This document shows, piece by piece, positions 1 through 64,000 of a stretch of DNA of 64,000 nt. Location: positions 1-64,000 of the forward strand of contig NZ_JAHHUL010000010.1 in NCBI RefSeq assembly GCF_019008365.1. Reading direction: 5' to 3'. The notes beneath the pieces are model-generated. The model saw only the letters and a program-made list of their open reading frames with translations, was not told the DNA's origin and did not search any database. A program made the translations under genes and the position numbers. Numbering within the stretch: the first letter of the stretch is position 1; each line of letters starts with the position of its first letter. Source of the DNA: Phosphitispora fastidiosa. GTDB lineage: Bacteria > Bacillota > Thermincolia > Thermincolales > UBA2595.

Positions 1-432
1 TATCACAAAAGCCAGGGTAACGGCGCGAAGGCCCTGGAATATTACGAAAAATCACTGGCTATATTTGAGGCCCTGGTAGAGCTGGACCCTGACAGTACGG
101 AATATAGGCGGGGCGTGTCTGTAAGCTATGAAAGACTGGGAGATTATCACATGACCCAGGGTAACGGAGCGAAAGCCCAGAAATATTACGAAAAATCTCT
201 GGCTATAAGAGAGGCCCTGGTAGAGCTGGACCCTGACAGTGCGGATTACCGGCGGGGCCTGTCTGTAAGCTATAATCGTATGGGATATTATCACAAAAGC
301 CAGGGTAACGGCGCAAAGGCCCTGGAATATTACGAAAAATCACTGGCTATATTTGAGGCCCTGGTAGAGCTGGATCCTGACAGTGCTGAATACAGGCGGG
401 ACCTGGTAGTATCTTATTGTAAGATGGCTGCT
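1..432 (+). repeat. 144-bp in-frame tandem repeats inside TPR gene
   Basis: Three copies of a 144-bp unit start at 1, 145 and 289. Copies 1 and 3 are almost identical at the DNA level, including third codon positions, over about 110 bases, whereas the TPR units in the gene at 2899 have diverged strongly. This implies recent duplication or ongoing homogenisation. The array may be longer, because the window cuts it. Confidence 0.85.
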
Positions 433-585
433 TATTATAATGAGTCAGATGATGAAGAGCAGGCTGAACGATATTTCAAGGTGTGTTATGAGGCATTGCT
501 GTATATGAAGGAACATGATATGTATATGGACCAGCCGCTTGTTGATTTGCTGGAACAGTTGGAGGGTGATGAGAACGAAAACTGA
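1..585 (+). CDS. TPR-repeat protein, 5' end outside window
   Basis: The reading frame is already open at base 1 and ends at the TGA at 583-585, so this is the C-terminal part of a longer protein (194 residues visible). It consists of about four helical repeats with a 48-residue period and the core pattern GDYxxxQGNxAKALEYYEKS, followed by LVELDPDSxxYRR. These are tetratricopeptide-type repeats, which mediate protein-protein contacts. The last repeat is degenerate and ends in an acidic tail. The next gene overlaps its end by about 17 bases, which points to co-translation with the DUF4062-NACHT ATPase. TPR identity is secure; the partner is not known. Confidence 0.85.
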   Translation, partial: YHKSQGNGAKALEYYEKSLAIFEALVELDPDSTEYRRGVSVSYERLGDYHMTQGNGAKAQKYYEKSLAIREALVELDPDSADYRRGLSVSYNRMGYYHKSQGNGAKALEYYEKSLAIFEALVELDPDSAEYRRDLVVSYCKMAAYYNESDDEEQAERYFKVCYEALLYMKEHDMYMDQPLVDLLEQLEGDENEN

Positions 586-2902
586 TATGGAAGGACGTAA
601 CCGGCCCAAAGCCAAATTAAAACAATGGTATACCCGCCCTGTATTCGTCTCCAGCACATTCCGTGATATGCAGGCAGAGCGTGACTACCTGAATAAAAAC
701 GTATTCCCTGAGTTAGCCGAAAGATTGCGAAAACGGTTTCATTATCTGGAAACCGTCGATCTTCGCTGGGGTGTGGATACATTCGACAAACGAAATCAGG
801 AAGAGAAAGAACTACTGGTGCTAAAACTGTGTCTAAACGAAATTGAGCGCTGCCGCCCATTTCTTATCATCCTCCTGGGTGATCGTTATGGTTGGGTGCC
901 GTCGGAGGACAGAATGAAGGCGGCCATGCAGGAAAAAAACTTTAAAACGGATGTAGACATAAAAGGCAAAAGCGTTACTGCACTGGAAATAGAATTTGGA
1001 GTGTTGGATAGTCCCAAACAGCGGAAACGTAGTTTCTTCTATTTTCGTAACCCTCTGCCATATGCTGCAAAGCCTTTAGAAACAGCTGCCCAGTATAGTG
1101 AAGAATTCAACAACCGGCCCCAGGCAAAAGATGCCAGAGAAAGATTAAAGGGCCTGAAAGAACGGATAAAAAGCGAACTGCCAGGGCAAGTCCGCACTTA
1201 TACGGCCAAATGGGACAGCACTGAAAATGGTATTATGGAGAGTAGTCTTAAGGAATTTGGCAATATGGTATTGGAAGACCTGTGGGGAGCCCTGGACGAG
1301 GAGACTAAGGCCTTAGCTGAGAAGCCTGATACCACCTGGCAGGAACGGGAAAGAAACATATTATCTCAATTTGTCGAAGAAAGGGTTCGCACATTCAAGG
1401 GGCGCAAAGACTTGCTGGATCAACTGGAGGAATTAGCTTTGTCTGCTCCCGGGCGGGAGCATTGGGGCACTGTTATCACAGGTGGTTCCGGGTCAGGGAA
1501 AAGCGCCTTGTTTGCAAAACTGAATGAGCAGCTGGATAAATACGGGTGCATGGTTTTATCCCATGTAGCGGGAGTCAGCCCTGTTTCCTCGTGTATCAGG
1601 GACATGCTGTTACGCTGGATAGAGGAATTATCCGGCTATTTGGAGATTCCTGAGCAGAAACCTGAGACCATGGAAGAAACTAAGACCCTATTTGCCAACC
1701 TGCTCTCAAGGGCAGCGGTTGATAAGAGGGTTGTCTGTCTTCTGGATGCTTTAAACCGGTTTGAGCGGACATCTGCCGCACGGTACATGACATGGTTGCC
1801 GGAAATATGGCCTGAGAATGCCAGGCTGATAGTTACAGCCATACCTGGTGAAGAAACCCGGACTTTGGGAAAACGCCGGGGGTTTAAAGTACAGGAGTTA
1901 CCTCCCCTTAACGAAACAGATACCAGGCAAATAATCGAATCCATAGGTAAACAATACGGAAAGACGATCTCTCCCGATGTAATAAAAGTAATACGGGATA
2001 AGAGGCGGGGTGATCAAACCCCATCCTACAGCAATCCCTTATGGGTGCGAATCATCATAGAAGAACTGCTGTTGTTGGATCAGGATGATTTTGCCGCAGC
2101 AGACCAGTTTACCGGCAACCCTGAGGCCCAGCTACATGCTTTACTCATCAATGTGGCAGAGAAGTTCCCGCCTGAGATAGAAGAAGGGTATGCCTATCTC
2201 CTCAGGCGGGCGGAAAAGAGCTTTGGGGAGGTGTGGGTCAGGGCGGTATTCAGGTTTTTGGCTGCCAGCAGGTATGGACTACGCGAGATTGATCTGCGTA
2301 ACCTGCTGGAAAGGCAGGGTATAAAATGGAACAGCCTGCAGTTTGCCGCTTTGCGCCGGTATATCCGTGCACACCTGATCCAGAGGGGTACGGAGGGTTA
2401 CTGGGACTTTACCCACGACTTGGCTAGGGTAAGCCTGGAAGAGAGATACCTAGCGGATAAACAAGATAGGCTTCGCGTACACAGCCAGGCAGTAGATTAT
2501 CTTGAGACCCTTCAACCGGAAGACCCCCTGCGGCAAAGTGAATTGATGTACCATTACTATATGGCAGATGATAAAATGCGGGCGGCCCGGTATTATGGTG
2601 GAGAGCTACAGGAAGAAGAATTAGCCGGAGCCACCAAGGTTTTAGCAGAGATTATCATTGAGGGAGCAGGAAACAATGTCAATTTCGGTTTGGATTGGGT
2701 AACAGGTTTATTAAAGCAGGATGGTCTGGACAATGATGAAATATATTCAATTTGTGAGAGATATAATTTTGACCTGGCAGAAATAATTAAAGATTACATA
2801 GATATATCAGCACGAATCACTATAATGGACGAAAATAAGCAGGCTTTATACAACCTTACGAATCTGTTGCCTGACGGGAAGATTATGCTGCAGGTCTCTT
2901 GA
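569..2902 (+). CDS. DUF4062-NACHT (STAND-type) ATPase
   Basis: This is a 777-residue protein. Residues about 20-125 match DUF4062: VFVSSTFRDMQAERD, then RWGVDT and LGDRYGWVP, the arrangement seen at the N terminus of NWD1/TEP1-like proteins and of bacterial NACHT signalling ATPases. A P-loop with GGSGSGKSALF lies near residue 303, and a hydrophobic Walker B-like strand, VVCLLDALNRF, near 388, followed by helical NACHT/winged-helix-like sequence. STAND ATPases act as inflammasome-like switches in which a C-terminal repeat array senses and an N-terminal domain signals. The start at ATG 569 uses GGAGG 561-565 with short spacing; ATG 587 is the alternative. The frame stops at 2900-2902 exactly where a TPR frame begins, so the true protein may continue into the next gene. 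Confidence 0.85.
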   Translation: MRTKTDMEGRNRPKAKLKQWYTRPVFVSSTFRDMQAERDYLNKNVFPELAERLRKRFHYLETVDLRWGVDTFDKRNQEEKELLVLKLCLNEIERCRPFLIILLGDRYGWVPSEDRMKAAMQEKNFKTDVDIKGKSVTALEIEFGVLDSPKQRKRSFFYFRNPLPYAAKPLETAAQYSEEFNNRPQAKDARERLKGLKERIKSELPGQVRTYTAKWDSTENGIMESSLKEFGNMVLEDLWGALDEETKALAEKPDTTWQERERNILSQFVEERVRTFKGRKDLLDQLEELALSAPGREHWGTVITGGSGSGKSALFAKLNEQLDKYGCMVLSHVAGVSPVSSCIRDMLLRWIEELSGYLEIPEQKPETMEETKTLFANLLSRAAVDKRVVCLLDALNRFERTSAARYMTWLPEIWPENARLIVTAIPGEETRTLGKRRGFKVQELPPLNETDTRQIIESIGKQYGKTISPDVIKVIRDKRRGDQTPSYSNPLWVRIIIEELLLLDQDDFAAADQFTGNPEAQLHALLINVAEKFPPEIEEGYAYLLRRAEKSFGEVWVRAVFRFLAASRYGLREIDLRNLLERQGIKWNSLQFAALRRYIRAHLIQRGTEGYWDFTHDLARVSLEERYLADKQDRLRVHSQAVDYLETLQPEDPLRQSELMYHYYMADDKMRAARYYGGELQEEELAGATKVLAEIIIEGAGNNVNFGLDWVTGLLKQDGLDNDEIYSICERYNFDLAEIIKDYIDISARITIMDENKQALYNLTNLLPDGKIMLQVS

Positions 2903-2905
2903 TAA
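2895..2905 (+). other. Frame junction between NACHT and TPR reading frames
   Basis: The stop of the NACHT frame (TGA 2900-2902, followed at once by TAA) overlaps a TTG codon at 2899-2901 of the TPR frame. If the ribosome or an ancestral sequence shifted by -1 here, the joined peptide would run PDGKIMLQVS then LISYQRLGDY. The distance from PD to GDY is then the same as in the following TPR unit, so the repeat register is kept exactly. No canonical X-XXY-YYZ slippery heptamer is visible. Confidence 0.6.
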
Positions 2906-4815
2906 GCTATCAAAGGTTAGGAGATTATTACAAAGAGCAGGGAGACCGTATTTCCGCATTGGAATACTATGAAGAGTCATTGGCAATTGAAAAGGATTTT
3001 AACAGAATTAATCCAGATAATCTGAAATATAAACAGTACATGTTTGTGCTTTATATAAAAATAGGCGATTACCGAACGGAACAAGGAGACCGGGTTCACG
3101 CAGTGGAGTGTTATAAGAAGGCATTGGAAATCAATAAGGATCTGTTCCATTCCTCTCCCAATAACGCCAAATATGCAGTGGACCTTTCAATATGTTACCA
3201 AAAACTTGGAGACTTCTATTGTGAATACAGAAATCATGATGCTGTGCTTGAACATTATGAGAAGGCTTTGGAGATAGTTGAGACACTTTTACGCAGTTTT
3301 CCTGACTGTACAGAATACATATTGAACCTGTTGGTAAGTTGTATTAAGCTGGGGGATTTTTACAAACAACTGGGGGATTTTTCTCGTGTAAGGGAGTACT
3401 ATGAAAAGGCTTTAAAAGTCAGTGAAGACCTTCACTGCCGCGTTCCTGACAACATAGAATACCGCCGGAATTTATATTTAAGCTATGAGAGGCTTGGAGA
3501 TTATTACACTATAATGGGAAACCATATCCACGCACAGAAACTGTATGAAAAGTTTTTTCAGGGGATCAAAGAATTGTATCTCTTAGTCCCGGATAGTACA
3601 GTTCATGCACAAGGTTTCTGTGTGGCCTGCACTAAACTCGGAGGGTATAACAGTGAGCAGGGAAACAATGCTTACGCATTGGATTATTTTAAAAAGGCAT
3701 TGAAGATAATTGAAGACCTGTGCCGCCGTGCCCCTGACAGCGCCGAATATTCACGTGGAAGATGGAATGTTCACGGGTTGCTGGGTGACTATTACATTGA
3801 GCGGGGAGACCATGCAGGCAGCCTGGAGCAATATGAGATTTCCTGTAAAATAATTGAAGAACTTTACCAGGGTGCTCCCCAAAATAGAGAATACAAACGA
3901 TCCCGTTCAATGAGTTACAGGAGACTGGGGGAATGTTACACTAAACAGGGAGACTGGAATTGCGCCCGGGACTACTACATGAAGGCTGTGGAGACAGGTG
4001 AGGAACTGTATCGCAGTGCTCCGGACGGCATAATGAATGCAGACAACCTATCAATAATCTACAACAGGGTGGGAGACTATTATTCTGCGCGAAGGGATAA
4101 TGTCCTTGCTATGGAATATTATAAAAAGGATTTGGAAATCAGTGAGGAATTGTATCACAGCGTATCTGAAAGTATAATTTATCCCCGTAATCTATTGATA
4201 AGTTATGAGAGGTTGGGAGATTGTCATTATAAACAGGGGGACCGTGACCAATGCCTGGAACAATACAGGAGATCTTCGCAAATACTTGAAGAACTGCATA
4301 CCCGCTTCCCTGAGAATAAAAATTATGCATATGAACTATCAGAATGTTATAACAAACTAGGAGGTTATTATTCGGAACAGGGGAATAATTCTAAAGCTTT
4401 AGAGTATTATGAAGAGGCTGTGGGAATATTAGAAGGACTGCACCGGCGATTTCCGGATAGCGAAGAATATCCGCGTCTACTGATAGAAACAAGCCATAAT
4501 CTTTTTCAAGAACTAGATAATGATGAAGAAGAACGGTCTTTACATTACCTGGAGATATGTCTTAAGGCAGCTGCACATATGAAGGAATATGGCATGAAAA
4601 TGAATTGGGGATTAATATTACTGTCAAAGCAACTTAAATTAATGCAAATACTTTTTAAAATGATGATAAAGATGAAACCGAAACCACGAGTTAGGGTTAA
4701 TCCTAAAAAAGAAGCCAGGCTAAGTATTAGGTACCAACTGGCTCTAAAAAAATGGGAGGCCCTGCCGTGGTGGAAAAGGATGCTGGATAAAAGACCCAAG
4801 CCGCCAGGCATTTAA
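2899..4815 (+). CDS. TPR array protein, probable C-terminal half of the NACHT ATPase
   Basis: This frame encodes 638 residues made almost entirely of about eleven TPR-type units with a 48-residue period, each carrying a variant of LGDYYxxQGDxxxALEYYEKS. The C-terminal 60 residues leave the repeat pattern and are strongly basic (KPKPRVRVNPKKEARL, then WEALPWWKRML). As written it would start at TTG 2899, overlapping the previous stop and lacking a clear ribosome binding site. It would also begin in the middle of a repeat. Both facts suggest it was, or still is through frameshifting or re-initiation, the sensor half of the upstream DUF4062-NACHT protein. The gene ends 10 bp from a convergent operon. 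Confidence 0.8.
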   Translation: MISYQRLGDYYKEQGDRISALEYYEESLAIEKDFNRINPDNLKYKQYMFVLYIKIGDYRTEQGDRVHAVECYKKALEINKDLFHSSPNNAKYAVDLSICYQKLGDFYCEYRNHDAVLEHYEKALEIVETLLRSFPDCTEYILNLLVSCIKLGDFYKQLGDFSRVREYYEKALKVSEDLHCRVPDNIEYRRNLYLSYERLGDYYTIMGNHIHAQKLYEKFFQGIKELYLLVPDSTVHAQGFCVACTKLGGYNSEQGNNAYALDYFKKALKIIEDLCRRAPDSAEYSRGRWNVHGLLGDYYIERGDHAGSLEQYEISCKIIEELYQGAPQNREYKRSRSMSYRRLGECYTKQGDWNCARDYYMKAVETGEELYRSAPDGIMNADNLSIIYNRVGDYYSARRDNVLAMEYYKKDLEISEELYHSVSESIIYPRNLLISYERLGDCHYKQGDRDQCLEQYRRSSQILEELHTRFPENKNYAYELSECYNKLGGYYSEQGNNSKALEYYEEAVGILEGLHRRFPDSEEYPRLLIETSHNLFQELDNDEEERSLHYLEICLKAAAHMKEYGMKMNWGLILLSKQLKLMQILFKMMIKMKPKPRVRVNPKKEARLSIRYQLALKKWEALPWWKRMLDKRPKPPGI

Positions 4816-4825
4816 TGCCAAGCTT

Positions 4826-5470
4826 TCATCCCTCAAAACTAATATACCCGGCGTACTCCAACTTAAAAATCCGGGTAAACAAAAAGGTAATATACTGTAT
4901 TTTCAAGGGGTCTGCACCGGAGGCGGCCTCTTTTAGTTTGGCAGTGATAAAAGGGAAGCCTTCAATTCTGGTCCTTACAATCATCTCCATATCCTCATTG
5001 CTGAAAGTGTCCACAGGATTGGCGGCAACGGCTTTCAGGACATCATCGGCTAAGGTACCTTGCCAAAATGCCTCCCTGATTTCCTGTAATGTATCTGAAT
5101 CATCTCGGTTGGACTTTTCCAGGAACTTTTCAAATAAAGCCAGGGATTTTCTGCTGATAACTTTTTTAGGACAATCAAGTGGTCTAAGTGAATCTGTGGG
5201 TTCCCCGTCAACCAGGACATTACCGTCAAAATCCCTGGAGATTTCCTGTCCGGCTTTTATGGAGAAATCTGTCCAGCTGTATTTCCTCTTTTTTGTTAGA
5301 TAAGTTATTCCGTCAAGGGTTTCGAAGTACTCAGGCTGGTAGTATAAATTTTGATATGTGTCATAAACAAATAATTTGCCGTGTTTATAGACACAGGCAA
5401 TTACAGGCTCTGAGGAATCGAAATCCAGTATACCGGCCGTTTCTAAGGCAATAACACGCAGTATCGACAT
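4826..5470 (-). CDS. Unknown 214-residue protein, paralogue 1
   Basis: The product is not recognised. It is a 214-residue soluble protein with no signal peptide or membrane segment, with an N-terminal beta-rich half containing YSWTDFSIKAGQEISRDF and a C-terminal helical half containing EMIVRTRIEG. It is the same length as the neighbouring product (5514-6158) and aligns with it along its whole length: WTDxxIKxGQxxSRDxD, a Ser-x-x-x-LxLFxxFLxKxN segment, and EMIVRxRxEGxxFI. The two are therefore a tandem duplicate. It is the last gene of a four-gene minus-strand operon behind the AAA+ ATPase. A GGGGGT ribosome binding site precedes ATG 5470. Tandem paralogues in such islands can be immunity or specificity factors, but nothing in the sequence proves that. 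Confidence 0.75.
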   Translation of the reverse strand: MSILRVIALETAGILDFDSSEPVIACVYKHGKLFVYDTYQNLYYQPEYFETLDGITYLTKKRKYSWTDFSIKAGQEISRDFDGNVLVDGEPTDSLRPLDCPKKVISRKSLALFEKFLEKSNRDDSDTLQEIREAFWQGTLADDVLKAVAANPVDTFSNEDMEMIVRTRIEGFPFITAKLKEAASGADPLKIQYITFLFTRIFKLEYAGYISFEG

Positions 5471-5513
5471 AAATAAACCCCCGCTCGCTCCTGTTGAGAA
5501 ATCGGATTATGGT

Positions 5514-6158
5514 TTATGAAAAAGACAGGTAGTCATTGATTTCCAGCACAAACAACTTCCTGAAGAAATAGTTGATTTCAATAAGCTTATCGTATTTTTC
5601 CGAGTCCAGCAGTTCCTTTATATGGTTAATAATAAAACCCTTTCCCTCAAGTCTGCACCTGACTATCATCTCTTTTTGGAGGTTGGATAAGCCATTGATA
5701 ACGTCATTCTGCACAATTTCTTCTATTTCTTTCCTAAAGAGCCCGTTATGGAATGAAATGGTGAGAGCTTCAACCATATCCTTATGGTTGGAATTGGCTT
5801 TTTTCAAAAACTCATTAAATAACTTCAATGTCACAGTACTCATGGATTTATTATTTACACCGGGCAGTTTCTGAAATGGCTCAGTTTGGATACCGTCTAA
5901 CATAATGTCATAATCATAGTCTCTTGAAACAATCTGGCCTGGCTTTATGGTCAAATCCGTCCATTCATAACGGCCTTCATCAATAACATGTCTTACTGTG
6001 CCGATATAGGATGAATACTCGGCCATTTTAATTATCTCGCCCCTGTTTGTATAAAGGCAAAGGTCATCTTCCCATAATCCACAGGCACTAACCGGTTCGC
6101 TTTCTGCATAGGAGATGAAGAAGGGATATTCTATGGCAATCAGTCTTATATCTTTCAT
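5514..6158 (-). CDS. Unknown 214-residue protein, paralogue 2
   Basis: This is a tandem paralogue of the protein encoded at 4826-5470, with equal length and the same conserved blocks (YEWTDLTIKPGQIVSRDYD, LKLFNEFLKKAN, EMIVRCRLEG, then an ELLDSEKYDKL helix). The two copies have diverged well beyond simple drift at synonymous sites, so the duplication is old and both copies seem to be kept by selection. It lies 43 bp upstream of its paralogue and 45 bp downstream of the 246-residue unknown gene, all on the same strand. No family is recognised and no catalytic motif is visible. Confidence 0.75.
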   Translation of the reverse strand: MKDIRLIAIEYPFFISYAESEPVSACGLWEDDLCLYTNRGEIIKMAEYSSYIGTVRHVIDEGRYEWTDLTIKPGQIVSRDYDYDIMLDGIQTEPFQKLPGVNNKSMSTVTLKLFNEFLKKANSNHKDMVEALTISFHNGLFRKEIEEIVQNDVINGLSNLQKEMIVRCRLEGKGFIINHIKELLDSEKYDKLIEINYFFRKLFVLEINDYLSFS

Positions 6159-6203
6159 TGAAGACAGTCCTTCCCAAAACCGCTGTATTAGTGGTTATGC
6201 ATT

Positions 6204-6944
6204 TTATTCGGTATAGGTGATCATCTTCAGGAATTCAGATTGAGGGCCGAATTCAGAGGTAATTCTTTCTACCAGTTCCTCAAAAGCTGTTTTCCCTTTA
6301 CAGGTCATTCCTTCTATGTACTTAATGTCTATCCTGTCTTCAAACAAAAACTCCGGACGCATGTAGACCGGGAAAAGTTTAAAATATTCCTCCGGGTTAT
6401 CCAGGGAGACGGCGATAAACTCAGCCAGGTATGTACGCCAGTCACTTAGGGCTAATAAGCAGTCACAGGGTTGGAAAGACTCATGCTGCAGCTGGATTTT
6501 TGGCAGGAAATAGGCATTGGGGATAGATTCCACCTGGCTTGTAAACCTTATCTCATACAGCCCGTATATCCAATCAGACTTATGGGGGTAAGCGAAGACA
6601 TAACTATGCATTTCTTCATTGATGCCGGTTGCGGATACCCGGTAATTAAAGCTTATATCTCTTTTCTCAAGCTCGATTATTGACAAGAGGGCTCTGTTTG
6701 CAAGTATTCCGATGACACCTGCCAGGTTTGTATTATGGACAATCCCCATATTTTCTGTCATTTTTCTGCACAAGCTGATATTTTGGCTGTATCTTTGATT
6801 CACAACACTGTCCTGTTTTTTCTCCTGAAGTTCATTCATAATGATGGCGAAGTTTCGTTTGGTTTTACCGGCCTCTTTCTCTCTAGCGAAGGCATCATCA
6901 TCGGCACAGTATTCCAGAAACTTTGTAAGATAAGGTTTAACCAT
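6204..6944 (-). CDS. Unknown protein co-transcribed with AAA+ ATPase
   Basis: The product is a 246-residue protein that I cannot assign to a family. The start at ATG 6944 is chosen because GGGGAGGAG stands at the right distance and because it lies 20 bp after the stop of the ATPase gene; a longer frame exists upstream but would overlap that gene. The N terminus is helical with a charged stretch (REKEAGKTKRNFAI). The middle (RVSATGINEEMHSYVFAY, then IYGLYEIRF) looks beta-rich. Acidic and aromatic residues are frequent and there is no signal peptide. Its position directly behind the ATPase suggests an adaptor or substrate. Confidence 0.7.
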   Translation of the reverse strand: MVKPYLTKFLEYCADDDAFAREKEAGKTKRNFAIIMNELQEKKQDSVVNQRYSQNISLCRKMTENMGIVHNTNLAGVIGILANRALLSIIELEKRDISFNYRVSATGINEEMHSYVFAYPHKSDWIYGLYEIRFTSQVESIPNAYFLPKIQLQHESFQPCDCLLALSDWRTYLAEFIAVSLDNPEEYFKLFPVYMRPEFLFEDRIDIKYIEGMTCKGKTAFEELVERITSEFGPQSEFLKMITYTE

Positions 6945-6963
6945 TGCCGCTCCTCCCCGAAAC

Positions 6964-9216
6964 TTAAAAACCAATCCTGGCAGATGATTCATCAGAACCT
7001 GCCAGTAGTTGTTTGACGTCACTGTCATCATATAAGGCTTCAACATCTGTCAATTTAATCGTAACCAGGTCTTCATGTGTAAAAGAGTTTGCTTTGTAAA
7101 GGCCCATAGAATGTTTAACTTTCAGGCGTTCCGCCAGGTTCCTGGCCAGTCGGCCATTACCAAACTTCTCATTTTTATTTTCCAGGGCAATGGTAAAGAG
7201 CTGATAGATTTTTTCCCGGACACCGTCTTCAAGAACAAATTTTTTGCCCAGACAACTGATAAATATTTCAGTAAGTTCTCCGGCATTATAATCAGGAAAT
7301 TCAATTTTATAAGGAACCCTGTCCTTAAGTCCGGGATTCATTTCCAGAAGCTCACTCATCTCTTTGGTATAACCGGCCATAATAACGATAAAGCGGTCCC
7401 GTTTATCCTCCATTTCTTTAATAAGGGTGCTTAGGGCCTCATAACCGTAATCTCTTTTATCACCATCGGCTCCATACAGACTGTATGCCTCGTCAATAAA
7501 CAGGACAGACCCCTGGGCTTCCCGGATTTTTTCCATCACAAGGGGTGCGGTTTGGCCGACATACCTGCCGACCAGGCTTTCCCTGCCGGCCTCTATCAGG
7601 TCTCCTTTTTTAAGAAAACCAATTTCCCTGAACATATTGCATAGAATTCTGGCTACCGTGGTTTTCCCTGTTCCAGGATTGCCGGAAAACATCATGTGGA
7701 AACAAATGTCACCGGCCTCTGATTCAAGTCCAAGGTCTCGCATTACTTGCTGGAATTTGGCGTATGCCACAATTTCTTTAAGCTTCTCTTTGATGGGAAC
7801 CAAACCGACCAGTGAATCAAGCTGGGCCCAGGCACCGGACTTTGATTTTTCACTGTCCCCGAAGCTTTTGGTAAAATCTTCTGTATTGAGGATTCCCACC
7901 AGGTTTTCACTTTCGTCTTCATTCAGGCGGAAGAGTTTTTCAACACGGGCTGTCTCGATGATTTTCTGAACAGACCGGATGTTCTCAAGTTGTCCGGCCC
8001 GCTGCACTTCCTGGATTTTTTTCAGGAGATATTGTGCTGCATCTTTATCAAAGGCAAAACCGTAACTGTTTAAGATCTTGCCGGCTATAAGCAGCAGTTC
8101 GGTGTCGGAATAAGGCGGAAATTCGATGTGATGGCAGTTAAGGCTTTTCCGGATTTTTTCTATTACATTCTTTTCTATGGGGCTCTTTAGGCCTTTTTCG
8201 AATACCAGGACAAATAATACACGCCCCCGGTAATCCCACATAATATCCATCAGCCTGCTTACATTAAACAGAGGGTCACCCATCTGCCGGGTAATATTAA
8301 TTGCAATAACACTATAATCATCGTCAACCCTGTAAGAGCCGTCTTCATTCCTTGTGAAAACCGTTGATACGTTTTTGTCATTGCTTTGAAAGAAGAGACT
8401 TTCATATTCAATGAAATTAGAGTTTTTGGCCAGACCGAAGTGGTGCAGGTTGGCGGCCAAAATTTTCAGCATTGTGGTCAGCCCCATTCCGGTTCCTATG
8501 GTGAATATATAATGGATTGGGAAAACCCTTTTTTTCTTTTGCTGGTTTTTTAGTTTATTGTTAAGAATAGAGAATTTTTGAATAGCAGCAATTTCTTTTT
8601 TAAAGTCCTTAACTCCAATAAGAGAGTCTAAATGTAACGGCTTCCTGGTATTTTCTGTCTTCTGGTTTGTCTTCTCGTCCGGCTCGTCAAGGCCGTCGAA
8701 TATATCTGAAAGGTCGTCTCCAAATTCCTCTGTAAAATCATCTGTTGATAATTCACCAAACTCATCTTCCTCATCCTCATATTCACCTTCTTCACTGGGA
8801 GAGCCAATAATGGAATAAAGACACTCTCTTTTAAGTTCGTCTGCAAAATTTTTAAAATCCGTAGTCTGAACGATTACTTCGTCCGATTCCACTGTATCCA
8901 GTCGATCCAGACAGTCCTGAGGACTAATGGGTTCAATGATGGCTGTAACGGTTTCCCGCGTGAGAGCGCCGGCCACGGCTGATGCCAATTCGTTGCCAGC
9001 CTTTTCGGCTTCTTCCCGAATTGGTTTCTGTAATTTGCAAAAAAATTGTATTTCGGAAGGGTGAATCTTAACAAGGATGATTATGAGACCCGGATTCTGC
9101 AATTTAAAGGCACTCAGAACCTGACCTATCTCCTGGTGAAACTTGACGAAAGGGCTGTCAGACCGGTCTGCCGGTTTTCTTAATTTGATTTGATAAAAGT
9201 GTGACCCTAATGACAT
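6964..9216 (-). CDS. CbbX/SpoVK-like tandem AAA+ ATPase
   Basis: The product has 750 residues. The C-terminal AAA+ domain (about 480-735) is of the CbbX/SpoVK/EccA type: Walker A GNPGTGKTTVARIL, pore-loop-like GRYVGQTAP, Walker B GSVLFIDEAYSLYG, sensor region FIVIMAGYTKEM and an arginine-finger region NPGLKDRVP. A first AAA-like module (about 200-440) has the degenerate P-loop GTGMGLTT and no clear acidic Walker B, so it may be structural. Residues about 130-195 are very acidic. The start at ATG 9216 has GGAGG in front. It is the first gene of a four-gene operon. Family members remodel protein complexes; the target here is presumably a neighbour. Confidence 0.88.
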   Translation of the reverse strand: MSLGSHFYQIKLRKPADRSDSPFVKFHQEIGQVLSAFKLQNPGLIIILVKIHPSEIQFFCKLQKPIREEAEKAGNELASAVAGALTRETVTAIIEPISPQDCLDRLDTVESDEVIVQTTDFKNFADELKRECLYSIIGSPSEEGEYEDEEDEFGELSTDDFTEEFGDDLSDIFDGLDEPDEKTNQKTENTRKPLHLDSLIGVKDFKKEIAAIQKFSILNNKLKNQQKKKRVFPIHYIFTIGTGMGLTTMLKILAANLHHFGLAKNSNFIEYESLFFQSNDKNVSTVFTRNEDGSYRVDDDYSVIAINITRQMGDPLFNVSRLMDIMWDYRGRVLFVLVFEKGLKSPIEKNVIEKIRKSLNCHHIEFPPYSDTELLLIAGKILNSYGFAFDKDAAQYLLKKIQEVQRAGQLENIRSVQKIIETARVEKLFRLNEDESENLVGILNTEDFTKSFGDSEKSKSGAWAQLDSLVGLVPIKEKLKEIVAYAKFQQVMRDLGLESEAGDICFHMMFSGNPGTGKTTVARILCNMFREIGFLKKGDLIEAGRESLVGRYVGQTAPLVMEKIREAQGSVLFIDEAYSLYGADGDKRDYGYEALSTLIKEMEDKRDRFIVIMAGYTKEMSELLEMNPGLKDRVPYKIEFPDYNAGELTEIFISCLGKKFVLEDGVREKIYQLFTIALENKNEKFGNGRLARNLAERLKVKHSMGLYKANSFTHEDLVTIKLTDVEALYDDSDVKQLLAGSDESSARIGF

Positions 9217-9386
9217 ATTATTCCTCCGCAAAATAATATACATTTTCGTCATTGCACCTAATAATCCTTCCCCAAAAAAGAATTTGTGGAAATATTATGA
9301 AGGTTTTTCTAAGTTGTTGTAGAATTATCCATAATTGGGAAGAGACATTTGTTAAATGAAGAATTCTGAATCGGAGGATTGATGAT

Positions 9387-10394
9387 ATGGCAGCGGAAGA
9401 CATCAGGCCGATGGTTTTTATCAGTGCAAAAAGTGAGGATTTTCCTTACGCCGAAGAAATTTACAAATTCCTGAGGGGTAAGGGGGTTCCTGTCTTTTTC
9501 AGTAGGGAGTCCCTGCCTGCCCTGGGTAACTCCGATTACAGGAAACAAATTGACAAATACCTTGACATGGTTCAGCACATGATAGTTGTAGCAAGCAGTG
9601 TTGACAATGTGCTGTCTCAATGGGTGGAAGGCGAATGGGGATTCTTTATAAATGAGAAGAGGTCGGGACGTAAGGCCGGAAACATTGTTACGGTGATCGT
9701 TGGTTCATTAAATATAAGTGACCTCCCGCCGAGCCTCAGATATTATGAAGTGATACCTTTTGAGGAATCGGATAAAGTATTGAAGTATGTCGTCCAGGAT
9801 GCCTCAACCCATGCGGATATGATGCCGACAAAAGAAAGGGCGACGGAAGAAAAACCGATGCCTGGCACCCTTCAGCCACTGGTTCCCATCAAAAACTTTG
9901 ATTTGGGGTATGTTTACCACGAAAACAGTGATACGTCTTCTATGCAGGTTAGATACTTTAACAGGGGGCCGAGAAAAGCAATGGAACTGGTCCTGGATTT
10001 TCGCCCCAAAACCTTTTACCCGGTCCCGCCCAAATTTGTCGGCTATGCCATAAGGCTGGACCCGCCTGAGGACTGGAGGTGTTTTTTTGACAACGGCTAT
10101 AATCTGAGTTTTGAGATTTGCGCTGATTCAGCCGTAAAGAGTATCAACCTGGAAATTAAGCGGTTATCTGATCCCCGGAATGTAAATTCATTGGAGGAAA
10201 TAGTCAAGTATTCGGTAGAACTGACTGCCCAATGGAGGTGGATCAGTCTTCCTTTGAATGACATTGCTTTTCCTAATACGAAGTGGACACATATCAGGGA
10301 AATTTGTCTCGTGATAACTCCAAATGACCTGGCCGATTACTGTGGGGTAATAAAGGTTGATAATTTGATTCTGTCCAAAGCCCCGAGGAATTAA
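9387..10394 (+). CDS. TIR-domain protein with C-terminal beta-sandwich-like region
   Basis: This is a 335-residue protein. Residues 7-135 form a TIR/TIR-2-like domain: it begins PMVFISAKSEDFPYAEEIY, has FFSRESLPALGNSD, then SSVDNVLSQWVEGEWGFF, where the Glu residues of VEGEW are candidates for the catalytic Glu of NADase-type TIR domains. After a linker (about 138-165) the remaining 170 residues look like a jelly-roll of the CBM11/CIA30 kind, with WRWISLPLND, TKWTHIREICLVI and GVIKVDNLIL, an unusual partner for TIR. A CGGAGG ribosome binding site precedes ATG 9387. It is divergent from the AAA+ operon. Function as an NAD-degrading effector is inference. Confidence 0.8.
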   Translation: MAAEDIRPMVFISAKSEDFPYAEEIYKFLRGKGVPVFFSRESLPALGNSDYRKQIDKYLDMVQHMIVVASSVDNVLSQWVEGEWGFFINEKRSGRKAGNIVTVIVGSLNISDLPPSLRYYEVIPFEESDKVLKYVVQDASTHADMMPTKERATEEKPMPGTLQPLVPIKNFDLGYVYHENSDTSSMQVRYFNRGPRKAMELVLDFRPKTFYPVPPKFVGYAIRLDPPEDWRCFFDNGYNLSFEICADSAVKSINLEIKRLSDPRNVNSLEEIVKYSVELTAQWRWISLPLNDIAFPNTKWTHIREICLVITPNDLADYCGVIKVDNLILSKAPRN

Positions 10395-10424
10395 GCAGGC
10401 GAGTATGAATTAAATAGACTCTTT

Positions 10425-10477
10425 ATAAGCCCTCTGGCCCCGGATGAAATCAGTCCGGATGCAGGGCTTATTTTTTT
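10425..10477 (+). terminator. Rho-independent terminator after TIR gene
   Basis: ATAAGCCCT (10425-10433) pairs with AGGGCTTAT (10463-10471), with an inner TCCGGA-type stem, and is followed by a run of seven T. It closes the TIR gene transcript. Confidence 0.85.
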
Positions 10478-10565
10478 GCGCTTATTTTGTAATGATCAAT
10501 TTCTTGCACAGTAGATATTGTACATTTTTAATAAAGCCGAATTTCTTTAAAAGGAGGTGTTTTTG

Positions 10566-10697
10566 GTGGCCCATTGTTGTCTCTGCAACAACGACAAGGA
10601 CAATATAAACCGCTGCCCGCATTGTGGACGGGTAATCTGTGACAGCTGCTGGGATTGGTATTCGTACTGTAAGTGCAGCAAAGATTTTAAGAAGTAA
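10566..10697 (+). CDS. Small Cys-rich zinc-ribbon protein (43 aa)
   Basis: A strong AAAAGGAGGTG ribosome binding site (10549-10559) precedes GTG 10566. The 43-residue product begins MAHCCLCNND, has CPHCGRVICDSC in the middle and ends CKCSKDFKK. Seven of its cysteines fall in CxxC or CxC pairs that could bind two zinc ions. It lies 23 bp upstream of the secreted-protein gene and may be co-transcribed. The ribosome binding site and composition support a real gene; the function is unknown. Confidence 0.7.
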   Translation: MAHCCLCNNDKDNINRCPHCGRVICDSCWDWYSYCKCSKDFKK

Positions 10698-10720
10698 CAA
10701 ATTGAAAGGAGTGATCTGGT

Positions 10721-12136
10721 TTGAAAAATAAGTACCTGTATCTAGTGGTGGCGGCTCTTCTCATGTTGTTCTCAGTAACAGGTTTTGTATATGCCGAAAC
10801 CTATGAAACAAAGACGTTTAATCCGGGAACACATGTAATTCCAATGGATAATCACCAGGACAACAGGCTTGAGGCATTTGGCCTGGCCCATGCGATTGTC
10901 AGCAATGGAATCCCAATTTTCCGGATTATAGAAGGTCCTGATGTGTCAATGACAACAGTAAACCAGCCTGATGGGGACATCTATTCAGGCGGCCCGATTC
11001 TTGTAGATGGAGACATACCTCCCGATGTGTTAGCTTCATTTTCAACAGTTACTGTAGACACTCTAACAGAATCCTTTACCAGTGACCAGGTTTTCCGGGT
11101 TGAAAGGGCAACAAAAATTATTGTTGTTCACGGTATCTGGGGTCATACCGAAGAAGTACTTGACTGGATGAAAATTCCCTATGAAATGGTTGAGACAGGG
11201 GATATTGAGGCAAATCCTGCAATGCTGGACAGCTATGATGTGCTGGTCATAGACTGCCCAGGTTGGTACGGCATCTCTGCAGATTTGGAAACAAAATTTA
11301 AGGCTTTTGCAGAACAAGGCGGAGAAATAATCTTTACCGATATAGCCTTGGAAAACTTATCTTACCTGTTTCCGGGTTATGTTTCCGTTCAAGGGAACAT
11401 GGATGGCATCTTCGACTTCGATGTTCACAATGTGGGGGAATTTATCAGCCAGTACTATGGTCCGTCAACACTGTCCATTTATACTATGGGTGGTGGATGC
11501 ATAGTTGACCAGGTAATAAGTCCTGAGGTTAGGGTAATACTTAATACAGCCAGTTATGGCGACTGGGATGGGAATACCGGCCTTTACCGTGTTGGAGCCT
11601 TTTACTTTCCCTATGGCAGCGGAATAATTGAGGGGTTTGCCTATCACCCCCAGGAACAGACAGGTGATGCCCAGATCCTCAGTGCAAGTCTGTATGGCAA
11701 CAAGTTTATACATGGGACGGAAAAGCCTGTTGATCCGCCCGTTCCTCCACCTGCAGATGAAAATATACCGGGTAAAGTTACCGGAGGCGGTTGGATAGAT
11801 TCTGAAGATAAGAAGGCAAGCAAGTCCTTTGGTTTTACCGTGAAGTTTAGTGAAGGCGAAATATCGCCAACAGGACAGTTGGAGTTTAATAATCACTTAA
11901 ACGGGGATAAATTCCACAGTGAGGAAATTACCTCATTAGTTATTGACAGGGTTAACAGTATGGCAACAATCAAAGGTACAGGAGTACTGAATGGTTCGTC
12001 AGGACACGAATTCGAAGTCCTCGTGAGTGACATCGGAGAGCCTGGTAATGGCATTGACTTCTTTAAGATTGTCATAGATGGAGAACTGATTGGTGAAAAC
12101 GCATTATCTGGCGGTAACATACAGATTCATAAGTAG
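10721..12136 (+). CDS. Secreted protein with N-terminal ThuA/GATase-like and C-terminal post-COAP-like domains
   Basis: TTG 10721 follows AAAGGAGTG and opens a 471-residue protein with a Sec signal peptide (hydrophobic core LYLVVAALLMLFSVTGF, cleavage after VYA). Residues about 120-240 resemble a flavodoxin/GATase-like fold (KIIVVHGIWG, DSYDVLVIDCPGW, EQGGEIIFTDIAL). After a proline-rich linker, the last 120 residues begin GKVTGGGWI and include GFTVKF, then SDIGEPGNG, the pattern of the extracytoplasmic post-COAP-type domain found at the end of many secreted bacterial proteins. It is probably exported to the cell surface. No enzymatic residue set is evident, so a catalytic role is not claimed. 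Confidence 0.7.
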   Translation: MKNKYLYLVVAALLMLFSVTGFVYAETYETKTFNPGTHVIPMDNHQDNRLEAFGLAHAIVSNGIPIFRIIEGPDVSMTTVNQPDGDIYSGGPILVDGDIPPDVLASFSTVTVDTLTESFTSDQVFRVERATKIIVVHGIWGHTEEVLDWMKIPYEMVETGDIEANPAMLDSYDVLVIDCPGWYGISADLETKFKAFAEQGGEIIFTDIALENLSYLFPGYVSVQGNMDGIFDFDVHNVGEFISQYYGPSTLSIYTMGGGCIVDQVISPEVRVILNTASYGDWDGNTGLYRVGAFYFPYGSGIIEGFAYHPQEQTGDAQILSASLYGNKFIHGTEKPVDPPVPPPADENIPGKVTGGGWIDSEDKKASKSFGFTVKFSEGEISPTGQLEFNNHLNGDKFHSEEITSLVIDRVNSMATIKGTGVLNGSSGHEFEVLVSDIGEPGNGIDFFKIVIDGELIGENALSGGNIQIHK

Positions 12137-12141
12137 AGCTG

Positions 12142-12176
12142 AAAGGGGACGGAGGATGATGCCTGTGTCCCCTTTT
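12142..12176 (+). terminator. Probable terminator after secreted-protein gene
   Basis: AAAGGGGAC (12142-12150) and GTCCCCTTT (12167-12175) form a 9-bp stem, but only a short T-run follows, so it is a weak candidate. Confidence 0.5.
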
Positions 12177-12219
12177 CGAAGACCATAATATTATAGCTTA
12201 ATAAATGGGAGTGGGATTT

Positions 12220-12633
12220 ATGAAGGAATGTATTTTCTGTGACATCCTATCGCAGCACAAGTCAAATCCAAATTTTATTCTTGAACAAAAGTCGAGCATT
12301 GCTTTTGTTAACCTGGACCAATTTTATTTGGGGCGCACAGTAGTAATATTTAAAAGACATACAACCGAATTCGATGAGCTTAATCCTGTTGAGCGTTTAG
12401 ATTTAACTGAAGAGATGGTTATGGTAGCTAAAGCTGTAAAGAAGGCTTTTAGCCCTAAAATGATTAATTATGCCATTCTAGGAAATGTACAAGAACACTT
12501 GCATTGGCATATCATCCCGAGATATCATGATGATGCCAATCTTGAGGGACCACCTTGGCCTCATTCACGTAAATTTGTTACCCCGAAGGAGTATGCGGAA
12601 ATTGCAAATGTAATATTGCAGCATATTCAATGA
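12220..12633 (+). CDS. HIT-family nucleotide hydrolase/transferase
   Basis: The product has 137 residues. The histidine-triad motif HLHWHIIPR near residue 95 (HxHxH) is complete, and the N terminus has the CIFCDIL motif typical of the family. HIT proteins hydrolyse or transfer phosphoramidate- and dinucleoside polyphosphate-linked nucleotides through a covalent histidine intermediate. ATG 12220 is chosen because GGGAG stands 8 bp upstream; an ATG at 12205 in the same frame lacks a ribosome binding site. It is monocistronic as far as can be seen. Confidence 0.9.
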   Translation: MKECIFCDILSQHKSNPNFILEQKSSIAFVNLDQFYLGRTVVIFKRHTTEFDELNPVERLDLTEEMVMVAKAVKKAFSPKMINYAILGNVQEHLHWHIIPRYHDDANLEGPPWPHSRKFVTPKEYAEIANVILQHIQ

Positions 12634-12890
12634 AAGTCTTATTTAACCATTGCCCTTAGTGTTCAATAATCTATGACTAATCTGGAAATTAATGTCGGAT
12701 AATGTCTAAATATTACGACGAATTAGCAACCTGTTTTGGCAGGAGATTGTCTATTAGTATTGAAGATAAGAACAAATAATGGGAAAAAAGACATAGTTTG
12801 CAAAAAAAGATATTAAATGAAAAAAGAAACAGATTGCAAATAAGTCATGTACATATGTGTGTTATAAAATTAATGGGAGGGATAGGTGAT

Positions 12891-15800
12891 ATGAAGAACA
12901 ATACGACGTTGTTTATTTTGCTATTGCTAATATGTGTATTGTTTAACCTTAACTTTGCTATTTCCATAGCGGAGGCTTCTATCGATTCTAATGCTGCCGG
13001 TAATATAACGGTTGTTTCGTTCAATGACAGCAACCTAGAAGCCGCTATAAGGGAAATGCTTGGCAAGCCTACAGGCGATATAACAACAGAGGACATGGCT
13101 GAACTTTCAGTTTTGGATCCAGTGGGATGCGGAATTCAGGACCTAACCGGTCTTGAATATGCAATTAATTTGCGGGAACTTGACTTGTCGGGTAATAATA
13201 TTGCAGATATTAGTTCTTTAGAGGGTTTGACCAAATTGGCTGACCTTGATTTGGAATCAAACCAAATTTGTGATATTTCTTCTCTGGCAGATTTGTCTAA
13301 CTTATGGAGATTAGATTTAGATAATAACCAAATCTCTAATTTAACACCACTTTCCGGGCTTAACAACCTTCATAGTCTCCGCCTAATATCCAACAGTATT
13401 ACTGACGTAACCCCCTTAACCGGTTTGACAAATCTTTGTTATCTTGACCTGGATAATAATTTAATTAATAATATTTCTCCATTGGCTGACCTTTTTAATC
13501 TTGAAGAACTTAGCCTGGCGAACAACCAAATAAGCAACGTAGCTGATTTGTCGGAATTGGCAAGCTTAACGCACCTTTATCTGGAAAATAATGAGATTAG
13601 CGATGTTTCTTCCCTTAGCAGTCTAACTAATTTAGATACTCTCTATCTAAGTAATAACCAAATATCAAATATTAATCCCATATCAAGCCTAATAAATTTA
13701 CGGAAGCTTCTTTTAGCTGATAATGAAATTGAAGAATTAGATCCAAATATTATCATAGGACTTACTCATCTCAGGTATTTAGATATAAGAAACAACTTTA
13801 TTGATATTGAAGACGAAGAGATAGAGGATATGCTGGATGACTTATATTGGAACGGAGTGATTGTTGACTATGAACCCCAAAAGGAATTTGACGAAGATTT
13901 GAGAGTGCCTGTTCATTTGGAATGGGAAAAGTATATTGAAGGAACGGGTGACAAATATCCCTTAGTATTTAAAAAAACTTCAGACGGTGGTTATGCAGTT
14001 CTCGCTTACATGTACAACATAAATACTGGGCATGATGACTATCATTTAATAAAGATTAACAGTGACGGAAGTAAAAAGTGGGATGTCATTATCCAGGGAC
14101 GGTTTAACAGCATGTACAATCCTATTTTGCAGACAGATGACGGGGGTTTTATTGTTGTTGGCAGTAAAAGCAGCCAGGATAATACAGACTCTCAGGCATA
14201 CATAATTAAAATTGATGACCAAGGTAACATTCAATGGGATGCAGAATTGGAAAAGCAGGGTGAATTTGATAACGCCACATCTGCAGCACAAATCAATAAC
14301 GGCAACTTTGTTATTGCTGCAGAGTATTCGATAACTTCGTACCCGTGGGTGGCTACCCGTTTGTTAATATTGGATCCTTTAGGAAATCAAATTGAAGAAA
14401 CAGTTTTACAAGGAATTGAGGGTTGGGCAGTACATAAAACTGCCGATGGAGGGTTTGTGGTTGCAGGTACTGCTGTAATCCTAAATAGTAGCCAATCTGA
14501 TACCTGTGATGTATGGCTGGCTAAATTTGATGACACTGGGGAAATTCTCTGGGAGCAGACCTATCCAAGATTTGAAGATGAACTTGCTGCCAGAGTAATT
14601 GCCACGGATGACGGCGGGTATATTTTAGGGGGGATAACATCAATATCTGGAATGGCAGAGTTTTCTAATGATATTTTTATAAAAAAAGTGGATAGTACCG
14701 GCGAACAAGAATGGGAGGAAATATATGGGGGCGAGGGAACTGATTGGTTGCATGATATCAGGGAAATCGATGAAGGTTATGTTGTTACAGCGGATATTGA
14801 ATATTCACCTTCATTTTTAAAAACAGATTGTTTTGGTTACGTGACAGAGGAAATGGTAATTGACCGGTCTGAAGGTATTTCGTTAGGTGTATTTAATGCC
14901 GACGAGACTTTAATGGGAATCGGATATGATTCTGAGGTTGTCCTGCTTGTTCTGAAGAAATACAGCATTGGTGATGGGAATGCCGGACTTTTTGATGTGT
15001 CCGGAAGGGTGACTTCAGGTGGTTTGGGAGTGCCTGACATAGAGATGGGGTTTTCGGTAATTTCCGGAAACGGTGAAGTTCCTGCCAATGTTTATACTGA
15101 TGATTCCGGTAACTGGACACAGACTGGGTTTGACCCAAACACAGCGTACAGGGTTCAGCCTGTTAGTGATGCTTACAGTTTTACCCCTGAGTATATCGAC
15201 TTTACCGATGGTAATAGCAGCTTAGATTTTACGGCTGAAGAGCAGGCTTTTACCGGTTCTGTTAAAATAACAGACATGATTCCCTCTTATAATGATGGCC
15301 CTGATGTGTTTTTCACAAAAGAATTTACTGTGGAATACCAGGGTGGAACAGTATGGTTATCAGATACCCCTGATGGATCAGGAGGTGTTTGGGTACTTGA
15401 TACCATTGAAATAGCTGTTACACATGAGGATGGAACTACAGCTAATTTCTCCCGTTTGGTATGGGGGACAGAGGAATATCCTAAACCGGCTATTGATATA
15501 ACAAACCTTTTTACTTATGGCAGAAATGATATAGTAGTTACCCTGAAAAAATTTTATGACGGTCCGAAAGGGTCAAGCAGTTTATGGATGACCTCTTTAA
15601 TCCCACATACAAAACTTGAAGGTTTGCCTTCCCGAATCACCTTATTCCCTTCTGAAGAAATAAATTTATCAGGTAAAATTGTTTCTGAGAGTCAAATTGA
15701 AAAAGTAACAGTCATTTTTGTCAGGAATGATACAGGGGAAGCAGAACCGCCATACAGCACATTTCCAGAAAACACAAGCGAATTTGACCTTAGCGAAATC

Positions 15801-18800
15801 TCTTTTACTGCAATTGGCAAAAAGTCGTTACCGGGAGAATATACGGTAAAAGTCTTTTCCAGAAACGCAGGTTCCTCACTGGGTATTGAACTTGGCAGGA
15901 CCATACTTGAGGTATTAGACCCCGTGCCTAAGAAAGAATTAATATATATCCCCGAGGAGGACAAATGGCTTTTACGGGCTAAGATAAACGAAATGCTGGT
16001 TCCTCAAAACGGCGAAGAATGGCCCCAGGTGTATATAGCTGTTTTCAATAGTTATTCAAACAGTTGGTCTTATATAAATATTGATCAAAATAATACATTA
16101 ATACGTACAGGCCCGGGCAATAATTATGAATTAAAAGTTCCATCTACCAATTTCGGGCGATTAAAGACATACCAGTTTGCTTTTGTTGCCGAAGGATATC
16201 ATGACCTTGAAGGGTTAAAAAATGCTGCTAATGAAGAATGGCTGCACCTATATATGGATCAACAACTGCAGCAAACATTTACGGCTGTTCTAAAGGATAA
16301 CTGGAACGTTCAGTACAACTGGACACATTATGGATTAGAAGCTGCCATTGACCCCCCTGAAGTAGGAAATCCCCCTGATTTCCACATATTCATAACCAAT
16401 GCCAATGGGCAAAACGTGCCTCTTGACAGCAATACTACCCTTCTTGAATGGAATGAATCAAAGCAAAAGTTCTACAGGTTCTGGAAACCTTCTGATATTG
16501 GGCTCACTCCAGGTGCTACCTATTACTTTGGCGTTGTGGAAGAAGGATATGAAGACCAGTGGAGCCCAACCTTTAAACGGCCAGTTGAGATTCCAGTCAT
16601 TCCACCGCAGGCCAAATTTAGTTATACATTAAAAGACGGATGCGAAGATGTTATCCAGTTTTGGTCTGAGGCCAAAGACTGCGATGGCACCATTGAAAGC
16701 TGGAAATGGAATTTTGGTGATGGAAGTACAAGCAGTTATAGGAATCCGTATCATACCTTTACCCCGAGAGAAGAGCCATATTATGTTACACTGACAGTTA
16801 CTGATGATTCAGGTGCAACTTCTACAAGTTCTCCGGTAGCGGTAAAAGTAAATCTTCAGTATACAGGGACCGCTGCTGAACCTAAGATATCAATAAGTGC
16901 TCCAAGTCAAGGTACCACTGGTACCCCTGTTTTCGATCCGCTTGACAGTGCGACAGGAGCCCATGTAATTGACAGGTCATTACTCTTGGTAAGCGGTGCT
17001 AAGGGGGACATTTCCTTCACTATCCATTATAATTCACTCTTACTTCAGGAAGGCTCGCTGGGGAGAGGCTGGGAATCTGCTTTTGATACCCGGCTCGAAG
17101 AGGTTTCTGATGAAACAGTAATTATTCATTGGTCTGCCAACCGAAAAAATATATATTCAAGGATAGGAGAACATGAGTTTAGGTGTTCTGACCTTAAAGA
17201 ACAGTTTAATATCCTGTTAAAAGATGTTGATGGCAGTTATACTTTGACATTAAAAGACAAGTCAGTTTATTCCTTTAGTGCTCTGGGACGATTGATTCAA
17301 CTGGTTTCTGCTTCGAACCAGACTGTTTTATTAAGTTACGACGATTATGGGTATTTGACAGAGGTGTTGGAACCGGAATCCGGTCAGGCGTTTAGGTTTG
17401 ATTACAACCCCGATGGTTTAATGACCCTGATAAAAGACAATTTGGATCGGACTGTGGAATTAACTTATGATGAAAGTCATAACCTAGTCGGGATAACCGG
17501 TCCCATGGGATACACAGCGACTTATTTTTATAATGAGGAAGGTCAGGTCGTTAAAGGGATTGATGGTGAAGGCCAGTCTATATTTGAGAACACTTATGAC
17601 GATCAGGGCCGGGTAATAGCCCAGGATGATGGGGTGGATGGAAATCAATTAACCAGATTGGTATATGACGAAAATATACTCACTGGGATCATCAAAACAA
17701 CTGTCTATGACCGTAATGGCAACTCAAGGGTATTTAGTTACAACAATAAATACCAACTGCTGAGTATGCAGGACGAACTTGGAAATATAGTAGAGACTAA
17801 TCAATATGATGATGTTGGTAACATTATTTCTGTTACGGATGTAAAAGGAAATACTACCCTATTAGATTATGACAGCAGGGGCAATTTGATCTCAGTTACC
17901 GACCCAACCGGTCGGACAATCAAATTGGAGTATGATGAAAACGATAATCTGATTGCCCTTGAAAATGAAGTAGGCAAAAAAAATAGCTATACCTATGATG
18001 AAAATAATAATGTTACCAGTCTCACTAATCCGATGGGCAGTACAACTACTTATAGTTATAACTCTGAAGGCCAGCTTGTGGAAGTTACTTCACCTGATTT
18101 AGCTACTACTACCTTTGAATATGTAGCCGGTCAAGTATATTCAGTTACTAACCCTGTAGGAAATAAAGTATATTATTACTACGATGACATTGGGCGCCTA
18201 ACACAAATTACGGATGCTGCCGGAAAATCAATCCTTTTCGGCTTTGACAGTGCTGATAACCTTATTAGTGCAACTGACCCGTTGGGAAATACAGTAACCT
18301 ATTCGTATGACAGCAATCATAATAAACTGAGCGAAACAGATGCAAATGGTAACACCACACGCTATCAATATAACGGCAACGGCAAAGTTATCCGTATTAT
18401 TGATGCTTTGGAGAATGAGACTCAGTATAAATATGATGGAGAAGACCGCTTGGTAAGTATCATTGATGCCAAAGGAAATGAGACTCTGCTTGACTATGAT
18501 GCAAAAGGAAGGCTTGTGAGAATAACAGATCCTTTGGGCAATTCAAAAAGCTTTGAATATGACGCACTGGGAAACCTGACCAAAGAGTATGATGCATATG
18601 GACAACTGGTTCGTTCTTATGAATATGATGTTTCGAATAATCCATTATCAGTTACCGATGCTCTTGGTAACACTGTTGCATATCAATATGACCGGCTTAA
18701 CAGGATCATTGGTATTACCGATTCATTAGGAAGAACAACTCAGTTTAATTATGATGACCTTAACAGGCTGGTATCAACTACAGATCCGTTGGGAAATAAC

Positions 18801-20684
18801 GCGGCCCAGGAATTTGATGTGGACGGCAACCTGATAAACAGAGTTGATCCAAATAACAATGTGAATAACTTTAGCTTTGATAAATCTGGTAGGCTGATTT
18901 CCCAGACTTCAGCGAACGGGCATTCGGTAAATTATGGATATAATGCGCGGAATCTGCTGGAAGAAGTGACAAATGCCAGGGGACAGACTGCTAACTTCAG
19001 TTATGATGACACTGGACGGCTCATCAGTTATTCCGATCAGGACGGGACAATATCTTATACATATGATGCTAATGGCAATATCCTTACAGTTAATGACGAA
19101 AACGAGATCATTACCCGTGAATATGATGCCTTGAACAGGGTTGTCAAATACACTGATACCAGAGGCAATACTATCCTTTATGCATATGACCAAGTGGGCA
19201 ATCTGACATCACTTACTTACCCGGGCGGAAAGCAAGTCCTCTATGAATACGATGCAGCTAACCGGTTGATCAGTGTTACAGACTGGGCAGACCGAAAGAC
19301 TAGATATGAATATGATTGTAACGGGCGCTTAACCAAGACTGTTCGACCAAACGGAACAGTTTTAACTGGGAGTTATGATATAGCGGGGAACCTGATGCAG
19401 TTGAAGGATATTGATTCAGAAGGCAATGTTATAAATCAGTATGATTTTACATTTGATGCAGCAGGGAATGTTATTAAAGAAGAATCGTCAATTGCGGCTG
19501 AACCTGTTTTTCAGGAGAATGTTGTCATGACTTATGGTAGTGATAATCGCCTGAACACATATAATGGCCGCAAGGTTATTTATGATGAGGATGGCAATAT
19601 GATAACCGGGCCTTTGGGTGGGGAAATGAGCAGTTATATTTATGATGCCCGGAACAGACTGACAAATGCAGGAGAGGCGGCCTTCCTGTATGATGCTGAA
19701 AACAATCGCATTGGTGCTGATTATGGTGATGGGGTAATACAGTATGTTATTGACCCGAATGCCCGTCTCAGAAAGTTATTGATTAAGCATGATACTGACG
19801 GTAAACAGACATTTTATGTGTATGGATTAGGACTAATAGGTCAGGAGGAAACTGACGGTGCATTTAGGACATATCATTTTGACCTCCGTGGAAGCACCAC
19901 TGCTTTGACTGACGAAAACGGTATAGTTACAGACCGGTTCAGTTACGGCCCTTATGGGGAGTTATCCAGACTGTCAGGGACAACATCTACAACATTTCTC
20001 TACAACGGGCGCGATGGAGTCATGACTGACGACAACGGTTTGTACTACATGCGGGCAAGGTATTATAATCCTGAGATCAGGAGATTTGTAAATCAGGATG
20101 TTGTGCAGGGGAGTATAGATTTTACACAAAGCCTGAATAGATATGCCTATGTTAATGGGCAGCCGGTTAATTATGTGGATCCATCAGGGCTTTTTTCCGA
20201 GTCCTTTGAGGAAAGTTATAAAAACGTTGATCCGAATAAATTAACTATTTCTGATGAAATTGCGCTTTTAGAATTCGCAAAAGAAATGATACCTACTCCT
20301 AAGCATAAACGATCAATATCAGATGTAAAGTTCTATGCTTCGGTTTCAGCAGACTTATATGAAGAAACTTACGGTGACCCTCCTACATCAGGTTTTCAAG
20401 ATACTCTTGAAGTAGCTAAGATTCCACTTTATATGCTTAAAAGGAGACCGAAGAAAGCAATTGCCCAGTGGGCGAAAATTGTTAAGGTAGCTGATATTAG
20501 ATATCAAAGATATGTTGCACCGGAAGTAGATAGGATGAAAGCAGAATTACAACAATCGATACTTGGTGAGCAACAAGCATTAGAAATAAGTCAATTAATG
20601 GAGCAAGGTCAAAATGAGTATATGCAAAAGCGATTAGAATTATGGGAAGAAGACTATAAAAGCCGTTATGCCTTGGATAAATAG
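12891..20684 (+). CDS. Giant secreted LRR-PKD-Rhs/YD-repeat protein (2597 aa)
   Basis: ATG 12891 follows GGGAGG and opens with a signal peptide (LFILLLLICVLFNL, cleavage near AEA). In order: leucine-rich repeats of the 22-residue internalin type (about 75-325); repeats with TDDGGFIVVGS and related motifs typical of a beta-propeller (about 340-700); a carboxypeptidase-regulatory-like segment (about 705-780); beta-sandwich regions; a PKD domain (about 1240-1320, WNFGDGSTSS); an Rhs N-terminal plug; about 900 residues of YD repeats (GxxxxYxYDxxGN); the Rhs core end (YYMRARYYNPEIRRFVNQD, then YVDPSGLF) near 2400-2435; and a 160-residue variable tail rich in charged helices. Rhs shells enclose C-terminal toxin or adhesin tips; the tail matches nothing I know. 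Confidence 0.9.
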   Translation: MKNNTTLFILLLLICVLFNLNFAISIAEASIDSNAAGNITVVSFNDSNLEAAIREMLGKPTGDITTEDMAELSVLDPVGCGIQDLTGLEYAINLRELDLSGNNIADISSLEGLTKLADLDLESNQICDISSLADLSNLWRLDLDNNQISNLTPLSGLNNLHSLRLISNSITDVTPLTGLTNLCYLDLDNNLINNISPLADLFNLEELSLANNQISNVADLSELASLTHLYLENNEISDVSSLSSLTNLDTLYLSNNQISNINPISSLINLRKLLLADNEIEELDPNIIIGLTHLRYLDIRNNFIDIEDEEIEDMLDDLYWNGVIVDYEPQKEFDEDLRVPVHLEWEKYIEGTGDKYPLVFKKTSDGGYAVLAYMYNINTGHDDYHLIKINSDGSKKWDVIIQGRFNSMYNPILQTDDGGFIVVGSKSSQDNTDSQAYIIKIDDQGNIQWDAELEKQGEFDNATSAAQINNGNFVIAAEYSITSYPWVATRLLILDPLGNQIEETVLQGIEGWAVHKTADGGFVVAGTAVILNSSQSDTCDVWLAKFDDTGEILWEQTYPRFEDELAARVIATDDGGYILGGITSISGMAEFSNDIFIKKVDSTGEQEWEEIYGGEGTDWLHDIREIDEGYVVTADIEYSPSFLKTDCFGYVTEEMVIDRSEGISLGVFNADETLMGIGYDSEVVLLVLKKYSIGDGNAGLFDVSGRVTSGGLGVPDIEMGFSVISGNGEVPANVYTDDSGNWTQTGFDPNTAYRVQPVSDAYSFTPEYIDFTDGNSSLDFTAEEQAFTGSVKITDMIPSYNDGPDVFFTKEFTVEYQGGTVWLSDTPDGSGGVWVLDTIEIAVTHEDGTTANFSRLVWGTEEYPKPAIDITNLFTYGRNDIVVTLKKFYDGPKGSSSLWMTSLIPHTKLEGLPSRITLFPSEEINLSGKIVSESQIEKVTVIFVRNDTGEAEPPYSTFPENTSEFDLSEISFTAIGKKSLPGEYTVKVFSRNAGSSLGIELGRTILEVLDPVPKKELIYIPEEDKWLLRAKINEMLVPQNGEEWPQVYIAVFNSYSNSWSYINIDQNNTLIRTGPGNNYELKVPSTNFGRLKTYQFAFVAEGYHDLEGLKNAANEEWLHLYMDQQLQQTFTAVLKDNWNVQYNWTHYGLEAAIDPPEVGNPPDFHIFITNANGQNVPLDSNTTLLEWNESKQKFYRFWKPSDIGLTPGATYYFGVVEEGYEDQWSPTFKRPVEIPVIPPQAKFSYTLKDGCEDVIQFWSEAKDCDGTIESWKWNFGDGSTSSYRNPYHTFTPREEPYYVTLTVTDDSGATSTSSPVAVKVNLQYTGTAAEPKISISAPSQGTTGTPVFDPLDSATGAHVIDRSLLLVSGAKGDISFTIHYNSLLLQEGSLGRGWESAFDTRLEEVSDETVIIHWSANRKNIYSRIGEHEFRCSDLKEQFNILLKDVDGSYTLTLKDKSVYSFSALGRLIQLVSASNQTVLLSYDDYGYLTEVLEPESGQAFRFDYNPDGLMTLIKDNLDRTVELTYDESHNLVGITGPMGYTATYFYNEEGQVVKGIDGEGQSIFENTYDDQGRVIAQDDGVDGNQLTRLVYDENILTGIIKTTVYDRNGNSRVFSYNNKYQLLSMQDELGNIVETNQYDDVGNIISVTDVKGNTTLLDYDSRGNLISVTDPTGRTIKLEYDENDNLIALENEVGKKNSYTYDENNNVTSLTNPMGSTTTYSYNSEGQLVEVTSPDLATTTFEYVAGQVYSVTNPVGNKVYYYYDDIGRLTQITDAAGKSILFGFDSADNLISATDPLGNTVTYSYDSNHNKLSETDANGNTTRYQYNGNGKVIRIIDALENETQYKYDGEDRLVSIIDAKGNETLLDYDAKGRLVRITDPLGNSKSFEYDALGNLTKEYDAYGQLVRSYEYDVSNNPLSVTDALGNTVAYQYDRLNRIIGITDSLGRTTQFNYDDLNRLVSTTDPLGNNAAQEFDVDGNLINRVDPNNNVNNFSFDKSGRLISQTSANGHSVNYGYNARNLLEEVTNARGQTANFSYDDTGRLISYSDQDGTISYTYDANGNILTVNDENEIITREYDALNRVVKYTDTRGNTILYAYDQVGNLTSLTYPGGKQVLYEYDAANRLISVTDWADRKTRYEYDCNGRLTKTVRPNGTVLTGSYDIAGNLMQLKDIDSEGNVINQYDFTFDAAGNVIKEESSIAAEPVFQENVVMTYGSDNRLNTYNGRKVIYDEDGNMITGPLGGEMSSYIYDARNRLTNAGEAAFLYDAENNRIGADYGDGVIQYVIDPNARLRKLLIKHDTDGKQTFYVYGLGLIGQEETDGAFRTYHFDLRGSTTALTDENGIVTDRFSYGPYGELSRLSGTTSTTFLYNGRDGVMTDDNGLYYMRARYYNPEIRRFVNQDVVQGSIDFTQSLNRYAYVNGQPVNYVDPSGLFSESFEESYKNVDPNKLTISDEIALLEFAKEMIPTPKHKRSISDVKFYASVSADLYEETYGDPPTSGFQDTLEVAKIPLYMLKRRPKKAIAQWAKIVKVADIRYQRYVAPEVDRMKAELQQSILGEQQALEISQLMEQGQNEYMQKRLELWEEDYKSRYALDK

Positions 20685-20719
20685 AACTAGCTGATTAGGC
20701 CTAAAGGGAGGATTATATC

Positions 20720-21532
20720 GTGAGGACAAAATTAAGTATATATAAACTTTTTATAGTTGTAATAGTATTTAACTTATTGTCAATCTTGCCCGCAAACGCT
20801 ACAACCTACACTTACGACGACCTTAACCGTCTCATATCTGTAGAGTACGATTCAGGAAAAAAAGTAAATTATACCTACGATTCAGCCGGCAACATCACAA
20901 AAATTACTTATATCACCAAGGATTCATCGCATTCATCAGGATCGTCAGAGCAGATTATTCCAGTGCACTTCAATGACATGACCAATCATTGGGCTGCACA
21001 GGCTGTGGCTGAACTAAGCGGAATGGGAATTATCAACGGGTACCCGGATGGGACATTTAAGCCGGAACGGGAAATAACAAGAGTGGAGATTATTGCCGCT
21101 GTTAATAAGGCATTGGGCCTGCAACCTCCATTGCCCGGAGATTTACAGACAATAAACGTACAGTTTTCTGATTCTGCTTTAATCCCGGAATGGGCTTATG
21201 AATCCATGGCAGCAGTGGTCAGGGAAGGGTTAATCCAGGGGAACCCACAGCAGGACGGCACCCTTACACTTGATCCAAGCAGACCCATAACCCGCGCAGA
21301 AATGGCGGCACTGATTGTATCCATCATTGAGCAAAAAATCGGTCCTGTCATTCCTGCAGAACTCACTTTTTCAGATGCTGATAACATTCCAAAATGGGCA
21401 AAGGATGCCATAGGAATTGCTTCAGCTAAGGGTGTTATCACGGGCTATACCGATAATACCTTCCGGGCCCAAAACAATATTACCCGTGCGGAGGCCGCCT
21501 CAATGATCCTTCGTTTGATAAAACTAATCTAA
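20720..21532 (+). CDS. SLH-domain protein with one N-terminal YD repeat
   Basis: GTG 20720 follows AAAGGGAGG. The 270-residue product has a signal peptide ending near ANA, then a single YD-repeat unit (TYTYDDLNRLISVEYDSGKK then YTYDSAGNITKITY), a Ser-rich linker, and three SLH domains (HFNDMTNHWAAQAV, GIINGYPDGTFKPE, ITRAE motifs). SLH domains bind secondary cell-wall polymer and anchor proteins in the S-layer. It starts 35 bp after the giant Rhs gene, and the lone YD repeat matches the repeats of that protein. It is either a remnant of an SLH-anchored Rhs protein or a dock for it. Confidence 0.85.
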   Translation: MRTKLSIYKLFIVVIVFNLLSILPANATTYTYDDLNRLISVEYDSGKKVNYTYDSAGNITKITYITKDSSHSSGSSEQIIPVHFNDMTNHWAAQAVAELSGMGIINGYPDGTFKPEREITRVEIIAAVNKALGLQPPLPGDLQTINVQFSDSALIPEWAYESMAAVVREGLIQGNPQQDGTLTLDPSRPITRAEMAALIVSIIEQKIGPVIPAELTFSDADNIPKWAKDAIGIASAKGVITGYTDNTFRAQNNITRAEAASMILRLIKLI

Positions 21533-21565
21533 ATTATTAGATTCCTCGAGGAGTGACGGATAAAT

Positions 21566-22606
21566 ATGAAAAGATTATTAATATTTGCAGTAATTGCATC
21601 AATTCTTTTGACAGGATCAGCAGCATATGCAAATGATGTGTATGAGGATTATGCAATAAAGCTAAAAAAAATTGGAGTATTTATAGGTACTGATTCAGGG
21701 TTTGAATTAGACAGAACGTCAACCAGAGCAGAAGCGGCAGTCATGTTTGTAAGACTATTGGGCGCAGAGAAAGAAGCTCAGGATAAAAAATATAAACATC
21801 CCTTTACCGATGTACCTAAATGGGCAAATGACCATGTGGGTTATCTGTATCATGAAAAGTTAACCTATGGTACCGGTGCAACTACTTTTGGTTCCAACGA
21901 TATAATTGATTATGATGGGTACTGTACGTTTATTTTAAGGGCTTTGGGCTACAGTGATGCAAATGGTGACTTTGAATGGAATGAAGCTCTGAGGTTTGCA
22001 GATGATATGATGATATTTACTCACCGGGTTTGCGGCAGCCTGGATTATAAATTTCGCAGAAAATATATGGCCAGATTAAGTTACTTAGCCCTAAAAGCCA
22101 ATTTGAAGGGCCATGAAAATTATTCATTAATAGAAAAGCTGGTTGATATGAATGCAATCACTGCGGATAAGGCAGAAAGAATCGGGTTATTGAAGATAGA
22201 AAAAAACGGTCAGCCCATAACAGAACTATCTAAGGAAATGACTGCAAGGCTTTTAAGTTATCCGCTTGACTATGAAAATGAAGCGAAACTGGATTTTGGT
22301 GAAATGTTTGAAAAAGAGCCGGAATTGGTAAATTTACTTATGGAAAAACTATGTACTGATGTAATTAAGTTGAGTAACAATGAAAAGTTTTTTATCAACG
22401 AACAATTATTCTATAAAACTTGGAATAACAAATATCTTGCCAGGGGAGTACTTCAAATAACAAAAGAAGATGGGACAATAACCGAGCAGGATATAGGAAT
22501 TGAGTTTTGGTATGGACGATATGATTACGAACCTCCGGAAACGAGAAGATATAGAGTTGAAGAAATAATACCTTTAGGTGCAAAGAGAATAATTAAATTT
22601 GATTAA
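21566..22606 (+). CDS. S-layer homology-related secreted protein
   Basis: This is a 346-residue protein with a signal peptide ending near AYA (residue 22) and two SLH-like segments: RTSTRAEAAVMFVRLLG, then HPFTDVPKWANDHVGYLYH and a third partial unit at GSNDIIDYDGYCTFILRALG. The C-terminal half (about 170-346) has no SLH motifs and is not recognised. A CGAGGAGTG ribosome binding site lies upstream of ATG 21566. It follows the SLH/YD gene by 33 bp and likely belongs to the same surface operon. Confidence 0.8.
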   Translation: MKRLLIFAVIASILLTGSAAYANDVYEDYAIKLKKIGVFIGTDSGFELDRTSTRAEAAVMFVRLLGAEKEAQDKKYKHPFTDVPKWANDHVGYLYHEKLTYGTGATTFGSNDIIDYDGYCTFILRALGYSDANGDFEWNEALRFADDMMIFTHRVCGSLDYKFRRKYMARLSYLALKANLKGHENYSLIEKLVDMNAITADKAERIGLLKIEKNGQPITELSKEMTARLLSYPLDYENEAKLDFGEMFEKEPELVNLLMEKLCTDVIKLSNNEKFFINEQLFYKTWNNKYLARGVLQITKEDGTITEQDIGIEFWYGRYDYEPPETRRYRVEEIIPLGAKRIIKFD

Positions 22607-22664
22607 TCTAGGCGTCCGTAATGTTCGAAATTTTGTTTATAGAGCCATTTTCAAAACCATATAT

Positions 22665-23256
22665 GTGAGAGGGAGGTTCGCAATCTTCAAGAGAATAAGC
22701 CTATTGGCAATAGTGACATCTTTGTTTTTGATTATGATCCCTTTGGTTTGTTCTGCTGAATCCCAGGAAGCAAGCCTCTGGGTCCAAGAGGCTGTACAGG
22801 GAATGCGGGAAAACAACCTGGCAGATGAACAGGTTTTTAACAACTATCAAAAAAATATTACCCGGGCAGAGTTTTGCATGATGGCAATAAGAATGACGGA
22901 AAAAGTAAAGGGAACTGTTACCATACAAAACGGGGAAGATGTGTTCAGCGATATCGCGGAAAACCGGTATCAAGATGATATAATAAAAGCATACCGGTTG
23001 GGGGTCGTTAGCGGTGTGGGTAACGGAAAGTTTGCCCCTGACGCAGAGATTACCAGGGAACAGATAGCGGTTATGGTTCTGAAGACCATTCAGGCTATTT
23101 ATCCGGAAGAAAACTATACGGCATCTTTTGACAGAACTTTTGTTGACTATGAGGAAATCTCTAATTGGGCCAGAAATGCCATCAAATATTCCTATGAGAA
23201 CAACATAATGAGCGGAGTAAAGCCAAATGAGATAGGCCCACAACAAAAGGCCACCA
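22665..23256 (+). pseudogene. Truncated SLH-domain protein
   Basis: The segment encodes a signal-peptide-like stretch (RISLLAIVTSLFLIMIPLVC) and SLH units (NITRAEFCMMAIRM, VVSGVGNGKFAPDAEITREQ). It then breaks off inside the third unit at EIGPQQKAT, where REQ-type SLH sequence should follow. A GGGAGG site stands in front of an ATC codon where an ATG would be expected (about 22683), so even the start appears decayed; GTG 22665 is the only in-frame alternative nearby. The frame then runs meaninglessly into another gene fragment. Confidence 0.7.
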
Positions 23257-23981
23257 GTGAAAATTGCTGTAGGCAAAATAAATGCGGTGGCAGGCAAAGA
23301 GTGGGACCAGGATCTCGGATGAAGGCCAGGACTATGTGGTTTGCCCTGATCAGCCCTGGCTGGACGGCATTAACGCCGGTGATGGGTTTATAAGGCAATT
23401 TGTTGCAATGCCCCTGAGAATGGGTTTATACCGTTGAAGGGCAGGTATCAGGGAACGAAGATCATGGGGGGATTCAGATAATCGTATATGAACCCAAACC
23501 AGGCCTCTTTCCTGATAAACAACCGGAATATCAATCGGACAAGTCTGTCTTTTACAGTGTGAAAATAAAGTCGTGCTGCTGCACGGGTGAGATGGGTTTA
23601 GCTGCCGGGGGAAGGATGAAACAGTCCATATACCTGGATGATTATGGTATCGATACATGGGACCGGAATAATTATGGCAGGGTATATGTGCATATTGTCA
23701 ACAGCATGATGTTTCGTGAAATAACGGGGCTGGAACCTCCGGAAACACCGGTTTCGGCCAAGACTTATACGGAATATGGATTCCCGTGGTTTGATCTCCT
23801 GGATGAAGGGAAGGGGGATGTGGCTGCTTCCGGTACGCTCTCAAAGGTTAAATCCGTTAAAGAAATGGATAAAAAGAAAGGGTTTTCGACCCAACAGGAT
23901 GATTCCACCGTGGAAGTTCCGGAAGATCAGGTGAAAAAGACCAAGTGGGGTCCGGATATTGTGAAGGATGGGGCGTGGTAA
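23257..23981 (+). pseudogene. Frameshifted fragment of a conserved unknown gene
   Basis: Reading across three frames recovers a continuous protein-like sequence: a GTG at 23257 opens KIAVGKINAVAGKEWDQDL; after a frame change QDYVVCPDQPWLDGINAG and IRQFVAMPLRMG; after another, YTVEGQVSGNEDHGGIQI and VYEPKPG; then the last part with GIDTWDRNNYGRVYVHIVNS and FPWFDLLDEG. At least two single-base shifts break it (near 23320 and 23420). I believe I have seen this motif set in bacterial proteins of unknown function, but cannot name a family. The fragment is fused directly to the truncated SLH gene. Confidence 0.7.
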
Positions 23982-24006
23982 AAAGTACGGACCTAAAGGA
24001 GTAGAT

Positions 24007-24213
24007 TTGAATTTTTTTTCAAAAGAAGAAAAAGTGAGCCAGATGACATCAGGAACTATGAGCAATACCTTTTTAGATGCACAAAAAGATTGGATAGTTT
24101 TCGTAGTTGCAGGCACCGAGGTGGCAAAGACATTTGAATTCAAAAACGTTTACAATATTAGTGAATTCATACATAATATTGTTAAGAGCGAAGTGGGGAA
24201 AATCGTCATGTAA
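24007..24213 (+). CDS. Small unknown protein (68 aa)
   Basis: AAAGGAG (23996-24001) stands 5 bp before TTG 24007, giving a 68-residue product beginning MNFFSKEEKVSQMTSGTMSN, with a hydrophobic segment WIVFVVAGTEVA in the middle. It follows the frameshifted pseudogene and may be another remnant of it, since the frame also extends upstream without a stop to 23968. No family is recognised. Confidence 0.35.
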   Translation: MNFFSKEEKVSQMTSGTMSNTFLDAQKDWIVFVVAGTEVAKTFEFKNVYNISEFIHNIVKSEVGKIVM

Positions 24214-24238
24214 AATCTAATTTCACCATTGTTTTTTC

Positions 24239-24268
24239 TTGACAATATTTTTTTTGTTGGTTTATTCT
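24239..24268 (+). promoter_or_regulatory. Sigma-A-like promoter candidate
   Basis: TTGACA (24239-24244), an 18-bp spacer and TATTCT (24263-24268) lie upstream of the decayed and intact nucleotidyltransferase genes. Confidence 0.45.
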
Positions 24269-24331
24269 AAGTGTAAAGTATACCGACCCCATAGTGTTTA
24301 GGTTCTTACAGGAATGCAGAGGAGGTAAAAT

Positions 24332-24567
24332 AATGTTCTTTTCGGGTCACGAGCAAAGGGCATAGTATGAAAAACGGTGATATTGTTATCTTTGTAATAA
24401 AAGATACTAAGAATAAAAAAGAACTGGTTCAGGACATATTGTTGGAGATAGATTGTGATATTGATTTGGACGTGGTAGTTTATACTCCGGCTCAATGGGA
24501 AAAATTTAAAGATGATAAAACAATGTTTGCCTATTGTATCAATAAGACAGGTGTGAGCATTGGTGGT
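24332..24567 (+). pseudogene. Decayed MNT-type nucleotidyltransferase
   Basis: One frame at 24335-24361 reads VLFGSRAKG, the signature of minimal nucleotidyltransferases. A stop follows, and a shifted frame from about 24364 continues with KNGDIVIFVIKDT, where the usual second catalytic Asp of the DxD pair is Val, and then DVVVYTPAQWEKFKDDK and FAYCINKTGVSI, the typical C terminus. N-terminal sequence is missing. It sits directly upstream of an intact MNT-HEPN pair and is probably the dead antitoxin gene of an earlier pair or a duplicate. Confidence 0.7.
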
Positions 24568-24583
24568 TGGGAAGGAGATTTTC

Positions 24584-24904
24584 ATGTTAGACAATCAAAA
24601 AATATCTTTAATTATAGAAAAACTCGTAAAGGCTTATCAGCCAAAAAAGATATATCTTTTTGGCTCATTCGCCTGGGGAAAGCCAAAAGAGGATAGTGAC
24701 CTGGATATCCTTATTATTGTTTACCACTCAGAGAAAAAGCCATATAAAAGAATGAAACCCGCTTATCAGGCTTTAAGGGATATCAGGGTTTCAAAAGATA
24801 TATTGGTATATACTGAAGAGGAATTCGAAACACTTGCAGCAGAACCATCTTCGTTGTTTTATAAAATAAAACTCCAGGGAGTGAAACTTTATGAAGCTGC
24901 ATGA
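24584..24904 (+). CDS. mntA: MNT-domain nucleotidyltransferase antitoxin
   Basis: This is a 106-residue protein with the minimal nucleotidyltransferase motif LFGSFAWGKPKEDSDLDILI (GSxxxG with DxD). In MntA-HepT systems the nucleotidyltransferase transfers AMP onto the HEPN toxin and so neutralises it. ATG 24584 has AAGGAG at the right distance. Its end overlaps the HEPN gene by 14 bp, as expected for a coupled toxin-antitoxin operon. All three acidic positions cannot be confirmed by eye, but the DLD pair is intact, in contrast to the decayed copy just upstream. Confidence 0.85.
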   Translation: MLDNQKISLIIEKLVKAYQPKKIYLFGSFAWGKPKEDSDLDILIIVYHSEKKPYKRMKPAYQALRDIRVSKDILVYTEEEFETLAAEPSSLFYKIKLQGVKLYEAA

Positions 24905-25280
24905 AGATTGGCTAGTTAAAGCTGAACATGATTTGCTATCTTCAAAGAAACTGATTGCGGGTGATGACCCAATCCTTGATACGGCAGCATATCATACACA
25001 GCAATGTGCTGAGAAATCATTAAAGGCATATTTGGCATATCACGGAAAACCTGTTATCAGAACTCACGATCTCAATGAGTTAGTTAATCAATGTGCTGAC
25101 ATTAATCCTAGTTTTGATTTTTTACATGACCTTGTTGATGAACTAAACCCTTATAGCACAATTTTTCGGTATCCCGGTGATTTATTAGTACCGGAGTACC
25201 CTGATGTGGAAACTGCTATTGAATATGCTGAAAGGATTATGAAGTTTGTGATAGAAAAGATAGACAAGGATAATAACTAA
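24891..25280 (+). CDS. hepT: HEPN-domain protein, partner of MNT antitoxin
   Basis: This is a 129-residue all-helical protein of the HI0074-type HEPN family: WLVKAEHDLLSSKKLI, YHTQQCAEKSLKAYL, RTHDLNELV and the C-terminal FRYPGD motif. HEPN proteins of this kind are RNases or RNase-like toxins that pair with an upstream MNT protein. The strict Rx4-6H RNase motif is not obvious here; RTHDL is the only close candidate, so RNase activity is not assured. The start overlaps the MNT gene by 14 bp. The ORF ends before a 600-bp stretch of gene remnants. Confidence 0.85.
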   Translation: MKLHEDWLVKAEHDLLSSKKLIAGDDPILDTAAYHTQQCAEKSLKAYLAYHGKPVIRTHDLNELVNQCADINPSFDFLHDLVDELNPYSTIFRYPGDLLVPEYPDVETAIEYAERIMKFVIEKIDKDNN

Positions 25281-25376
25281 ATTTTGCCAGGACGAGATGT
25301 ACAAATACACTAAGTTCAGTCTAGAATTTATCAATAACAAATAGAAGGAATTCTTTGGGATTTGGCGAAATAAATA

Positions 25377-25529
25377 TGGCACACAATTGATGTTGCATAC
25401 TATGATCAAATTATAAATGCGCTTGCGGTTGACTCAAAAAACCGGGTAGTGCGCGATGTTAAAAGAAAAATGCCAACCGCTGGAATCATTTCATCCTTAC
25501 AGTTTCTAAACGAAATGACTCCTCAATAA
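25377..25529 (+). pseudogene. Possible gene fragment in intergenic debris
   Basis: A 50-codon open stretch with no start or ribosome binding site reads WHTIDVAYYDQIINALAV and ends FLNEMTPQ. Amino-acid composition looks protein-like, so it may be the tail of a lost gene. The rest of the 25281-25886 gap holds a tRNA fragment, a hairpin and a promoter listed separately; I see no other gene in it. Confidence 0.3.
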
Positions 25530-25560
25530 GCTGGAGACAGTTCACGCACGTTTGAGGGGC

Positions 25561-25603
25561 GTGTGGTTTAACCGTGAGGGTTCAAGTCCCTCCGACCGCA
25601 CCA
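25561..25603 (+). pseudogene. 3' fragment of a tRNA (Leu-like), with CCA
   Basis: GAGGG-TTCAAGT-CCCTC (25576-25592) is a perfect T arm, followed by CGACCGC, discriminator A and CCA (25593-25603). The CGACCGC acceptor half would need GCGGTCG at the 5' end, as in many bacterial tRNA-Leu, but no such sequence, D arm or anticodon arm occurs in the preceding 90 bases. Such 3' tRNA fragments are the usual footprint of an element integrated at a tRNA gene. Confidence 0.7.
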
Positions 25604-25634
25604 AAACGAAATTTTAAACCCTTATATATCAAAC

Positions 25635-25682
25635 AAGGCTTTACGGGTGTTTACCAAGTGTAAACCACGTAAGGCCTTTTTT
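25635..25682 (+). terminator. Hairpin terminator after tRNA fragment
   Basis: AAGGCTTTACG (25635-25645) pairs with CGTAAGGCCTT (25668-25678) with one G-U pair, followed by T6. It may have belonged to the tRNA transcription unit or to a departed integrated element. Confidence 0.75.
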
Positions 25683-25764
25683 CTCATTGCTGTTTTCCTT
25701 GTGTTCCAATATCCCCCAGTAATCCCAGAAGCAACCGGAAGGGCCAGAATAGTAAATATTTGGG

Positions 25765-25793
25765 TGGACGGTGGTATTTCGCTATGGTATAAT
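25765..25793 (+). promoter_or_regulatory. Extended -10 promoter for radical SAM gene
   Basis: A weak -35 TGGACG (25765-25770), a 17-bp spacer and an extended -10 TGGTATAAT ending at 25793 lie 93 bp upstream of the radical SAM start. Confidence 0.5.
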
Positions 25794-25886
25794 GTAGCAA
25801 TAAGTGGCCTGGTGCGGAAATATTTCCCGTCGGTTTTCAACCCGTGCGGAGCGTCACGTCATGACTCTTGAAATGGGGGCATTGCC

Positions 25887-27272
25887 ATGCACGTTGCATT
25901 TCGAAAAATCATGCTGATCAACCCACCGGCGGGGATCCGCCTCTGGGAGCAGCATAGTGAAAATCTCGGTCTCGGTTACTTGGCTGCTGTTCTCAGGCAG
26001 TTGGGATACCAGGCCAGCATCCTTGACGCATCGCTTTTCCGGCTCGGCATCTCCGCGACTCTCAAGCGAATTCGGCAACAACAGCCGGATGTGATTGGCT
26101 TTCGTTTGCTCGAAGTCAACGTACCACACGTAATCGGCCTGGTAGCGCGTCTGCGTCGCGGGGGCTACACGGGGCATATCACGGCGGGTGGGCCGGTCGC
26201 CACCATGATGGGGTCTGAGGTTCTTAAGCTAATCCCAGGCCTGGACAGCCTCATAGTGGGGGAGGGCGAGGAGACGCTGCCTGAGCTGCTGGCGGCCCTC
26301 AACTCGTCCGGCTCCCCGAGACCCTCCGGAGATATTTTCACAAGGATACTTGGCCTGTGTTATCGCGAAAGCGACGCCACCCTAGCCAACGAACCGCGCC
26401 CTCTCATCAACGATCTCGACGCGCTGCCTTTCCCGGCGCGGGATACGCTCCCACATATCCTCAGGTGGGGTCGGCTGCCGATGGTAATTTCTTCCCGGGG
26501 TTGTGACGGGCACTGTATCTTTTGTTGTCCTACCGCGATGTACGACAGGTCGCCCGGGCCAAAGTGGCGTCCGCGCAGCGCCGGTAACGTCGCTGACGAG
26601 ATCGAAGATTTGCAGCGGCGCTACAACGTGAGCCATCTGGATTTTCTGGATGATAACTTCTTTGGTCGCGGTGAGGTGGGGGTTCGGAGGGCCTGGGATT
26701 TCGTCGAGGAATTGCGGCAGCGTAATCTGCGGCTCAAATTTTCGGTGGAGTGCCGGGTCGACAGCGTAGAGGAGGATCTCTTCAAGGCTCTGCGTGACGC
26801 CGGGTGCGTCGAGGTTCGCCTGGGCATTGAGTCCGGCGTGCAGCGCATTCTCGACCGCTACGGCAAGGGGACGACAGTCGAGAAAAACCGCGAGGTTCTG
26901 CTCAAGCTCAAAGAGTGGGGACTGCCGGTCAAAATCGGGTTCATCCCGTTTGACCCGACGATATCTTTGGAGGAACTCATGCAAAACGGGGAGTTCCTGC
27001 GCTCGGTCGGCAACCCCGAAGCTTTTAACTATAATAAGGTCGGAGTCCTGGTCGGGACTTCTCTGGAACGCCTGTTCGAGAAGGAGGGGCGCTTGAAAAA
27101 ACCCAAGCCGTGGTTGCGTGAGTACACCTTTGATAATCCGACTGTGGCCTTTCTGTGGAAGGTAGTATACGGATATGCGATGACCAAGAGAGCGGTCATG
27201 AAGTTTGCCGATGGGTGGAAGGTGGGGCTGGCCGACCTCCAGGCCTTGCTCCGCGGGGAAAACGTCAAATGA
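25887..27272 (+). CDS. Cobalamin-binding radical SAM protein
   Basis: This 461-residue protein has an N-terminal B12-binding-like domain (about 8-140; ENLGLGYLAAVLRQLG, HITAGGPVATMMG, IVGEGEETLPELL) and a radical SAM core starting with SRGCDGHCIFCC near residue 203, the CxxxCxxC cluster that holds the [4Fe-4S]-SAM. LDFLDDNFF and VRLGIESG motifs follow as in the BchE/class B methyltransferase-like family. The substrate is unknown. The gene is conspicuously rich in G and C, especially at third positions, compared with both neighbours, and stands alone between hairpins next to a tRNA fragment. These are signs of horizontal transfer. Confidence 0.85.
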   Translation: MHVAFRKIMLINPPAGIRLWEQHSENLGLGYLAAVLRQLGYQASILDASLFRLGISATLKRIRQQQPDVIGFRLLEVNVPHVIGLVARLRRGGYTGHITAGGPVATMMGSEVLKLIPGLDSLIVGEGEETLPELLAALNSSGSPRPSGDIFTRILGLCYRESDATLANEPRPLINDLDALPFPARDTLPHILRWGRLPMVISSRGCDGHCIFCCPTAMYDRSPGPKWRPRSAGNVADEIEDLQRRYNVSHLDFLDDNFFGRGEVGVRRAWDFVEELRQRNLRLKFSVECRVDSVEEDLFKALRDAGCVEVRLGIESGVQRILDRYGKGTTVEKNREVLLKLKEWGLPVKIGFIPFDPTISLEELMQNGEFLRSVGNPEAFNYNKVGVLVGTSLERLFEKEGRLKKPKPWLREYTFDNPTVAFLWKVVYGYAMTKRAVMKFADGWKVGLADLQALLRGENVK

Positions 27273-27289
27273 AACAAAACGAAATGCGA

Positions 27290-27316
27290 AAGTCCTTGAT
27301 ATTCAAGGGCTTTTTT
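27290..27316 (+). terminator. Terminator after radical SAM gene
   Basis: AAGTCCTTGA (27290-27299) and TCAAGGGCTT (27303-27312) form a 10-bp stem with a 3-base loop, followed by T residues. Confidence 0.8.
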
Positions 27317-27384
27317 GCTTGTATAAACGAAAACACCTGCTTCGGACTAAAAATTTTATTTTCCTATAGTATAAAATTTGCTAA

Positions 27385-27525
27385 ATGGGGGGAGTTATAT
27401 TAGCCGAGTTTTTCATAATAAGTAAAGTGGAAGCCATCCAGAAGATGAATACATTTATCCTTGGCGCTATTGTTACATACACGATCAAACGTTACGGAGA
27501 GGAAAACAAAAAAGCTGTGGTTTAG
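27385..27525 (+). CDS. Possible small membrane protein (46 aa)
   Basis: A 46-codon frame begins MGGVILAEFFIISKVEA, continues TFILGAIVTYTIKRYG and ends EENKKAVV. There is no ribosome binding site before ATG 27385, though GGGGGGAG lies just inside it, ahead of non-standard codons. It overlaps the end of the convergent pncB-like gene by 4 bp. Weakly supported. Confidence 0.3.
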   Translation: MGGVILAEFFIISKVEAIQKMNTFILGAIVTYTIKRYGEENKKAVV

Positions 27526-28865
27526 CTTTGAAATTGTTCCAGATCAGGGTTGTTACACGCCTGCCTGCCAATCTTGCACAGTTCTTTCCATTCACCGTCA
27601 ATTTTTACCCTGACAATGTCAGCGGTAAAATCGTTGTTGGTCCCGGATGTATTGGAGTTTTCCAGGAGAGATGAACCCACTCCATAAATATCAACCGGTA
27701 CTCCAAGATCCTCGAATTCGTTTATCCTCTGAACGTTGAAACCACCTGTAGCTACTATTTTGACATCCTTACACCATCTTTTGGCCGCTTCCTGTGCATG
27801 AAGGTTGAGCGCCCAATCCTTCCAGGCTTTATCGATTGCTTCTCTGAGCGCCCAAACAAGTCTGGGGTTCACGCCACAATCCAGTTTTTTATCGCCCAGA
27901 GGAGGGAGTGAGATATCACGCATATTCCCGGCAGTGTCAGGTCTTACACCAAACAGCCTGTATTTTTCGGCCTCTTCTTTATTGCCGGTTTTAAAGATTT
28001 CCCAGTATTTATCCCACATCACCTGCATTACCTTTAAGGTTTCGCCTATACAGTCGTTATGGAAGTCTACCAGGGCAATCCGCTTTACGTCGATAGGCAG
28101 GTTTCTGGCAAACTGCAGGGTGGTTTCCACAGTATCCCCAAAGAAACATGCGATGCTTGCGTGAGCCATGGTGCCCCCGCCCCTGGAACCCCACCATCCG
28201 CCCTGAGTGTCAGTGGATACGGATGCCCGGGAGTTTTTATTGAATTTATGGTTATATGCCTGGACAGCCAGGAAATATGCATACCCATGCAGGGCCTGCA
28301 GTTTATAGTGGGCAAATCTGGCAGGGAAGAACAGGACATCCTTGCCGCGGGTGGCAACCATTACGTTATAGACATTGGTTGCTACCCTGGTGGCCTCGGT
28401 CAGCACCCCCAGGATCGTGGTTTCGAGGACGGCAAAATCCCGGTAACGGCCCCGGACCCTAAGTACCGGCTGTACTTCAAGCGGGTTTCCGCTGTAATAG
28501 GAGAAGGTCCCATCATGGACAGCATCCACTTCCAGTTGGTTATATGTATTGACAAATTTGCCATCTTTGTCAAAGTAACCGGTGCATTCTTCCAGGATGG
28601 CCAGGGCCTCGTCAACACCGGCAACTACGCTGAATGGTTTCCGGCGGGTAAAAAACTGCATCTCAATAATGACATTACCGTTGTTAATTTCGCCGACAGG
28701 GATATCGCTGTTTCCGGTGAACATGTAGCCTGGTTCGGATGCCAGAGCATCCAGGACCATAACTGTGTTACCGAAATATGCGTCGCTGAACCAGCCTTTC
28801 CGCATCCGTTCCACATCAATCTGGAACAGTTCTTTGGGCAGACGTTTATGGTCAAATATGCTCAC
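27522..28865 (-). CDS. pncB: Nicotinate phosphoribosyltransferase
   Basis: The 447-residue product is of the nicotinate phosphoribosyltransferase family, which makes nicotinate mononucleotide from nicotinate and PRPP with ATP hydrolysis in NAD salvage. Visible family features are RMRKGWFSDAYF near the N terminus, ETTILGVLTEATRVATN, RFAHYKLQALHGY, the GGWWGSRGGGTMAHASI segment around the catalytic region, IALVDFHNDC, and DIYGVGSSLL near the C terminus. The start is GTG 28865: AAAGGAG lies 9 bp upstream, whereas the in-frame ATG 28874 abuts that ribosome binding site. It is divergent from the Cys-rich gene. The specific substrate (nicotinate rather than nicotinamide or quinolinate) is inferred by family. 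Confidence 0.85.
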   Translation of the reverse strand: MSIFDHKRLPKELFQIDVERMRKGWFSDAYFGNTVMVLDALASEPGYMFTGNSDIPVGEINNGNVIIEMQFFTRRKPFSVVAGVDEALAILEECTGYFDKDGKFVNTYNQLEVDAVHDGTFSYYSGNPLEVQPVLRVRGRYRDFAVLETTILGVLTEATRVATNVYNVMVATRGKDVLFFPARFAHYKLQALHGYAYFLAVQAYNHKFNKNSRASVSTDTQGGWWGSRGGGTMAHASIACFFGDTVETTLQFARNLPIDVKRIALVDFHNDCIGETLKVMQVMWDKYWEIFKTGNKEEAEKYRLFGVRPDTAGNMRDISLPPLGDKKLDCGVNPRLVWALREAIDKAWKDWALNLHAQEAAKRWCKDVKIVATGGFNVQRINEFEDLGVPVDIYGVGSSLLENSNTSGTNNDFTADIVRVKIDGEWKELCKIGRQACNNPDLEQFQS

Positions 28866-28949
28866 GGTTACCATCTCCTTTGTTTTAAAGATTCAAAGTA
28901 TTTCACGGAAATACCGGGGCAGAAAAATCACTGAGTTCATATATCTATT

Positions 28950-28972
28950 ATATGACAACTGAGTTGACATAT
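28950..28972. promoter_or_regulatory. Dyad operator-like site upstream of pncB-like gene
   Basis: ATATGACAACT (28950-28960) and AGTTGACATAT (28962-28972) form a 23-bp dyad around a central G with one mismatch. ATATCTAT..ATA is additionally repeated directly on both sides (28941 and 28970). It lies in the divergent intergenic region and looks like a repressor site, plausibly for NAD-linked control. Confidence 0.55.
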
Positions 28973-29093
28973 CTATCATAACTGAATTTTTTACGAATAA
29001 TCCGGAAAACAGGAAGGTAATTATTAAAATTTGCCGAAGAAAACAATATTACCGCTTAGCCTTTGCAAAGCGCAAATGTAAGGTGTGTGGTCC

Positions 29094-29795
29094 ATGAGGA
29101 TTTTTCGGATTCCGGCCGCCATTAGAGACATTTGTAGAAAAAGTAGTGCCTTGATAACAATAGATTTTGAATGTTATCACTGCAGGAAACCTGTTAGAGG
29201 GACGGAAGAGGAAGCTAAATGTGATCAATGTGGTCGTTTGTCATGCCGCCGGTGTCTTATTAAGTGTGAAGAATGTGGACAGAAAATCTGCTATGACTGT
29301 CATGTAATGTGCCGCGGCTGTTATTCAATAATATGCCCGGGCTGTGCCCCCAAATGCCGGCAGTGTGGTCGTCCTGTATGTTTGGGCTGTTCACTTACCT
29401 GTGACAAATGTTTTGGTCAGTTCTGTTCGGGCTGTATCCTCAAATCTACAGGGAGGCTGTCATATATCTGTCCTGGGGTCACGGATTACGAAATGCTTTG
29501 TGATGCATGTTTTCAGGAATTTCCTGAATTTCAGACTGCCGTGAAAAATGAGGCCGGGATAACTGTGCTCTTGGAAGAGAGCCATAAGCAGTGCCCCAAA
29601 ACTCATTTAGCAACATCACTGTTTGAAGAAAAAGAGGAAGCCCTGAAGGCGCTGCGCGTAACTGCGGCCTTTCTTATGTTGGATACCGTAGCGGGAGTCA
29701 GGTACATTAAACACAAAATTTATAACGGAAATTATGTTAGTTTTGTCTGGCAGGCAACAGGAACCGCTTATGACAGCAGCATTTCTGAGCCCTGA
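29094..29795 (+). CDS. Cys-rich multi-zinc-ribbon protein
   Basis: The 233-residue product has, between residues about 25 and 145, some ten CxxC pairs spaced 9-13 residues apart (CYHC, CDQC, CRRC, CEEC, CYDC, CRGC, CPGC, CRQC, CLGC, CDKC and more). This resembles alternating B-box/RING-like or double zinc-ribbon modules able to bind several zinc ions. The C-terminal 90 residues lack cysteine clusters and are helical. ATG 29094 is preceded by TAAGGTG; GTG 29085 is an alternative. No signal peptide or membrane segment is seen. Function unknown. Confidence 0.6.
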   Translation: MRIFRIPAAIRDICRKSSALITIDFECYHCRKPVRGTEEEAKCDQCGRLSCRRCLIKCEECGQKICYDCHVMCRGCYSIICPGCAPKCRQCGRPVCLGCSLTCDKCFGQFCSGCILKSTGRLSYICPGVTDYEMLCDACFQEFPEFQTAVKNEAGITVLLEESHKQCPKTHLATSLFEEKEEALKALRVTAAFLMLDTVAGVRYIKHKIYNGNYVSFVWQATGTAYDSSISEP

Positions 29796-29798
29796 TGA

Positions 29799-29848
29799 CC
29801 GCATTTCAGACCGGGAAAACCGCATTTCAGACCGGGAAAACCGCGTTT
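29799..29848 (+). repeat. 21-bp tandem repeat
   Basis: CCGCATTTCAGACCGGGAAA plus A occurs twice in tandem (29799-29819, 29820-29840), followed by a partial third copy. It starts at the stop codon region of the Cys-rich gene. A short duplication with no visible function. Confidence 0.8.
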
Positions 29849-29927
29849 GGGGATAATTTTGTACAATTGTTACCTAAAAAGTGGTAGGCTGATTACAAGT
29901 AAATGCCAACCGTGGGAGGCTGAGGCA

Positions 29928-30302
29928 ATGGCTTTGATTATGGTTATTGAGGAAGATGAACTGATAAGGTCAATACTCTGTGAAGTAATTGAACAATCAG
30001 GTTATGATGTTATTGAGGCTCCCGATTGTGAGTCCGGAGAGCGGCTGTTCCAGAAAAAGCATGCCGACCTTGTAATAGGTCACCTTTGCGAATCCGGCAG
30101 CGGTGTTCCGGACGGAATTACCCTGTTAAAAGAAAAATTTCCCGATGCGAGGATAATTACCATGGCCGGCAGGAAGACTGAAAGTACTGAGACGACAGGG
30201 TTGATGAGTACTATCCGCACTCTGACCAGACCGTTCAAACCACAGGAAATGATGCGCCTAATCAGAGAGATGGTGTTGAATCAGAAGGTTTCGGCGGAAT
30301 AG
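29928..30302 (+). CDS. Degenerate response-regulator receiver domain
   Basis: The 124-residue product has the CheY-like layout: MVIEEDELIRSIL at the start, where acidic residues bind Mg, a strand ADLVIGHL, ARIITMAG and a C-terminal LTRPFKPQEMM. The position where the phospho-accepting Asp should stand (DLVILDL-type) is His in VIGHL, and the conserved Lys-Pro is Arg-Pro. It is therefore probably a pseudo-receiver that cannot be phosphorylated in the usual way. ATG 29928 has GGGAGG about 12 bp upstream. No kinase gene is adjacent. Confidence 0.7.
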   Translation: MALIMVIEEDELIRSILCEVIEQSGYDVIEAPDCESGERLFQKKHADLVIGHLCESGSGVPDGITLLKEKFPDARIITMAGRKTESTETTGLMSTIRTLTRPFKPQEMMRLIREMVLNQKVSAE

Positions 30303-30345
30303 GTGCAAGCAGACAAAAAATGATAAAATCAATAGTAATATGACG

Positions 30346-30381
30346 ATCTCCTCGGAAAATGGTTCGGGGAGATTATTTGTT
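30346..30381 (+). terminator. Probable terminator after pseudo-receiver gene
   Basis: ATCTCCTCGGA (30346-30356) pairs with TTCGGGGAGAT (30363-30373), an 11-bp stem with wobbles, followed by an interrupted T-rich tail. Confidence 0.55.
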
Positions 30382-30492
30382 CTTTAACAGCAGAGACGGA
30401 GGAGGGGTTTTGCAAAGAATGACGAAAAATGTTATAACAGTAATTAGCTAAACAAAGGGCTAAAATAATGACATAATTTAATGAGGTGGATA

Positions 30493-30696
30493 ATGTTCTG
30501 GTTAATAGGAATACTGGCGCTGTTCCTTTTTGTTGCTGCCTATTTTCAGCGGGGATGGAACAGGGTTATGTTGATTTTGCTGGGGATAGCGATTATTGAA
30601 TTGAAATCACTGGCAGTGGGTATCAAGGTTTTTAGTTTAACTGTAATCTTAATTGTGGTTTTTTACTTCCTATTTCCTAAAAAGAAGAAATATTAG
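30493..30696 (+). CDS. Small integral membrane protein (67 aa)
   Basis: ATG 30493 is preceded by GAGGTGG. The 67-residue product consists of two to three hydrophobic helices (WLIGILALFLFVAAYF, VMLILLGIAIIEL, VFSLTVILIVVFYFLF) and a Lys-rich cytoplasmic tail (PKKKKY). No family is recognised. It lies just upstream of a truncated GGDEF gene. Confidence 0.5.
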   Translation: MFWLIGILALFLFVAAYFQRGWNRVMLILLGIAIIELKSLAVGIKVFSLTVILIVVFYFLFPKKKKY

Positions 30697-30746
30697 AAAA
30701 GAGGGAAATTTAGGAAGTATTCAGACTCTTTAAGGAAATTCTACTG

Positions 30747-30986
30747 GTGATAACTGCGGCAATTATCATTATTTTTGCCTTGAGCTTCATTGTTATTTAT
30801 AAACTTGCTGACATGATGGCCAGGCCCATGTTTATAGACGGGTTGACAGGTACATACAACCATAAGTTTTTTCAGGAGACTCTGACCGGGGAAATTAACA
30901 GAGCGGCGAAAACAGGGAAGCCTTTGAGTATGCTGATGATGGACCTGGACCGGGAAACAATTACGGTTTTGACCGGGAAACTATGA
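30747..30986 (+). pseudogene. Truncated membrane-anchored GGDEF protein
   Basis: After one transmembrane helix (AAIIIIFALSFIVIY) the sequence reads DGLTGTYNHKFFQETL and SMLMMDLD, the opening of a diguanylate cyclase domain. It then leaves the family pattern and stops at 30984-30986, before the GGDEF motif. About 110 residues of the domain are missing and no continuation was found in the next 200 bp, so this is a deletion relic. Confidence 0.7.
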
Positions 30987-31196
30987 AAACGCCGGCAGAT
31001 TTTAAATTTCATGAATAAAAATCCTAAAAAATGTAACAATGTAATAAAAATAGATTAATTTTCCTGCGGCATAAAATTTTTAAAAGCTGACAGGGAAAAA
31101 TACCTCCTGTGTCGAAAGATTATAATGACAATTACATATTGTATAATGAGATGCCTGAATTAAGATGGTCGTTTAAATTTTAAGGAGGGGTTGGCG

Positions 31197-31490
31197 ATGT
31201 GTTTTTATTACTATGATGAGGAGCGGGGAATAGCTTACAAGGTGACTCCCGTGAAGGCCTCAGTTGCAAGTAGTGATGAGTCTATTGTGGTCCACACGGA
31301 TGTTAAGGTAACTAACCTTAAAAAGGAAAAAATCCGAAGAACCTTATCCCAAATGTACCCGTCTGACCAATACGACCTTGATTCAGCAAAAAAAATCTTT
31401 GCAGATACAATGTTATCCAGGTTTATCAGCGGCGCCAGGAAAATATCCGAACAGGAATACCAAACCATAAACTCCAGGTATGAAGCCTAA
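31197..31490 (+). CDS. Unknown small protein (97 aa)
   Basis: A strong AAGGAGGGG (31182-31190) precedes ATG 31197. The product begins MCFYYYDEERGIAYKVTPV and has a basic middle part (NLKKEKIRRTLSQMY). It is hydrophilic, without signal peptide or cysteine cluster. No family is recognised. A perfect TATAAT at 31142-31147 lies 50 bp upstream, but its -35 region is poor. Confidence 0.55.
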   Translation: MCFYYYDEERGIAYKVTPVKASVASSDESIVVHTDVKVTNLKKEKIRRTLSQMYPSDQYDLDSAKKIFADTMLSRFISGARKISEQEYQTINSRYEA

Positions 31491-31530
31491 GTACATAACA
31501 ATGAAAAATAAGTACATAACAATGAAAAAA
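31489..31530 (+). repeat. 21-bp tandem repeat at gene end
   Basis: AAGTACATAACAATGAAAAA plus T or A occurs twice in direct tandem (31489-31509 and 31510-31530), beginning at the stop codon of the preceding gene. Confidence 0.8.
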
Positions 31531-31564
31531 AAGGAATTCCCAAACTCCATAATGATATCAAAAG

Positions 31565-31613
31565 AAAGTACCGGGACAGTCTCGATAAAAAAGAGACGGC
31601 CCCGGTACTTTTT
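31565..31613 (+). terminator. Terminator upstream of tetR-like gene
   Basis: AAAGTACCGGG (31565-31575) pairs with CCCGGTACTTT (31601-31611), with an inner GTCTC/GAGAC stem and a T-run. Confidence 0.8.
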
Positions 31614-31615
31614 AG

Positions 31616-31677
31616 TTGACCTGTAATCATGGCAGTGCTAAAATATGACTGGAGAATATAAATGACCATAGTCATAT
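31616..31677 (+). promoter_or_regulatory. tetR-like gene promoter with inverted-repeat operator
   Basis: TTGACC (31616-31621), a 17-bp spacer and TAAAAT (31639-31644) form a good sigma-A promoter. ATATGACT (31643-31650) and AGTCATAT (31670-31677) are perfect inverted half-sites, and ATGAC/GTCAT (31662-31675) nests a third half-site between them. The arrangement suggests autoregulation by the TetR-family product. Confidence 0.65.
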
Positions 31678-31717
31678 AACACCAAAGATATCAATTATTA
31701 TTAAAAGAGGTGGGGAG

Positions 31718-32317
31718 ATGGAACAGCAGACCCGCAGGGAGAGAAAAAAGGAAGAGACAAGACAGAAGCTTCTTGATGTGTCCTTTAGTTTATTTGTGGA
31801 GCAGGGATATGACAATACTACGGTAGACCAGATTACTGAGAGAGCAGATATAGGGAAAGGAACATTTTACAATTATTTTCCTTCTAAAGAAGCAATCCTG
31901 CATGAATTCATGGAGAACCTGAGTGTGCAGAGAAGTGAGAAAATCTGGGATGATGTCATGGCGCTTCAAGATACCCGGCAGCGCCTGGCCAGGACTTATC
32001 AGAGTCTGGCCGCTTGGTTTGAGGAATATCCCGAACTAATCAGAGTTTACCAGTTGGAGAGGGTAAATACTAAACTCAATGACCCCCTCAATTATAGAAT
32101 GCACTTTGAACTATTTATTGCTGAAATATTAAAAAAGGGTCAGGAAATGGGAGACATCAGAGGGGATATAGATGTAATGGAGATGGTGGACCATCTGATG
32201 GGCATCACAATGATGATTATGTGCCGCTGGTTTGAGTCTGGCACCGGCCAGGGGCTGTACCGTCTTTACATGCGAGGTGTGGATTTTTTCCTTATCGGGG
32301 CGCTGAGCGCTGACTAG
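31718..32317 (+). CDS. TetR-family transcriptional regulator
   Basis: The 199-residue protein has an N-terminal TetR helix-turn-helix (residues about 10-57: TRQKLLDVSFSLFVEQGYDN, then ADIGKGTFYNYFPSKEAIL) and an all-helical ligand-binding domain. GGTGGGGAG precedes ATG 31718. It lies 58 bp upstream of the PEP-synthase-like gene on the same strand, and its promoter carries an inverted repeat. The likely role is repression of this two-gene operon, released by a small molecule. Confidence 0.9.
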   Translation: MEQQTRRERKKEETRQKLLDVSFSLFVEQGYDNTTVDQITERADIGKGTFYNYFPSKEAILHEFMENLSVQRSEKIWDDVMALQDTRQRLARTYQSLAAWFEEYPELIRVYQLERVNTKLNDPLNYRMHFELFIAEILKKGQEMGDIRGDIDVMEMVDHLMGITMMIMCRWFESGTGQGLYRLYMRGVDFFLIGALSAD

Positions 32318-32375
32318 TGTTGAGTTCGGACTAGCGCTGACTGATTATGGCACATAACCGGAATGGGGGAGCGTA

Positions 32376-34883
32376 ATGGGAAAAAATGTGTACTGGTTAA
32401 CGGAAATTTATCAGGATGATACTGATAAAGTGGGTGGAAAGGCAGCCAACCTCGGGGACCTGGCCCGGAACTTGCCTTGCCCGGCCGGGTTCTGCCTGGT
32501 GTCGGAGGCCTACTTTCAGAACCTGAAGCATTATGGTATAGACCAAAAAATCAGGGAAAAACTGGCCCTGATTGATACCGGGAATATCGAAGCCTTGGAG
32601 CAGGCAAGTCTGGAAATCGGTGAGATGGTTACGGCGATGCCTCTGCTGCCGGATTATGAGAATGCCCTGATTGTTGCTTTTAACCGCCTGGCCGAAGGCA
32701 AAGAAGAACTGCGGGTTGCTGTCAGGTCATCGGCTACTGCTGAAGACCTGGTGGGTGCGTCTTTTGCCGGCCAGCAGGAAACGTTTCTGGAAGTAGAGGG
32801 CATAGAAAATGTCCTTCTGGCAGTTAAGAAGTGCTGGGCCTCCCTGTGGACCACTAGGGCTATCCACTATAGGGAACGCAACGGTTTTGAACACCATCTG
32901 GTTAAAATGGCGGTAATTGTCCAGGAGATGATTCCGGCACAGGTGGCAGGAGTTATGTTTACTGCTAATCCGGTAACTAACTCCCGGGAAGAGATACGTA
33001 TTGAAGCTGTCAGGGGCCTGGGGGAGCAGTTGGTTTCGGGACATGCTGCCGGTGATGTCTATGTGCTGAAGAAAAGCGGTGAAGCCAATATTGACCTGGT
33101 TTCCAAGGATATTGTAGATCCCGGAAGCGGTCAGATGCTTACAGATTATGATATCAGGGAACTAGCACATACCGGAATAAAAATCGAACGTTACTATGGC
33201 AATTATCAGGACATAGAATGGGCTTATTGCCGGGGTGAAATGTATTTCCTGCAGACCAGACCCATTACTACCCTGAGAGATGAAGACCTGCCTGATATTG
33301 ACGGTTCTGCCATGAATAAGGACAGGCAGGAAGTAATGGCCTGGGTTGCCGAGCGGTTTCCGGACCCCATTATGCCCATTGACGGGGTAGTAGTCAAGGT
33401 GCTTTTCATGGCCCAGTTTGAGGCCATGCAGAATTTTGGCTATACCATCGGTGAACCGGACTGGAGCCGTGTTGACCGCGGGATTTTTCCGGAATTCTTC
33501 GCGCCTCCGACAATCAGGCCTGGCTTTAAACGGTTTTGGCAGTGTTTCAGGGTGGGCAAAACATTAGATTCCGACCCGGCAGGGGAATGGGCCGCAGAAC
33601 AGGTATACCTCCTGGAAATGCTTGAAAAGCTGAAGAGAAGAGACATGTCTGCACTGCCTCTGGAGGTTGTCCTTGACTATATTACTGAGGGATTACATCA
33701 TTTCCACTATTTTAATGTTTTAAGATACAAGTATTTTGCGCAGAACAGGATTCCCAGCGCCATTCTTCTGAGATGGCTGCGCTTTATGTTCCGGGATAAG
33801 GCTGAGGCTGTGGCTGTATATGAGAAGCTGGTTACCGGGCTTGACAATGCAACCCTCCGGACCAACCGGGCAGTTCGGGAATTGGCTGCAGAGGCGGTCA
33901 GGAGCCGGGAGGTAAGCGCTCTGTTTGAAAATGTTCCTCCTGATAAAATCCTCACCCAGCTAGAGGAAACTGAAGCCGGACGGGAATTCCTCGGTAAATT
34001 CCGTGAATTCCTGCTTGAATTCGGAGAGCGGGAAACAAATATGGGGCTCGGCGGGATAGGTTCTCCTACCTGGCAGGATTCGCCGGAAGTCGTTTTTGGC
34101 ATCATCAGAGCCATGCTGGATGAGGACCCTGATGAATTCAGGAGCAGGGAAGCGGATAGGGCCGGAAAGGCCCAAAAGGCCGAAGAACTGGTAAGCTCCC
34201 GGCTGTCAAAGGGCATCTATGCACTGTTTAATGCCAAAAAAATGTTTCGAAAACTGGTCAGACATGCCCGGAGTTTTGCAGCATTCAGGGAAAACAGCCA
34301 TTATGATGTGACGCGGAGCTTGCATGTATTCAGAATACTATTTGCCGAACTGGGTAAACGCTTTGTGAGGATGGGACTTGTCAAAGACCCTAGAGATATC
34401 TATTACCTGACCTATTTTGAAATCAAGGATATTCTCCTCATCATATATCACGGGCTTGAGGAGGTTAATGTAAAGGAACTGAATGCCAGGATTATGTCAA
34501 GGAAGGATGAACAGGTGCGCCGGATGGCACGCTGGAGCATGCGCAGCCAGCCCGTCAGCGATTCTGAGGTCATCAGGGGAGTGCCGGCCAGCCAGGGCCT
34601 GGTAAAAGGAATTGCCAGGATAATCAAAGACCCGGGGGATTTCCACCGGGTTAGGAAGGGAGACATCCTGGTAGCTCCATATACGAACCCTGCCTGGACC
34701 CCGTTGTTTACCACTGCGGCAGGTTTGCTTGTGGAAACCGGGGGAGCTGCTTCCCATGCGGCCATTATTGCCAGAGAATATGGCATTCCGGCAGTTATGG
34801 GTGTTATCAGAGCAACTGAAATGTTCCAGGATGGGGAACCGATTTCACTTAATGGCACCACAGGCGTGATTCAGCGTGCTTGA
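32376..34883 (+). CDS. PEP synthase / rifampin phosphotransferase-like enzyme
   Basis: This is an 835-residue three-part enzyme. The N-terminal ATP-grasp part (about 10-310) has VGGKAANLGDLA, AVRSSATAEDL, SFAGQQETFL and FLQTRPITTL. The middle domain (about 330-730) is helical. The C-terminal swivelling domain has GGAASHAAIIAREYGIPAVM near residue 790, whose His is the phospho-carrier. Length and domain order fit rifampin phosphotransferases (Rph) and related PEP-synthase-like proteins that pyrophosphorylate a small substrate using ATP. It lacks the C-terminal PEP-binding TIM barrel of true PEP synthase, which favours the Rph-like group. TetR control fits a drug- or metabolite-inducible role. 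The substrate is not established. Confidence 0.85.
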   Translation: MGKNVYWLTEIYQDDTDKVGGKAANLGDLARNLPCPAGFCLVSEAYFQNLKHYGIDQKIREKLALIDTGNIEALEQASLEIGEMVTAMPLLPDYENALIVAFNRLAEGKEELRVAVRSSATAEDLVGASFAGQQETFLEVEGIENVLLAVKKCWASLWTTRAIHYRERNGFEHHLVKMAVIVQEMIPAQVAGVMFTANPVTNSREEIRIEAVRGLGEQLVSGHAAGDVYVLKKSGEANIDLVSKDIVDPGSGQMLTDYDIRELAHTGIKIERYYGNYQDIEWAYCRGEMYFLQTRPITTLRDEDLPDIDGSAMNKDRQEVMAWVAERFPDPIMPIDGVVVKVLFMAQFEAMQNFGYTIGEPDWSRVDRGIFPEFFAPPTIRPGFKRFWQCFRVGKTLDSDPAGEWAAEQVYLLEMLEKLKRRDMSALPLEVVLDYITEGLHHFHYFNVLRYKYFAQNRIPSAILLRWLRFMFRDKAEAVAVYEKLVTGLDNATLRTNRAVRELAAEAVRSREVSALFENVPPDKILTQLEETEAGREFLGKFREFLLEFGERETNMGLGGIGSPTWQDSPEVVFGIIRAMLDEDPDEFRSREADRAGKAQKAEELVSSRLSKGIYALFNAKKMFRKLVRHARSFAAFRENSHYDVTRSLHVFRILFAELGKRFVRMGLVKDPRDIYYLTYFEIKDILLIIYHGLEEVNVKELNARIMSRKDEQVRRMARWSMRSQPVSDSEVIRGVPASQGLVKGIARIIKDPGDFHRVRKGDILVAPYTNPAWTPLFTTAAGLLVETGGAASHAAIIAREYGIPAVMGVIRATEMFQDGEPISLNGTTGVIQRA

Positions 34884-34889
34884 TTTAAC

Positions 34890-34922
34890 AAAGGACCGGG
34901 TTGTTTATCCCGGTCCTTTAAT
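34890..34922. terminator. Bidirectional terminator
   Basis: AAAGGACCGGG (34890-34900) pairs perfectly with CCCGGTCCTTT (34909-34919) around an 8-base loop, between the PEP-synthase-like gene and the convergent transporter gene. Confidence 0.85.
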
Positions 34923-34958
34923 TAATAATGATTATGAGTTATAATGGGAAAGTCATAA

Positions 34959-36263
34959 TTATTTATTCTTGGTTTCTTTTTCATCAATCAGTGGGTTAAC
35001 CATTTGGGGAATACCGGCAGTCCGGAATGGTTTGTCAACCGTAATGGTTTTGGGCGCCTTGGTAATAAATGTTGTGGCAGCTGCAGCAACACAAAGAACA
35101 GCTGCCACTAAAAAAGCTGTATTGTAAGACCCTGTGGCATCAACGATCTTACCTGCTACCATGGAACCAAACACACCACCCACACCCCAGGCGGTAAATA
35201 CCAGGCCATAGTTGACCCCGAGGTTCTTGGTGCCAAAATAGTCAGCTGTTGTTGATGGGAACAGTGACAGGTTCGAACCATAGTTAAAGCCTACAAACAG
35301 CGCACCTGCAATCAGCAGCGGCACTGTGGTTGCTTTTGCCAAAAGCACCATAACAATCGCCTGCAGGGTAAATACCAACAGCATGGTGCGGGTACGACCA
35401 AGTTTATCGGAAACTACACCGGCGATAATACGGCCGCCGGCGTTGCCTATGGCAAGAATGGCCACCAGGATAAAACCAAGTTCGGTGCCGGGAAGCTGTT
35501 TGCCGGCAATCTTAGCCATATGACCGATTATCATCAGTCCTGCAAAGGATGCAAAGGCATACATCAGCCAAAGCAGATAGAACTGCGGGGTTTTCATCAT
35601 TTCATGCCATTCGAAATCATGCTTCTTATTAGCTGATGCGGCAGCCTTGCTTTGTACGGGCATGCCTTTGGGGACAAAACCTGCCGGTGGGTTAACCAGG
35701 AACTGGGATAACAGAACGCTAACGATGAAGAAGGCAATCCCCAGAATCATAAATGTTTTGCTGATACCTACATTTGCCAACAGGTTGTTTGTGAGTGGGG
35801 AAATATATACGGATGCCAGACCAAAACCGCTGACGACAATTCCCGTGATCAGGCCTTTTTTGGCCGGTGGGAACCACTTGACGGCCGGCGGGGTAGCAGA
35901 CGCATAACCAAGGCCGATACCTGTACCGGCAAGGATACCAAAGCCGATTATCATAAGTGTATTATCACCTTGGGAAGCAAAGCTGGAAATAATCATACCG
36001 ATACCTGTCAGGGCACCGCCTAAGGATGCCACTATCTTTGGCCCGTATTTGTCCTGGGCTCTTCCGGCAAAGACCATCATTACAGCAAAAACTCCGCAGG
36101 CAACAGCATAAGGCTTGGAAGCCATAGTTGCACTCCAGCCCCAATCATTGGTAAGAGATTTGGCGATAACACTCCAGGCATATAAAACACCGAGAGCTAG
36201 ATTAATTCCTGTTCCGGATAGGGTAACAAGCCACCCTTTGCCGGCTGACTGACTAGAACTCAT
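34959..36263 (-). CDS. OFA-family MFS transporter (oxalate/formate antiporter-like)
   Basis: The 434-residue product has about twelve transmembrane helices. The N-terminal GTGINLALGVLYAWSVI motif is characteristic of the oxalate/formate antiporter (OFA) group of the major facilitator superfamily. Other features are GRAQDKYGPKIVASLGG between helices 2 and 3, WFPPAKKGLITGIVVSGFG, and GVVSDKLGRTRTMLL between helices 8 and 9. OFA members exchange carboxylates. The start at ATG 36263 has GAGGGGTG upstream. It is convergent with the PEP-synthase-like gene and divergent from the marR-like gene. The substrate may be a monocarboxylate such as formate, oxalate or lactate. Confidence 0.88.
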   Translation of the reverse strand: MSSSQSAGKGWLVTLSGTGINLALGVLYAWSVIAKSLTNDWGWSATMASKPYAVACGVFAVMMVFAGRAQDKYGPKIVASLGGALTGIGMIISSFASQGDNTLMIIGFGILAGTGIGLGYASATPPAVKWFPPAKKGLITGIVVSGFGLASVYISPLTNNLLANVGISKTFMILGIAFFIVSVLLSQFLVNPPAGFVPKGMPVQSKAAASANKKHDFEWHEMMKTPQFYLLWLMYAFASFAGLMIIGHMAKIAGKQLPGTELGFILVAILAIGNAGGRIIAGVVSDKLGRTRTMLLVFTLQAIVMVLLAKATTVPLLIAGALFVGFNYGSNLSLFPSTTADYFGTKNLGVNYGLVFTAWGVGGVFGSMVAGKIVDATGSYNTAFLVAAVLCVAAAATTFITKAPKTITVDKPFRTAGIPQMVNPLIDEKETKNK

Positions 36264-36361
36264 GTAAATACACACACCCCTCGAATAGATTTTTGAAGCA
36301 GTTTTGACCTGGATATCTGACCGTAACTCTCCCCCCAAGGAAAAACGGCGCCATATCTACA

Positions 36362-36375
36362 GGAAAGCGCTTCTC
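36362..36375. promoter_or_regulatory. Possible CcpA cre box upstream of OFA transporter
   Basis: GGAAAGCGCTTCTC carries the AAAGCGCTT core of catabolite-responsive elements and lies about 100 bp upstream of the transporter start. The flanks are not symmetric, and whether this organism has CcpA cannot be seen here. The rest of the 36264-36771 gap holds the inverted repeat and the marR promoter listed separately. Confidence 0.35.
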
Positions 36376-36605
36376 GGTACACTTTCGTTTTAATTCTCTT
36401 TGTAGTAGGTGATCAAAGCACCCCCTTCGAAAATGCCTTATTGCCCTTTTGCTCTATTGTCCACATATAATCTGCCCGTGCACAGAGCTTTACCTGTAAT
36501 AGATTCTATCATCGGCCCAGGCAGATTGCACTTGTTTATCCTTTAACGGTTCCACATCAGGGGGGAATGGTTGTTTTCAACAGGTAAGCGGGAAATTAAC
36601 CGGCA

Positions 36606-36642
36606 GTTTACCGGTCTCAACAGCTAAAAATGACCGGTAAAC
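36606..36642. repeat. Perfect 11-bp inverted repeat
   Basis: GTTTACCGGTC (36606-36616) and GACCGGTAAAC (36632-36642) are separated by 15 bp. They end 24 bp upstream of the -35 box of the marR-like gene. It could be a second regulator site or a hairpin ending transcription from upstream. Confidence 0.65.
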
Positions 36643-36666
36643 GGTCGAAAAATAGAATAATAGTGG

Positions 36667-36695
36667 TTGACAACATTGAAAACATGTCTTATTAT
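36667..36695 (+). promoter_or_regulatory. marR-like gene promoter
   Basis: A consensus -35 TTGACA (36667-36672), a 17-bp spacer and -10 TATTAT (36690-36695) lie 77 bp before the start codon. Confidence 0.75.
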
Positions 36696-36716
36696 TTAAC
36701 TAGGTTAAATAATAAG
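36688..36716. promoter_or_regulatory. Perfect 29-bp palindromic operator
   Basis: CTTATTATTTAAC (36688-36700), TAG, GTTAAATAATAAG (36704-36716) form a perfect palindrome with 13-bp arms that covers the -10 box. This is the expected position and form of a site for autorepression by the MarR-family product. Confidence 0.8.
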
Positions 36717-36771
36717 TGGGTTCTAAACGCCGCATTTATAACGGCTTAATACTATATTAGGGGAGATTGTA

Positions 36772-37326
36772 ATGGATTTTGAAACATTACAGACAGTAGA
36801 CAGGGACATCGGACTTTTTGTAGCCATAGTGAGGGAGCTTCTTTCACAGGGGATTGTGGAAGAGGTTTGCAATGAGCAGCTCACAGTAGGGCAGGTCAGG
36901 TGTCTCTGCCTTATTATGGCCCATGAAGTGGTTACGGTTGGAGATGTGTCCAGGGGACTGGGGATAAGTTACCCGGCAGCTACCAAGGCCATATCACGGC
37001 TGTCAGAAAAGGGGCTGGTGATAAGAAAACACGACCCTGAGGACCGGCGGAATATTTTTGTGGAGATTACCCCTCTGGGACAGGAGGTTACCAGCAAGGT
37101 TAAGCCCGAAAAGCTGAAAAGACTGGGGTCACTGCTCAATAAAATGCCCCCAAAGGACCTGAAGAACCTGAGGAGGGGTATTGAGTCATTCCTGCTGGCT
37201 GCGGTCACTGATGATGAGCTGTTCCCTCAGATATGCCTGCACTGCGGCAAAGAACATGTGGAAAACTGTATTCTCTCAAGTGTCAAGTGCCGTAAAATTG
37301 AGGGTGTTAAGGATGGGCCGGGCTAA
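36772..37326 (+). CDS. MarR-family regulator with C-terminal Cys cluster
   Basis: The 184-residue protein has a winged helix of the MarR type (residues about 35-110): LTVGQVRCLCLI, GLGISYPAATKAISRLSEKG for the recognition helix, and DPEDRRNIFVEITPLG for the wing. The last 35 residues contain CLHCGKEHVENC followed by a further C at the end of SSVKC, a Cys4/His set uncommon in MarR proteins that could bind an Fe-S cluster or zinc, or act as a redox switch. The gene stands upstream of the NuoE/F/G-like operon with a 66-bp gap to the next start, so a redox-linked role is plausible. GGGGAG precedes ATG 36772. Confidence 0.88.
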   Translation: MDFETLQTVDRDIGLFVAIVRELLSQGIVEEVCNEQLTVGQVRCLCLIMAHEVVTVGDVSRGLGISYPAATKAISRLSEKGLVIRKHDPEDRRNIFVEITPLGQEVTSKVKPEKLKRLGSLLNKMPPKDLKNLRRGIESFLLAAVTDDELFPQICLHCGKEHVENCILSSVKCRKIEGVKDGPG

Positions 37327-37392
37327 GACAATTATTACTGTGAAATTATGCTTTGTTGTGATATTTTGAATTTTTGGGAGGAGGATGTCGAA

Positions 37393-37926
37393 GTGGAACT
37401 TATGGAAGGCGAATTGGAACAAATTCAGTCGGCTGTTGGAGAAGTTCTGGCAAAGTTTGATTCAGACAGTGAACAGCTTCTACCAATCCTGCAGGGAGTC
37501 CAGGGGAGGCTGGGATACCTTCCCCGGGAAGCTATGAAGATGGTTGCCGCTGCCGTGGAGATTCCTGAAGTTGATGTTTACAGTGTAGGAACCTTTTACA
37601 ATCAGTTCAGGCTTAGTCCGCCCGGTAAAAACCAGGTTAAGGTTTGTATGGGCACAGCCTGTCACATGACAGGGGGCAAGATTATCATGGATTCCTTTGA
37701 ACGCCGCCTGGAAATCGAAGAAGGCGAGACCACCAAGGACCGCGAGTTCAGCCTGGAAAGGGTAGCCTGTGTCGGCTGTTGTGCGCTGGCCCCGGTTGTT
37801 CTGGTTAATGAAGAGGTAGAGGCCAAGGTTAGGCCGACCAGGGTTGACGGTATCCTGCTGGGACTTGGGAAGGAGCTTCCCGGGAAGGCAGCCAAGGCAC
37901 AGCCGGAAGAGGGTGATGCCAGGTGA
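37393..37926 (+). CDS. NuoE/HydC-like [2Fe-2S] subunit
   Basis: The 177-residue protein belongs to the 24-kDa NADH dehydrogenase (NuoE/HydC) family. QGRLGYLPREAM and VYSVGTFYNQFRLSPPGKN mark the helical N-terminal part. VCMGTACHM and CVGCCALAPVV hold the four cysteines of the [2Fe-2S] cluster. It passes electrons between a flavoprotein partner and other carriers. GTG 37393 is chosen because GGGAGGAGG lies 8 bp upstream. Its end overlaps the NuoF-like gene at GTGA, so the two are translationally coupled. Confidence 0.9.
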   Translation: MELMEGELEQIQSAVGEVLAKFDSDSEQLLPILQGVQGRLGYLPREAMKMVAAAVEIPEVDVYSVGTFYNQFRLSPPGKNQVKVCMGTACHMTGGKIIMDSFERRLEIEEGETTKDREFSLERVACVGCCALAPVVLVNEEVEAKVRPTRVDGILLGLGKELPGKAAKAQPEEGDAR

Positions 37927-39842
37927 GCGCTGAGATGACTGTGATGGGGTCCAACTATCAGGAACTGAAAAACCGTGCCTCCGAAAAGGCCGGGATGCTG
38001 CAGGAAAAACCTTATGTGATGGTAGGAACCGCAACCTGCGGCCGGGCCGCAGGAGCATTGAAGATACTGGATACTTTTAAAGAACAGGTCCAAAAGCACC
38101 AGATAGAGACAGAGGTTATTGAAGTAGGCTGCTTGGGACACTGTTATGCGGAGCCCATGGTTATTGTATATAAACCAGGTTTTCCCACCCTCTGTTATGG
38201 TAATGTTGACGAGGGTATTGCCTCCCGCCTGGTTTCCGATTTTTTGGTTGGGGATGACCCCTGTTTTGAATTTGCCATGGCAGCCCTGGAACCTAACGAC
38301 TTTTTTCCTACCTTTGCCGATTACCCGCGCGGAGTCTATGAACAGAAGATTGTCCTGGAAGCCTGCGGCCTGATTGACCCGGAAGAGATAGATCACTATA
38401 TCGCCCGTGAGGGTTACAGCGCTCTGGTGAAGACGCTGGCTGCAGAACCGGGTGCGGTGGTTGATGAGATCAAGGACTCACTGCTGCGAGGCAGAGGTGG
38501 GGCAGGTTTCCCCACCGGCAGAAAGTGGGGGATATGCCGAGATGCTGAGGCAGATGTCAAGTACGTTATCTGCAATGCAGATGAAGGAGACCCCGGGGCC
38601 TTTATGGACAGGGCGCTCCTGGAATCAAACCCGCATCAGCTGATTGAAGGCCTGATTATTGCGGCATATGCTGTTGGCGCATCTCAGGGATATATCTATG
38701 TGAGGGCAGAATATCCGCTGGCCATTAACAGGCTTCGCACTGCCCTGCAGCAGTCGCGTGCCAACGGATTATTGGGTGAGAACATCCTGGGCAGCGGATT
38801 CAGTTTTGATATCCGGATTTTCCAGGGGTCAGGCGCCTTTGTCTGCGGAGAAGAGACTGCTCTGATAGCTTCAATTGAAGGCAAACCAGGTATCCCCAGC
38901 CACAGACCGCCATTTCCGGCAGTATCAGGACTGCGGGGGAAACCGACTCTGATAGATAATGTTAAGACCCTTTCATATGTGCCCCACATTATCCGCAATG
39001 GCGCCGATTGGTTTAAGGGCATCGGAACACCGGAAAGTCCGGGAACTGCCATTTTCGCCCTGGCCGGCAAAGTTGTCGGCACCGGCTTGGTGGAGGTGCC
39101 CATGGGTACTTCACTGCGGACGCTGATTTATGATGTGGGTAATGGTATTAAGGATGACAAGGCGTTCAAAGCTGTCCAGATAGGCGGGCCGTCCGGAGGC
39201 TGCCTGCCGGAATCAGCTCTGGACCTGACAATAGATTTTGACTCCCTGCAGCATGCTGGGGCAATGATGGGGTCAGGAGGCCTCGTTGTTCTGGATGAAG
39301 ATGACTGTATGGTTGAAATAGCCCGTTTCTTCCTGGAATTTACCCAGAATGAATCCTGCGGCAAGTGCACCTTCTGTCGTCTGGGCACCAAGCAGATGCT
39401 TGAAATCTTAACAGATATCACCAAGGGACAGGGCAAGCCTGAAGATCTGGACCTGTTGTGGGAACTGGCTGAAGATATCAAGGCCGGCTCCCTCTGCGGC
39501 CTTGGGAAAACGGCTCCCAATCCTGTCCTGAGTACCCTCAGGTTCTTCAGGGACGAGTATGAAGTTCATATTCATGAGGGACGCTGTCCCGCACGCAAAT
39601 GCAAGGACCTAATCACTTACCGGATTGTTGCCCAGAAATGCAGCAAGCTGTGTGATGCCTGTATTGCCAGCTGTCCGGTGGAAGCAGTATTTACCAGGCC
39701 AGATATGCTTAAGGAAATTGACCTGGAGAAGTGTGTCAAGTGTGACAACTGCCTGGTAACCTGCCTGCCGCTGTATGATGCCGTGGAAAAAGTCTCACCA
39801 CCCATAACCGTGGCAGTGGAAGGGGGTAGCGTAAGTGAGTAA
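37923..39842 (+). CDS. NuoF/HydB-like NAD(P)H-binding flavoprotein subunit
   Basis: This is a 639-residue protein. Residues about 30-115 form a thioredoxin-like [2Fe-2S] domain (VGTATCGRAAGA, VGCLGHCYAEP). The NuoF core has RGRGGAGFPTGRKW near 190 (NADH site), CNADEGDPGAFMDR near 216 (FMN site), an SLBB region, and ESCGKCTFCRLGT near 477 ([4Fe-4S]). The C terminus adds a two-cluster ferredoxin domain (CSKLCDACIASCP, CVKCDNCLVTC, about 572-615). This layout is that of HydB/HndC-type subunits of electron-bifurcating hydrogenases and NAD-linked formate dehydrogenases. The catalytic H-cluster or Mo/W subunit is not in the window, so the final electron acceptor is unknown. Confidence 0.92.
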   Translation: MSAEMTVMGSNYQELKNRASEKAGMLQEKPYVMVGTATCGRAAGALKILDTFKEQVQKHQIETEVIEVGCLGHCYAEPMVIVYKPGFPTLCYGNVDEGIASRLVSDFLVGDDPCFEFAMAALEPNDFFPTFADYPRGVYEQKIVLEACGLIDPEEIDHYIAREGYSALVKTLAAEPGAVVDEIKDSLLRGRGGAGFPTGRKWGICRDAEADVKYVICNADEGDPGAFMDRALLESNPHQLIEGLIIAAYAVGASQGYIYVRAEYPLAINRLRTALQQSRANGLLGENILGSGFSFDIRIFQGSGAFVCGEETALIASIEGKPGIPSHRPPFPAVSGLRGKPTLIDNVKTLSYVPHIIRNGADWFKGIGTPESPGTAIFALAGKVVGTGLVEVPMGTSLRTLIYDVGNGIKDDKAFKAVQIGGPSGGCLPESALDLTIDFDSLQHAGAMMGSGGLVVLDEDDCMVEIARFFLEFTQNESCGKCTFCRLGTKQMLEILTDITKGQGKPEDLDLLWELAEDIKAGSLCGLGKTAPNPVLSTLRFFRDEYEVHIHEGRCPARKCKDLITYRIVAQKCSKLCDACIASCPVEAVFTRPDMLKEIDLEKCVKCDNCLVTCLPLYDAVEKVSPPITVAVEGGSVSE

Positions 39843-40551
39843 CAATATCGGAAACAATAACGGAAACAATGACAGTAACAACACTGGCAGCAATATTGGC
39901 GGTAAAGGGAAAATGGTAACTATAACGATTGATGATAAGAAATATGATGTTCCTGAAGGCAGGAGGCTCCTGTGGGCGGCCCTGGACAACGGCATATATA
40001 TTCCCCACTTATGCGGTATAGAAGAGGAAGAGAAGCCATCGGCAGGCTGCCGCCTGTGTTTTGTGGAGATTGACGGGCTTGTGAATCCGGTCACTTCATG
40101 TACCCAGCCTGTAAAAGAGGGCATGATTGTACGGACCCGCAGTAAGCGTATAGACAGGATGGTTAAAAACGGTTTTGAGCTGCTCCTTTCCAATCACAGG
40201 ATTGCCTGCGGTAAGTGTGCTGCCAACGGCAGCTGTGAACTGCAGAAGATAGCTAAAGAGAGAGGACTCAAACTAAGGGTCAGCCGGATGCGGAAACTCG
40301 ATAACGAAGCCCCGGTGGATGACAGCCTGGAAAAATTCTCATATGACCCGGCCAAATGTGTTCTCTGCGGCCGTTGTGTGTGGGTTGACCATAACAAGGC
40401 CAAGGTGGGGGCAATCGGGTTGGTCAGGAGAGGTATGGCCCGCCGGGTGGCTGTCTTTGGTGAAACCACCCTCGCAGAATCCAACTGCACCCAGTGTGGT
40501 GAATGTGTTCAGGCCTGCCCGGTGGGCGCTCTGGCTATGAAGAAACAGTAG
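39835..40551 (+). CDS. NuoG N-terminal-like iron-sulfur subunit with Asn-rich leader
   Basis: The 238-residue protein opens, from GTG 39835 (ribosome binding site GAAGGGGG), with 24 residues made almost only of Asn, Gly and Ser; ATG 39913 is a possible later start. Then follow a plant-type [2Fe-2S] domain (HLCGIEEEEKPSAGCRLC and TSC), the His-Cys cluster HRIACGKCAANGSCELQ, and a two-motif ferredoxin (KCVLCGRCVWVDHN, NCTQCGECVQACPVGAL). In the first ferredoxin motif the fourth position is Asp, not Cys. It matches HoxU or NuoG N-terminal modules and lacks any catalytic domain. It overlaps the NuoF-like gene by 8 bp. Confidence 0.88.
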   Translation: MSNNIGNNNGNNDSNNTGSNIGGKGKMVTITIDDKKYDVPEGRRLLWAALDNGIYIPHLCGIEEEEKPSAGCRLCFVEIDGLVNPVTSCTQPVKEGMIVRTRSKRIDRMVKNGFELLLSNHRIACGKCAANGSCELQKIAKERGLKLRVSRMRKLDNEAPVDDSLEKFSYDPAKCVLCGRCVWVDHNKAKVGAIGLVRRGMARRVAVFGETTLAESNCTQCGECVQACPVGALAMKKQ

Positions 40552-40559
40552 GGAAAAAA

Positions 40560-40585
40560 GGGTGATGCCAGGCATCACCCTTTTT
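40560..40585. terminator. Bidirectional terminator after NuoG-like gene
   Basis: GGGTGATGCC (40560-40569) and GGCATCACCC (40571-40580) form a perfect 10-bp stem with A-run before and T-run after. It also overlaps the stop codon of the convergent small gene. Confidence 0.88.
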
Positions 40586-40793
40586 CCTTATCAGACATCC
40601 CCTTTGAGGTCAGGTTATTGGGAGCTGTTTTAAAGGGGTTGTTTTTCATAAATTCCTCTGATGGTTCCAGGTCGTGTTTTCCCTCTACGACAAGCTCGCC
40701 TTTGCTTTGCAGCATATCGGGCATAGGATTTCCCGGGTCGTATACCTGTGGTCCCTTGTCCCCCGGTTGCTTGGAATGCTTTCTCTTTTCCAT
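40575..40793 (-). CDS. Small hydrophilic protein (72 aa)
   Basis: AAGGAGGG stands 8 bp before ATG 40793. The 72-residue product is rich in Lys, Gly, Pro and Asp (MEKRKHSKQPGDKGPQVYD), with SEEFMKNNPFKTAPNN near the end, and has no hydrophobic core, so it is probably disordered. Similar short hydrophilic proteins occur in Clostridia, but I cannot name the family. Its stop codon lies inside the shared terminator. Confidence 0.65.
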   Translation of the reverse strand: MEKRKHSKQPGDKGPQVYDPGNPMPDMLQSKGELVVEGKHDLEPSEEFMKNNPFKTAPNNLTSKGMSDKEKG

Positions 40794-40846
40794 GTGTAAG
40801 CCCTCCTTATTATTTTTTCGCTCAATCATATGCGTGGGAAAAGCCT

Positions 40847-41114
40847 GGCAGGTGAGGTGTTGTACAAGATTTTCCTTGCACTGCCGCCGTTATGAGTCTT
40901 AACTGCGAATCACCGGCAACAAGGCGGGGAGTCCCCGCATGTCCGAAGATGGCGAAAGCCGCCGGGAAGTTTTGGCTCGCCAAAACGAGAGGCGGCCATC
41001 CTTCAAATTAAACCCAATGAGCCATCGAGTTCGGGGACGCTGCCTTGTTGCCGGGGGAGGCAGTTTAGACTCATAGGCGGCAGTGCGGAAAATCAGTACA
41101 ACACCTCACCTGCC
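40847..41114. repeat. Long palindromic interspersed element, copy 1
   Basis: The 268-bp sequence folds back on itself almost completely. GGCAGGTGAGGTGTTGTAC (40847-40865) is complementary to the other end (41096-41114), and pairing continues through TGCACTGCCGCC, TATGAGTCT and CCGGCAACAAGG blocks. The centre holds smaller hairpins (GCGGGGAGTCCCCGC at 40924-40938, TTTTGGCTCGCCAAAA at 40970-40985). Left and right arms differ at fixed places (AAGATTTTCCTTGCA against TGATTTTCCGCA). The same asymmetry appears in the other copies. No protein is encoded. It accounts for most of the 40794-41201 gap. Confidence 0.85.
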
Positions 41115-41149
41115 TCTTTACATTAGTTTACCTAGGTATTATTATTATA

Positions 41150-41178
41150 TTGGACTTGCCAGACTCAAACAGTATAAA
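41150..41178 (+). promoter_or_regulatory. Promoter for gene at 41202
   Basis: TTGGAC (41150-41155), a 17-bp spacer and TATAAA (41173-41178) lie 24 bp before the start codon. Confidence 0.65.
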
Positions 41179-41201
41179 TAAACAAATGAGAGGTCAGGAA
41201 A

Positions 41202-41720
41202 ATGTGTATTTCTGTAGTTATTGCATTAAATGCCGATAAGCAGCAGGCTGATGCCATCAGGGAGCGGGTCAGACAGTTGGGGGAGTCATATGGGTATGGT
41301 ATTGCCATGGGCAAAGATAAACTGCTGCCTGGGGCCGGGGAAGAGGTTTTTCGGGTACTTTCTCATCCGGAAATAATTTTTGAGGTTCACGACCCGGCTG
41401 AACCACACTGTGCCTGTGATATTGACCACGATATCCGGATTGCTTCCAAACTGGGTGAAAGAAACCGTTTTTTTGATTTTGTGGGGGAGACTCTTGACGG
41501 CAGTGATGTGAAGTCAGTATCTGTCTTGTTTTTTCAGGATGAGCTGCCAAATGGAGACAATGTAAGAAAACTTTCAGGGACCTATGAGGATTTTGTGATA
41601 ACTTTAAATACGTGGCACACATGGCAGGTTGCAGGCTTTGAACCTACCAGGGAAGCACACTTTATCGCAGATGAATCTCCCCTGCTGTTTACATTTACCG
41701 ATAAGAGAAGCCTGCAGTGA
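41202..41720 (+). CDS. Unknown protein (172 aa)
   Basis: The 172-residue product begins MCISVVIALNADKQQAD and has the segment FEVHDPAEPHCACDIDHDIR and a C-terminal LNTWHTWQVAGFEPTREAH. Asp, Glu and His are frequent; no signal peptide, membrane helix or known catalytic motif is visible. AGAGGTCAGG lies upstream of ATG 41202. The hairpin at 41741 follows and could terminate it. Confidence 0.65.
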   Translation: MCISVVIALNADKQQADAIRERVRQLGESYGYGIAMGKDKLLPGAGEEVFRVLSHPEIIFEVHDPAEPHCACDIDHDIRIASKLGERNRFFDFVGETLDGSDVKSVSVLFFQDELPNGDNVRKLSGTYEDFVITLNTWHTWQVAGFEPTREAHFIADESPLLFTFTDKRSLQ

Positions 41721-41740
41721 AACATAAGTGCATAAATAAG

Positions 41741-41776
41741 AAATACACCTCCCATATTATTATAGGAGGTGTATTT
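41741..41776 (+). promoter_or_regulatory. Hairpin enclosing a ribosome binding site
   Basis: AAATACACCTCC (41741-41752) and GGAGGTGTATTT (41765-41776) are perfectly complementary 12-bp arms around a 12-base A+T loop. The right arm contains the full Shine-Dalgarno GGAGGTG for the TTG start at 41779. If folded, the RNA would hide its own ribosome binding site, as RNA thermometers and some attenuators do. Confidence 0.7.
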
Positions 41777-41778
41777 AA

Positions 41779-42060
41779 TTGGAAACATATGTGATTGGCA
41801 GAATCGACAGGGCAAGAGCAGATAATGGGGATATCGACGGAGTTATTGACAGGCTTTCCCCAGTGGGTTACCAGTTTAAGACTGAACCTTTGGGCTATGA
41901 ATTTACCAAGTTTGGCAGGGTGGAATCGGTCATCACTGAGATGGTGCCGGTGTGTGAAGATCATGGGCTTGATGTTGAAGATTTCAGCATGGTGGAACAC
42001 CGTAAGAGTGACGGTTCAGAGAGGAGCAGGTACGAGCAGGGGAAGATAGTGAGAAGATAA
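41779..42060 (+). CDS. Unknown small protein (93 aa) with hidden ribosome binding site
   Basis: TTG 41779 follows AGGAGGTG by 7 bp. The product begins METYVIGRIDRARADNGD, is hydrophilic and charged, and ends SRYEQGKIVRR. No family is recognised. Its ribosome binding site lies inside the 3' arm of a perfect hairpin, so translation may be conditional. Confidence 0.6.
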   Translation: METYVIGRIDRARADNGDIDGVIDRLSPVGYQFKTEPLGYEFTKFGRVESVITEMVPVCEDHGLDVEDFSMVEHRKSDGSERSRYEQGKIVRR

Positions 42061-42182
42061 TTTTATCGGAATCATTCTGAATTTAGCAGGTATTTTGTTA
42101 AAATGTGTTGAAAAATTAAATATAAGCACATTGCGGCAGCCAGGTTGCAGAAGCCCGGCGGGTGAAAGGAGTTGGCTTAGCT

Positions 42183-44459
42183 GTGGGTGTACCGGAGTTG
42201 GATTTTATTAGAAGTGTGTTTGACGGTATCAGGGAGGGTATCACGGTAGTTGATAAAGACCTGAATGTTTTGCTGGTAAACAGGGCCAAGACCGATTTGC
42301 ATCCTGATGCCATGCCAATCGTTGGGAAAAAATGCTACCAGGCTTTTCACTGTCAGGAGGAACCATGCGCCGGTTGTCCGGTGGTCAGAGCTTTTGAAAC
42401 GGGAAGACAGCAGAGAATAGAAAGACTAACTGTAAATAATGGGTTGAAAGAATGGCTTGAGCTTTACTCTTTTCCCATGATCGGAGCAACCGGCACAGTC
42501 GAATATGTGGCGGAACACTGCCGTAACATTACCGACCGTAAAGAAGCTGAAGAGGCCTTGAGAGAGAGTGAAGAACGCTACCGTGACCTTTTTGAAAATG
42601 CCAATGATATGGTACATATCCTGGATCATGAGGGCAGAGTCCAGTATGCCAACAGCGCTTGGAAGAGCGCCATGGGCTATTCCGATGAAGAAATAAAGAA
42701 CCTGAGGATATTTGATATCGTACACCCGGAATACAAGCCAAAGCTGAAAAGCTTTTTTGGCAGGTTGATGTCCGGTGAATCTATAAAAAATGTAGCGATG
42801 GTATTTGTGGCCAAAGACGGGAGTTTGGTTAATGTAGAAGGGAATGTTAACTGCCGCTTCCAGGAAGGCAAGCCATTATCAACAAGAGCAATATTAAGAG
42901 ATGTTACAGAACGCAAAGCAGCTGAACGGAAGCTTCGAAAGGCCATGGATGAGGCCACGGCTGCCAACCGTGCCAAAAGTGAATTTCTGGCTAATATGAG
43001 CCATGAAATCCGGACCCCTATGAATGGCATTATCGGGATGACTGAGCTGGCTCTTTCTACTCAGCTGACTCCGGAACAAAAGCAGTATCTGACAATGGTA
43101 AATAGTTCGGCAGAATCGCTCCTGAGGATAATCAATGATATCCTGGATTTCTCAAAAATAGAGGCAGGCAAGCTTAGTCTTGAAGACGTTCCCTTTGACT
43201 TAAAAGAGCTGTTAAGTGAAACTGTGTTAAGTTTTGCGGTCACGGCATATGAAAAAGGAGTCCGGCTGGTTCACGATGTTGATAGCGCTGTTCCACGGGT
43301 ATTAAAGGGTGATCCTGACCGATTGAAGCAGGTTCTGGTGAATTTAATAGGGAATGCTGTGAAGTTCTCTCATAAAGGTGAGATATCTATCAAAGCGGAG
43401 AGTGTTGGCGGCAATTCCAAGGGGTCACCATGTTCCATCCTTTTTTCAATCAGGGACCAGGGCATTGGGATTCCGGAGGACAAGATCGGCAGGATTTTTG
43501 AGACCTTCTGCCAGATTGACAGTTCATCCAGTAAGCGGTATTCGGGAACCGGATTGGGACTTGCTATATCCAGAAAAATAGTAGAAATGATGCATGGAGC
43601 AATATGGGCTGACAGCAGAGAAGGTGAGGGCAGCACGTTCTCCTTCACAGTCAGGCTGCTTGTTCCCGAGAAGACAAATGATGTTGTTCCGGTCGACAGT
43701 CCCGGCAGCACGACGGACCGTTCCGAAGCGTGCTTAGGATGCCCTAATCCGGTACTTGACAGGCAGTTAACTATTCTCCTGGCTGAAGATAATGAAATTA
43801 ACCGTAAGCTTACTGAAGTTGTTCTACAGAGGCAGGGATGGCGGGTTTTAACTGTTTCTGACGGCCTGGAAGCAGTAAATAAAGCCAAGTCAGAGGTATT
43901 TGACATCATTTTGATGGATATTCAAATGGCTAATATAGATGGCTTTGAAGCGACCAAAGCAATCAGGGAGCATGAGCGGAAGGTTGGTAAACATACGCCG
44001 GTGGTGGCGTTGACGGCTTATGCCATGAAGGGTGACCGGGAAAAATGCCTTATGGCCGGAATGGATGGGTATCTTTCTAAACCCATTAGAATGCATGAGC
44101 TTTACGATGTTATTGAAAAACATCTTCAAACAAAGCCTGCAGATTTAACCGGCATAGCCAAAAATCTTGAAGGGAACGGCCAACTGCTGGCAGAACTGGT
44201 TAATAGTTTTATAGATGATTTCCCTGGACAGCTTGAACAGATACGCAGCTTCATAAATGCAGAGAATATCAGAGCTGCGGGGCGTGCTATGCACACTTTT
44301 AGAGGGGCTGCTTCAAATTTCGGGGCAGTTGAAGCCTGCCGCCTGGCGCTGGAGATAGAGAATTTGCTGCAGCAGGGTGATGTGGTCGGAGCTGCAGAAG
44401 TGTTATCCATGCTTGAAAAGGAAATGGACAGCGTGAAATCGTATCTGGGGCAGCTTTAA
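42183..44459 (+). CDS. Hybrid sensor histidine kinase (PAS-PAS-HK-REC-HPt)
   Basis: The 758-residue protein has, in order: a PAS domain with the Cys-rich signature CYQAFHCQEEPCAGCP (about 45-60), a second PAS (about 125-240), HisKA with NMSHEIRTPMNGIIGM (His near 273), HATPase_c with GNAVKFSH, DQGIGIPEDKIGRIF and SGTGLGLAISRKIV, a receiver with LAEDNEIN and ILMDIQM (Asp near 578) and LSKPI, and a C-terminal HPt with AMHTFRGAASNFGA. There is no membrane segment, so sensing is cytoplasmic, perhaps redox or metal through the PAS cysteines. GTG 42183 has AAAGGAG upstream. The response regulator follows after 33 bp. Confidence 0.92.
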   Translation: MGVPELDFIRSVFDGIREGITVVDKDLNVLLVNRAKTDLHPDAMPIVGKKCYQAFHCQEEPCAGCPVVRAFETGRQQRIERLTVNNGLKEWLELYSFPMIGATGTVEYVAEHCRNITDRKEAEEALRESEERYRDLFENANDMVHILDHEGRVQYANSAWKSAMGYSDEEIKNLRIFDIVHPEYKPKLKSFFGRLMSGESIKNVAMVFVAKDGSLVNVEGNVNCRFQEGKPLSTRAILRDVTERKAAERKLRKAMDEATAANRAKSEFLANMSHEIRTPMNGIIGMTELALSTQLTPEQKQYLTMVNSSAESLLRIINDILDFSKIEAGKLSLEDVPFDLKELLSETVLSFAVTAYEKGVRLVHDVDSAVPRVLKGDPDRLKQVLVNLIGNAVKFSHKGEISIKAESVGGNSKGSPCSILFSIRDQGIGIPEDKIGRIFETFCQIDSSSSKRYSGTGLGLAISRKIVEMMHGAIWADSREGEGSTFSFTVRLLVPEKTNDVVPVDSPGSTTDRSEACLGCPNPVLDRQLTILLAEDNEINRKLTEVVLQRQGWRVLTVSDGLEAVNKAKSEVFDIILMDIQMANIDGFEATKAIREHERKVGKHTPVVALTAYAMKGDREKCLMAGMDGYLSKPIRMHELYDVIEKHLQTKPADLTGIAKNLEGNGQLLAELVNSFIDDFPGQLEQIRSFINAENIRAAGRAMHTFRGAASNFGAVEACRLALEIENLLQQGDVVGAAEVLSMLEKEMDSVKSYLGQL

Positions 44460-44492
44460 TGGATACCTGCTTTAAGAGGAGGGAGATGGGAA

Positions 44493-44888
44493 ATGAAAAC
44501 CTTAATCGTAGAGGACGATTTTATCAGCAGGCGTCTCCTGCAGGCAATTCTTAGTCCCTATGGGACATGTGATACAGCGGTTAATGGGAAGGAGGCTGTT
44601 GAGGCATTTACCAGGTCATGGGAGGGAAACTGTCCCTATGACCTGATATGTCTGGATATATTGATGCCTGAAATGGATGGTCATGAAGTTCTTAGCGAAA
44701 TAAGGCGTACAGAAAATCAGAGGAATCTCAACAGTGCAGAAGCAGTTAAAGTAATCATGACAACGATGCTTAAGGACCCCAACAATATTATGAAGGCATT
44801 TAAGAATAACTGTGAAGAATATCTGAGTAAACCGATAGAAAAGCAAAAACTGCTCCAAAAAGTAAGAAAAATGGGTCTGATTGAGTAA
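44493..44888 (+). CDS. Stand-alone response regulator receiver
   Basis: This is a 131-residue CheY-like receiver: TLIVEDDFISRRLL, LICLDILMPEMDG with the phospho-accepting Asp near residue 54, VIMTTMLKD, and the conserved Lys in LSKPIEKQ. There is no output domain, so it is likely a phospho-relay intermediate for the hybrid kinase directly upstream. AAGAGGAGGGAG lies upstream of ATG 44493. Confidence 0.92.
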   Translation: MKTLIVEDDFISRRLLQAILSPYGTCDTAVNGKEAVEAFTRSWEGNCPYDLICLDILMPEMDGHEVLSEIRRTENQRNLNSAEAVKVIMTTMLKDPNNIMKAFKNNCEEYLSKPIEKQKLLQKVRKMGLIE

Positions 44889-44996
44889 ATATAGTACTTT
44901 TGTACATACCTTTTGGGACATGACGCAAAAGTTATTTAAGTGTTACAATGTGAACAGGGATTGTGCCTGAAAATACAAACCTGGGGTTGAAACACT

Positions 44997-46013
44997 ATGG
45001 ATAACTTAAAGACAGTAAAACGTCCGGGTCCCCATAAAGTAGGTAAATATGCTATCGCCGCGGTAATTTCAGCCGGGGTGTTTGTTTTGTTTATGATGTT
45101 ATGGTATTATGTGCCGGCAGCCGGAAGCAATGAGTCCGCTTATTGTGCCCGCTGCCATGCTATGACCCCCGAATACCTGACCTGGCAGCAATCCAGTCAT
45201 GCTCAGTTTCAGTGCAAGGACTGTCACCGGGAATCAGGGATGCAGAATTTCTTAAGCTATCAGGGTAGAATTATCGGTAATATATTTTATCCCGCCGCCA
45301 GGGATACCGGGAAAAACGAGGATGCAGGCAGTAAATCCGGCATGGCGGCAGTTTCTGATTCTGCCTGCCTTGGCTGTCATTCAGAAAACCGCAGTTACAG
45401 CCCATCTTCTGACACTGTAGTCCCTCATGAAAAACACCGGAAAGCAGGGGTTGGGTGTGCTGCCTGTCATGCAGGTGTGGCTCACGGCAGAATTGTAGAG
45501 AGAGGAATGACTGACAAAGTAAGTCCTGATGAATGGAACCAAGCTCTGGCAAAGGAGCAGATGGATTTTAAGTACACCACTCCCCGTATGGCGGTGTGCC
45601 TTGACTGTCACGGGAAGAGGCAGGTTACCGAAAAGTGTTCAGTATGTCATTCCCGGCAGATCGTGCCTGCAAGTCATAAATCTGAAGGTTTTGAGAGAGA
45701 CCATGGCCAGATGGCCCAGGATGACTTTAAACCATGCAATCTGTGTCACTCTTACTCACTGACTAAACCTGTGGACCTGCTGGAGCTAAGCGTTAGGGAG
45801 TATATTAAGACAAACTCCTTCTGTTTCAACTGCCACCTGCAGAAACCGTCAACACATAAGGATGAGGATTTTGGGAAAATCCATGCTGAACTGACTAAAA
45901 CCAGGGGTATTGAGAACTGTTTCGGCTGTCATGACCTTAATGAAAATAAAAATCCGCAGGACCGCGGCCCGGTAAACAAGGTTTACTGCAATAGCTGTCA
46001 CTGGTTTGAATAA
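44997..46013 (+). CDS. Membrane-anchored decaheme cytochrome c (NapC/NirT-like N terminus)
   Basis: The 338-residue protein has one N-terminal transmembrane anchor (AIAAVISAGVFVLFMMLWYY, about 20-41) and ten CxxCH haem-binding motifs: CARCH, CKDCH, CLGCH, CAACH, CLDCH, CSVCH, CNLCH, CFNCH, CFGCH and CNSCH. The first two with the anchor resemble the NapC/NirT quinol-oxidising cytochromes. The total of ten suggests an electron conduit from the menaquinol pool to outer-face acceptors. No cytochrome maturation genes or terminal reductase are adjacent. Confidence 0.92.
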   Translation: MDNLKTVKRPGPHKVGKYAIAAVISAGVFVLFMMLWYYVPAAGSNESAYCARCHAMTPEYLTWQQSSHAQFQCKDCHRESGMQNFLSYQGRIIGNIFYPAARDTGKNEDAGSKSGMAAVSDSACLGCHSENRSYSPSSDTVVPHEKHRKAGVGCAACHAGVAHGRIVERGMTDKVSPDEWNQALAKEQMDFKYTTPRMAVCLDCHGKRQVTEKCSVCHSRQIVPASHKSEGFERDHGQMAQDDFKPCNLCHSYSLTKPVDLLELSVREYIKTNSFCFNCHLQKPSTHKDEDFGKIHAELTKTRGIENCFGCHDLNENKNPQDRGPVNKVYCNSCHWFE

Positions 46014-46132
46014 GCTTATCCCTTTGAAGAGAAAACTTATGCAAAAAACTTTGCCATATAGCGCTATAAAATATTTCACTTTACCCCAGATTATGGTAGA
46101 ATTAAACTACCAACTGGAAAGGATTGAGTGGA

Positions 46133-46432
46133 TTGGAAAAAATATTGAAGCAAATTCTGGCTAAAATAGACGGCATGGAGTCAAAAATGGACGGCATGGA
46201 GTCAAAAATGGACGGCATGGAGTCAAAAATGGACGGCATGGAGTCAAAATTAAATGAATTATATGAACGTAAAGATAAGATTGATGAGAGCCATGAATGG
46301 TTATCGGCCATGCATTACAGCAATCAAGTGCATAAAGCCGAAGTGGACCGGCTAAACCTCAAGGTCGCTACTGTAGAAGGAGCTTTGGTCGGCATGTCCA
46401 ATAGTCTTGATCCCTTTAAAAAAGCTCAATAA
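46133..46432 (+). CDS. Small coiled-coil protein with perfect heptad repeats
   Basis: TTG 46133 is chosen because GGAAAGGA stands at suitable distance. The 99-residue product has four consecutive seven-residue units, DGMESKM, after an amphipathic start (EKILKQILAKI), giving an ideal coiled coil, followed by a charged helix and a C-terminal AEVDRLNLKVATVEGALVG. The heptads are encoded by nearly identical 21-bp repeats. No family is recognised; oligomerisation is the likely property. Confidence 0.65.
   Translation: MEKILKQILAKIDGMESKMDGMESKMDGMESKMDGMESKLNELYERKDKIDESHEWLSAMHYSNQVHKAEVDRLNLKVATVEGALVGMSNSLDPFKKAQ
46169..46252 (+). repeat. 21-bp tandem repeat encoding heptads
   Basis: The unit GACGGCATGGAGTCAAAAAT plus G repeats four times from 46169, identical except at the end of the fourth copy. 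In-frame slippage would add or remove exactly one coiled-coil heptad. Confidence 0.9.
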
Positions 46433-46451
46433 ACAAGGGCGCTCTTTATTG

Positions 46452-46484
46452 CCGGAACTCCAAATGAGGGGTTCCGGTTTATAT
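46452..46484 (+). terminator. Terminator after coiled-coil gene
   Basis: CCGGAACTCC (46452-46461) pairs with GGGGTTCCGG (46468-46477) with one G-U pair, followed by a T-rich stretch. Confidence 0.7.
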
Positions 46485-46504
46485 TTTACATCCTGGGTTA
46501 AAAT

Positions 46505-46529
46505 GGCCAGGGGGGTAACCCCCCTGGCC
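46505..46529. repeat. Very stable G/C hairpin
   Basis: GGCCAGGGGGG (46505-46515), TAA, CCCCCCTGGCC (46519-46529) form a perfect 11-bp stem with a three-base loop and no T-run. It lies 80 bp upstream of the multi-RHH gene. Its role is unclear. Confidence 0.75.
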
Positions 46530-46609
46530 CCCCCAGAAACAATTGATAGAACACGAAACATATATAAATGCCGTAAGGTGTAAGTTGGATATTAAAGGGA
46601 GTTGAGGTA

Positions 46610-47212
46610 TTGGACGAACAGATTACTATTTATTTTGATAAAAAGACCTTAGAAGAGATAGATAGAGACTGCACCCATGCAGGTTTAAGCAGGTCAGCAG
46701 GACTGAATTTTTTAATTGAAACGTTTTTATCAAGTAACGATTATTCGGTTAAGGAGACAGAACCCGAAAAGGTTACTTCAATGGCTGTTAATATTAAATC
46801 TGAGCTTGTCCGGCAGCTAGATGATATAGCTGGGGAAGACCAACGCTCAGAGCTAATCAGAGAGGCATACAGGCGGTGTAATGAAGATTTAAAGGGTTTG
46901 GCGCCAGAAAACAAGGGAGAATTACATGAAATTATTTTGGAAACCAGTCAGGAGTTTATTGATAAGGTGGACGGCCTGGCCGGTCAAAACGGGTCCAGAA
47001 ATGAAGTAATCAGAAATGCTATAAATAAGTTGTTTAATGAGAAGGAGAAGATTACTGATATTAAAATCGTACCGACGGAAACAATGCGAAAGATATATTT
47101 CTATGCTGCGGAGCTTAAACAGCTGCAGGAGCTGAGAGAAGAATTAAATGAACGCCAGGGGACTCAATTTTCAATACATGAACTGATAAATACTGCCATA
47201 GAGCGAATATGA
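46610..47212 (+). CDS. Protein with three or four tandem ribbon-helix-helix-like units
   Basis: TTG 46610 follows AAAGGGAG. The 200-residue product repeats the ribbon-helix-helix (CopG/MetJ-type) pattern: QITIYFDKKTLEEIDRDC then SRSAGLNFLIETFL; SMAVNIKSELVRQLDDIAG then RSELIREAYRRC; EIILETSQEFIDKVDGLAG then SRNEVIRNAINKLF; and a looser fourth unit ending SIHELINTAIERI. RHH domains normally dimerise to bind DNA through the strand, so a single chain with several units is unusual. No partner toxin is adjacent. Family assignment is by pattern only. Confidence 0.6.
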   Translation: MDEQITIYFDKKTLEEIDRDCTHAGLSRSAGLNFLIETFLSSNDYSVKETEPEKVTSMAVNIKSELVRQLDDIAGEDQRSELIREAYRRCNEDLKGLAPENKGELHEIILETSQEFIDKVDGLAGQNGSRNEVIRNAINKLFNEKEKITDIKIVPTETMRKIYFYAAELKQLQELREELNERQGTQFSIHELINTAIERI

Positions 47213-47224
47213 ATACTACAATTT

Positions 47225-47626
47225 TTAGGGGTTTTCCGTTTTTTGCTCCGGGGCATCTGTTTTTTGCTCCGGCATATTTTGATTAAATCCGGGCATCATG
47301 GCTGCGGAGTTTTTAAGATTTTTTATCAGCAGGTCCATCGTCATCCCTATGGAATTACCCATTGACTCGCCAAATTCCCTTCCCATTTCATTCCAGGTCT
47401 GCTGCCTGATGTCAGGAGGCTCGTCAGGTTCACCCGTTGGTCCTTCCGTTGCTCCGCTGTAAGATTTGTTCATCTGCTGCAGCGGATTATTTATTGCTTG
47501 TTCATACATCTGCAGCGTTGTCTGGGCGGTATAGCCTATCAGACGTCCCAAAAAACCGCCTGTTGAGGCGCCCATATTTTCCCACAGGGTTACCAGTTTA
47601 TCTCTGTTTTGATCTTGATCTTCCAA
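47225..47626 (-). CDS. Unknown amphipathic protein (133 aa)
   Basis: TTG 47626 is chosen because GGAGGTG stands 6 bp upstream; in-frame ATG codons further up lack a ribosome binding site. The product begins MEDQDQNRDKLVTLWENMG, has long amphipathic helices (GFLGRLIGYTAQTTLQMYEQ) and a Pro/Glu-rich middle, and ends with a twice-repeated PEQKT motif. It vaguely resembles phasin-like or phage-shock-like small helical proteins, but no family is claimed. Confidence 0.6.
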   Translation of the reverse strand: MEDQDQNRDKLVTLWENMGASTGGFLGRLIGYTAQTTLQMYEQAINNPLQQMNKSYSGATEGPTGEPDEPPDIRQQTWNEMGREFGESMGNSIGMTMDLLIKNLKNSAAMMPGFNQNMPEQKTDAPEQKTENP

Positions 47627-47732
47627 ATCAAACACCTCCATTAACATAAGCTTACTATATTGTTTGCAGGATTTTAAGAAAAATACCTAAATAAAAAACC
47701 CCCTGAATAAAAAAAACCTCAGGCAGAATAAT

Positions 47733-47882
47733 ATGAGGGAAAAGGACGCAATTCTGTTCTACCAGGAATTATATAATTCTACCGGCTCAGAAAAAGTAAG
47801 GGATACCTTGAGTAAACTCCTGGAACAGGAGAAGATGCACCTGGTAGAACTGCGTGATTCCATGGATGAAATGAGGGGCTAA
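47733..47882 (+). CDS. Mini ferritin-like helical protein (49 aa)
   Basis: The 49-residue frame reads MREKDAILFYQELYNSTGSE and continues with LEQEKMHLVELRD. The spacing of the Glu residues and the ExxH pair resembles the second half of a rubrerythrin/ferritin-like four-helix bundle. The ribosome binding site is weak. It may be a half-domain that dimerises, or a relic of a larger rubrerythrin-like gene. Confidence 0.45.
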   Translation: MREKDAILFYQELYNSTGSEKVRDTLSKLLEQEKMHLVELRDSMDEMRG

Positions 47883-47977
47883 TGAATTTCTTTAATGGAA
47901 AGAGCAGGAAAAAGCGCCTGTCAGGTAGAAAAAACTACTTAGAAGGAATAACTTGACGAATTATGACAGGTGATCAT

Positions 47978-50956
47978 ATGGGAAATTATCTGGAATTCGG
48001 AACAGGTTACAGCTCTGCCGGAGAGGGATTTACTGCCGGGAAGAAAGCAGCAGAGATAGCCTTTAGGAAAATAACAAAATATAATCCAACAATGGTAATG
48101 GTTTCCTGTTCGGGTGACTATAACTTGCAGCAGGTGCTGCAGGGTGTGCGCGAAATTAGCGGAGAAACCCCCCTTGTGGGAGGCACCTCAGCGGGAGAAA
48201 TATGCCGCGGCTTTCATGTGGGAAGTGTGGCTGTATCTATCCTGGCGTCACCATACATTTCCGTACATATCGGTGTGGGACGGGACTTGAGCCTTAACTA
48301 TCGGAGAGCGGTTGAGGAAGCCATAAACACTTCCGGAGGCGGGGACTATTTTGGTGAATACCACTCAAAAGACTCAATGAATGAGCTTGAACTTAATTAT
48401 GCCAGAAAAACCTTTGCTCTGGTGTTCCTGCCCGGAGTCCCGCTGCATCAAAAATCATACTCTGCTGAAGTAATTGACATGCTCCGAAAACGGTCACTCA
48501 ATGCTTTCCCAATCGTCGGCACATGTACCGGAGATGGTTTGAGATGGGAAAAAACTTACCAGTTCCACAACGGAGAAGTAATCTCCGATTGTTTCATCCT
48601 GGCCATTGTGGAAACCCACCTGAAGTTCGGCACGGCTACTTTTGTCAACCATCGCCCCACAATACTGCAGGCATCAATAACCAAAGTGAATGGCCATGAT
48701 ATCATGGAACTCAACGATAAACCTGCCGCCAATTATTATGCCAAACTTATTAATGTCAAAATAGATGATTTAAGGAAAGACCCACTTAAATACTTCATCC
48801 ATAATCCCATGGGGATATGTGATGATTTTGGGAATTACTCCATATTAATGGGCCAGGAAATAACCCCTGACAATGGAATCCGATGCCTGAAAAAACCATA
48901 TCCCAATATGGCTGTTACTGTGATGAAAGTGGGCAGTGAAGAACTGGAGGGCTCCTCTGCGGAACTTGTAGTTAAGACCATGTCCCGGGGAAAAATCAAC
49001 AAACCACTGGCATTTTTGGTTTTTTCATCAGTATACAGGATGAATATCTATTCTGTGGAAGGGCTGCAAAAGGAAGTCCGGGATTCGGTTCGTGCCTTAA
49101 GGAAAAGCAACCTGTTTATTGATTATGCGGGTCTCATTGGGTATGGTGAGATTGGGGTAAATGATGAAGGGGTTTCCCGGTATTTTGATTATTCAATTAC
49201 GGGACTGATGATTGCTGATGAACTAAATAGTGTCTCTGCTGTAGCCTTTAGAAACAAAATACTCTATGAGGAACTCTCTGATACAGCCATCAGGAACCAG
49301 GTTCTTTATGAAGAACTGGCGGCAGTTCACCGGTTGAGCAACCTGCTCAATTCTTCCCTGAACCTAAAATTTATCATTAATACGGCTGTGGAAACGATAG
49401 GCGATTTCTTTCAGGCAGACGGTTCTGCCGCGCTTGTATATGACAAAAGAAAGGATAGTTTCCCGATGATGGGTTTTTATCATAACAAGCGGCCCCCGAG
49501 AAAAATTAACTGGAAAAAAACTATTGAGTATTATGTTGCCAGTAAAGGAAAACCGGTAATAATCAGTAATGCTAATAAGGATTCCGATTATCGGGAAGAG
49601 GAATACAATGAGTATGTTTCCAAAGACCTAATGAACATTACAGGAGCAAAATCAATTATTTGTTCCCCGGTAACCGGCGGGGAAGAGATAGTTGGGGTTA
49701 TCTGCGCCTACAGCAGGCAGGCGGATTTTTTTAATGAAGATAAAATGCAATTTCTGCAGACCCTGTCCAGCCAGATAGGAACTGCTATAGTAAATGCCCG
49801 GTTGTTTCAGCGAACCAGACTCCTGGCATGTACAGACGGGCTGACCGGGCTGTATGACCACAATTATTTCTTAAAAAACCTGTCACGGCTGCTTTTAAAA
49901 GCAATAAAGAAAAAAACCAACCTGTCCCTGATTATGATTGACCTGAATGATTTCAAATACTGTAATGATAAATACGGCCATACCGTAGGTGACGTCATTT
50001 TGAAGGAAACCGCCGATGTTCTCAGGCATAATGTGCGCAATGATGATATTATAGCCAGGTATGGGGGGGACGAGTTCGTTGTAATTCTTGCCAACGCATC
50101 AAAGGAACTGGCTTTTCAGATTGCGGAACGGATACGCTGTGAGATATCCCGGATGATTTTTACCGACCCTGAGGAAAATAAGACTTTTGGGATTACGGCA
50201 TCTATTGGCATAGCCACTTTTCCGGATGATGCTTTAACTGCCAGAACCCTTATCGACAGCGCCGATCAGGCCATGTACAGAGTAAAGCGCCAGGTTAAAA
50301 ACAAGTCGGAGATGTATCTTTCTGACTTTACCGAACTGGAAAAAGAGTTTACTGCATCTGAAAAGGCATTTTTTGACACCATCAAGGTGCTTATACAGCT
50401 GCTGGATTCCAGGGACCGGTATACCTGGGAGCACTCGCGCCAGGTAGCCAGCTATGCCGTGAAGCTGGCCGGGCAGATGGGGATGACCGATACCGAGAAG
50501 TACCATCTCAGGCTGACGGGTTACCTCCACGATATTGGTAAAATTCACGTACAATCGGAGATTGTAAATAAGAAGGGCCCCCTGACTGAGGATGAGTTTG
50601 CTTCATTAAAGCTTCATCCTGTTGTTGGGGCCAACCTGTTAGCGCCAATCACGGAACTGCGAAAAATAATCCCCATCGTATACCACCATCATGAGTGGTA
50701 TGACGGATCAGGATACCCGGATGGACTAAAGGGTGAGGATATTCCCATAAGCGCACGTATCCTGACGGTTGTTGACGGGTTTGATGCCATGACCTCTAAC
50801 CGGCCTTACCGGAAGGCCCAGCCGGTGGAATGGGCGGTAGAGGAACTGATTAGTAAGAAAGGAATCCAATATGACCCTGAGATTGTGGATGCTTTTGTAA
50901 AATGGGTAAACAGAGAAATGATAGAGCCATCAAGGAGTGAACGGAGAAAGGCCTGA
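47978..50956 (+). CDS. FIST-GAF-GGDEF-HD-GYP signalling protein
   Basis: The 992-residue product combines an N-terminal FIST sensory region (about 1-400; LEFGTGYSSAGEGF, VGGTSAGEICRG), a GAF domain (about 450-600), a GGDEF domain with DGLTGLYDHNYF near 620 and YGGDEFVV near 695, and an HD-GYP domain (about 795-985) with LHDIGK near 850 and HHEWYDGSGYPDG near 909. An RxxD I-site (RNDD) stands five residues before GGDEF, so product inhibition is possible. Both catalytic motifs look intact, so it may both make and degrade cyclic di-GMP. AGGTG lies before ATG 47978; ATG 47963 is the alternative start. Confidence 0.9.
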   Translation: MGNYLEFGTGYSSAGEGFTAGKKAAEIAFRKITKYNPTMVMVSCSGDYNLQQVLQGVREISGETPLVGGTSAGEICRGFHVGSVAVSILASPYISVHIGVGRDLSLNYRRAVEEAINTSGGGDYFGEYHSKDSMNELELNYARKTFALVFLPGVPLHQKSYSAEVIDMLRKRSLNAFPIVGTCTGDGLRWEKTYQFHNGEVISDCFILAIVETHLKFGTATFVNHRPTILQASITKVNGHDIMELNDKPAANYYAKLINVKIDDLRKDPLKYFIHNPMGICDDFGNYSILMGQEITPDNGIRCLKKPYPNMAVTVMKVGSEELEGSSAELVVKTMSRGKINKPLAFLVFSSVYRMNIYSVEGLQKEVRDSVRALRKSNLFIDYAGLIGYGEIGVNDEGVSRYFDYSITGLMIADELNSVSAVAFRNKILYEELSDTAIRNQVLYEELAAVHRLSNLLNSSLNLKFIINTAVETIGDFFQADGSAALVYDKRKDSFPMMGFYHNKRPPRKINWKKTIEYYVASKGKPVIISNANKDSDYREEEYNEYVSKDLMNITGAKSIICSPVTGGEEIVGVICAYSRQADFFNEDKMQFLQTLSSQIGTAIVNARLFQRTRLLACTDGLTGLYDHNYFLKNLSRLLLKAIKKKTNLSLIMIDLNDFKYCNDKYGHTVGDVILKETADVLRHNVRNDDIIARYGGDEFVVILANASKELAFQIAERIRCEISRMIFTDPEENKTFGITASIGIATFPDDALTARTLIDSADQAMYRVKRQVKNKSEMYLSDFTELEKEFTASEKAFFDTIKVLIQLLDSRDRYTWEHSRQVASYAVKLAGQMGMTDTEKYHLRLTGYLHDIGKIHVQSEIVNKKGPLTEDEFASLKLHPVVGANLLAPITELRKIIPIVYHHHEWYDGSGYPDGLKGEDIPISARILTVVDGFDAMTSNRPYRKAQPVEWAVEELISKKGIQYDPEIVDAFVKWVNREMIEPSRSERRKA

Positions 50957-52153
50957 AACAGGCAGGACCGCAAGAACCGGATTTTTCAGAACCTCCAGTG
51001 ATTTCATTGGATTTCCGTTGACCCCGATAAGGAATGGTTTGCTGCCGGGTGCGATGACACCGGACAGCTTGGGCCGGTCGAGTATTTGTGCTGAGATGCG
51101 GGTGGCCATGGAAAGGATGGTATAGTTGTCCAACCCTGCATTGGAGTAATAGCACAATTCATCATAATAAGACGAGCCGTGAGGGACATGGTTGGCCCCG
51201 GCATCTGTACCTATGCCGATAATTACCCCCAGTGCGTGGGCTTCCCTGACCCGGGCCAGCTGTATTTCGAGGCTTTCGCTGATAACCCTGAGGTCAGCGC
51301 CATCATATGGAACAATGCCGCCGCATACCAGGTTCCCCAGAGGGGCCAGAGTTGGTATCCAGGCGGTTTTCTGTTGGGCCATCAGTTTAAGCTGGCGGGT
51401 TTCCAGAAAGTAACCGTGCTCTATGGAATCGACTCCGGCATTGACCGCTGTTTCCACAGCGGCTGCAGAGCTTACATGGGCCATAACCCTGAGCCCCAGG
51501 GAATGGGCCCGGTTAACTATCGCCGACAGCTCGGCAGTTGTGAACTGCTGTGCTCCGATGGAGCCAAATTCTTTAAAGCTTACCAGACCTGAGACCACAA
51601 CCTTTAGCTGGTCGATGCCTTCCCCGGCAAAGCTGTCGATTTGGGTCAGGGCCTCATCAACCGAAGCTGCACCGGGACCCAGGAAATTTCCATAGCAGCC
51701 TTTGCGGTAGATTGCCCTTCCGGTGGCAGTGACCACAGGCCCGGGATATTTCCCGGCCATTATTTCATTGCGCACCCTGAGTCCGATATTCATCCTGTCA
51801 CTACCGTCTCTGACCGAAAGCACACCGCTTTCAAGGTAGGCCAGGGCATACTGCCTGCATTTGACGTTAATCCCATTAATGTCATTCTCCCAATCCTCAA
51901 TCGCCTGAAAAAGGTTTTCACTATTCATGGAAAAATGGACATGACAGTCGACCAGACCGGGCATGAGAGTTATCCCCGGAAGGGGGATCACTTCCCCGGC
52001 AAAAGCGCCTGCTTCCACAGGGGCCAGCCTGGTAATAAGACCGCTGCTAATATGCACAGCCAGGCCCGGGACGGGTTTGGCGGAGAAGCCGTCCCATATC
52101 ATATCAGGTATAAGTATGTAGTCTTTTTGAGAAGACAGTTTTAAGAATTTCAT
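50930..52153 (-). CDS. Amidohydrolase-family metal-dependent hydrolase
   Basis: The 407-residue product is of the imidazolonepropionase/prolidase-like amidohydrolase group. VDCHVHF carries the HxH metal ligands near residue 77, DQLKVVVSG a candidate carboxylated Lys, RVMAHVSS and SIEHGYF the further His ligands, and IGIGTDAG the catalytic Asp. AAAGGAG precedes ATG 52153. Such enzymes hydrolyse cyclic amides or dipeptides; the substrate is not predictable here. The gene is convergent with the FIST protein gene and their 3' ends overlap by 27 bp. Confidence 0.88.
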   Translation of the reverse strand: MKFLKLSSQKDYILIPDMIWDGFSAKPVPGLAVHISSGLITRLAPVEAGAFAGEVIPLPGITLMPGLVDCHVHFSMNSENLFQAIEDWENDINGINVKCRQYALAYLESGVLSVRDGSDRMNIGLRVRNEIMAGKYPGPVVTATGRAIYRKGCYGNFLGPGAASVDEALTQIDSFAGEGIDQLKVVVSGLVSFKEFGSIGAQQFTTAELSAIVNRAHSLGLRVMAHVSSAAAVETAVNAGVDSIEHGYFLETRQLKLMAQQKTAWIPTLAPLGNLVCGGIVPYDGADLRVISESLEIQLARVREAHALGVIIGIGTDAGANHVPHGSSYYDELCYYSNAGLDNYTILSMATRISAQILDRPKLSGVIAPGSKPFLIGVNGNPMKSLEVLKNPVLAVLPVSGLSPFTP

Positions 52154-52278
52154 CAGGTACTCCTTTTTGCTGCATTTTTCAGCCATGGTTGAGGCGGGCT
52201 CAATTAAGCGCTGCTTATTAATTCTGGATAAAGGCAGGGGGTTCCTTCTGAAATTATCTGGAATTTGTATGTAAGAGG

Positions 52279-52307
52279 TTGCAAAATATCTTATCAGGAT
52301 ATATAAT
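52279..52307 (+). promoter_or_regulatory. tRNA-Pro promoter
   Basis: TTGCAA (52279-52284), a 17-bp spacer and consensus TATAAT (52302-52307) lie 56 bp upstream of the tRNA. Confidence 0.75.
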
Positions 52308-52363
52308 TGTATATTGTCAGAAGAAAATAGTTAGAGGTTTTTAACCACAATTATACTGTCAGT

Positions 52364-52440
52364 CGGGATGTGGCTCAGTTTGGTAGAGCGCACGGTTCGG
52401 GACCGTGAGGTCGCAGGTTCAAATCCTGTCATCCCGACCA
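52364..52440 (+). tRNA. tRNA-Pro (anticodon CGG)
   Basis: A complete cloverleaf: acceptor CGGGATG/CATCCCG, D arm with GCTC and GAGC, anticodon stem CACGG/CCGTG around TTCGGGA (anticodon CGG), T arm GCAGG-TTCAAAT-CCTGT, discriminator A and an encoded CCA. Confidence 0.96.
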
Positions 52441-52533
52441 TTTTATTGTCTGAAAACAGGTTATTGCATTTCCGCCATGGGATTTCACCAGGGGGTATGG
52501 GATAACCTTTTTTTAATGATGAGGGGTTTTGAA

Positions 52534-54177
52534 GTGGTATTTAACATTAACTCAGATAAGAAAATCAGATTTAGGCTTCCCGGCGCGGCGAGCCTGGGTG
52601 TAGCCGTATTGCTCCTGGTTGTGCTGTCATTTTCAGCCGGATGTGGGCCGCAGCAGAAAATTGACCGGAGCAGGAAGGCTGACAGCTTGGGATTTCAGCT
52701 TACCAGTCCCAGAAGGGGCAATTTTGCGGCGGAATCTGTTTTTGAAATCAAAGGGACAGTAGAATTGCCTGAGGAGGTCAATTATTTAATGGTGAGTGTG
52801 GCCGGAAACGGCCAGACCTCTAAGCAGTTTGTCAGGGCAGAGGGCTCGGTTTTTTCGGGCAGGGTATATCTGCCCTTCGGAAAAGGCACATATGAAGTCA
52901 GCATTCTGGCTGCAGACAGCGCCGATACCGAGTGGTTTGAGAGTCTGGCTGCTTTTGAGGTATATAATGGTAATTCCGAAACAATTAGTTTTCCCGAATA
53001 CTCCCAGGTGATGTTCAGGAAGGGGATCCGGTTTACCGCGGAGCCTGCCGGAAGTGTTCCCGGAAAATTTGAACTGGCAGGGGAAATTAAGGATTACGAA
53101 GAAAATACGGCTGTACTGATCAGAAGTCAGAAGGCCGGAGAAAATGAAAAGTATGACCAGTTTGCCCGGATTCAGGGCGGGAGGTTCAGGGCTGCTGTCT
53201 ATCTCCCCGGGGGACCGGGAAAATACCGGGTAGATGTAATGGTTCCCAAGCAGGGGTCGGAAAACATCTACCTGGGTGTGGCCGGATATGAAGTGGAAAA
53301 CACTGCAGAGACAGTGTTTGAGCCTGTTCAGTATTACCAGGGTTATTTCCGGCGCGGGCTGCTGCTCGATGATTTTCTCAGACCGGGAATCAATACAGAT
53401 AACCGGCTGGTTCTGGAAGGCTCATTTGTACCCGAGCTTTATGAGAAATACAGGGCTGAAAACACCGGGCTATATATTGAAACCAAAAAAATCGGCCCTG
53501 GGGCGGAAACCGCTCATGACTGGGTCGGGGTGGCCGAAGGGCGTTTTAAAGGCAATATCTGGCTGAGGTTCGGTCCGGGGGAATATGAGGTTTCGATAGG
53601 GCTTCCCAGTTCGGATGGCAGCCATGATATTACCTTTGTAGCCAAATTCCGGGTCGCCAACACCGGTACGGACAATATCAGGGATCTGGCCCCGGGAAGG
53701 GGTATTGAGAGTGACCATCCGGATATTATGCGCCTGTCCCGGCAGCTGACAAAGGGCAAGATTAGCGCCAGGGACAAGGCTAAGGCCATCCATGACTGGG
53801 TTGCCGGAAGCGTCTCTTATGATGTGCAGAAATCGGTCAACCTTGACTTCAGGGCAGATGATAGTGCACTGAAGACCCTAAGGACCAGAGAAGGTGTTTG
53901 TCAGGACTTCTCCTTTCTCACCATTGCCCTAGCCCGGGCAGCAGGCCTTGAGGCCAGATTTATCGGGGGGAAGACTGTTGAAAAGGGCAGGATTAACCCG
54001 AACGGCCATGGCTGGACAGAGGTAAAAGCTGATGGCAGATGGCTGGTCATGGACACCACCTGGGATGCCGGTTATATTGAGGGAGACCGGTTTGTCAGGG
54101 ACTTCAGTGAGAAGTACTTTGACCCTGATCCCGCCGAATTCGCCAGAGACCATATCAGGGAAGAAATAATCTATTAA
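52534..54177 (+). CDS. Transglutaminase-domain lipoprotein
   Basis: The 547-residue product starts at GTG 52534 behind GAGGGG; upstream in-frame starts overlap the tRNA or lack a ribosome binding site. A hydrophobic signal with lipobox FSAGC (Cys near residue 38) predicts lipid anchoring on the outer membrane face. Three related beta-domains follow (each with a YxPFGxGxYEVS-like motif: LPFGKGTYEVS, LPGGPGKYRVDV, LRFGPGEYEVS). The C terminus is a transglutaminase-like core with Cys in GVCQDFSFLT, His in GHGWTEV and Asp in MDTTWDAGY, the full catalytic triad. It probably acts as a cell-surface protease or cross-linker. Confidence 0.85.
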   Translation: MVFNINSDKKIRFRLPGAASLGVAVLLLVVLSFSAGCGPQQKIDRSRKADSLGFQLTSPRRGNFAAESVFEIKGTVELPEEVNYLMVSVAGNGQTSKQFVRAEGSVFSGRVYLPFGKGTYEVSILAADSADTEWFESLAAFEVYNGNSETISFPEYSQVMFRKGIRFTAEPAGSVPGKFELAGEIKDYEENTAVLIRSQKAGENEKYDQFARIQGGRFRAAVYLPGGPGKYRVDVMVPKQGSENIYLGVAGYEVENTAETVFEPVQYYQGYFRRGLLLDDFLRPGINTDNRLVLEGSFVPELYEKYRAENTGLYIETKKIGPGAETAHDWVGVAEGRFKGNIWLRFGPGEYEVSIGLPSSDGSHDITFVAKFRVANTGTDNIRDLAPGRGIESDHPDIMRLSRQLTKGKISARDKAKAIHDWVAGSVSYDVQKSVNLDFRADDSALKTLRTREGVCQDFSFLTIALARAAGLEARFIGGKTVEKGRINPNGHGWTEVKADGRWLVMDTTWDAGYIEGDRFVRDFSEKYFDPDPAEFARDHIREEIIY

Positions 54178-54285
54178 ACGGGAGTTTTTTTGCAAACCCT
54201 GCAGGATATTGCTAAAAAATTCCGAAACTATAACAGGCATAATACACTTGAAGCTATACCAAAATAACTTAAAGGGGGAATTGAT

Positions 54286-54777
54286 TTGCCAACAGACAAG
54301 AATCTGAAAGCAGCATTTGCCGGGGAGTCCCAGGCTAACCGAAAGTATCTCGCCTTTGCCAAAAAAGCAGTTGAGGAAGGATTCCCGGGAGTAGCCAAGC
54401 TTTTCCGGGCTGCTGCCGAAGCTGAGACAATACACGCCATGAGTGAGCTTAAAGCGATGGATGGCGTCAAGTCAACCGCAGAAAATCTGAAGACTGCGGT
54501 TGAAGGGGAAACCTATGAATTTACTGAGATGTACCCCGGGTTTATCAGTGAAGCTGAACAGGAAGGCCGGAAGGATGCCAAGCGGGCTTTCCATTTTGCC
54601 AATGAGGCTGAAAAGGCTCATGCGGCGCTGTATCAGAAGGCACTTGATGCTCTGGAGCAGAAGGCGGATAGTGATTATTATATCTGTGAGATATGTGGCA
54701 ATCTTCATGAAGGAAGCGCGCCTGACAAGTGTTCCATTTGCGGGGCGCCCAAAAGTAAATTTAAGAATGTCGGGTAG
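54286..54777 (+). CDS. rbr: Rubrerythrin
   Basis: This is a 163-residue rubrerythrin. The four-helix diiron domain has FAGESQANRKYLAF, AAEAETIHAMSEL, AVEGETYEFTEMYP and ANEAEKAHAALY, providing the Glu and His ligands. The C-terminal rubredoxin-like domain has YICEICGNLHEG and CSICGAPKSKF (two CxxC pairs). It reduces hydrogen peroxide in the cytoplasm of anaerobes using electrons passed through rubredoxin or NADH-linked partners. TTG 54286 follows AAAGGGGGA. Confidence 0.95.
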   Translation: MPTDKNLKAAFAGESQANRKYLAFAKKAVEEGFPGVAKLFRAAAEAETIHAMSELKAMDGVKSTAENLKTAVEGETYEFTEMYPGFISEAEQEGRKDAKRAFHFANEAEKAHAALYQKALDALEQKADSDYYICEICGNLHEGSAPDKCSICGAPKSKFKNVG

Positions 54778-54780
54778 AAA

Positions 54781-54836
54781 CAGAGAATAAAAGAACCGGT
54801 GTGGCATAAATGCTGCACCGGTTCTTTTATTCTCTG
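54781..54836. terminator. Long bidirectional terminator
   Basis: Perfect 21-bp arms (54781-54801 and 54816-54836), starting CAGAGAATAAAAGAACCGGT, flank a 14-base loop. It ends the rubrerythrin transcript and overlaps the stop codon of the convergent antitoxin gene by 10 bp. Confidence 0.88.
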
Positions 54837-55102
54837 TTATCATCAAGGCCTACCTTTAATTGCGAAAATACTTCTTCGTGCGTATAGCGCTTTTCTGTAG
54901 ATTTTGCTTCCAGTTCAGCTTCCTTTAGTTTAAAGTGGACTTCATCTTTAAATAACTTGCGCTCATAGGCTTCAATGCTCAAAACAACCATGTCACCATA
55001 ACCATTTTTGGTTAAAAAAACTGGCTCTGATGTTTCGTGCACAATCTTTGAAATTTCCGCAAAATTATTACGCAAATCGGAAACCGGTCTAATGTGTGGC
55101 AT
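54827..55102 (-). CDS. Phd/YefM-family antitoxin, no adjacent toxin
   Basis: The 91-residue product has the Phd/YefM N-terminal DNA-binding pattern (IRPVSDLRNNFAEISKIVHE, PVFLTKNGYGDMVVLS, then EAYERK) and a charged C-terminal tail that normally wraps a RelE/ParE or Doc toxin. ATG 55102 has AAGAGGTG upstream. Downstream lies only the terminator and rubrerythrin, upstream the pilus operon, so no toxin gene is next to it. It is either a solitary antitoxin or regulator, or the remnant of a lost pair. Confidence 0.85.
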   Translation of the reverse strand: MPHIRPVSDLRNNFAEISKIVHETSEPVFLTKNGYGDMVVLSIEAYERKLFKDEVHFKLKEAELEAKSTEKRYTHEEVFSQLKVGLDDNRE

Positions 55103-55342
55103 AATATTCACCTCTTAAATAATTATCTTAGCGCAATATTATCATAATTATGCTAAAATGTCAATTTGAGTGAATTGCGAAATGAATAATAAGGAAATAA
55201 ATATAAATAAATAAAAAAAATAACAAAATTACAAATCGCTGACAGGGTTCGACAGGAAATTCTGGCAAAATTTAGTATAATATAAAATATCTTTTGTGGA
55301 TTTGGCGGGATAATTCAATCAAATTAGAGGCAGGGGATATTA

Positions 55343-56512
55343 TTGTATCAAATCAAACTGGTTTTGGCTGATTTCGACGGCAGCTACCTGGACAGGGTAA
55401 CCGGATTTATCAATTCTTCGTCCTTTTGCGCCGGAATCCGGGTATCCTCCTTTACTGAGGTACAGAGGCTGGCGGATTTTCTGGCTCCGGGAGGCGAAAA
55501 AGCCGATATCCTGCTGGCACATCCGGGGTTTATCGATGCCATGCCTGATCTCAGGAGTTGTTTTGAGTTGGTGGTTATCCTGGCTGACGGCAGGGTTAAC
55601 AGCGGGCTGCAGGACTATCAGACGGTTTTCAAATACCAGCCCGGGGACAAAATGCTTGGCCGCATTCTGGAAATGTATGCAGAACGGAATCCCAAGGCTG
55701 CCAAAGCAGTAGCGGGGACGAAAGAATCCCGGCTGGTTACGGTTTATTCACCTGCAGGCGGGGTTGGCAAAACATCGGCTGCCTTTGCGCTGGCCTCCAG
55801 GATGGGGGACTACGGCAGCTCGGTACTCTACCTGAACTGGGAGAGTATTAATTCCATGGCGGCAGTACTGCCCGGCACGGGTGAGTGCGGCATGACCCGG
55901 GTGCTCCTGGGACTTGGAGAGGACCCGGACACTCTGCCGCTGAAGTTTGAACTCTATAAAAAACGGTCCTCTGAATTTAATCTGGATTTTTTTGAACCCC
56001 CGGAGTCGTTTGTGGAATATTCCGAGATACAGGGTGATTTCGGACTGCTGTTTACCAAACTTAAAGAAACCGGGATGTATGATATTATTGTGGCCGACCT
56101 GGACTCAGCCATTAATGGAAGCGCTGTCAGGATTCTGGGTCTCAGTGACCATATTGTGCTGATGGTGGCTGCAGACCAGGTCTGCAGGTATAAAACGGGG
56201 GAGTTTTTCAGACAGGCCGGACACAGCGGGTTATTTCCCGGAATGATTGACCCCGTGAAACTGTTTCCGGTAGCCAACAAGACGGGCAGTGGCGGCATAT
56301 TGCCGCCTGATGAATATGGTTTGCCTGATATACACAATTTACCAAATGAATATGGTTTGCCTGATAAGACCGGTTTGCCGGTGAGGTTTGCTGTTCCATA
56401 CATACCTGACCTCTGGACATCTAATGAAGGTAAATTCAGTTTCGACACCGGGCAGGTGTTCCGCAGCGCCATTGACCCTTTAGCCCGGATGCTAATATCA
56501 GGGCAGGGATGA
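55343..56512 (+). CDS. tadZ: TadZ/CpaE-like pilus-assembly ATPase
   Basis: The 389-residue product has an N-terminal receiver-like region (about 1-110) and a MinD/ParA-type ATPase domain (about 125-380) with the deviant P-loop YSPAGGVGKTSAAFAL and YDIIVADLDSA for Walker B. CpaE/TadZ proteins position the Tad secretion complex at the membrane. A short internal repeat (NEYGLPDKTGLP, DEYGLPD) sits near residue 320. TTG 55343 follows GGGGATATTA. A TATAAT box lies at 55276-55281 with a poor -35. Its stop overlaps the next gene at ATGA. Confidence 0.82.
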   Translation: MYQIKLVLADFDGSYLDRVTGFINSSSFCAGIRVSSFTEVQRLADFLAPGGEKADILLAHPGFIDAMPDLRSCFELVVILADGRVNSGLQDYQTVFKYQPGDKMLGRILEMYAERNPKAAKAVAGTKESRLVTVYSPAGGVGKTSAAFALASRMGDYGSSVLYLNWESINSMAAVLPGTGECGMTRVLLGLGEDPDTLPLKFELYKKRSSEFNLDFFEPPESFVEYSEIQGDFGLLFTKLKETGMYDIIVADLDSAINGSAVRILGLSDHIVLMVAADQVCRYKTGEFFRQAGHSGLFPGMIDPVKLFPVANKTGSGGILPPDEYGLPDIHNLPNEYGLPDKTGLPVRFAVPYIPDLWTSNEGKFSFDTGQVFRSAIDPLARMLISGQG

Positions 56513-57747
56513 CCATGCCGTCAAAGTTTTCGGAGAGCCTGTTAAACAGGATACGTGAAGAGGTAGGCAGCAGGCTGGACCTGTCCGCCGACCTGCGGGA
56601 TGAGGATATCAGGGAAACTATCGCCAGAGCTGTGATGGATGAGAGCCGGGAGCGTTATCTCAGGCTGGCGGAGAAGCAGGAACTGATTTCAGCTGTTTTC
56701 AATTCCATGCGCAGGCTTGATGTGATCCAGCCTCTCCTGGAAGATGAAGCTGTTACCGAAATAATGATCAACGGCCCGGAACGGATTTTTATCGAAAAGG
56801 ACGGCCAGGTACGCCGGGTGGACCTTCATTTTGAGAGCGCCGAAAAGCTGGCAAATGTCATCCAGTTCATTGTTGCCAAGGTGAACCGGACAGTTAATGA
56901 GGCCTCTCCTATAGTTGATGCCAGGCTGCGTGACGGCTCCAGGGTGAGTGTGGTCTTATTTCCGGTGGCCCTCAACGGACCGGTGATGACAATACGCAAA
57001 TTTCCGGAAAAGCCCCTTTCTGTGGGGGACCTGATAAAGAGAGGCAGTATTTGTGCAGAGGCGGCCGGCCTGCTGGAGAAGCTTGTCAGGGCCAAATACA
57101 ACATCTTTATCAGCGGCGGCACAGGCTCAGGCAAAACCACCTTCCTGAATGCCCTGGCGGGGTTTATCCCGGAAAATGAACGGATTATAACTATAGAAGA
57201 TTCTGCGGAGCTGCAAATTGTTAATATTGAGAACCTGGTCAGTATGGAAACCCGCAATTCCAATACCGAGGGCAGGGGGGAGATAACTATCAGGGAACTT
57301 ATCAAGACCTCCCTGAGAATGAGGCCGGATCGGATTATAGTTGGCGAGGTGCGCGGCGCGGAGGCGTTGGACATGCTTCAGGCCATGAACACAGGCCATG
57401 ACGGGTCTTTATCTACAGGTCATGCCAACAGTTCCGGGGACATGCTCAGCCGCCTGGAAACAATGGTCCTCAGTGGAGCGCCGCTGCCTGTGGCTGTTAT
57501 CAGGAAGCAGATAGCTGCCGCCCTGGATATCATCATCCACCTGGGGAGACTCCGTGATGGGTCCAGGAAGGTATTGGAGATATCTGAGGTGCAGGGTTTT
57601 TCTGAAGGTGACATCATCCTGAATACCCTGTTTGCCTTCCGGGAAAAAGGAGAAGACGGGGGCCGGGTTCTGGGCGCCCTTGAAGCTGCGGGAAACAGGC
57701 TCACCAAAACGGTTAAGGCCCGGATGGCCGGGATTGAGCTGGATTAA
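56509..57747 (+). CDS. tadA: TadA/CpaF secretion ATPase
   Basis: This 412-residue protein of the type II/IV secretion ATPase superfamily has INGPERIFIEKDG, Walker A ISGGTGSGKTTFLNAL near residue 207, ERIITIEDSAEL (Asp box), LRMRPDRIIVGEVRGAEALD (Walker B) and the His box TGHDGSLSTGHAN. It powers assembly of the Flp pilus. It overlaps the upstream gene by 4 bp (ATGA) and is followed 15 bp later by tadB. Confidence 0.95.
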   Translation: MTMPSKFSESLLNRIREEVGSRLDLSADLRDEDIRETIARAVMDESRERYLRLAEKQELISAVFNSMRRLDVIQPLLEDEAVTEIMINGPERIFIEKDGQVRRVDLHFESAEKLANVIQFIVAKVNRTVNEASPIVDARLRDGSRVSVVLFPVALNGPVMTIRKFPEKPLSVGDLIKRGSICAEAAGLLEKLVRAKYNIFISGGTGSGKTTFLNALAGFIPENERIITIEDSAELQIVNIENLVSMETRNSNTEGRGEITIRELIKTSLRMRPDRIIVGEVRGAEALDMLQAMNTGHDGSLSTGHANSSGDMLSRLETMVLSGAPLPVAVIRKQIAAALDIIIHLGRLRDGSRKVLEISEVQGFSEGDIILNTLFAFREKGEDGGRVLGALEAAGNRLTKTVKARMAGIELD

Positions 57748-57762
57748 AACGGAGTGATGCAG

Positions 57763-58506
57763 TTGACTGATTATAACATATACGTGATGAATCGGGCAGA
57801 AAAAACACGCTGCATATTGCTGGCTGCAGCCGGTCTGTTTGGGGCAGGGTACATTTTTTTCAATAGCCTTCCGGCAGCGCTGGCAATGTCCCTGGGGGCG
57901 CTCCTTTATCCACGCTTTGCCGGCAGGAGGCTGGCTGAGAAAAGGAGGGCCGAACTGAACCTGCAGTTCAAAGATGCCCTTTATTCCCTTTCATCAGCCC
58001 TCAGCGCGGGTAATTCACTGGAGTCTTCTTTCCGGGAGGCTTTGAAGGACCTGAGGGTTTTATACCCGGAAAAGGATACCGCTATAGTCCGGGAATTAGA
58101 ATATATCTGCAGGAAAATGGAGATTAATGAACCCCTGGAAAAAGCCCTGCATGACTTGGCGCAGAGGTCGGGGCTGGAGGATATCAACAATTTTGCCGAT
58201 GTGGTTGCAATCTGCAAGCGAACCGGGGGCAACCTGGTCCAGGTGGTCAAAAACACCTCAAACATGATCAGTGACCGGATCGAAGTCAGCCAGGAGATAG
58301 AACTGCTCCTGACCAGGCAGAATTATGAGCGTAAAGTACTCAATATCATGCCTTTCGTCTTCATTGCCCTGATCAGGTTTGCCGGAGGCGGCTACATGGA
58401 TGCACTGTATACCAGTCCCCGCGGCTACCTGCTGATGGGCGCAGCCCTGGCCATTCTGGCCTGCTCTTATTTTGTTTCCGGGAGAATCATGGATATTAAA
58501 GTGTGA
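57763..58506 (+). CDS. tadB: TadB-like inner-membrane platform protein
   Basis: The 247-residue product has type II secretion F-like features: three hydrophobic segments (CILLAAAGLFGAGYIFF near the start, VFIALIRFAGGG and GYLLMGAALAILACSYF near the end) and a cytoplasmic helical domain with LYSLSSALSAGNSLESSF and FADVVAICKRTGGNL. It forms the platform with TadC. TTG 57763 is preferred because GGAG lies 8 bp upstream; GTG 57754 and ATG 57757 are too close to it. Confidence 0.88.
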   Translation: MTDYNIYVMNRAEKTRCILLAAAGLFGAGYIFFNSLPAALAMSLGALLYPRFAGRRLAEKRRAELNLQFKDALYSLSSALSAGNSLESSFREALKDLRVLYPEKDTAIVRELEYICRKMEINEPLEKALHDLAQRSGLEDINNFADVVAICKRTGGNLVQVVKNTSNMISDRIEVSQEIELLLTRQNYERKVLNIMPFVFIALIRFAGGGYMDALYTSPRGYLLMGAALAILACSYFVSGRIMDIKV

Positions 58507-58559
58507 TCAGAGAGTGTGATAAAAGTGTGATCATAAATCACTGATAAGGTGTGAGGCTT

Positions 58560-59438
58560 TTGGAAAATCTTGTTTTCATTATAAAACAGGCTGCGGCCCT
58601 CGGACTGGCGATTTTTGTGGCGGCTCTGATGGTGATATCCCGGGACCGGAGCGCCGGTTACCGGGCCGAACTGGAGGAATACCGCTTTAAGTTCCCTTTT
58701 CTGGCCTCTGCCGGTCTGTACATCTATACAAGGCTGCCCTGGAATTTTGATGCATATAACCGAAAAATCAGGGCCAAAATTGCTGACTTGTATGGACAGC
58801 GGCGGGCGGATACCTTTTTTACGGTCCACATGGCTCAAAAAATAGCCTTGGTGATGGCGCTTGGCTTTGTTTTTATGATGGTTTCACTGTTGGGCCAAGT
58901 TGACAGATCCTTCTATTTCTTTGCAGTTTTAATCATAGTCTTGGTTTATTACCAGACAGATGCCGAACTGGACAAAAAACTGAAACAAAAAAAACGGGAT
59001 ATCATCATCGACCTGGCGGGATTTATCAATACCCTGGCCCTGTTGATAAATGCGGGGCTGCCGTTTTCTGCCGCAGTCCTGAAGGCGGTCAGGGATAGTG
59101 ACCGGGAAAGGCCGCTGTATAAGGAAGTGAACTTCATGCTCTCCGAAATCAGCGCCGGCAAATCTGCTGCCAGGGCTTATGAAGACATGGCGTTCCGGTG
59201 TAAAGCGCCGGAGGTGACCAGGTTTGTCTCTGCTGTGCTGCAGAACCTTAACAGGGGTAACCGGGATTTGGCATATGTCCTCAGAACACTTGCCCAGGAG
59301 GCCTGGGAAAAGAGAAAGGATCTGGCCCGGAAACAGGGTGAGGAGGCTTCTGCCAAGCTGGTGTTTCCGATGGTGATGGTATTTGTGGCCATAGCTATTA
59401 TTGTAGTGGCCCCGGCCATGCAGAGCATGGGCAGGTAG
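58560..59438 (+). CDS. tadC: TadC-like inner-membrane platform protein
   Basis: This is a 292-residue T2SSF-family protein with an N-terminal helix (AAALGLAIFVAALMVI), a middle helical pair (VMALGFVFMMVSLLGQV) and the family motif INTLALLINAGLPFSAAV, ending in a hydrophobic helix (MVFVAIAIIVVAPAMQ). TTG 58560 uses AAGGTG 8 bp upstream. The short gap after tadB contains AGTGTGAT three times (58500-58530). Confidence 0.88.
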   Translation: MENLVFIIKQAAALGLAIFVAALMVISRDRSAGYRAELEEYRFKFPFLASAGLYIYTRLPWNFDAYNRKIRAKIADLYGQRRADTFFTVHMAQKIALVMALGFVFMMVSLLGQVDRSFYFFAVLIIVLVYYQTDAELDKKLKQKKRDIIIDLAGFINTLALLINAGLPFSAAVLKAVRDSDRERPLYKEVNFMLSEISAGKSAARAYEDMAFRCKAPEVTRFVSAVLQNLNRGNRDLAYVLRTLAQEAWEKRKDLARKQGEEASAKLVFPMVMVFVAIAIIVVAPAMQSMGR

Positions 59439-59499
59439 CAGCGGGGAGCGTTGTCATAATTCACAGCAGCCTTTGGCTGAAAGGAGGTCAGATACCAAA

Positions 59500-59700
59500 A
59501 TGAAGCAGCTGATTACCGGGTTTTTCCGGGATGAAGAGGGCATGGAAACTATTGAAATGGTGATAATCTTAGTTGTTCTGGTAAGTATTGCCTTTATGTT
59601 CCGCAAGACAATAGTCAAGTGGTACAATGAACTGATTAGCGAGAGTATCAATACAGATGTCGGTGAGGTTAAGGATGCCCCGAGTCTGTTGAAAAAATAG
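59500..59700 (+). CDS. Flp/class III pilin-like subunit (66 aa)
   Basis: AAAGGAGGT stands 11 bp before ATG 59500. The product has a short leader KQLITGFFRDEEG and then METIEMVIILVVLVSIAF, in which Gly-Met with Glu at +5 fits a type IVb prepilin cleavage site, followed by a short tail. It is the probable major pilin or a minor pilin, processed by the prepilin peptidase at the end of the operon. Confidence 0.8.
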   Translation: MKQLITGFFRDEEGMETIEMVIILVVLVSIAFMFRKTIVKWYNELISESINTDVGEVKDAPSLLKK

Positions 59701-59748
59701 CGGAGCGGTTAAGTCCGCACGGATGGAGGGGATGCCATACTGAGAAGA

Positions 59749-60531
59749 GTGTTTGCGGACCGCAGCGGCAGTTATACCCTGGAGGCATCACTGGTTATTC
59801 CGGTTATCCTGACAGTCCTATTGGGAATCATGTTTTTTTCCATATATATTTATGAGAAATTAGCGCTGCTGGAGACCGCGGTTTATTCCGCCAGACAGGC
59901 AGCGGGCGTATGGGATAACAGCAGGAAAAACCCGGAAACCGGTTCCCTTGGGGGAGACTTCCGGACCGACGGCCTCTACTGGAGGCTCACCGGCGACTAC
60001 AGCGGGTCCTCCCTGGTGAAGCAGAAAACAGCCGGCGCCGCTGCCCTGATCAAAAACAGGCTCCGGGGCGGCGTACCCGGTGACAGAGAGCCGGCCGCTA
60101 TTTCTGTGGCTTACCGCAATAGTTTGGTCCAAAGGACCGTATCTGTTGATATCAGCCGCAAGGCAGCAGTATCCCCGGCGCTGCCGGCAGGCAGGCTTGC
60201 TTCCCGGATATCGGGGAGTGCTGCTGCTGTAATTGCTGAGCCGGTGGAGTTTATCAGGACCTGGGAACTGGCTGCCGGGTACATCAGTGAAGCGAAGAAT
60301 TTCCTCACTGATTTTGCCGCCGAAAAGGCCGCAGCCGGGGACTCCAAAACAATTATTGCCAGTGCTAAAAGTGATGTCAATGGCAAAAGGGTCTACCATT
60401 ATCCTGGCTGCAGGCATATCGGGAACATGAAGCAGGAAAATATTCTGGAGTTTTCTTCCGTAGCTGAAGCAAATGCCGGGGGATACCATATTTGTGTTGA
60501 CTGTGCCAAGAGTATCATCGGGCGCAAATAG
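59749..60531 (+). CDS. TadE-like pseudopilin with C-terminal Ada-like metal motif
   Basis: The 260-residue product has the TadE N terminus DRSGSYTLEASLVIPVILT followed by a membrane helix. Its last 50 residues (YHYPGCRHIGNM, SSVAEANAGGYHICVDCAK) match the Ada-type zinc-binding pattern of Cys, Cys and CxxC, unusual for a pseudopilin. GTG 59749 is annotated, but the ribosome binding site GGAGGGG (59725-59731) stands 8 bp before an in-frame CTG at 59740, which would add RR before the conserved part; CTG may be the true start. Confidence 0.8.
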   Translation: MFADRSGSYTLEASLVIPVILTVLLGIMFFSIYIYEKLALLETAVYSARQAAGVWDNSRKNPETGSLGGDFRTDGLYWRLTGDYSGSSLVKQKTAGAAALIKNRLRGGVPGDREPAAISVAYRNSLVQRTVSVDISRKAAVSPALPAGRLASRISGSAAAVIAEPVEFIRTWELAAGYISEAKNFLTDFAAEKAAAGDSKTIIASAKSDVNGKRVYHYPGCRHIGNMKQENILEFSSVAEANAGGYHICVDCAKSIIGRK

Positions 60532-60548
60532 TATCATCGGGCGCAAAT
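60511..60548 (+). repeat. 19-bp tandem duplication over a stop codon
   Basis: AGTATCATCGGGCGCAAAT occurs at 60511-60529 and again at 60530-60548. The first copy encodes the last residues of the TadE-like protein and the second lies just after its stop. Confidence 0.9.
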
Positions 60549-60567
60549 AGAGATTCAGGAGTGGAAA

Positions 60568-62490
60568 ATGCTGTTGAAGTGGAAAACGCTGTTAGCAAAG
60601 CAGGAGCGGGGCACAATTACAATTTACCTGGTGATTGTATTTACAGCAATTCTTTTCTTTACCGGACTGTTTGTGGACCTGGCCAGAATCAAAGCGGCCC
60701 AGAACCACCTGCGGAGAATTGCCGACAGCTCGGCGCGTTCCGTGATGGCAGATTATCATCCGGGACTGAAGAGCGGGTATATGTTGTTCGGAGCCAACCG
60801 GTCTGACTTTGCGGCGGATTTCAAAAAATATGTCACCGCAAATCTTCCGGACAGTACCCGGAGAGATTTCCGGCTGCTGGATTTGAGGTATGAAGAGGGG
60901 AATATTTATCTGACCCGTCCCGTCAGCCGGAAAGAGGTGCTCAGACAGCAGATCCTTGAGGCCATGAAGTACCGGGCCCCGGTTGATATTACCAGGGAGC
61001 TTATTGATAAGTTTCGCCAGATAGGGGAGATGGCCAGGTTTTTTGATGTCAATAATGAAAAAAGAAAGAGTTACTCCAAGATAAATGAAAAGCTGACAGG
61101 CATCCATGAGAATAACCTGAAAATTAAAGGCTATAAAAATGAGCTGCGGGAGAATAAAACAGAACTGATTAATGTCAAAAGGGAAATAACCCGGCTCCGG
61201 AACTCGGAATCCGGGGGCGATAAGGTCAGGCTGGGTGAACTGATGCAGAGGAAAACCCGACTGGAAGGTAAAATGACCGCAAGCCGCTCGGCGATTGCGG
61301 GGGAAGTAGACAAGACTGAGATTGCCAGGAACGAAATCGAGCAGGAGATCAAAAAGCTGGAGGAATTCCCCGATGCGGAGGTTTACCGGAACTACGGTCC
61401 TGCCGGAGGCGGGACTGCGGTCACCGGTGAGGACATGGTCAACCGGGGCCTGGATACATTTCTGGACCGGCTTTCCCTAGACCTGCAGGGGATTGATACC
61501 AATGTGACGCAGACCAGGGAAGCCCTGAAATCAGAGGCCCGTACCCAGGAAGCAGATGACCGTGTTTTTGAGAAAATGGGTATTGAGGCGGCGACAAAGG
61601 CTTATGAAAGAATCTCAGCAGCCGTGAAAACCCCGGTTTCCCCGGAAACGGGCGGGACAGCCCAACACGCGGAGCAGCTGCGGGATGAAATCGAGCAGTA
61701 CGAATCAGGAACAGATGAGATTGAGGCGCTCTTTTCTCCTGAAGTTATCGATGGGGATGTGAAAAGGTTTGCGGACAGGTATGGTTCCAGGGCAGATTCC
61801 ATCTCAGGCCTTTTCCGGAAGATTTTCGGCATTATTAATGTAGGGGAGCGGTTAACCGAGCTCAGGGATGAAATTTATATCAATGAGTATGTGCTGACCT
61901 ATTTTTCGTTTCTCACCTCCCCGCCCAAGGGGTCCCCCCCTTACCCTTACCGGAACACCGAAGCCGAATACATCTGCTATGGAACCGGGGCGCCCATAGC
62001 CCTGGCGGTAAGTGAGCTTTACTTTACCAGGTTTGCCCTGGACAGTGCGGCATATTTCGCCTTCAGCAAGGCGCCAGCCGACCTGTTGGCCAGGACGGTT
62101 TATTCCCTCATCATGGGAGCCCTTGAAGCTGCGGCAGATACATATAAGCTCTTAATTGCACAGGAAAGTGTCCCGGTTGCTTCCATGTTCCCTGATAATC
62201 CGCTGGAAAGAACCCCGCCGCTGAGCTATAAGGACCACCTGAGGCTGTTTATGCTGCTGCATTCCGCTGAAGAGGCAAAGCTGGGCCGAATCGACGAACT
62301 CGTCAGGGAAAGGTCCGGTATTGATACCGGGGCACTGCCGACCCTGGCTGATGGCTATATAACGGTCTCGGTGAAAATGTGGTTTCTGCCCCTGGCGGGG
62401 TTCGGCAATCTGAAGGCAGGGCCGTTTGATACTGAGATCAGGGAGGGCAGGTGTTATATCACCAAAGAGGTTGAGTTTGGATACCAGTAG
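60568..62490 (+). CDS. TadG-like/DUF5702-like pilus-locus protein
   Basis: This 640-residue protein has an N-terminal membrane helix after RGTITIYLVIVFTAILFFTG, as in TadG and DUF5702 proteins (VDLARIKAAQNHLRRIADS). A long coiled coil occupies about 145-260 (ENKTELINVKREITRLRN). The C-terminal half (about 430-640) is mixed helical and includes a likely second membrane-associated segment. TadG-like proteins are minor, surface-linked components of the Tad machinery. AGGAGTGG precedes ATG 60568. The palindromic element copy 2 starts directly at its stop codon. Confidence 0.75.
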   Translation: MLLKWKTLLAKQERGTITIYLVIVFTAILFFTGLFVDLARIKAAQNHLRRIADSSARSVMADYHPGLKSGYMLFGANRSDFAADFKKYVTANLPDSTRRDFRLLDLRYEEGNIYLTRPVSRKEVLRQQILEAMKYRAPVDITRELIDKFRQIGEMARFFDVNNEKRKSYSKINEKLTGIHENNLKIKGYKNELRENKTELINVKREITRLRNSESGGDKVRLGELMQRKTRLEGKMTASRSAIAGEVDKTEIARNEIEQEIKKLEEFPDAEVYRNYGPAGGGTAVTGEDMVNRGLDTFLDRLSLDLQGIDTNVTQTREALKSEARTQEADDRVFEKMGIEAATKAYERISAAVKTPVSPETGGTAQHAEQLRDEIEQYESGTDEIEALFSPEVIDGDVKRFADRYGSRADSISGLFRKIFGIINVGERLTELRDEIYINEYVLTYFSFLTSPPKGSPPYPYRNTEAEYICYGTGAPIALAVSELYFTRFALDSAAYFAFSKAPADLLARTVYSLIMGALEAAADTYKLLIAQESVPVASMFPDNPLERTPPLSYKDHLRLFMLLHSAEEAKLGRIDELVRERSGIDTGALPTLADGYITVSVKMWFLPLAGFGNLKAGPFDTEIREGRCYITKEVEFGYQ

Positions 62491-62751
62491 GCTTTCGGAA
62501 ATGACCGGGAATGGAATATGGTGAGCTGTTGTACTGATTTTCCGCAGCGCCGCCGGAGAATTCTAACCTTGTTCCTGGTGAAGCCACGGACTAAACCGCC
62601 AATTCGCCATCCGTGGCTCAGTGGCGGCTCCGCCATCCATGGCTCCGGTCCGTGGCTTCACTTAGCGGAACTGCGGTAACCTTTCTCACGGCGGCACTGC
62701 AAGGAAAATCTTATACAACAGCTCACCACATACCACGGTCATTTCCGAAGC
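62491..62751. repeat. Long palindromic interspersed element, copy 2
   Basis: This 261-bp element begins right after the TAG of the TadG-like gene. GCTTTCGGAAATGACCG at 62491 is complementary to the end at 62751, and GGTGAGCTGTTGTAC (62520-62534) to the block at 62712-62726. The centre contains perfect 14-bp arms GTGAAGCCACGGAC (62578) and GTCCGTGGCTTCAC (62648). Compared with copy 1 the arm with TGATTTTCCGCA comes first, so the element is in the opposite orientation. It fills most of the 62491-62801 gap. Confidence 0.85.
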
Positions 62752-62801
62752 CACCTGGAGGGAAAACACAAAGAGATTTAAGTGACAGGAGCAGAGAAAA
62801 A

Positions 62802-63419
62802 GTGAAACTGAGAAGATGTTTCGGGGATTCCAGGGGCAGTCTTACTGTGGAAGCAGCCATAATATTCCCGGTGTTTCTGGCTATGATGATGGCAATTATT
62901 AATTTCATTAATGTGGTTATGGTTTACGTGGCCATGGACCACGCTGTCAGTGAGACTGTGAAGCAGATTGCCGCACATGCATACCCTCTGAAGGAATTAA
63001 AAACCGACAGCAAAACACTGAATTTAATCACAGGGGAGAAAATGTCCCAGGCTGGAATTGTGGGTGAAATTTTTAACCGGGTCGCAGCCAAGGGGAGCAG
63101 TCTGGCACTTGAAACAGTTATCAAAGAGATTGCCCGGGAACGGATCAAAGAGATATATCCTCTGGGGGAGCTGAGTGACAATGATTTTCAGATCTCCAGG
63201 GTCTCCGTATATAACCCTAATGGTACGGCAGGCAGCAACAGCCGGATCAATAATGTCTCCCTGAATAATGAAGATGTGGCCATTGTGGCGGAATACCGGG
63301 TCAAGCTCCTGGTCCCCTTTTTCAGCAGAATGATTCCCCTTTCCGCGGCAGCGGTTGAGAGGGCCTGGGCTGACGGCCAGATCCTTCCCAGTGACCCAGG
63401 AGAGGCAGGTGTCCTATGA
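62802..63419 (+). CDS. TadE-like pseudopilin 2
   Basis: The 205-residue product begins at GTG 62802 (AGGAG 13 bp upstream); the frame is open further left, but that part lies in the palindromic repeat. FGDSRGSLTVEAAIIFPVFL is the TadE-type processing region, followed by a membrane helix (MMMAIINFINVVMVYVAM) and an extracellular domain. It overlaps the prepilin peptidase gene by 4 bp (ATGA). Confidence 0.82.
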   Translation: MKLRRCFGDSRGSLTVEAAIIFPVFLAMMMAIINFINVVMVYVAMDHAVSETVKQIAAHAYPLKELKTDSKTLNLITGEKMSQAGIVGEIFNRVAAKGSSLALETVIKEIARERIKEIYPLGELSDNDFQISRVSVYNPNGTAGSNSRINNVSLNNEDVAIVAEYRVKLLVPFFSRMIPLSAAAVERAWADGQILPSDPGEAGVL

Positions 63420-63946
63420 CCGCCTTGTTCACGGCAAAGACATTGATATTGGCAGTTACCCTGGCAGCAGCGCTGTTTTTTGATATCAGGTACTGCCGGA
63501 TAAAAAACGCTGTTACTTTTCCGGCAGCGGCTGCCGGTATTCTGGTTAATTTTGCGGAGCGCGGCTTCCCGGGAGCACTGCTGGCTGTAAAAGGCTGGGT
63601 TCTTCCGGTATTGGCGCTGTTTATCCTTTACTACATAAATGTTATGGGAGCTGGGGATATCAAGCTCTTTGCCGCTATAGGGGCGATTATGGGCCTTCCC
63701 TTTGTAATGTACTGTTTTCTTTTTTCTGTATATATCGGAGGTGTCATAGCGTGCTGGCTGTTAATCCGCAGGGGACAGTTTCGGGACAGGATGGGGAGGC
63801 TTTATGGTTATGCGAAAGCCGTATTGTTTTCAGGACGGCTGTTCCCCTACTGTGTGAAGGGGGATAATGAGTCGAAGTTTATTTTTACGGCAGCTATTGT
63901 TCCGGGGACTGTTGTTAACTGGGTTTTGGTGTATGTTTGGCTCTAG
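63416..63946 (+). CDS. tadV: Prepilin peptidase (TadV/CpaA, peptidase A24)
   Basis: This 176-residue polytopic membrane protein has the aspartyl-protease signature of the A24 family: FFDIRYCRIKN with the first Asp near residue 23 and MGAGDIKLFAAIGA (GxGD) near residue 78. There are four or five hydrophobic segments. It cleaves the leader of Flp-type prepilins and pseudopilins, which are encoded in the same operon. It lacks the N-methyltransferase domain, as usual for TadV. Confidence 0.92.
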   Translation: MTALFTAKTLILAVTLAAALFFDIRYCRIKNAVTFPAAAAGILVNFAERGFPGALLAVKGWVLPVLALFILYYINVMGAGDIKLFAAIGAIMGLPFVMYCFLFSVYIGGVIACWLLIRRGQFRDRMGRLYGYAKAVLFSGRLFPYCVKGDNESKFIFTAAIVPGTVVNWVLVYVWL

Positions 63947-64000
63947 GAAATGACCGGGCATGACATATGGTGAGCTATTGTATCGATTTTCCGCAGCGCT
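63947..64000. repeat. Long palindromic interspersed element, copy 3 (cut by window end)
   Basis: GGAAATGACCGGGCATGACA at 63948, then TATGGTGAGC and GATTTTCCGCAGCGC match the left end of copy 2 nearly base for base. It again begins directly after a stop codon, here that of the prepilin peptidase gene. The rest lies beyond base 64000. Confidence 0.8.

What the first reader, a model, noticed from the sequence alone, without database searches (positions are those of the whole stretch)
1..10394. Candidate uncharacterised conflict or signalling island: DUF4062-NACHT/TPR, AAA+ operon and TIR
Seen: a DUF4062-NACHT ATPase with TPR arrays, a convergent four-gene operon (CbbX-like AAA+, unknown 246 aa, two unknown 214-aa paralogues) and a divergent TIR protein, packed with small gaps and flanked downstream by a terminator. 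Known: NACHT/STAND ATPases and TIR NADases are core parts of bacterial anti-phage defence; DUF4062 is a recurring N-terminal domain of such ATPases. Inference: the two arms form one system in which NACHT-TPR senses, TIR is effector, and the AAA+ with its three unknown partners remodels or restrains a complex. I do not recognise this gene set as a named system.
Basis: partly seen in the sequence, partly recalled or inferred. Interest (0 to 1): 0.75.

Follow-up and report, generated by a model that had tools for sequence, protein, structure and literature searches.

The report
Bacterial NAD-cutting immune island, orphan operon
The window begins inside a stretch of bacterial DNA rich in predicted anti-virus alarm proteins that probably act on the coenzyme NAD, and among them sits a set of four genes, three of them with no relatives found, whose job is still unknown.

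Summary
The window starts at a contig edge, and the end of contig C7 overlaps it by 53 exact bases in frame. The leftmost gene is therefore probably the tail of a TIR-NACHT-TPR protein (up to 976 aa), overlapped by DUF4062-NACHT-TPR, whose frame is interrupted near 2870-2880. DUF4062 was recently reported (preprint) as a TIR-like NADase (Swarozyc; human TEP1). Ours matches the solved TEP1 TIR (E 1.3e-20) and keeps the aligned Glu, so it is predicted to be sensor and effector in one. C7 adds another TIR-NACHT-TPR, a third TIR, TrkA-RyR, SLATT-like and RelA-SLOG-RyR genes: a ~33-kb island. In a same-family genome the same TrkA-RyR/SLATT-like pair (80%/83% identical) lies beside DUF4062-NACHT-TPR instead of TIR-NACHT-TPR. 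The AAA+/246/214/214 operon: no relatives of the three small proteins were found, and in 22 other DUF4062 loci of the phylum the fetched flanks hold neither a CbbX-like AAA+ nor a TIR gene. 'One system' is unsupported. The AAA+ belongs to the CbbX/SpoVK/EccA clade of dedicated chaperones, with a degenerate first module; its client is unknown.

The parts
1..585 (+). C-terminal TPR repeats of a TIR-NACHT-TPR gene that begins on contig C7 (about C7:141965)
   Evidence: Contig edge; 53-bp exact suffix-prefix overlap with the end of C7, same reading frame; the only match of this stretch outside C10 is that contig end, 82% identical; TIR_2, NPHP3_N/NACHT, TPR on the C7 part
569..2902 (+). DUF4062-NACHT part of a STAND protein: predicted TIR-like NADase plus NACHT ATPase (Walker A GGSGSGKS); ATG 569 overlaps the previous stop by 17 bp
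   Evidence: Pfam; TEP1 TIR crystal chain 11gz_A, E 1.3e-20, residues 17-239; aligned Glu and Walker A; start read. My searches used 578-2899 or 578-2902, three codons short of the ATG
2875..4815 (+). TPR array in another frame; probably the C-terminal half of the same gene, frame break near 2870-2880 (the ORF as listed starts at TTG 2899)
   Evidence: intact single-ORF relatives of 1068 aa (L062) and 1212 aa (L075)
4826..5470 (-). 214-aa orphan protein a (beta-rich N half, helical C half in a low-confidence model)
   Evidence: no relatives
5514..6158 (-). 214-aa orphan protein b, paralogue of a
6204..6944 (-). 246-aa orphan protein (GGAGG upstream of ATG at 6944; the longer 280-aa reading is less likely)
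   Evidence: no relatives
6964..9216 (-). 750-aa tandem AAA+ of the CbbX/SpoVK/EccA clade: own N-terminal region with acidic linker, degenerate module 1 (GTGMGLTT, VLFVLVFE), intact module 2 (GNPGTGKT, VLFIDEAY, AGY)
9217..9386 (.). 170-bp divergent intergenic region between the AAA+ operon and the TIR gene
9387..10394 (+). TIR protein with an unassigned C-terminal region (CBM30/CBM11 below cut-off)
10425..10478 (+). terminator-like stem-loop with T run
   Evidence: read by eye; the pattern scan lists a smaller stem here, and finds 20 sites in 1-12800 against a shuffled mean of 11.8

Best explanation
Positions 1-4815 are the end of a two-gene operon of NLR-like (STAND) immune proteins, TIR-NACHT-TPR followed by DUF4062-NACHT-TPR, at the right-hand side of a ~33-kb TIR/STAND island. 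Proposed mechanism: the TPR array binds a phage-made trigger (inferred), the NACHT ATPase oligomerises (inferred from family), and the clustered TIR or DUF4062 domains cleave NAD+ (activity reported for family members in a preprint, not tested here), so the infected cell stops growing and/or ADP-ribose-type products signal to RyR-domain neighbours (inferred). The DUF4062 gene may be inactive in this strain because its frame is interrupted before the TPR array. The AAA+/246/214/214 operon is most likely a separate unit: a dedicated chaperone of the CbbX/SpoVK/EccA clade with a pseudo-ATPase first module, acting on its own operon partners as clients or adaptors (inferred). The divergent TIR gene is one more TIR protein of the island; a functional link to the AAA+ operon is possible but unsupported.
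For: DUF4062-NACHT matches TEP1 TIR and keeps the Glu that aligns to the second Glu of VTEMEV in TEP1, which by counting I take as the paper's E1008. PMC13174449 (abstract, text up to the vault cryo-EM section, Discussion): DUF4062 is a TIR-like NADase family, antiphage when expressed in E. coli, and lies next to NACHT in TEP1/NWD1/NWD2/NPHP3. Contig join. C7 content. Same-family G186: TrkA-RyR 80% and SLATT-like 83% identical to the C7 pair but next to DUF4062-NACHT-TPR rather than TIR-NACHT-TPR. Rhodococcus plasmid: DUF4062-STAND-TPR (27% identity over residues 22-695 of 774) with two TIR genes within 8 kb. AAA+ clade and its 'dedicated chaperone' theme: and PMC10659427 (abstract and passages). 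Separateness of the AAA+ operon.
Against: No defence or enzyme activity was or could be tested. In PMC13174449 only TEP1 of the four purified human DUF4062-NACHT proteins hydrolysed NAD+; NWD1, NWD2 and NPHP3 did not, so the architecture does not guarantee activity. No PADLOC model fits the DUF4062-NACHT protein (best E 0.046). NACHT (23.0 vs 26.7 bits) and nSTAND1 (25.0 vs 27.1) are just under Pfam cut-offs; AAA_16 is over. The join of C7 and C10 lies in repeats, so repeat number is unknown. The tail of the NACHT frame shows no TPR similarity beyond chance, so the break point is not fixed, and a plain two-gene reading (TTGA overlap) is not excluded. The short gaps (10 bp, 170 bp) and the position of the AAA+ operon between NADase genes are what one would see if it did belong to the system.
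Confidence: 0.62

Rival explanations
1. One reading: all genes of 1-10394 are one system in which NACHT-TPR senses, TIR is the effector, and the AAA+ with its three partners remodels or restrains the complex.
For: Tight packing and convergent/divergent arrangement; AAA+ clade members are dedicated chaperones of single targets (PMC10659427); the AAA+ has an unusual degenerate module.
Against: 0 of 22 other DUF4062 loci of the phylum have a CbbX-like AAA+ or TIR gene in the fetched flanks; the TIR gene and the small proteins have no full-length relatives that could show co-inheritance; DUF4062 is itself a predicted NADase (PMC13174449).
Confidence: 0.13
2. Only the TIR gene and the divergent AAA+ quartet form a unit: the AAA+ chaperone and its 246/214 partners hold the TIR NADase in check or load it on phage structures; the STAND operon is independent.
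For: Divergent pair with 170 bp between; neither seen in the other 9 class genomes searched (TIR; N-terminal AAA+, where only SpoVK-type matches appear).
Against: No second example exists; the AAA+ clade has other roles (sporulation, secretion, metabolism; PMC10659427); the only inverted repeat found in the intergenic region is the two ribosome-binding sites.
Confidence: 0.2
3. The AAA+ quartet is a secretion, cell-envelope or other cellular chaperone unit that merely sits in a defence island.
For: Other proteins with two CbbX-type modules include one next to a type VII secretion eccC gene (L038) and a Pontibacillus plasmid protein without defence-named neighbours; clade roles in envelope and secretion (PMC10659427).
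Against: Not found in the genus or family, which is unlike housekeeping.
Confidence: 0.25

Closest known systems
Swarozyc (DUF4062 TIR-like NADase defence; PMC13174449, preprint 2026)
   Same: DUF4062 domain with the aligned catalytic-type Glu
   Different: NACHT-TPR in place of the short portal-binding auxiliary domain; operon with TIR-NACHT-TPR
Human TEP1 / NWD1 / NWD2 / NPHP3 (DUF4062-NACHT)
   Same: Domain order DUF4062-NACHT; TEP1 TIR is the best solved match
   Different: TPR where TEP1 and NWD proteins have WD40; bacterial; only TEP1 of the four is reported active
CbbX / SpoVK / EccA clade of AAA+ chaperones (PMC10659427)
   Same: C-terminal module 38-48% identical in the listed matches; GY sensor-1 signature, intact Walker motifs
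   Different: Second, degenerate AAA+ module; own N-terminal region; operon with three orphans
Thoeris (TIR + ThsA)
   Same: TIR proteins with weak ThsB-model matches
   Different: No SIR2 match among the proteins scanned
IetAS-type AAA+ (PADLOC IetA; NCBIfam anti-phage ATPase)
   Same: AAA+ match, PADLOC E 5.7e-9, NCBIfam E 4.5e-7
   Different: 29.4 bits against a cut-off of 510; far weaker than SpoVK/CbbX; a general AAA+ resemblance

Membership tests
DUF4062 TIR-like NADases (Swarozyc) | DUF4062 domain over the curated cut-off | tested here: met
   46.0 bits vs 24.7; TEP1 TIR chain E 1.3e-20
DUF4062 TIR-like NADases (Swarozyc) | conserved catalytic Glu | tested here: met
   Glu 137 of the translation from 578 (140 from ATG 569) aligns with the second Glu of TEP1 VTEMEV; equating that with the paper's E1008 rests on my counting
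DUF4062 TIR-like NADases (Swarozyc) | short C-terminal HTH/winged auxiliary domain that binds the phage portal (KpSwz) | tested here: not met
   the rest of the protein is NACHT and TPR; so filed with the domain family, not with KpSwz-type Swarozyc
DUF4062 TIR-like NADases (Swarozyc) | NADase and antiphage activity | not testable with these tools
   wet-lab only
STAND/NACHT immune ATPases | P-loop NACHT-type NTPase with superstructure repeats | tested here: met
   AAA_16 34.3 vs 32.6 bits; Walker A GGSGSGKS; NACHT and nSTAND1 slightly below cut-off; TPR array in the next frame
CbbX / SpoVK / EccA equivalogs | NCBIfam equivalog cut-off | tested here: not met
   SpoVK 309.7 vs 422.95, CbbX 270.9 vs 459.25, EccA 214.3 vs 466.65 bits; same clade, not the same protein
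CbbX/SpoVK/EccA higher clade | GY in sensor-1, intact Walker A/B in the active module | tested here: met
   MAGYTKEM, GNPGTGKT, VLFIDEAY; clade signature from PMC10659427; its Asn and arginine-finger signatures were not checked position by position
Thoeris | ThsB TIR plus ThsA-type effector operon | tested here: inconclusive
   weak ThsB-model matches only; no SIR2 match among proteins scanned
Named PADLOC systems | complete gene set of one system | tested here: not met
   18 island translations scanned (8, 5 of the 8, 5); only single-protein matches, best PDC-S33 E 4.6e-16 (RelA-SLOG-RyR), WYL, mad2 (methyltransferase), SAVED_TIR, IetA. DefenseFinder was not available

The most novel reading that the evidence does not exclude
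TIR-NACHT-TPR and DUF4062-NACHT-TPR are interchangeable NAD+-cleaving sensors that drive a shared membrane effector: a TrkA (RCK)-type channel-like protein whose C-terminal RyR domain is gated by ADP-ribose or cyclic ADP-ribose, with a SLATT-like partner. Phage RyR-domain (PF02026) proteins were recently reported to bind or cut cADPR signals (PMC13232231, preprint). RyR genes lie near 3 of 6 other DUF4062 loci with a NACHT/STAND P-loop but 0 of 18 other DUF4062 loci. A further, weaker reading (about 0.1): the AAA+ quartet is a new kind of safety module for the TIR NADase.
Probability: 0.27. Interest if true: 0.75.

Novelty: new variant of a known kind. Interest (0 to 1): 0.5.

Why it matters
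If right, bacteria hold DUF4062-NACHT proteins of the same layout as human TEP1, NWD1 and NPHP3, in tandem with TIR-NACHT relatives and near RyR-domain membrane proteins. That would make a bacterial counterpart of NAD-derived signals gating ion channels testable with a small gene set. The orphan AAA+ quartet is a candidate dedicated chaperone with unknown clients.

Tried and rejected
Relatives of the 246/280-aa protein: 1 of 299 phylum genomes, itself; plasmids none; viral contigs none; PDB none; it was not scanned in genome contigs. Relatives of the 214-aa pair (alignment A1): 1 of 9 family genomes, itself; 2 of 299 phylum genomes, itself and G163, where E 1.4e-4 falls in a PAS/GGDEF-like sensor protein (judged by eye) and is taken as chance; genome contigs and viral none; 214a in plasmids none; PDB nothing under E 0.5. 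AAA+: genome contigs none, a weak test because it needs shared short peptides; 266 of 299 phylum genomes match, but in the capped list every match other than its own lies within residues 402-746, the C-terminal part (SpoVK-type); plasmids 274 records, none covering 80%; N-terminal 450 aa in phages none. TIR protein: 1 of 10 class genomes, itself; 6 of 348 phylum genomes, the five others weak and partial; plasmids none. The 246, 214 and AAA+ proteins have no phmmer match at E 1 in the 22 other DUF4062 loci, C7, the two plasmid loci or four G222 loci.

Structure: the 214-aa model has mean pLDDT 54 and no convincing match (Foldseek best E 0.11; VIA best Z 3.9); the 246-aa model is useless at 37 (39). 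These absences say nothing about fold novelty.

Considered and dropped: chance reading of the small ORFs (paralogy, ribosome-binding sites and codon-position GC support genes); Rfam RNA in 1-12800 (0 matches); PHROGs (only E 0.013 and 0.081 for 246 and the AAA+ N-terminus); a shared operator between AAA+ and TIR. The four-seed TIR profile found all 3 seed-derived and 6 non-seed TIR proteins in the set (C7, Rhodococcus, G222) already in its first pass, and none in the 22 other DUF4062 loci, so its zero has some weight; several flanks are cut by contig ends (for example L063, L100, L114, L117).

The count was chosen after seeing the data. The NACHT of G331 rests on my iterated profile; Pfam gives only E 0.07-0.18 there and no match in the larger ORF.

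That SLATT/RyR/SLOG parts were predicted to be nucleotide-signal effectors in a 2015 comparative-genomics paper is recalled; that paper could not be opened. A SLATT remark of that kind was seen in passages of PMC7159879.

Full report
1. What is there. The window is the first 64 kb of contig C10 of a 239-contig, 4.09-Mb genome; a class-wide search reached only 10 held genomes. All genes named in the finding exist. Gaps in the minus-strand operon are 19, 45 and 43 bp; the AAA+, 246 and TIR genes have clear GGAGG-type sites; the two 214-aa proteins are 31% identical paralogues.

2. The left edge. The first TPR stretch (1-585) is cut by the contig end. In the genome its only match outside C10 is the end of contig C7, 82% identical. 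C7 and C10 share a 53-base exact suffix-prefix overlap and the frame carries through, 782 codons on C7 plus 194 in the window. The C7 part reads TIR (66.9 bits), NPHP3_N (93.5 bits) and NACHT, TPR. So the gene is TIR-NACHT-TPR of up to about 976 aa, depending on its start. It is 50% identical over residues 2-556 to a second TIR-NACHT-TPR of 964 aa further left on C7. The join sits in repeats, so the repeat number is not certain.

3. The DUF4062 gene. It probably starts at ATG 569 and overlaps the previous stop by 17 bp, an operon-like arrangement. Its first 240 residues match the solved TEP1 TIR chain 11gz_A, E 1.3e-20, and the Glu of SVTALE aligns with the second Glu of TEP1 SVTEME. The TPR half is in another frame: TPR similarity starts at 2875, upstream of the listed TTG (score 111 against a shuffle maximum of 48), while the tail of the NACHT frame is not similar to TPR beyond chance by the same test (27; shuffles mean 22.9, maximum 39), so the exact point is not fixed. 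Intact single ORFs exist in G186 (1068 aa) and Rhodococcus (1212 aa). A frame break is the likeliest reading; a two-gene reading is not excluded. DUF4062 genes in G096 and G331 also look interrupted.

4. The island. On C7, left to right (from L128 and L061): TIR 407 aa (121496), methyltransferase, TrkA-RyR 597 aa (123840), SLATT-like 600 aa (125669), TIR-NACHT-TPR 964 aa (127516-130407), a WYL regulator, a transposase (IS110-like by eye, not searched), two proteins of unknown function, RelA_SpoT-SLOG-like-RyR 864 aa (137813-140407, minus), a methyltransferase, and the TIR-NACHT-TPR that runs into the window (141965). SLOG (22.0 vs 25.4 bits) and the SLATT-type assignments are below Pfam cut-offs. 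With 1-10394 this spans about 33 kb.

5. What travels with what. PF13271 in the phylum: 23 of 398 genomes, 20 over the cut-off, own included. I fetched flanks of all 22 others (for 20, for G186 and G096). TIR genes: 0 of 22. CbbX-like AAA+, 246 or 214 relatives: 0 of 22. RyR-domain genes: 2 of 22, G186 and G331. Two plasmid relatives were found. Rhodococcus has a protein with hydrophobic N-terminal segments and a weak RyR match (17.5 bits, cut-off 27.4; BLAST 42% identity to the C7 RyR domain) and two TIR genes; Chloroflexota has neither by my profiles. DUF4062 proteins with a NACHT/STAND P-loop are, besides our own, G186, G331 (profile only), G173 (DUF4062 below cut-off), G212 (weak P-loop), Rhodococcus and Chloroflexota. 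RyR is near 3 of these 6 and near 0 of the other 18 loci; about 0.01 by hand, chosen after seeing the data. In G186 the RyR and SLATT-like proteins are 80% and 83% identical to those on C7, yet the third gene is DUF4062-NACHT-TPR there and TIR-NACHT-TPR here. This swap is the best evidence that TIR and DUF4062 do the same job.

6. Function. PMC13174449 (preprint; abstract, text up to the vault cryo-EM section, Discussion) reports DUF4062 as a TIR-like NADase family, antiphage when expressed in E. coli, and active in human TEP1 where it lies next to NACHT; the human NWD1, NWD2 and NPHP3 proteins were inactive in the same test. PMC13232231 (preprint; abstract and passages) reports phage RyR-domain proteins that cleave or sequester 2'/3'cADPR. 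From these I infer: trigger on TPR, NACHT assembly, NAD+ cleavage, then growth arrest by NAD+ loss and possibly signalling to RyR membrane proteins. The TrkA-RyR protein of C7 has two hydrophobic segments before its TrkA-N domain; its G186 orthologue shows one at the same threshold; the RyR protein of G331 shows none. None of this was tested.

7. The AAA+ operon. Module 2 is closest to SpoVK and CbbX, with intact motifs. Module 1 aligns with SpoVK-type proteins at 25-29% but has lost Walker A and B, whereas both modules of the Pontibacillus relative look intact (sequence). PMC10659427 (preprint; abstract and passages) describes this clade as chaperones for narrow targets. The 246 and 214 proteins were not found elsewhere in 299 phylum genomes each, plasmids (246 and 214a), viral contigs or the genome-contig scan (214 only). 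In 15 fetched loci, ten of them around other CbbX-type genes of the phylum, no relative was seen either. With one example, linkage to TIR or NACHT cannot be judged; I rate it low to moderate.

8. Novelty. NADase and STAND defence proteins are a known kind. The tandem of TIR-NACHT and DUF4062-NACHT and the RyR association did not turn up as a described system in searches of open-access papers (listings, plus the passages named above); most subscription papers are not held. I therefore call it a new variant of a known kind.

Noticed in passing
L062 (G186:C13) and L128 (G000:C7): Conserved TrkA-RyR plus SLATT-like pair (80% and 83% identical) next to DUF4062-NACHT-TPR in one genome and TIR-NACHT-TPR in the other: a sensor swap on a shared cassette.
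   Followed up: yes
L063 (G096), L112 (G331): DUF4062 genes whose frames also look interrupted, as in the window; decay, phase variation or assembly error.
   Followed up: partly
L061:7814-10408: 864-aa RelA_SpoT-SLOG-like-RyR fusion, PADLOC PDC-S33 match E 4.6e-16.
   Followed up: partly
L038 (Streptomyces plasmid): Beta-helix-annotated protein with two CbbX-type AAA+ modules near a type VII secretion eccC gene.
   Followed up: partly
L120, L125, L126 (G222:C9): Three similar 750-784-aa proteins with an internal TIR domain within about 11 kb.
   Followed up: no
12798-20684: 2628-aa secreted-looking protein with leucine-rich, PKD-like and YD/RHS-like repeats (by eye), followed by SLH-type proteins.
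   Followed up: no
about 10566-10697: Small Cys-rich, zinc-ribbon-like ORF just after the island (by eye).
   Followed up: no

Follow-up and report, generated by a model that had tools for sequence, protein, structure and literature searches.

A dispersed family of long palindromic elements with two interchangeable structured tips in a Thermincolaceae genome

The palindromes of the window and their family

The window, i.e. the whole 64,000-nucleotide stretch that was analysed (positions 1 to 64,000 of contig NZ_JAHHUL010000010.1), belongs to a 4.09-Mb Thermincolaceae MAG (G000). It carries three copies of one palindromic element, two of which (copies 2 and 3) are housed in a Tad-type pilus cluster (TadE/G-like, TadE, prepilin peptidase, FHA and kinase). 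The features are the following.

40847..41114, + strand: copy 1, bearing a type I tip between inner arms at 40851-40875 and 41087-41110; most of the outer arms is lost
40920..41047, + strand: type I tip of copy 1, a conserved structured motif without an Rfam family (alignment, covariation, covariance model)
62490..62754, - strand: copy 2, a full element with outer arms and a type II tip; the upstream TAG (62488-62490) abuts the element end
62564..62678, - strand: tip of copy 2, resembling TwoAYGGAY: a pair of hairpins whose loops read CATGGATG and CACGGATG; 35.2 bits with RF01731
63938..64000, - strand: copy 3, core-deleted arms, running beyond the window to about contig position 64030

Copies 1 and 2 have opposite orientations, as stated in a preliminary description of this DNA, and copy 3 is oriented like copy 2. 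The same description took all three copies for nearly full-length palindromes of about 265 bp. Copies 1 and 2 are indeed such palindromes, with an RNA MFE of -172 kcal/mol against a shuffle mean of -99 (z -13.4) and of -161 kcal/mol against -88 (z -14.4), respectively. All three belong to one family, but the size does not hold for it: most copies include outer arms (GGCTCCGGAAATGACCG..) and reach about 330 bp, copy 1 being short through the loss of most of its outer arms and copy 3 having its core deleted. What remains of copy 3 is an inner hairpin of 61 nt, whose end, at contig position 64029, falls outside the window. A de novo inverted duplication was dropped as the source of the inverted flank of copy 3, this sequence being a recurrent one-sided module (AAACAAAA..hairpin..GAGACTTA) found at other copies. 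A separate palindrome, unrelated to the hairpin family, lies at 54779-54838 around ACCGGTGTGGCAT (29-bp arms, 93% complementary) and is possibly a terminator.

The arm pattern GGTGAGNTNTTGTA..GATTTTCC has five exact matches in the window, where none is expected, and 43 in the whole genome, where the reversed control has none. Allowing up to three mismatches, 53 left arms (..CAAGATTTTCC) and 48 right arms (..CCGATTTTCCGCA) were retrieved genome-wide, and the arm asymmetry reported earlier is thus real. Pairing of these arms gave 48 elements, to which about ten shortened or weakly matching ones are added, for a family total of about 58 sites; the further copies for which a genome-wide search had been proposed therefore exist. 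The elements are dispersed, intergenic and non-coding and have terminal inverted repeats, as expected of MITEs.

The two arms carry a fixed asymmetry, CAAGATTTTCCTTGCA versus CCGATTTTCCGCA. With the CAAGATTTTCC arm on the left, the layout is (GTT)GGCTCCGGAAATGACCG..ATAT / GGTGAGNTNTTGTACAAGATTTTCCTTGCACTGCCGCCG / tip / CGGCGGCAGTGCGGAAAATCGGTACAA..CTCACC / ATAT..CGGTCATTTCCGGAGCC, and the arm differences amount to a fixed internal loop (CAA versus CC) and a 2-nt bulge (TT). In G004, which represents another genus of the same family, the arms have changed to TTTTATAAGGGTTTCCCTTGCGC versus TTTTAACGGGTTTCCCGCTCGC and the same kind of asymmetry is retained (AAG..TT side versus CG side). About one third of the copies have an extra module, a small terminator-like hairpin (TTCAAGGCTTTGCGCCTTGGACTTTTT), on the left side only. 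The internal deletions of shortened copies spare the arms.

Two unrelated tips on common arms

The arms bear either of two unrelated tips, type I (as in copy 1) or type II (as in copy 2). The centres do differ, as previously noted, but this is explained by two distinct tip families together with internal deletions.

Type I elements measure 259-263 nt, and those at four loci (L007, L150, L151 and L159) gave no Rfam match up to E=1. Across 40 aligned type I tips (six genomes), 17 of the 32 pairs show compensatory double changes, compared with 6.5 in shuffles (0/500) and with at most eight when the structure is slid, and the internal loops are nearly invariant. The covariation check suggested for the palindromes thus gave a strong signal for this tip. 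A covariance model of it finds matches in six of 398 genomes of the phylum, all from the same order. Two near-identical type I copies lie 1.3 kb apart (L006 and L002, at G000 C9:45724 and 47006), which suggests local homogenisation. Another type I element (L087) was found on a short contig binned as Desulfoscipio, which looks like misbinned Thermincolaceae.

Type II elements measure 206-208 nt, some being longer, and their tip matches the core of Rfam family RF01731 (TwoAYGGAY). Three copies of the genome exceed the curated cut-off of 43 bits (53.0, 46.6 and 46.3 bits), whereas copy 2 of the window falls under it (35.2 bits) while possessing the two AYGGAY hairpins (loops CATGGATG and CACGGATG). 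In the first loop, GGA is kept in nearly all type II copies, and the stems vary among copies. The repeat was initially not recognised as a named one; this no longer stands for the type II tip, which is catalogued, albeit with no known function. TwoAYGGAY was first reported by Weinberg (2010; PMC2864571), and Gardner and Eldai proposed from motif matching that it is a CsrA-binding RNA (PMC4333381). Type II elements share with TwoAYGGAY a long stem that bears two neighbouring hairpins, each with an AYGGAY loop; however, Rfam models the tip alone (168 positions, Cis-reg), and in the present family this tip is interchangeable with another on a longer, dispersed palindrome. The whole repeat was not found described in the open-access literature searched.

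RF01731 is detected in 15 of 61 relatives and in none of 14 control genomes, and reaches 10-37 copies per genome in five of the genomes (G009, G004, G053, G036 and G039), which include several other genera. At every locus examined in these genomes, the palindrome extends for 15 to 90 pairs outside the Rfam model. Far outside this genus too, TwoAYGGAY therefore forms the tip of long, dispersed palindromes. A full type II element also occurs on a contig binned as Desulfobacteraceae (SURF_67; L078, 1418-1800), which may reflect misbinning or transfer.

Orthologous sites, position and strand

The genomes compared are draft metagenome assemblies. The sister genome G002 (BL5_bin.1) is about 90% identical to the source genome, with about 1.2 Mb covered (about 30% of G002). 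Among 29 orthologous sites, 17 have the same tip in G002 (often shortened), five a swapped tip, two a truncated element and five are empty. The tip is thus of the other type at five of the 22 shared sites, within flanks that are about 90% identical. The site of copy 2 is one that has been exchanged (type II here, a type I remnant in G002 and a type II remnant in G001). At another site (L118), a site-specific arm variant, GGTGATGTG, is kept in both genomes under different tips, and so the exchange lies inside the arms. At the G002 site (L270, C15) corresponding to L144-8411, a long, partly masked (TATCTCTT)n-type tandem array adjoins the element.

A search for empty sites had been recommended, and species-specific ones were found: besides the five in G002, the site of copy 1, which has remnants in G001 and G002, lacks the element in G003 and G005, and that of copy 3 lacks it in G001. 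Of the five G002 sites, L006 is a scar left by a deletion. Three empty sites show clean junctions without duplication. At L144-1619 the element sits between the TA and the A of a TAA stop codon and contributes the G that makes a new TAG. Target-site duplications were not found (direct-repeat score p=0.37 over 36 sites); a single site, L003, has a possible decayed flanking repeat of 9-10 bp. The direction of change, gain or loss, is read from outgroups that lack the element and is elsewhere presumed.

At orthologous sites the stems diverge by 4.5%, compared with mostly 5-13% for the flanks. Compensatory change in situ between orthologous copies is near chance outside one site, which accounts for eight of the 11 double changes, and we rejected it as proof of selection at each site; because it is so weak, per-site conservation of the pairing is unsupported.

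Gene orientations were taken from mechanical ORF calls. The element usually lies between co-directional genes and starts at or just past the upstream stop codon: in 25 of the 29 copies whose upstream gene stops no more than 160 nt from the inner core, the stop is at most 50 nt away from it, which places the stop in the outer arm or about 20 nt or less from the end of the element. The two copies of the pilus operon were earlier said to start directly at a stop codon. This is accurate for copy 2, which abuts its TAG in what is the general position, but not for copy 3, in whose arm the TAG of the prepilin peptidase gene (63944-63946) falls. The position can be explained by selection, since only the short gap between a stop and the next RBS tolerates inserts.

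The orientation is alike in 32 of 39 copies between co-directional genes (p=7e-5), the canonical strand of these being antisense to the flanking operon. The bias was not found for elements in other lineages and was rejected as a general property. The opposite orientation would presumably turn the terminator-like module toward the downstream gene. On the canonical strand, G.T mispairs outnumber A.C mispairs (67:39 cells for type I and 86:37 for type II; by columns, 40:29 with p=0.23 and 47:24 with p=0.009, these p-values being optimistic because the copies are related). The excess favours selection on the hairpin of one strand, as RNA or single-stranded DNA.

Nature of the elements

The preliminary description left the choice between a selected structure and a miniature mobile element. 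The roughly 58 sites, the empty sites and the covariation of the type I tip speak for one or both, but selection at the individual site loses ground with the weak in situ compensation. We consider it likely that the family consists of non-autonomous, dispersed mobile hairpins of MITE/ERIC-like kind that spread by insertion and tip exchange. The long arms with their fixed, strand-marking mispairs would fold as a hairpin in one strand, which an inserting enzyme may recognise through these mispairs. Insertion would target short gaps between genes that are mostly co-directional, just past the upstream stop. The arms would then persist at the site while the tip is replaced through recombination between dispersed copies (type I to type II/TwoAYGGAY or the reverse), putatively by gene conversion through the arms, or else shrinks by deletion. 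Where they are transcribed, the hairpins could affect the operon mRNA.

By description, the elements resemble the ERIC, BOX and Correia MITEs in being intergenic, non-coding, imperfect palindromes with tens of copies and a likely transcribed context; they differ in their exchangeable tips, in that no target-site duplication was seen and in that no parent insertion sequence was found. ERIC is 127 bp long and the element here exceeds twice this length. Integron attC sites conserve a structure with bulges over sequence, and the hairpins may be compared with them in this structural respect. With REP/RAYT and IS200/IS605-type hairpins, they share strand-marking mispairs in the structure and the lack of an evident target duplication, but REPs are only 20-40 bp long (PMC3733652) and the Y1 transposase family is absent from two element-rich genomes, G001 and G004. 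A Y1 transposase is thus unsupported as the mobiliser, not being consistently present where the elements are. We found no full-size element that carries a transposase; the unpaired arms that we inspected were all truncated copies, and phage, plasmid and viral collections gave no match.

The elements could instead be primarily functional RNAs, the canonical strand being transcribed and the tips binding protein (for type II, CsrA at the GGA loops), as sponges or local regulators. The type II loops hold GGA while their closing stems vary, G.T exceeds A.C on the canonical strand and CsrA binding has already been proposed for TwoAYGGAY (Gardner and Eldai, PMC4333381). The source genome encodes CsrA, as do 13 of the 15 RF01731-positive genomes, and the two without it have the lowest completeness (75% and 63%); yet CsrA is also common in genomes free of RF01731, so that this co-occurrence is compatible but uninformative. 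A putative CsrA-sponge role for type II, proposed from motif matching, is compatible with the presence of CsrA. However, the canonical strand is antisense to the operon in most co-directional cases, the five swapped tips and several lost ones imply that no site needs a given tip, and the same signature is expected from a factor that reads single-stranded DNA. Overall, we find a primarily RNA function doubtful. A role on the sense strand, where the hairpin would be an intercistronic RNase III or stability/attenuation signal with a selected orientation, would fit the location directly past stop codons and ahead of the next gene, the 32:7 orientation and the precedents of ERIC and Correia elements (PMC10969869). 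But the conserved loops then appear as complements and orthologous copies decay to remnants. Moreover, the long hairpin is nearly symmetric with respect to orientation, and the bias hence needs another cause, for example the one-sided terminator-like hairpin present at many copies. Such a role is unlikely to be the primary one.

Finally, the host flanks past the arms are mutually inverted more often than mismatched pairs of flanks (0/5000 permutations). At L095 and about nine other copies they are inverted copies of each other (19/19 bases at L095); template switching and hairpin targets are candidate causes. This would be expected of neutral palindromes that arise and grow through template switching during replication, with no transposition. 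Yet arms, asymmetry and tips are homologous across about 58 unrelated sites, which requires dispersal, and the fixed mispairs would not survive template switching; as an origin of the family this process is very improbable.

These findings give TwoAYGGAY, an orphan RNA motif since 2010, a genomic identity: it tips a long palindromic repeat present in many copies. Added to this are a second, previously undescribed structured tip with strong covariation and the exchange of tips at fixed sites between sister species. More tentatively, TwoAYGGAY and type I may be swappable tip cassettes of one class of mobile hairpin, recognised through its mispairs in one folded strand of DNA or RNA, in which case TwoAYGGAY might be what is seen of a widespread element by which protein-binding loops are spread through Clostridia-like genomes. 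These hairpins would form a class of mobile element, and it can now be tested whether TwoAYGGAY acts as a regulator (a CsrA sponge) or belongs to such an element.
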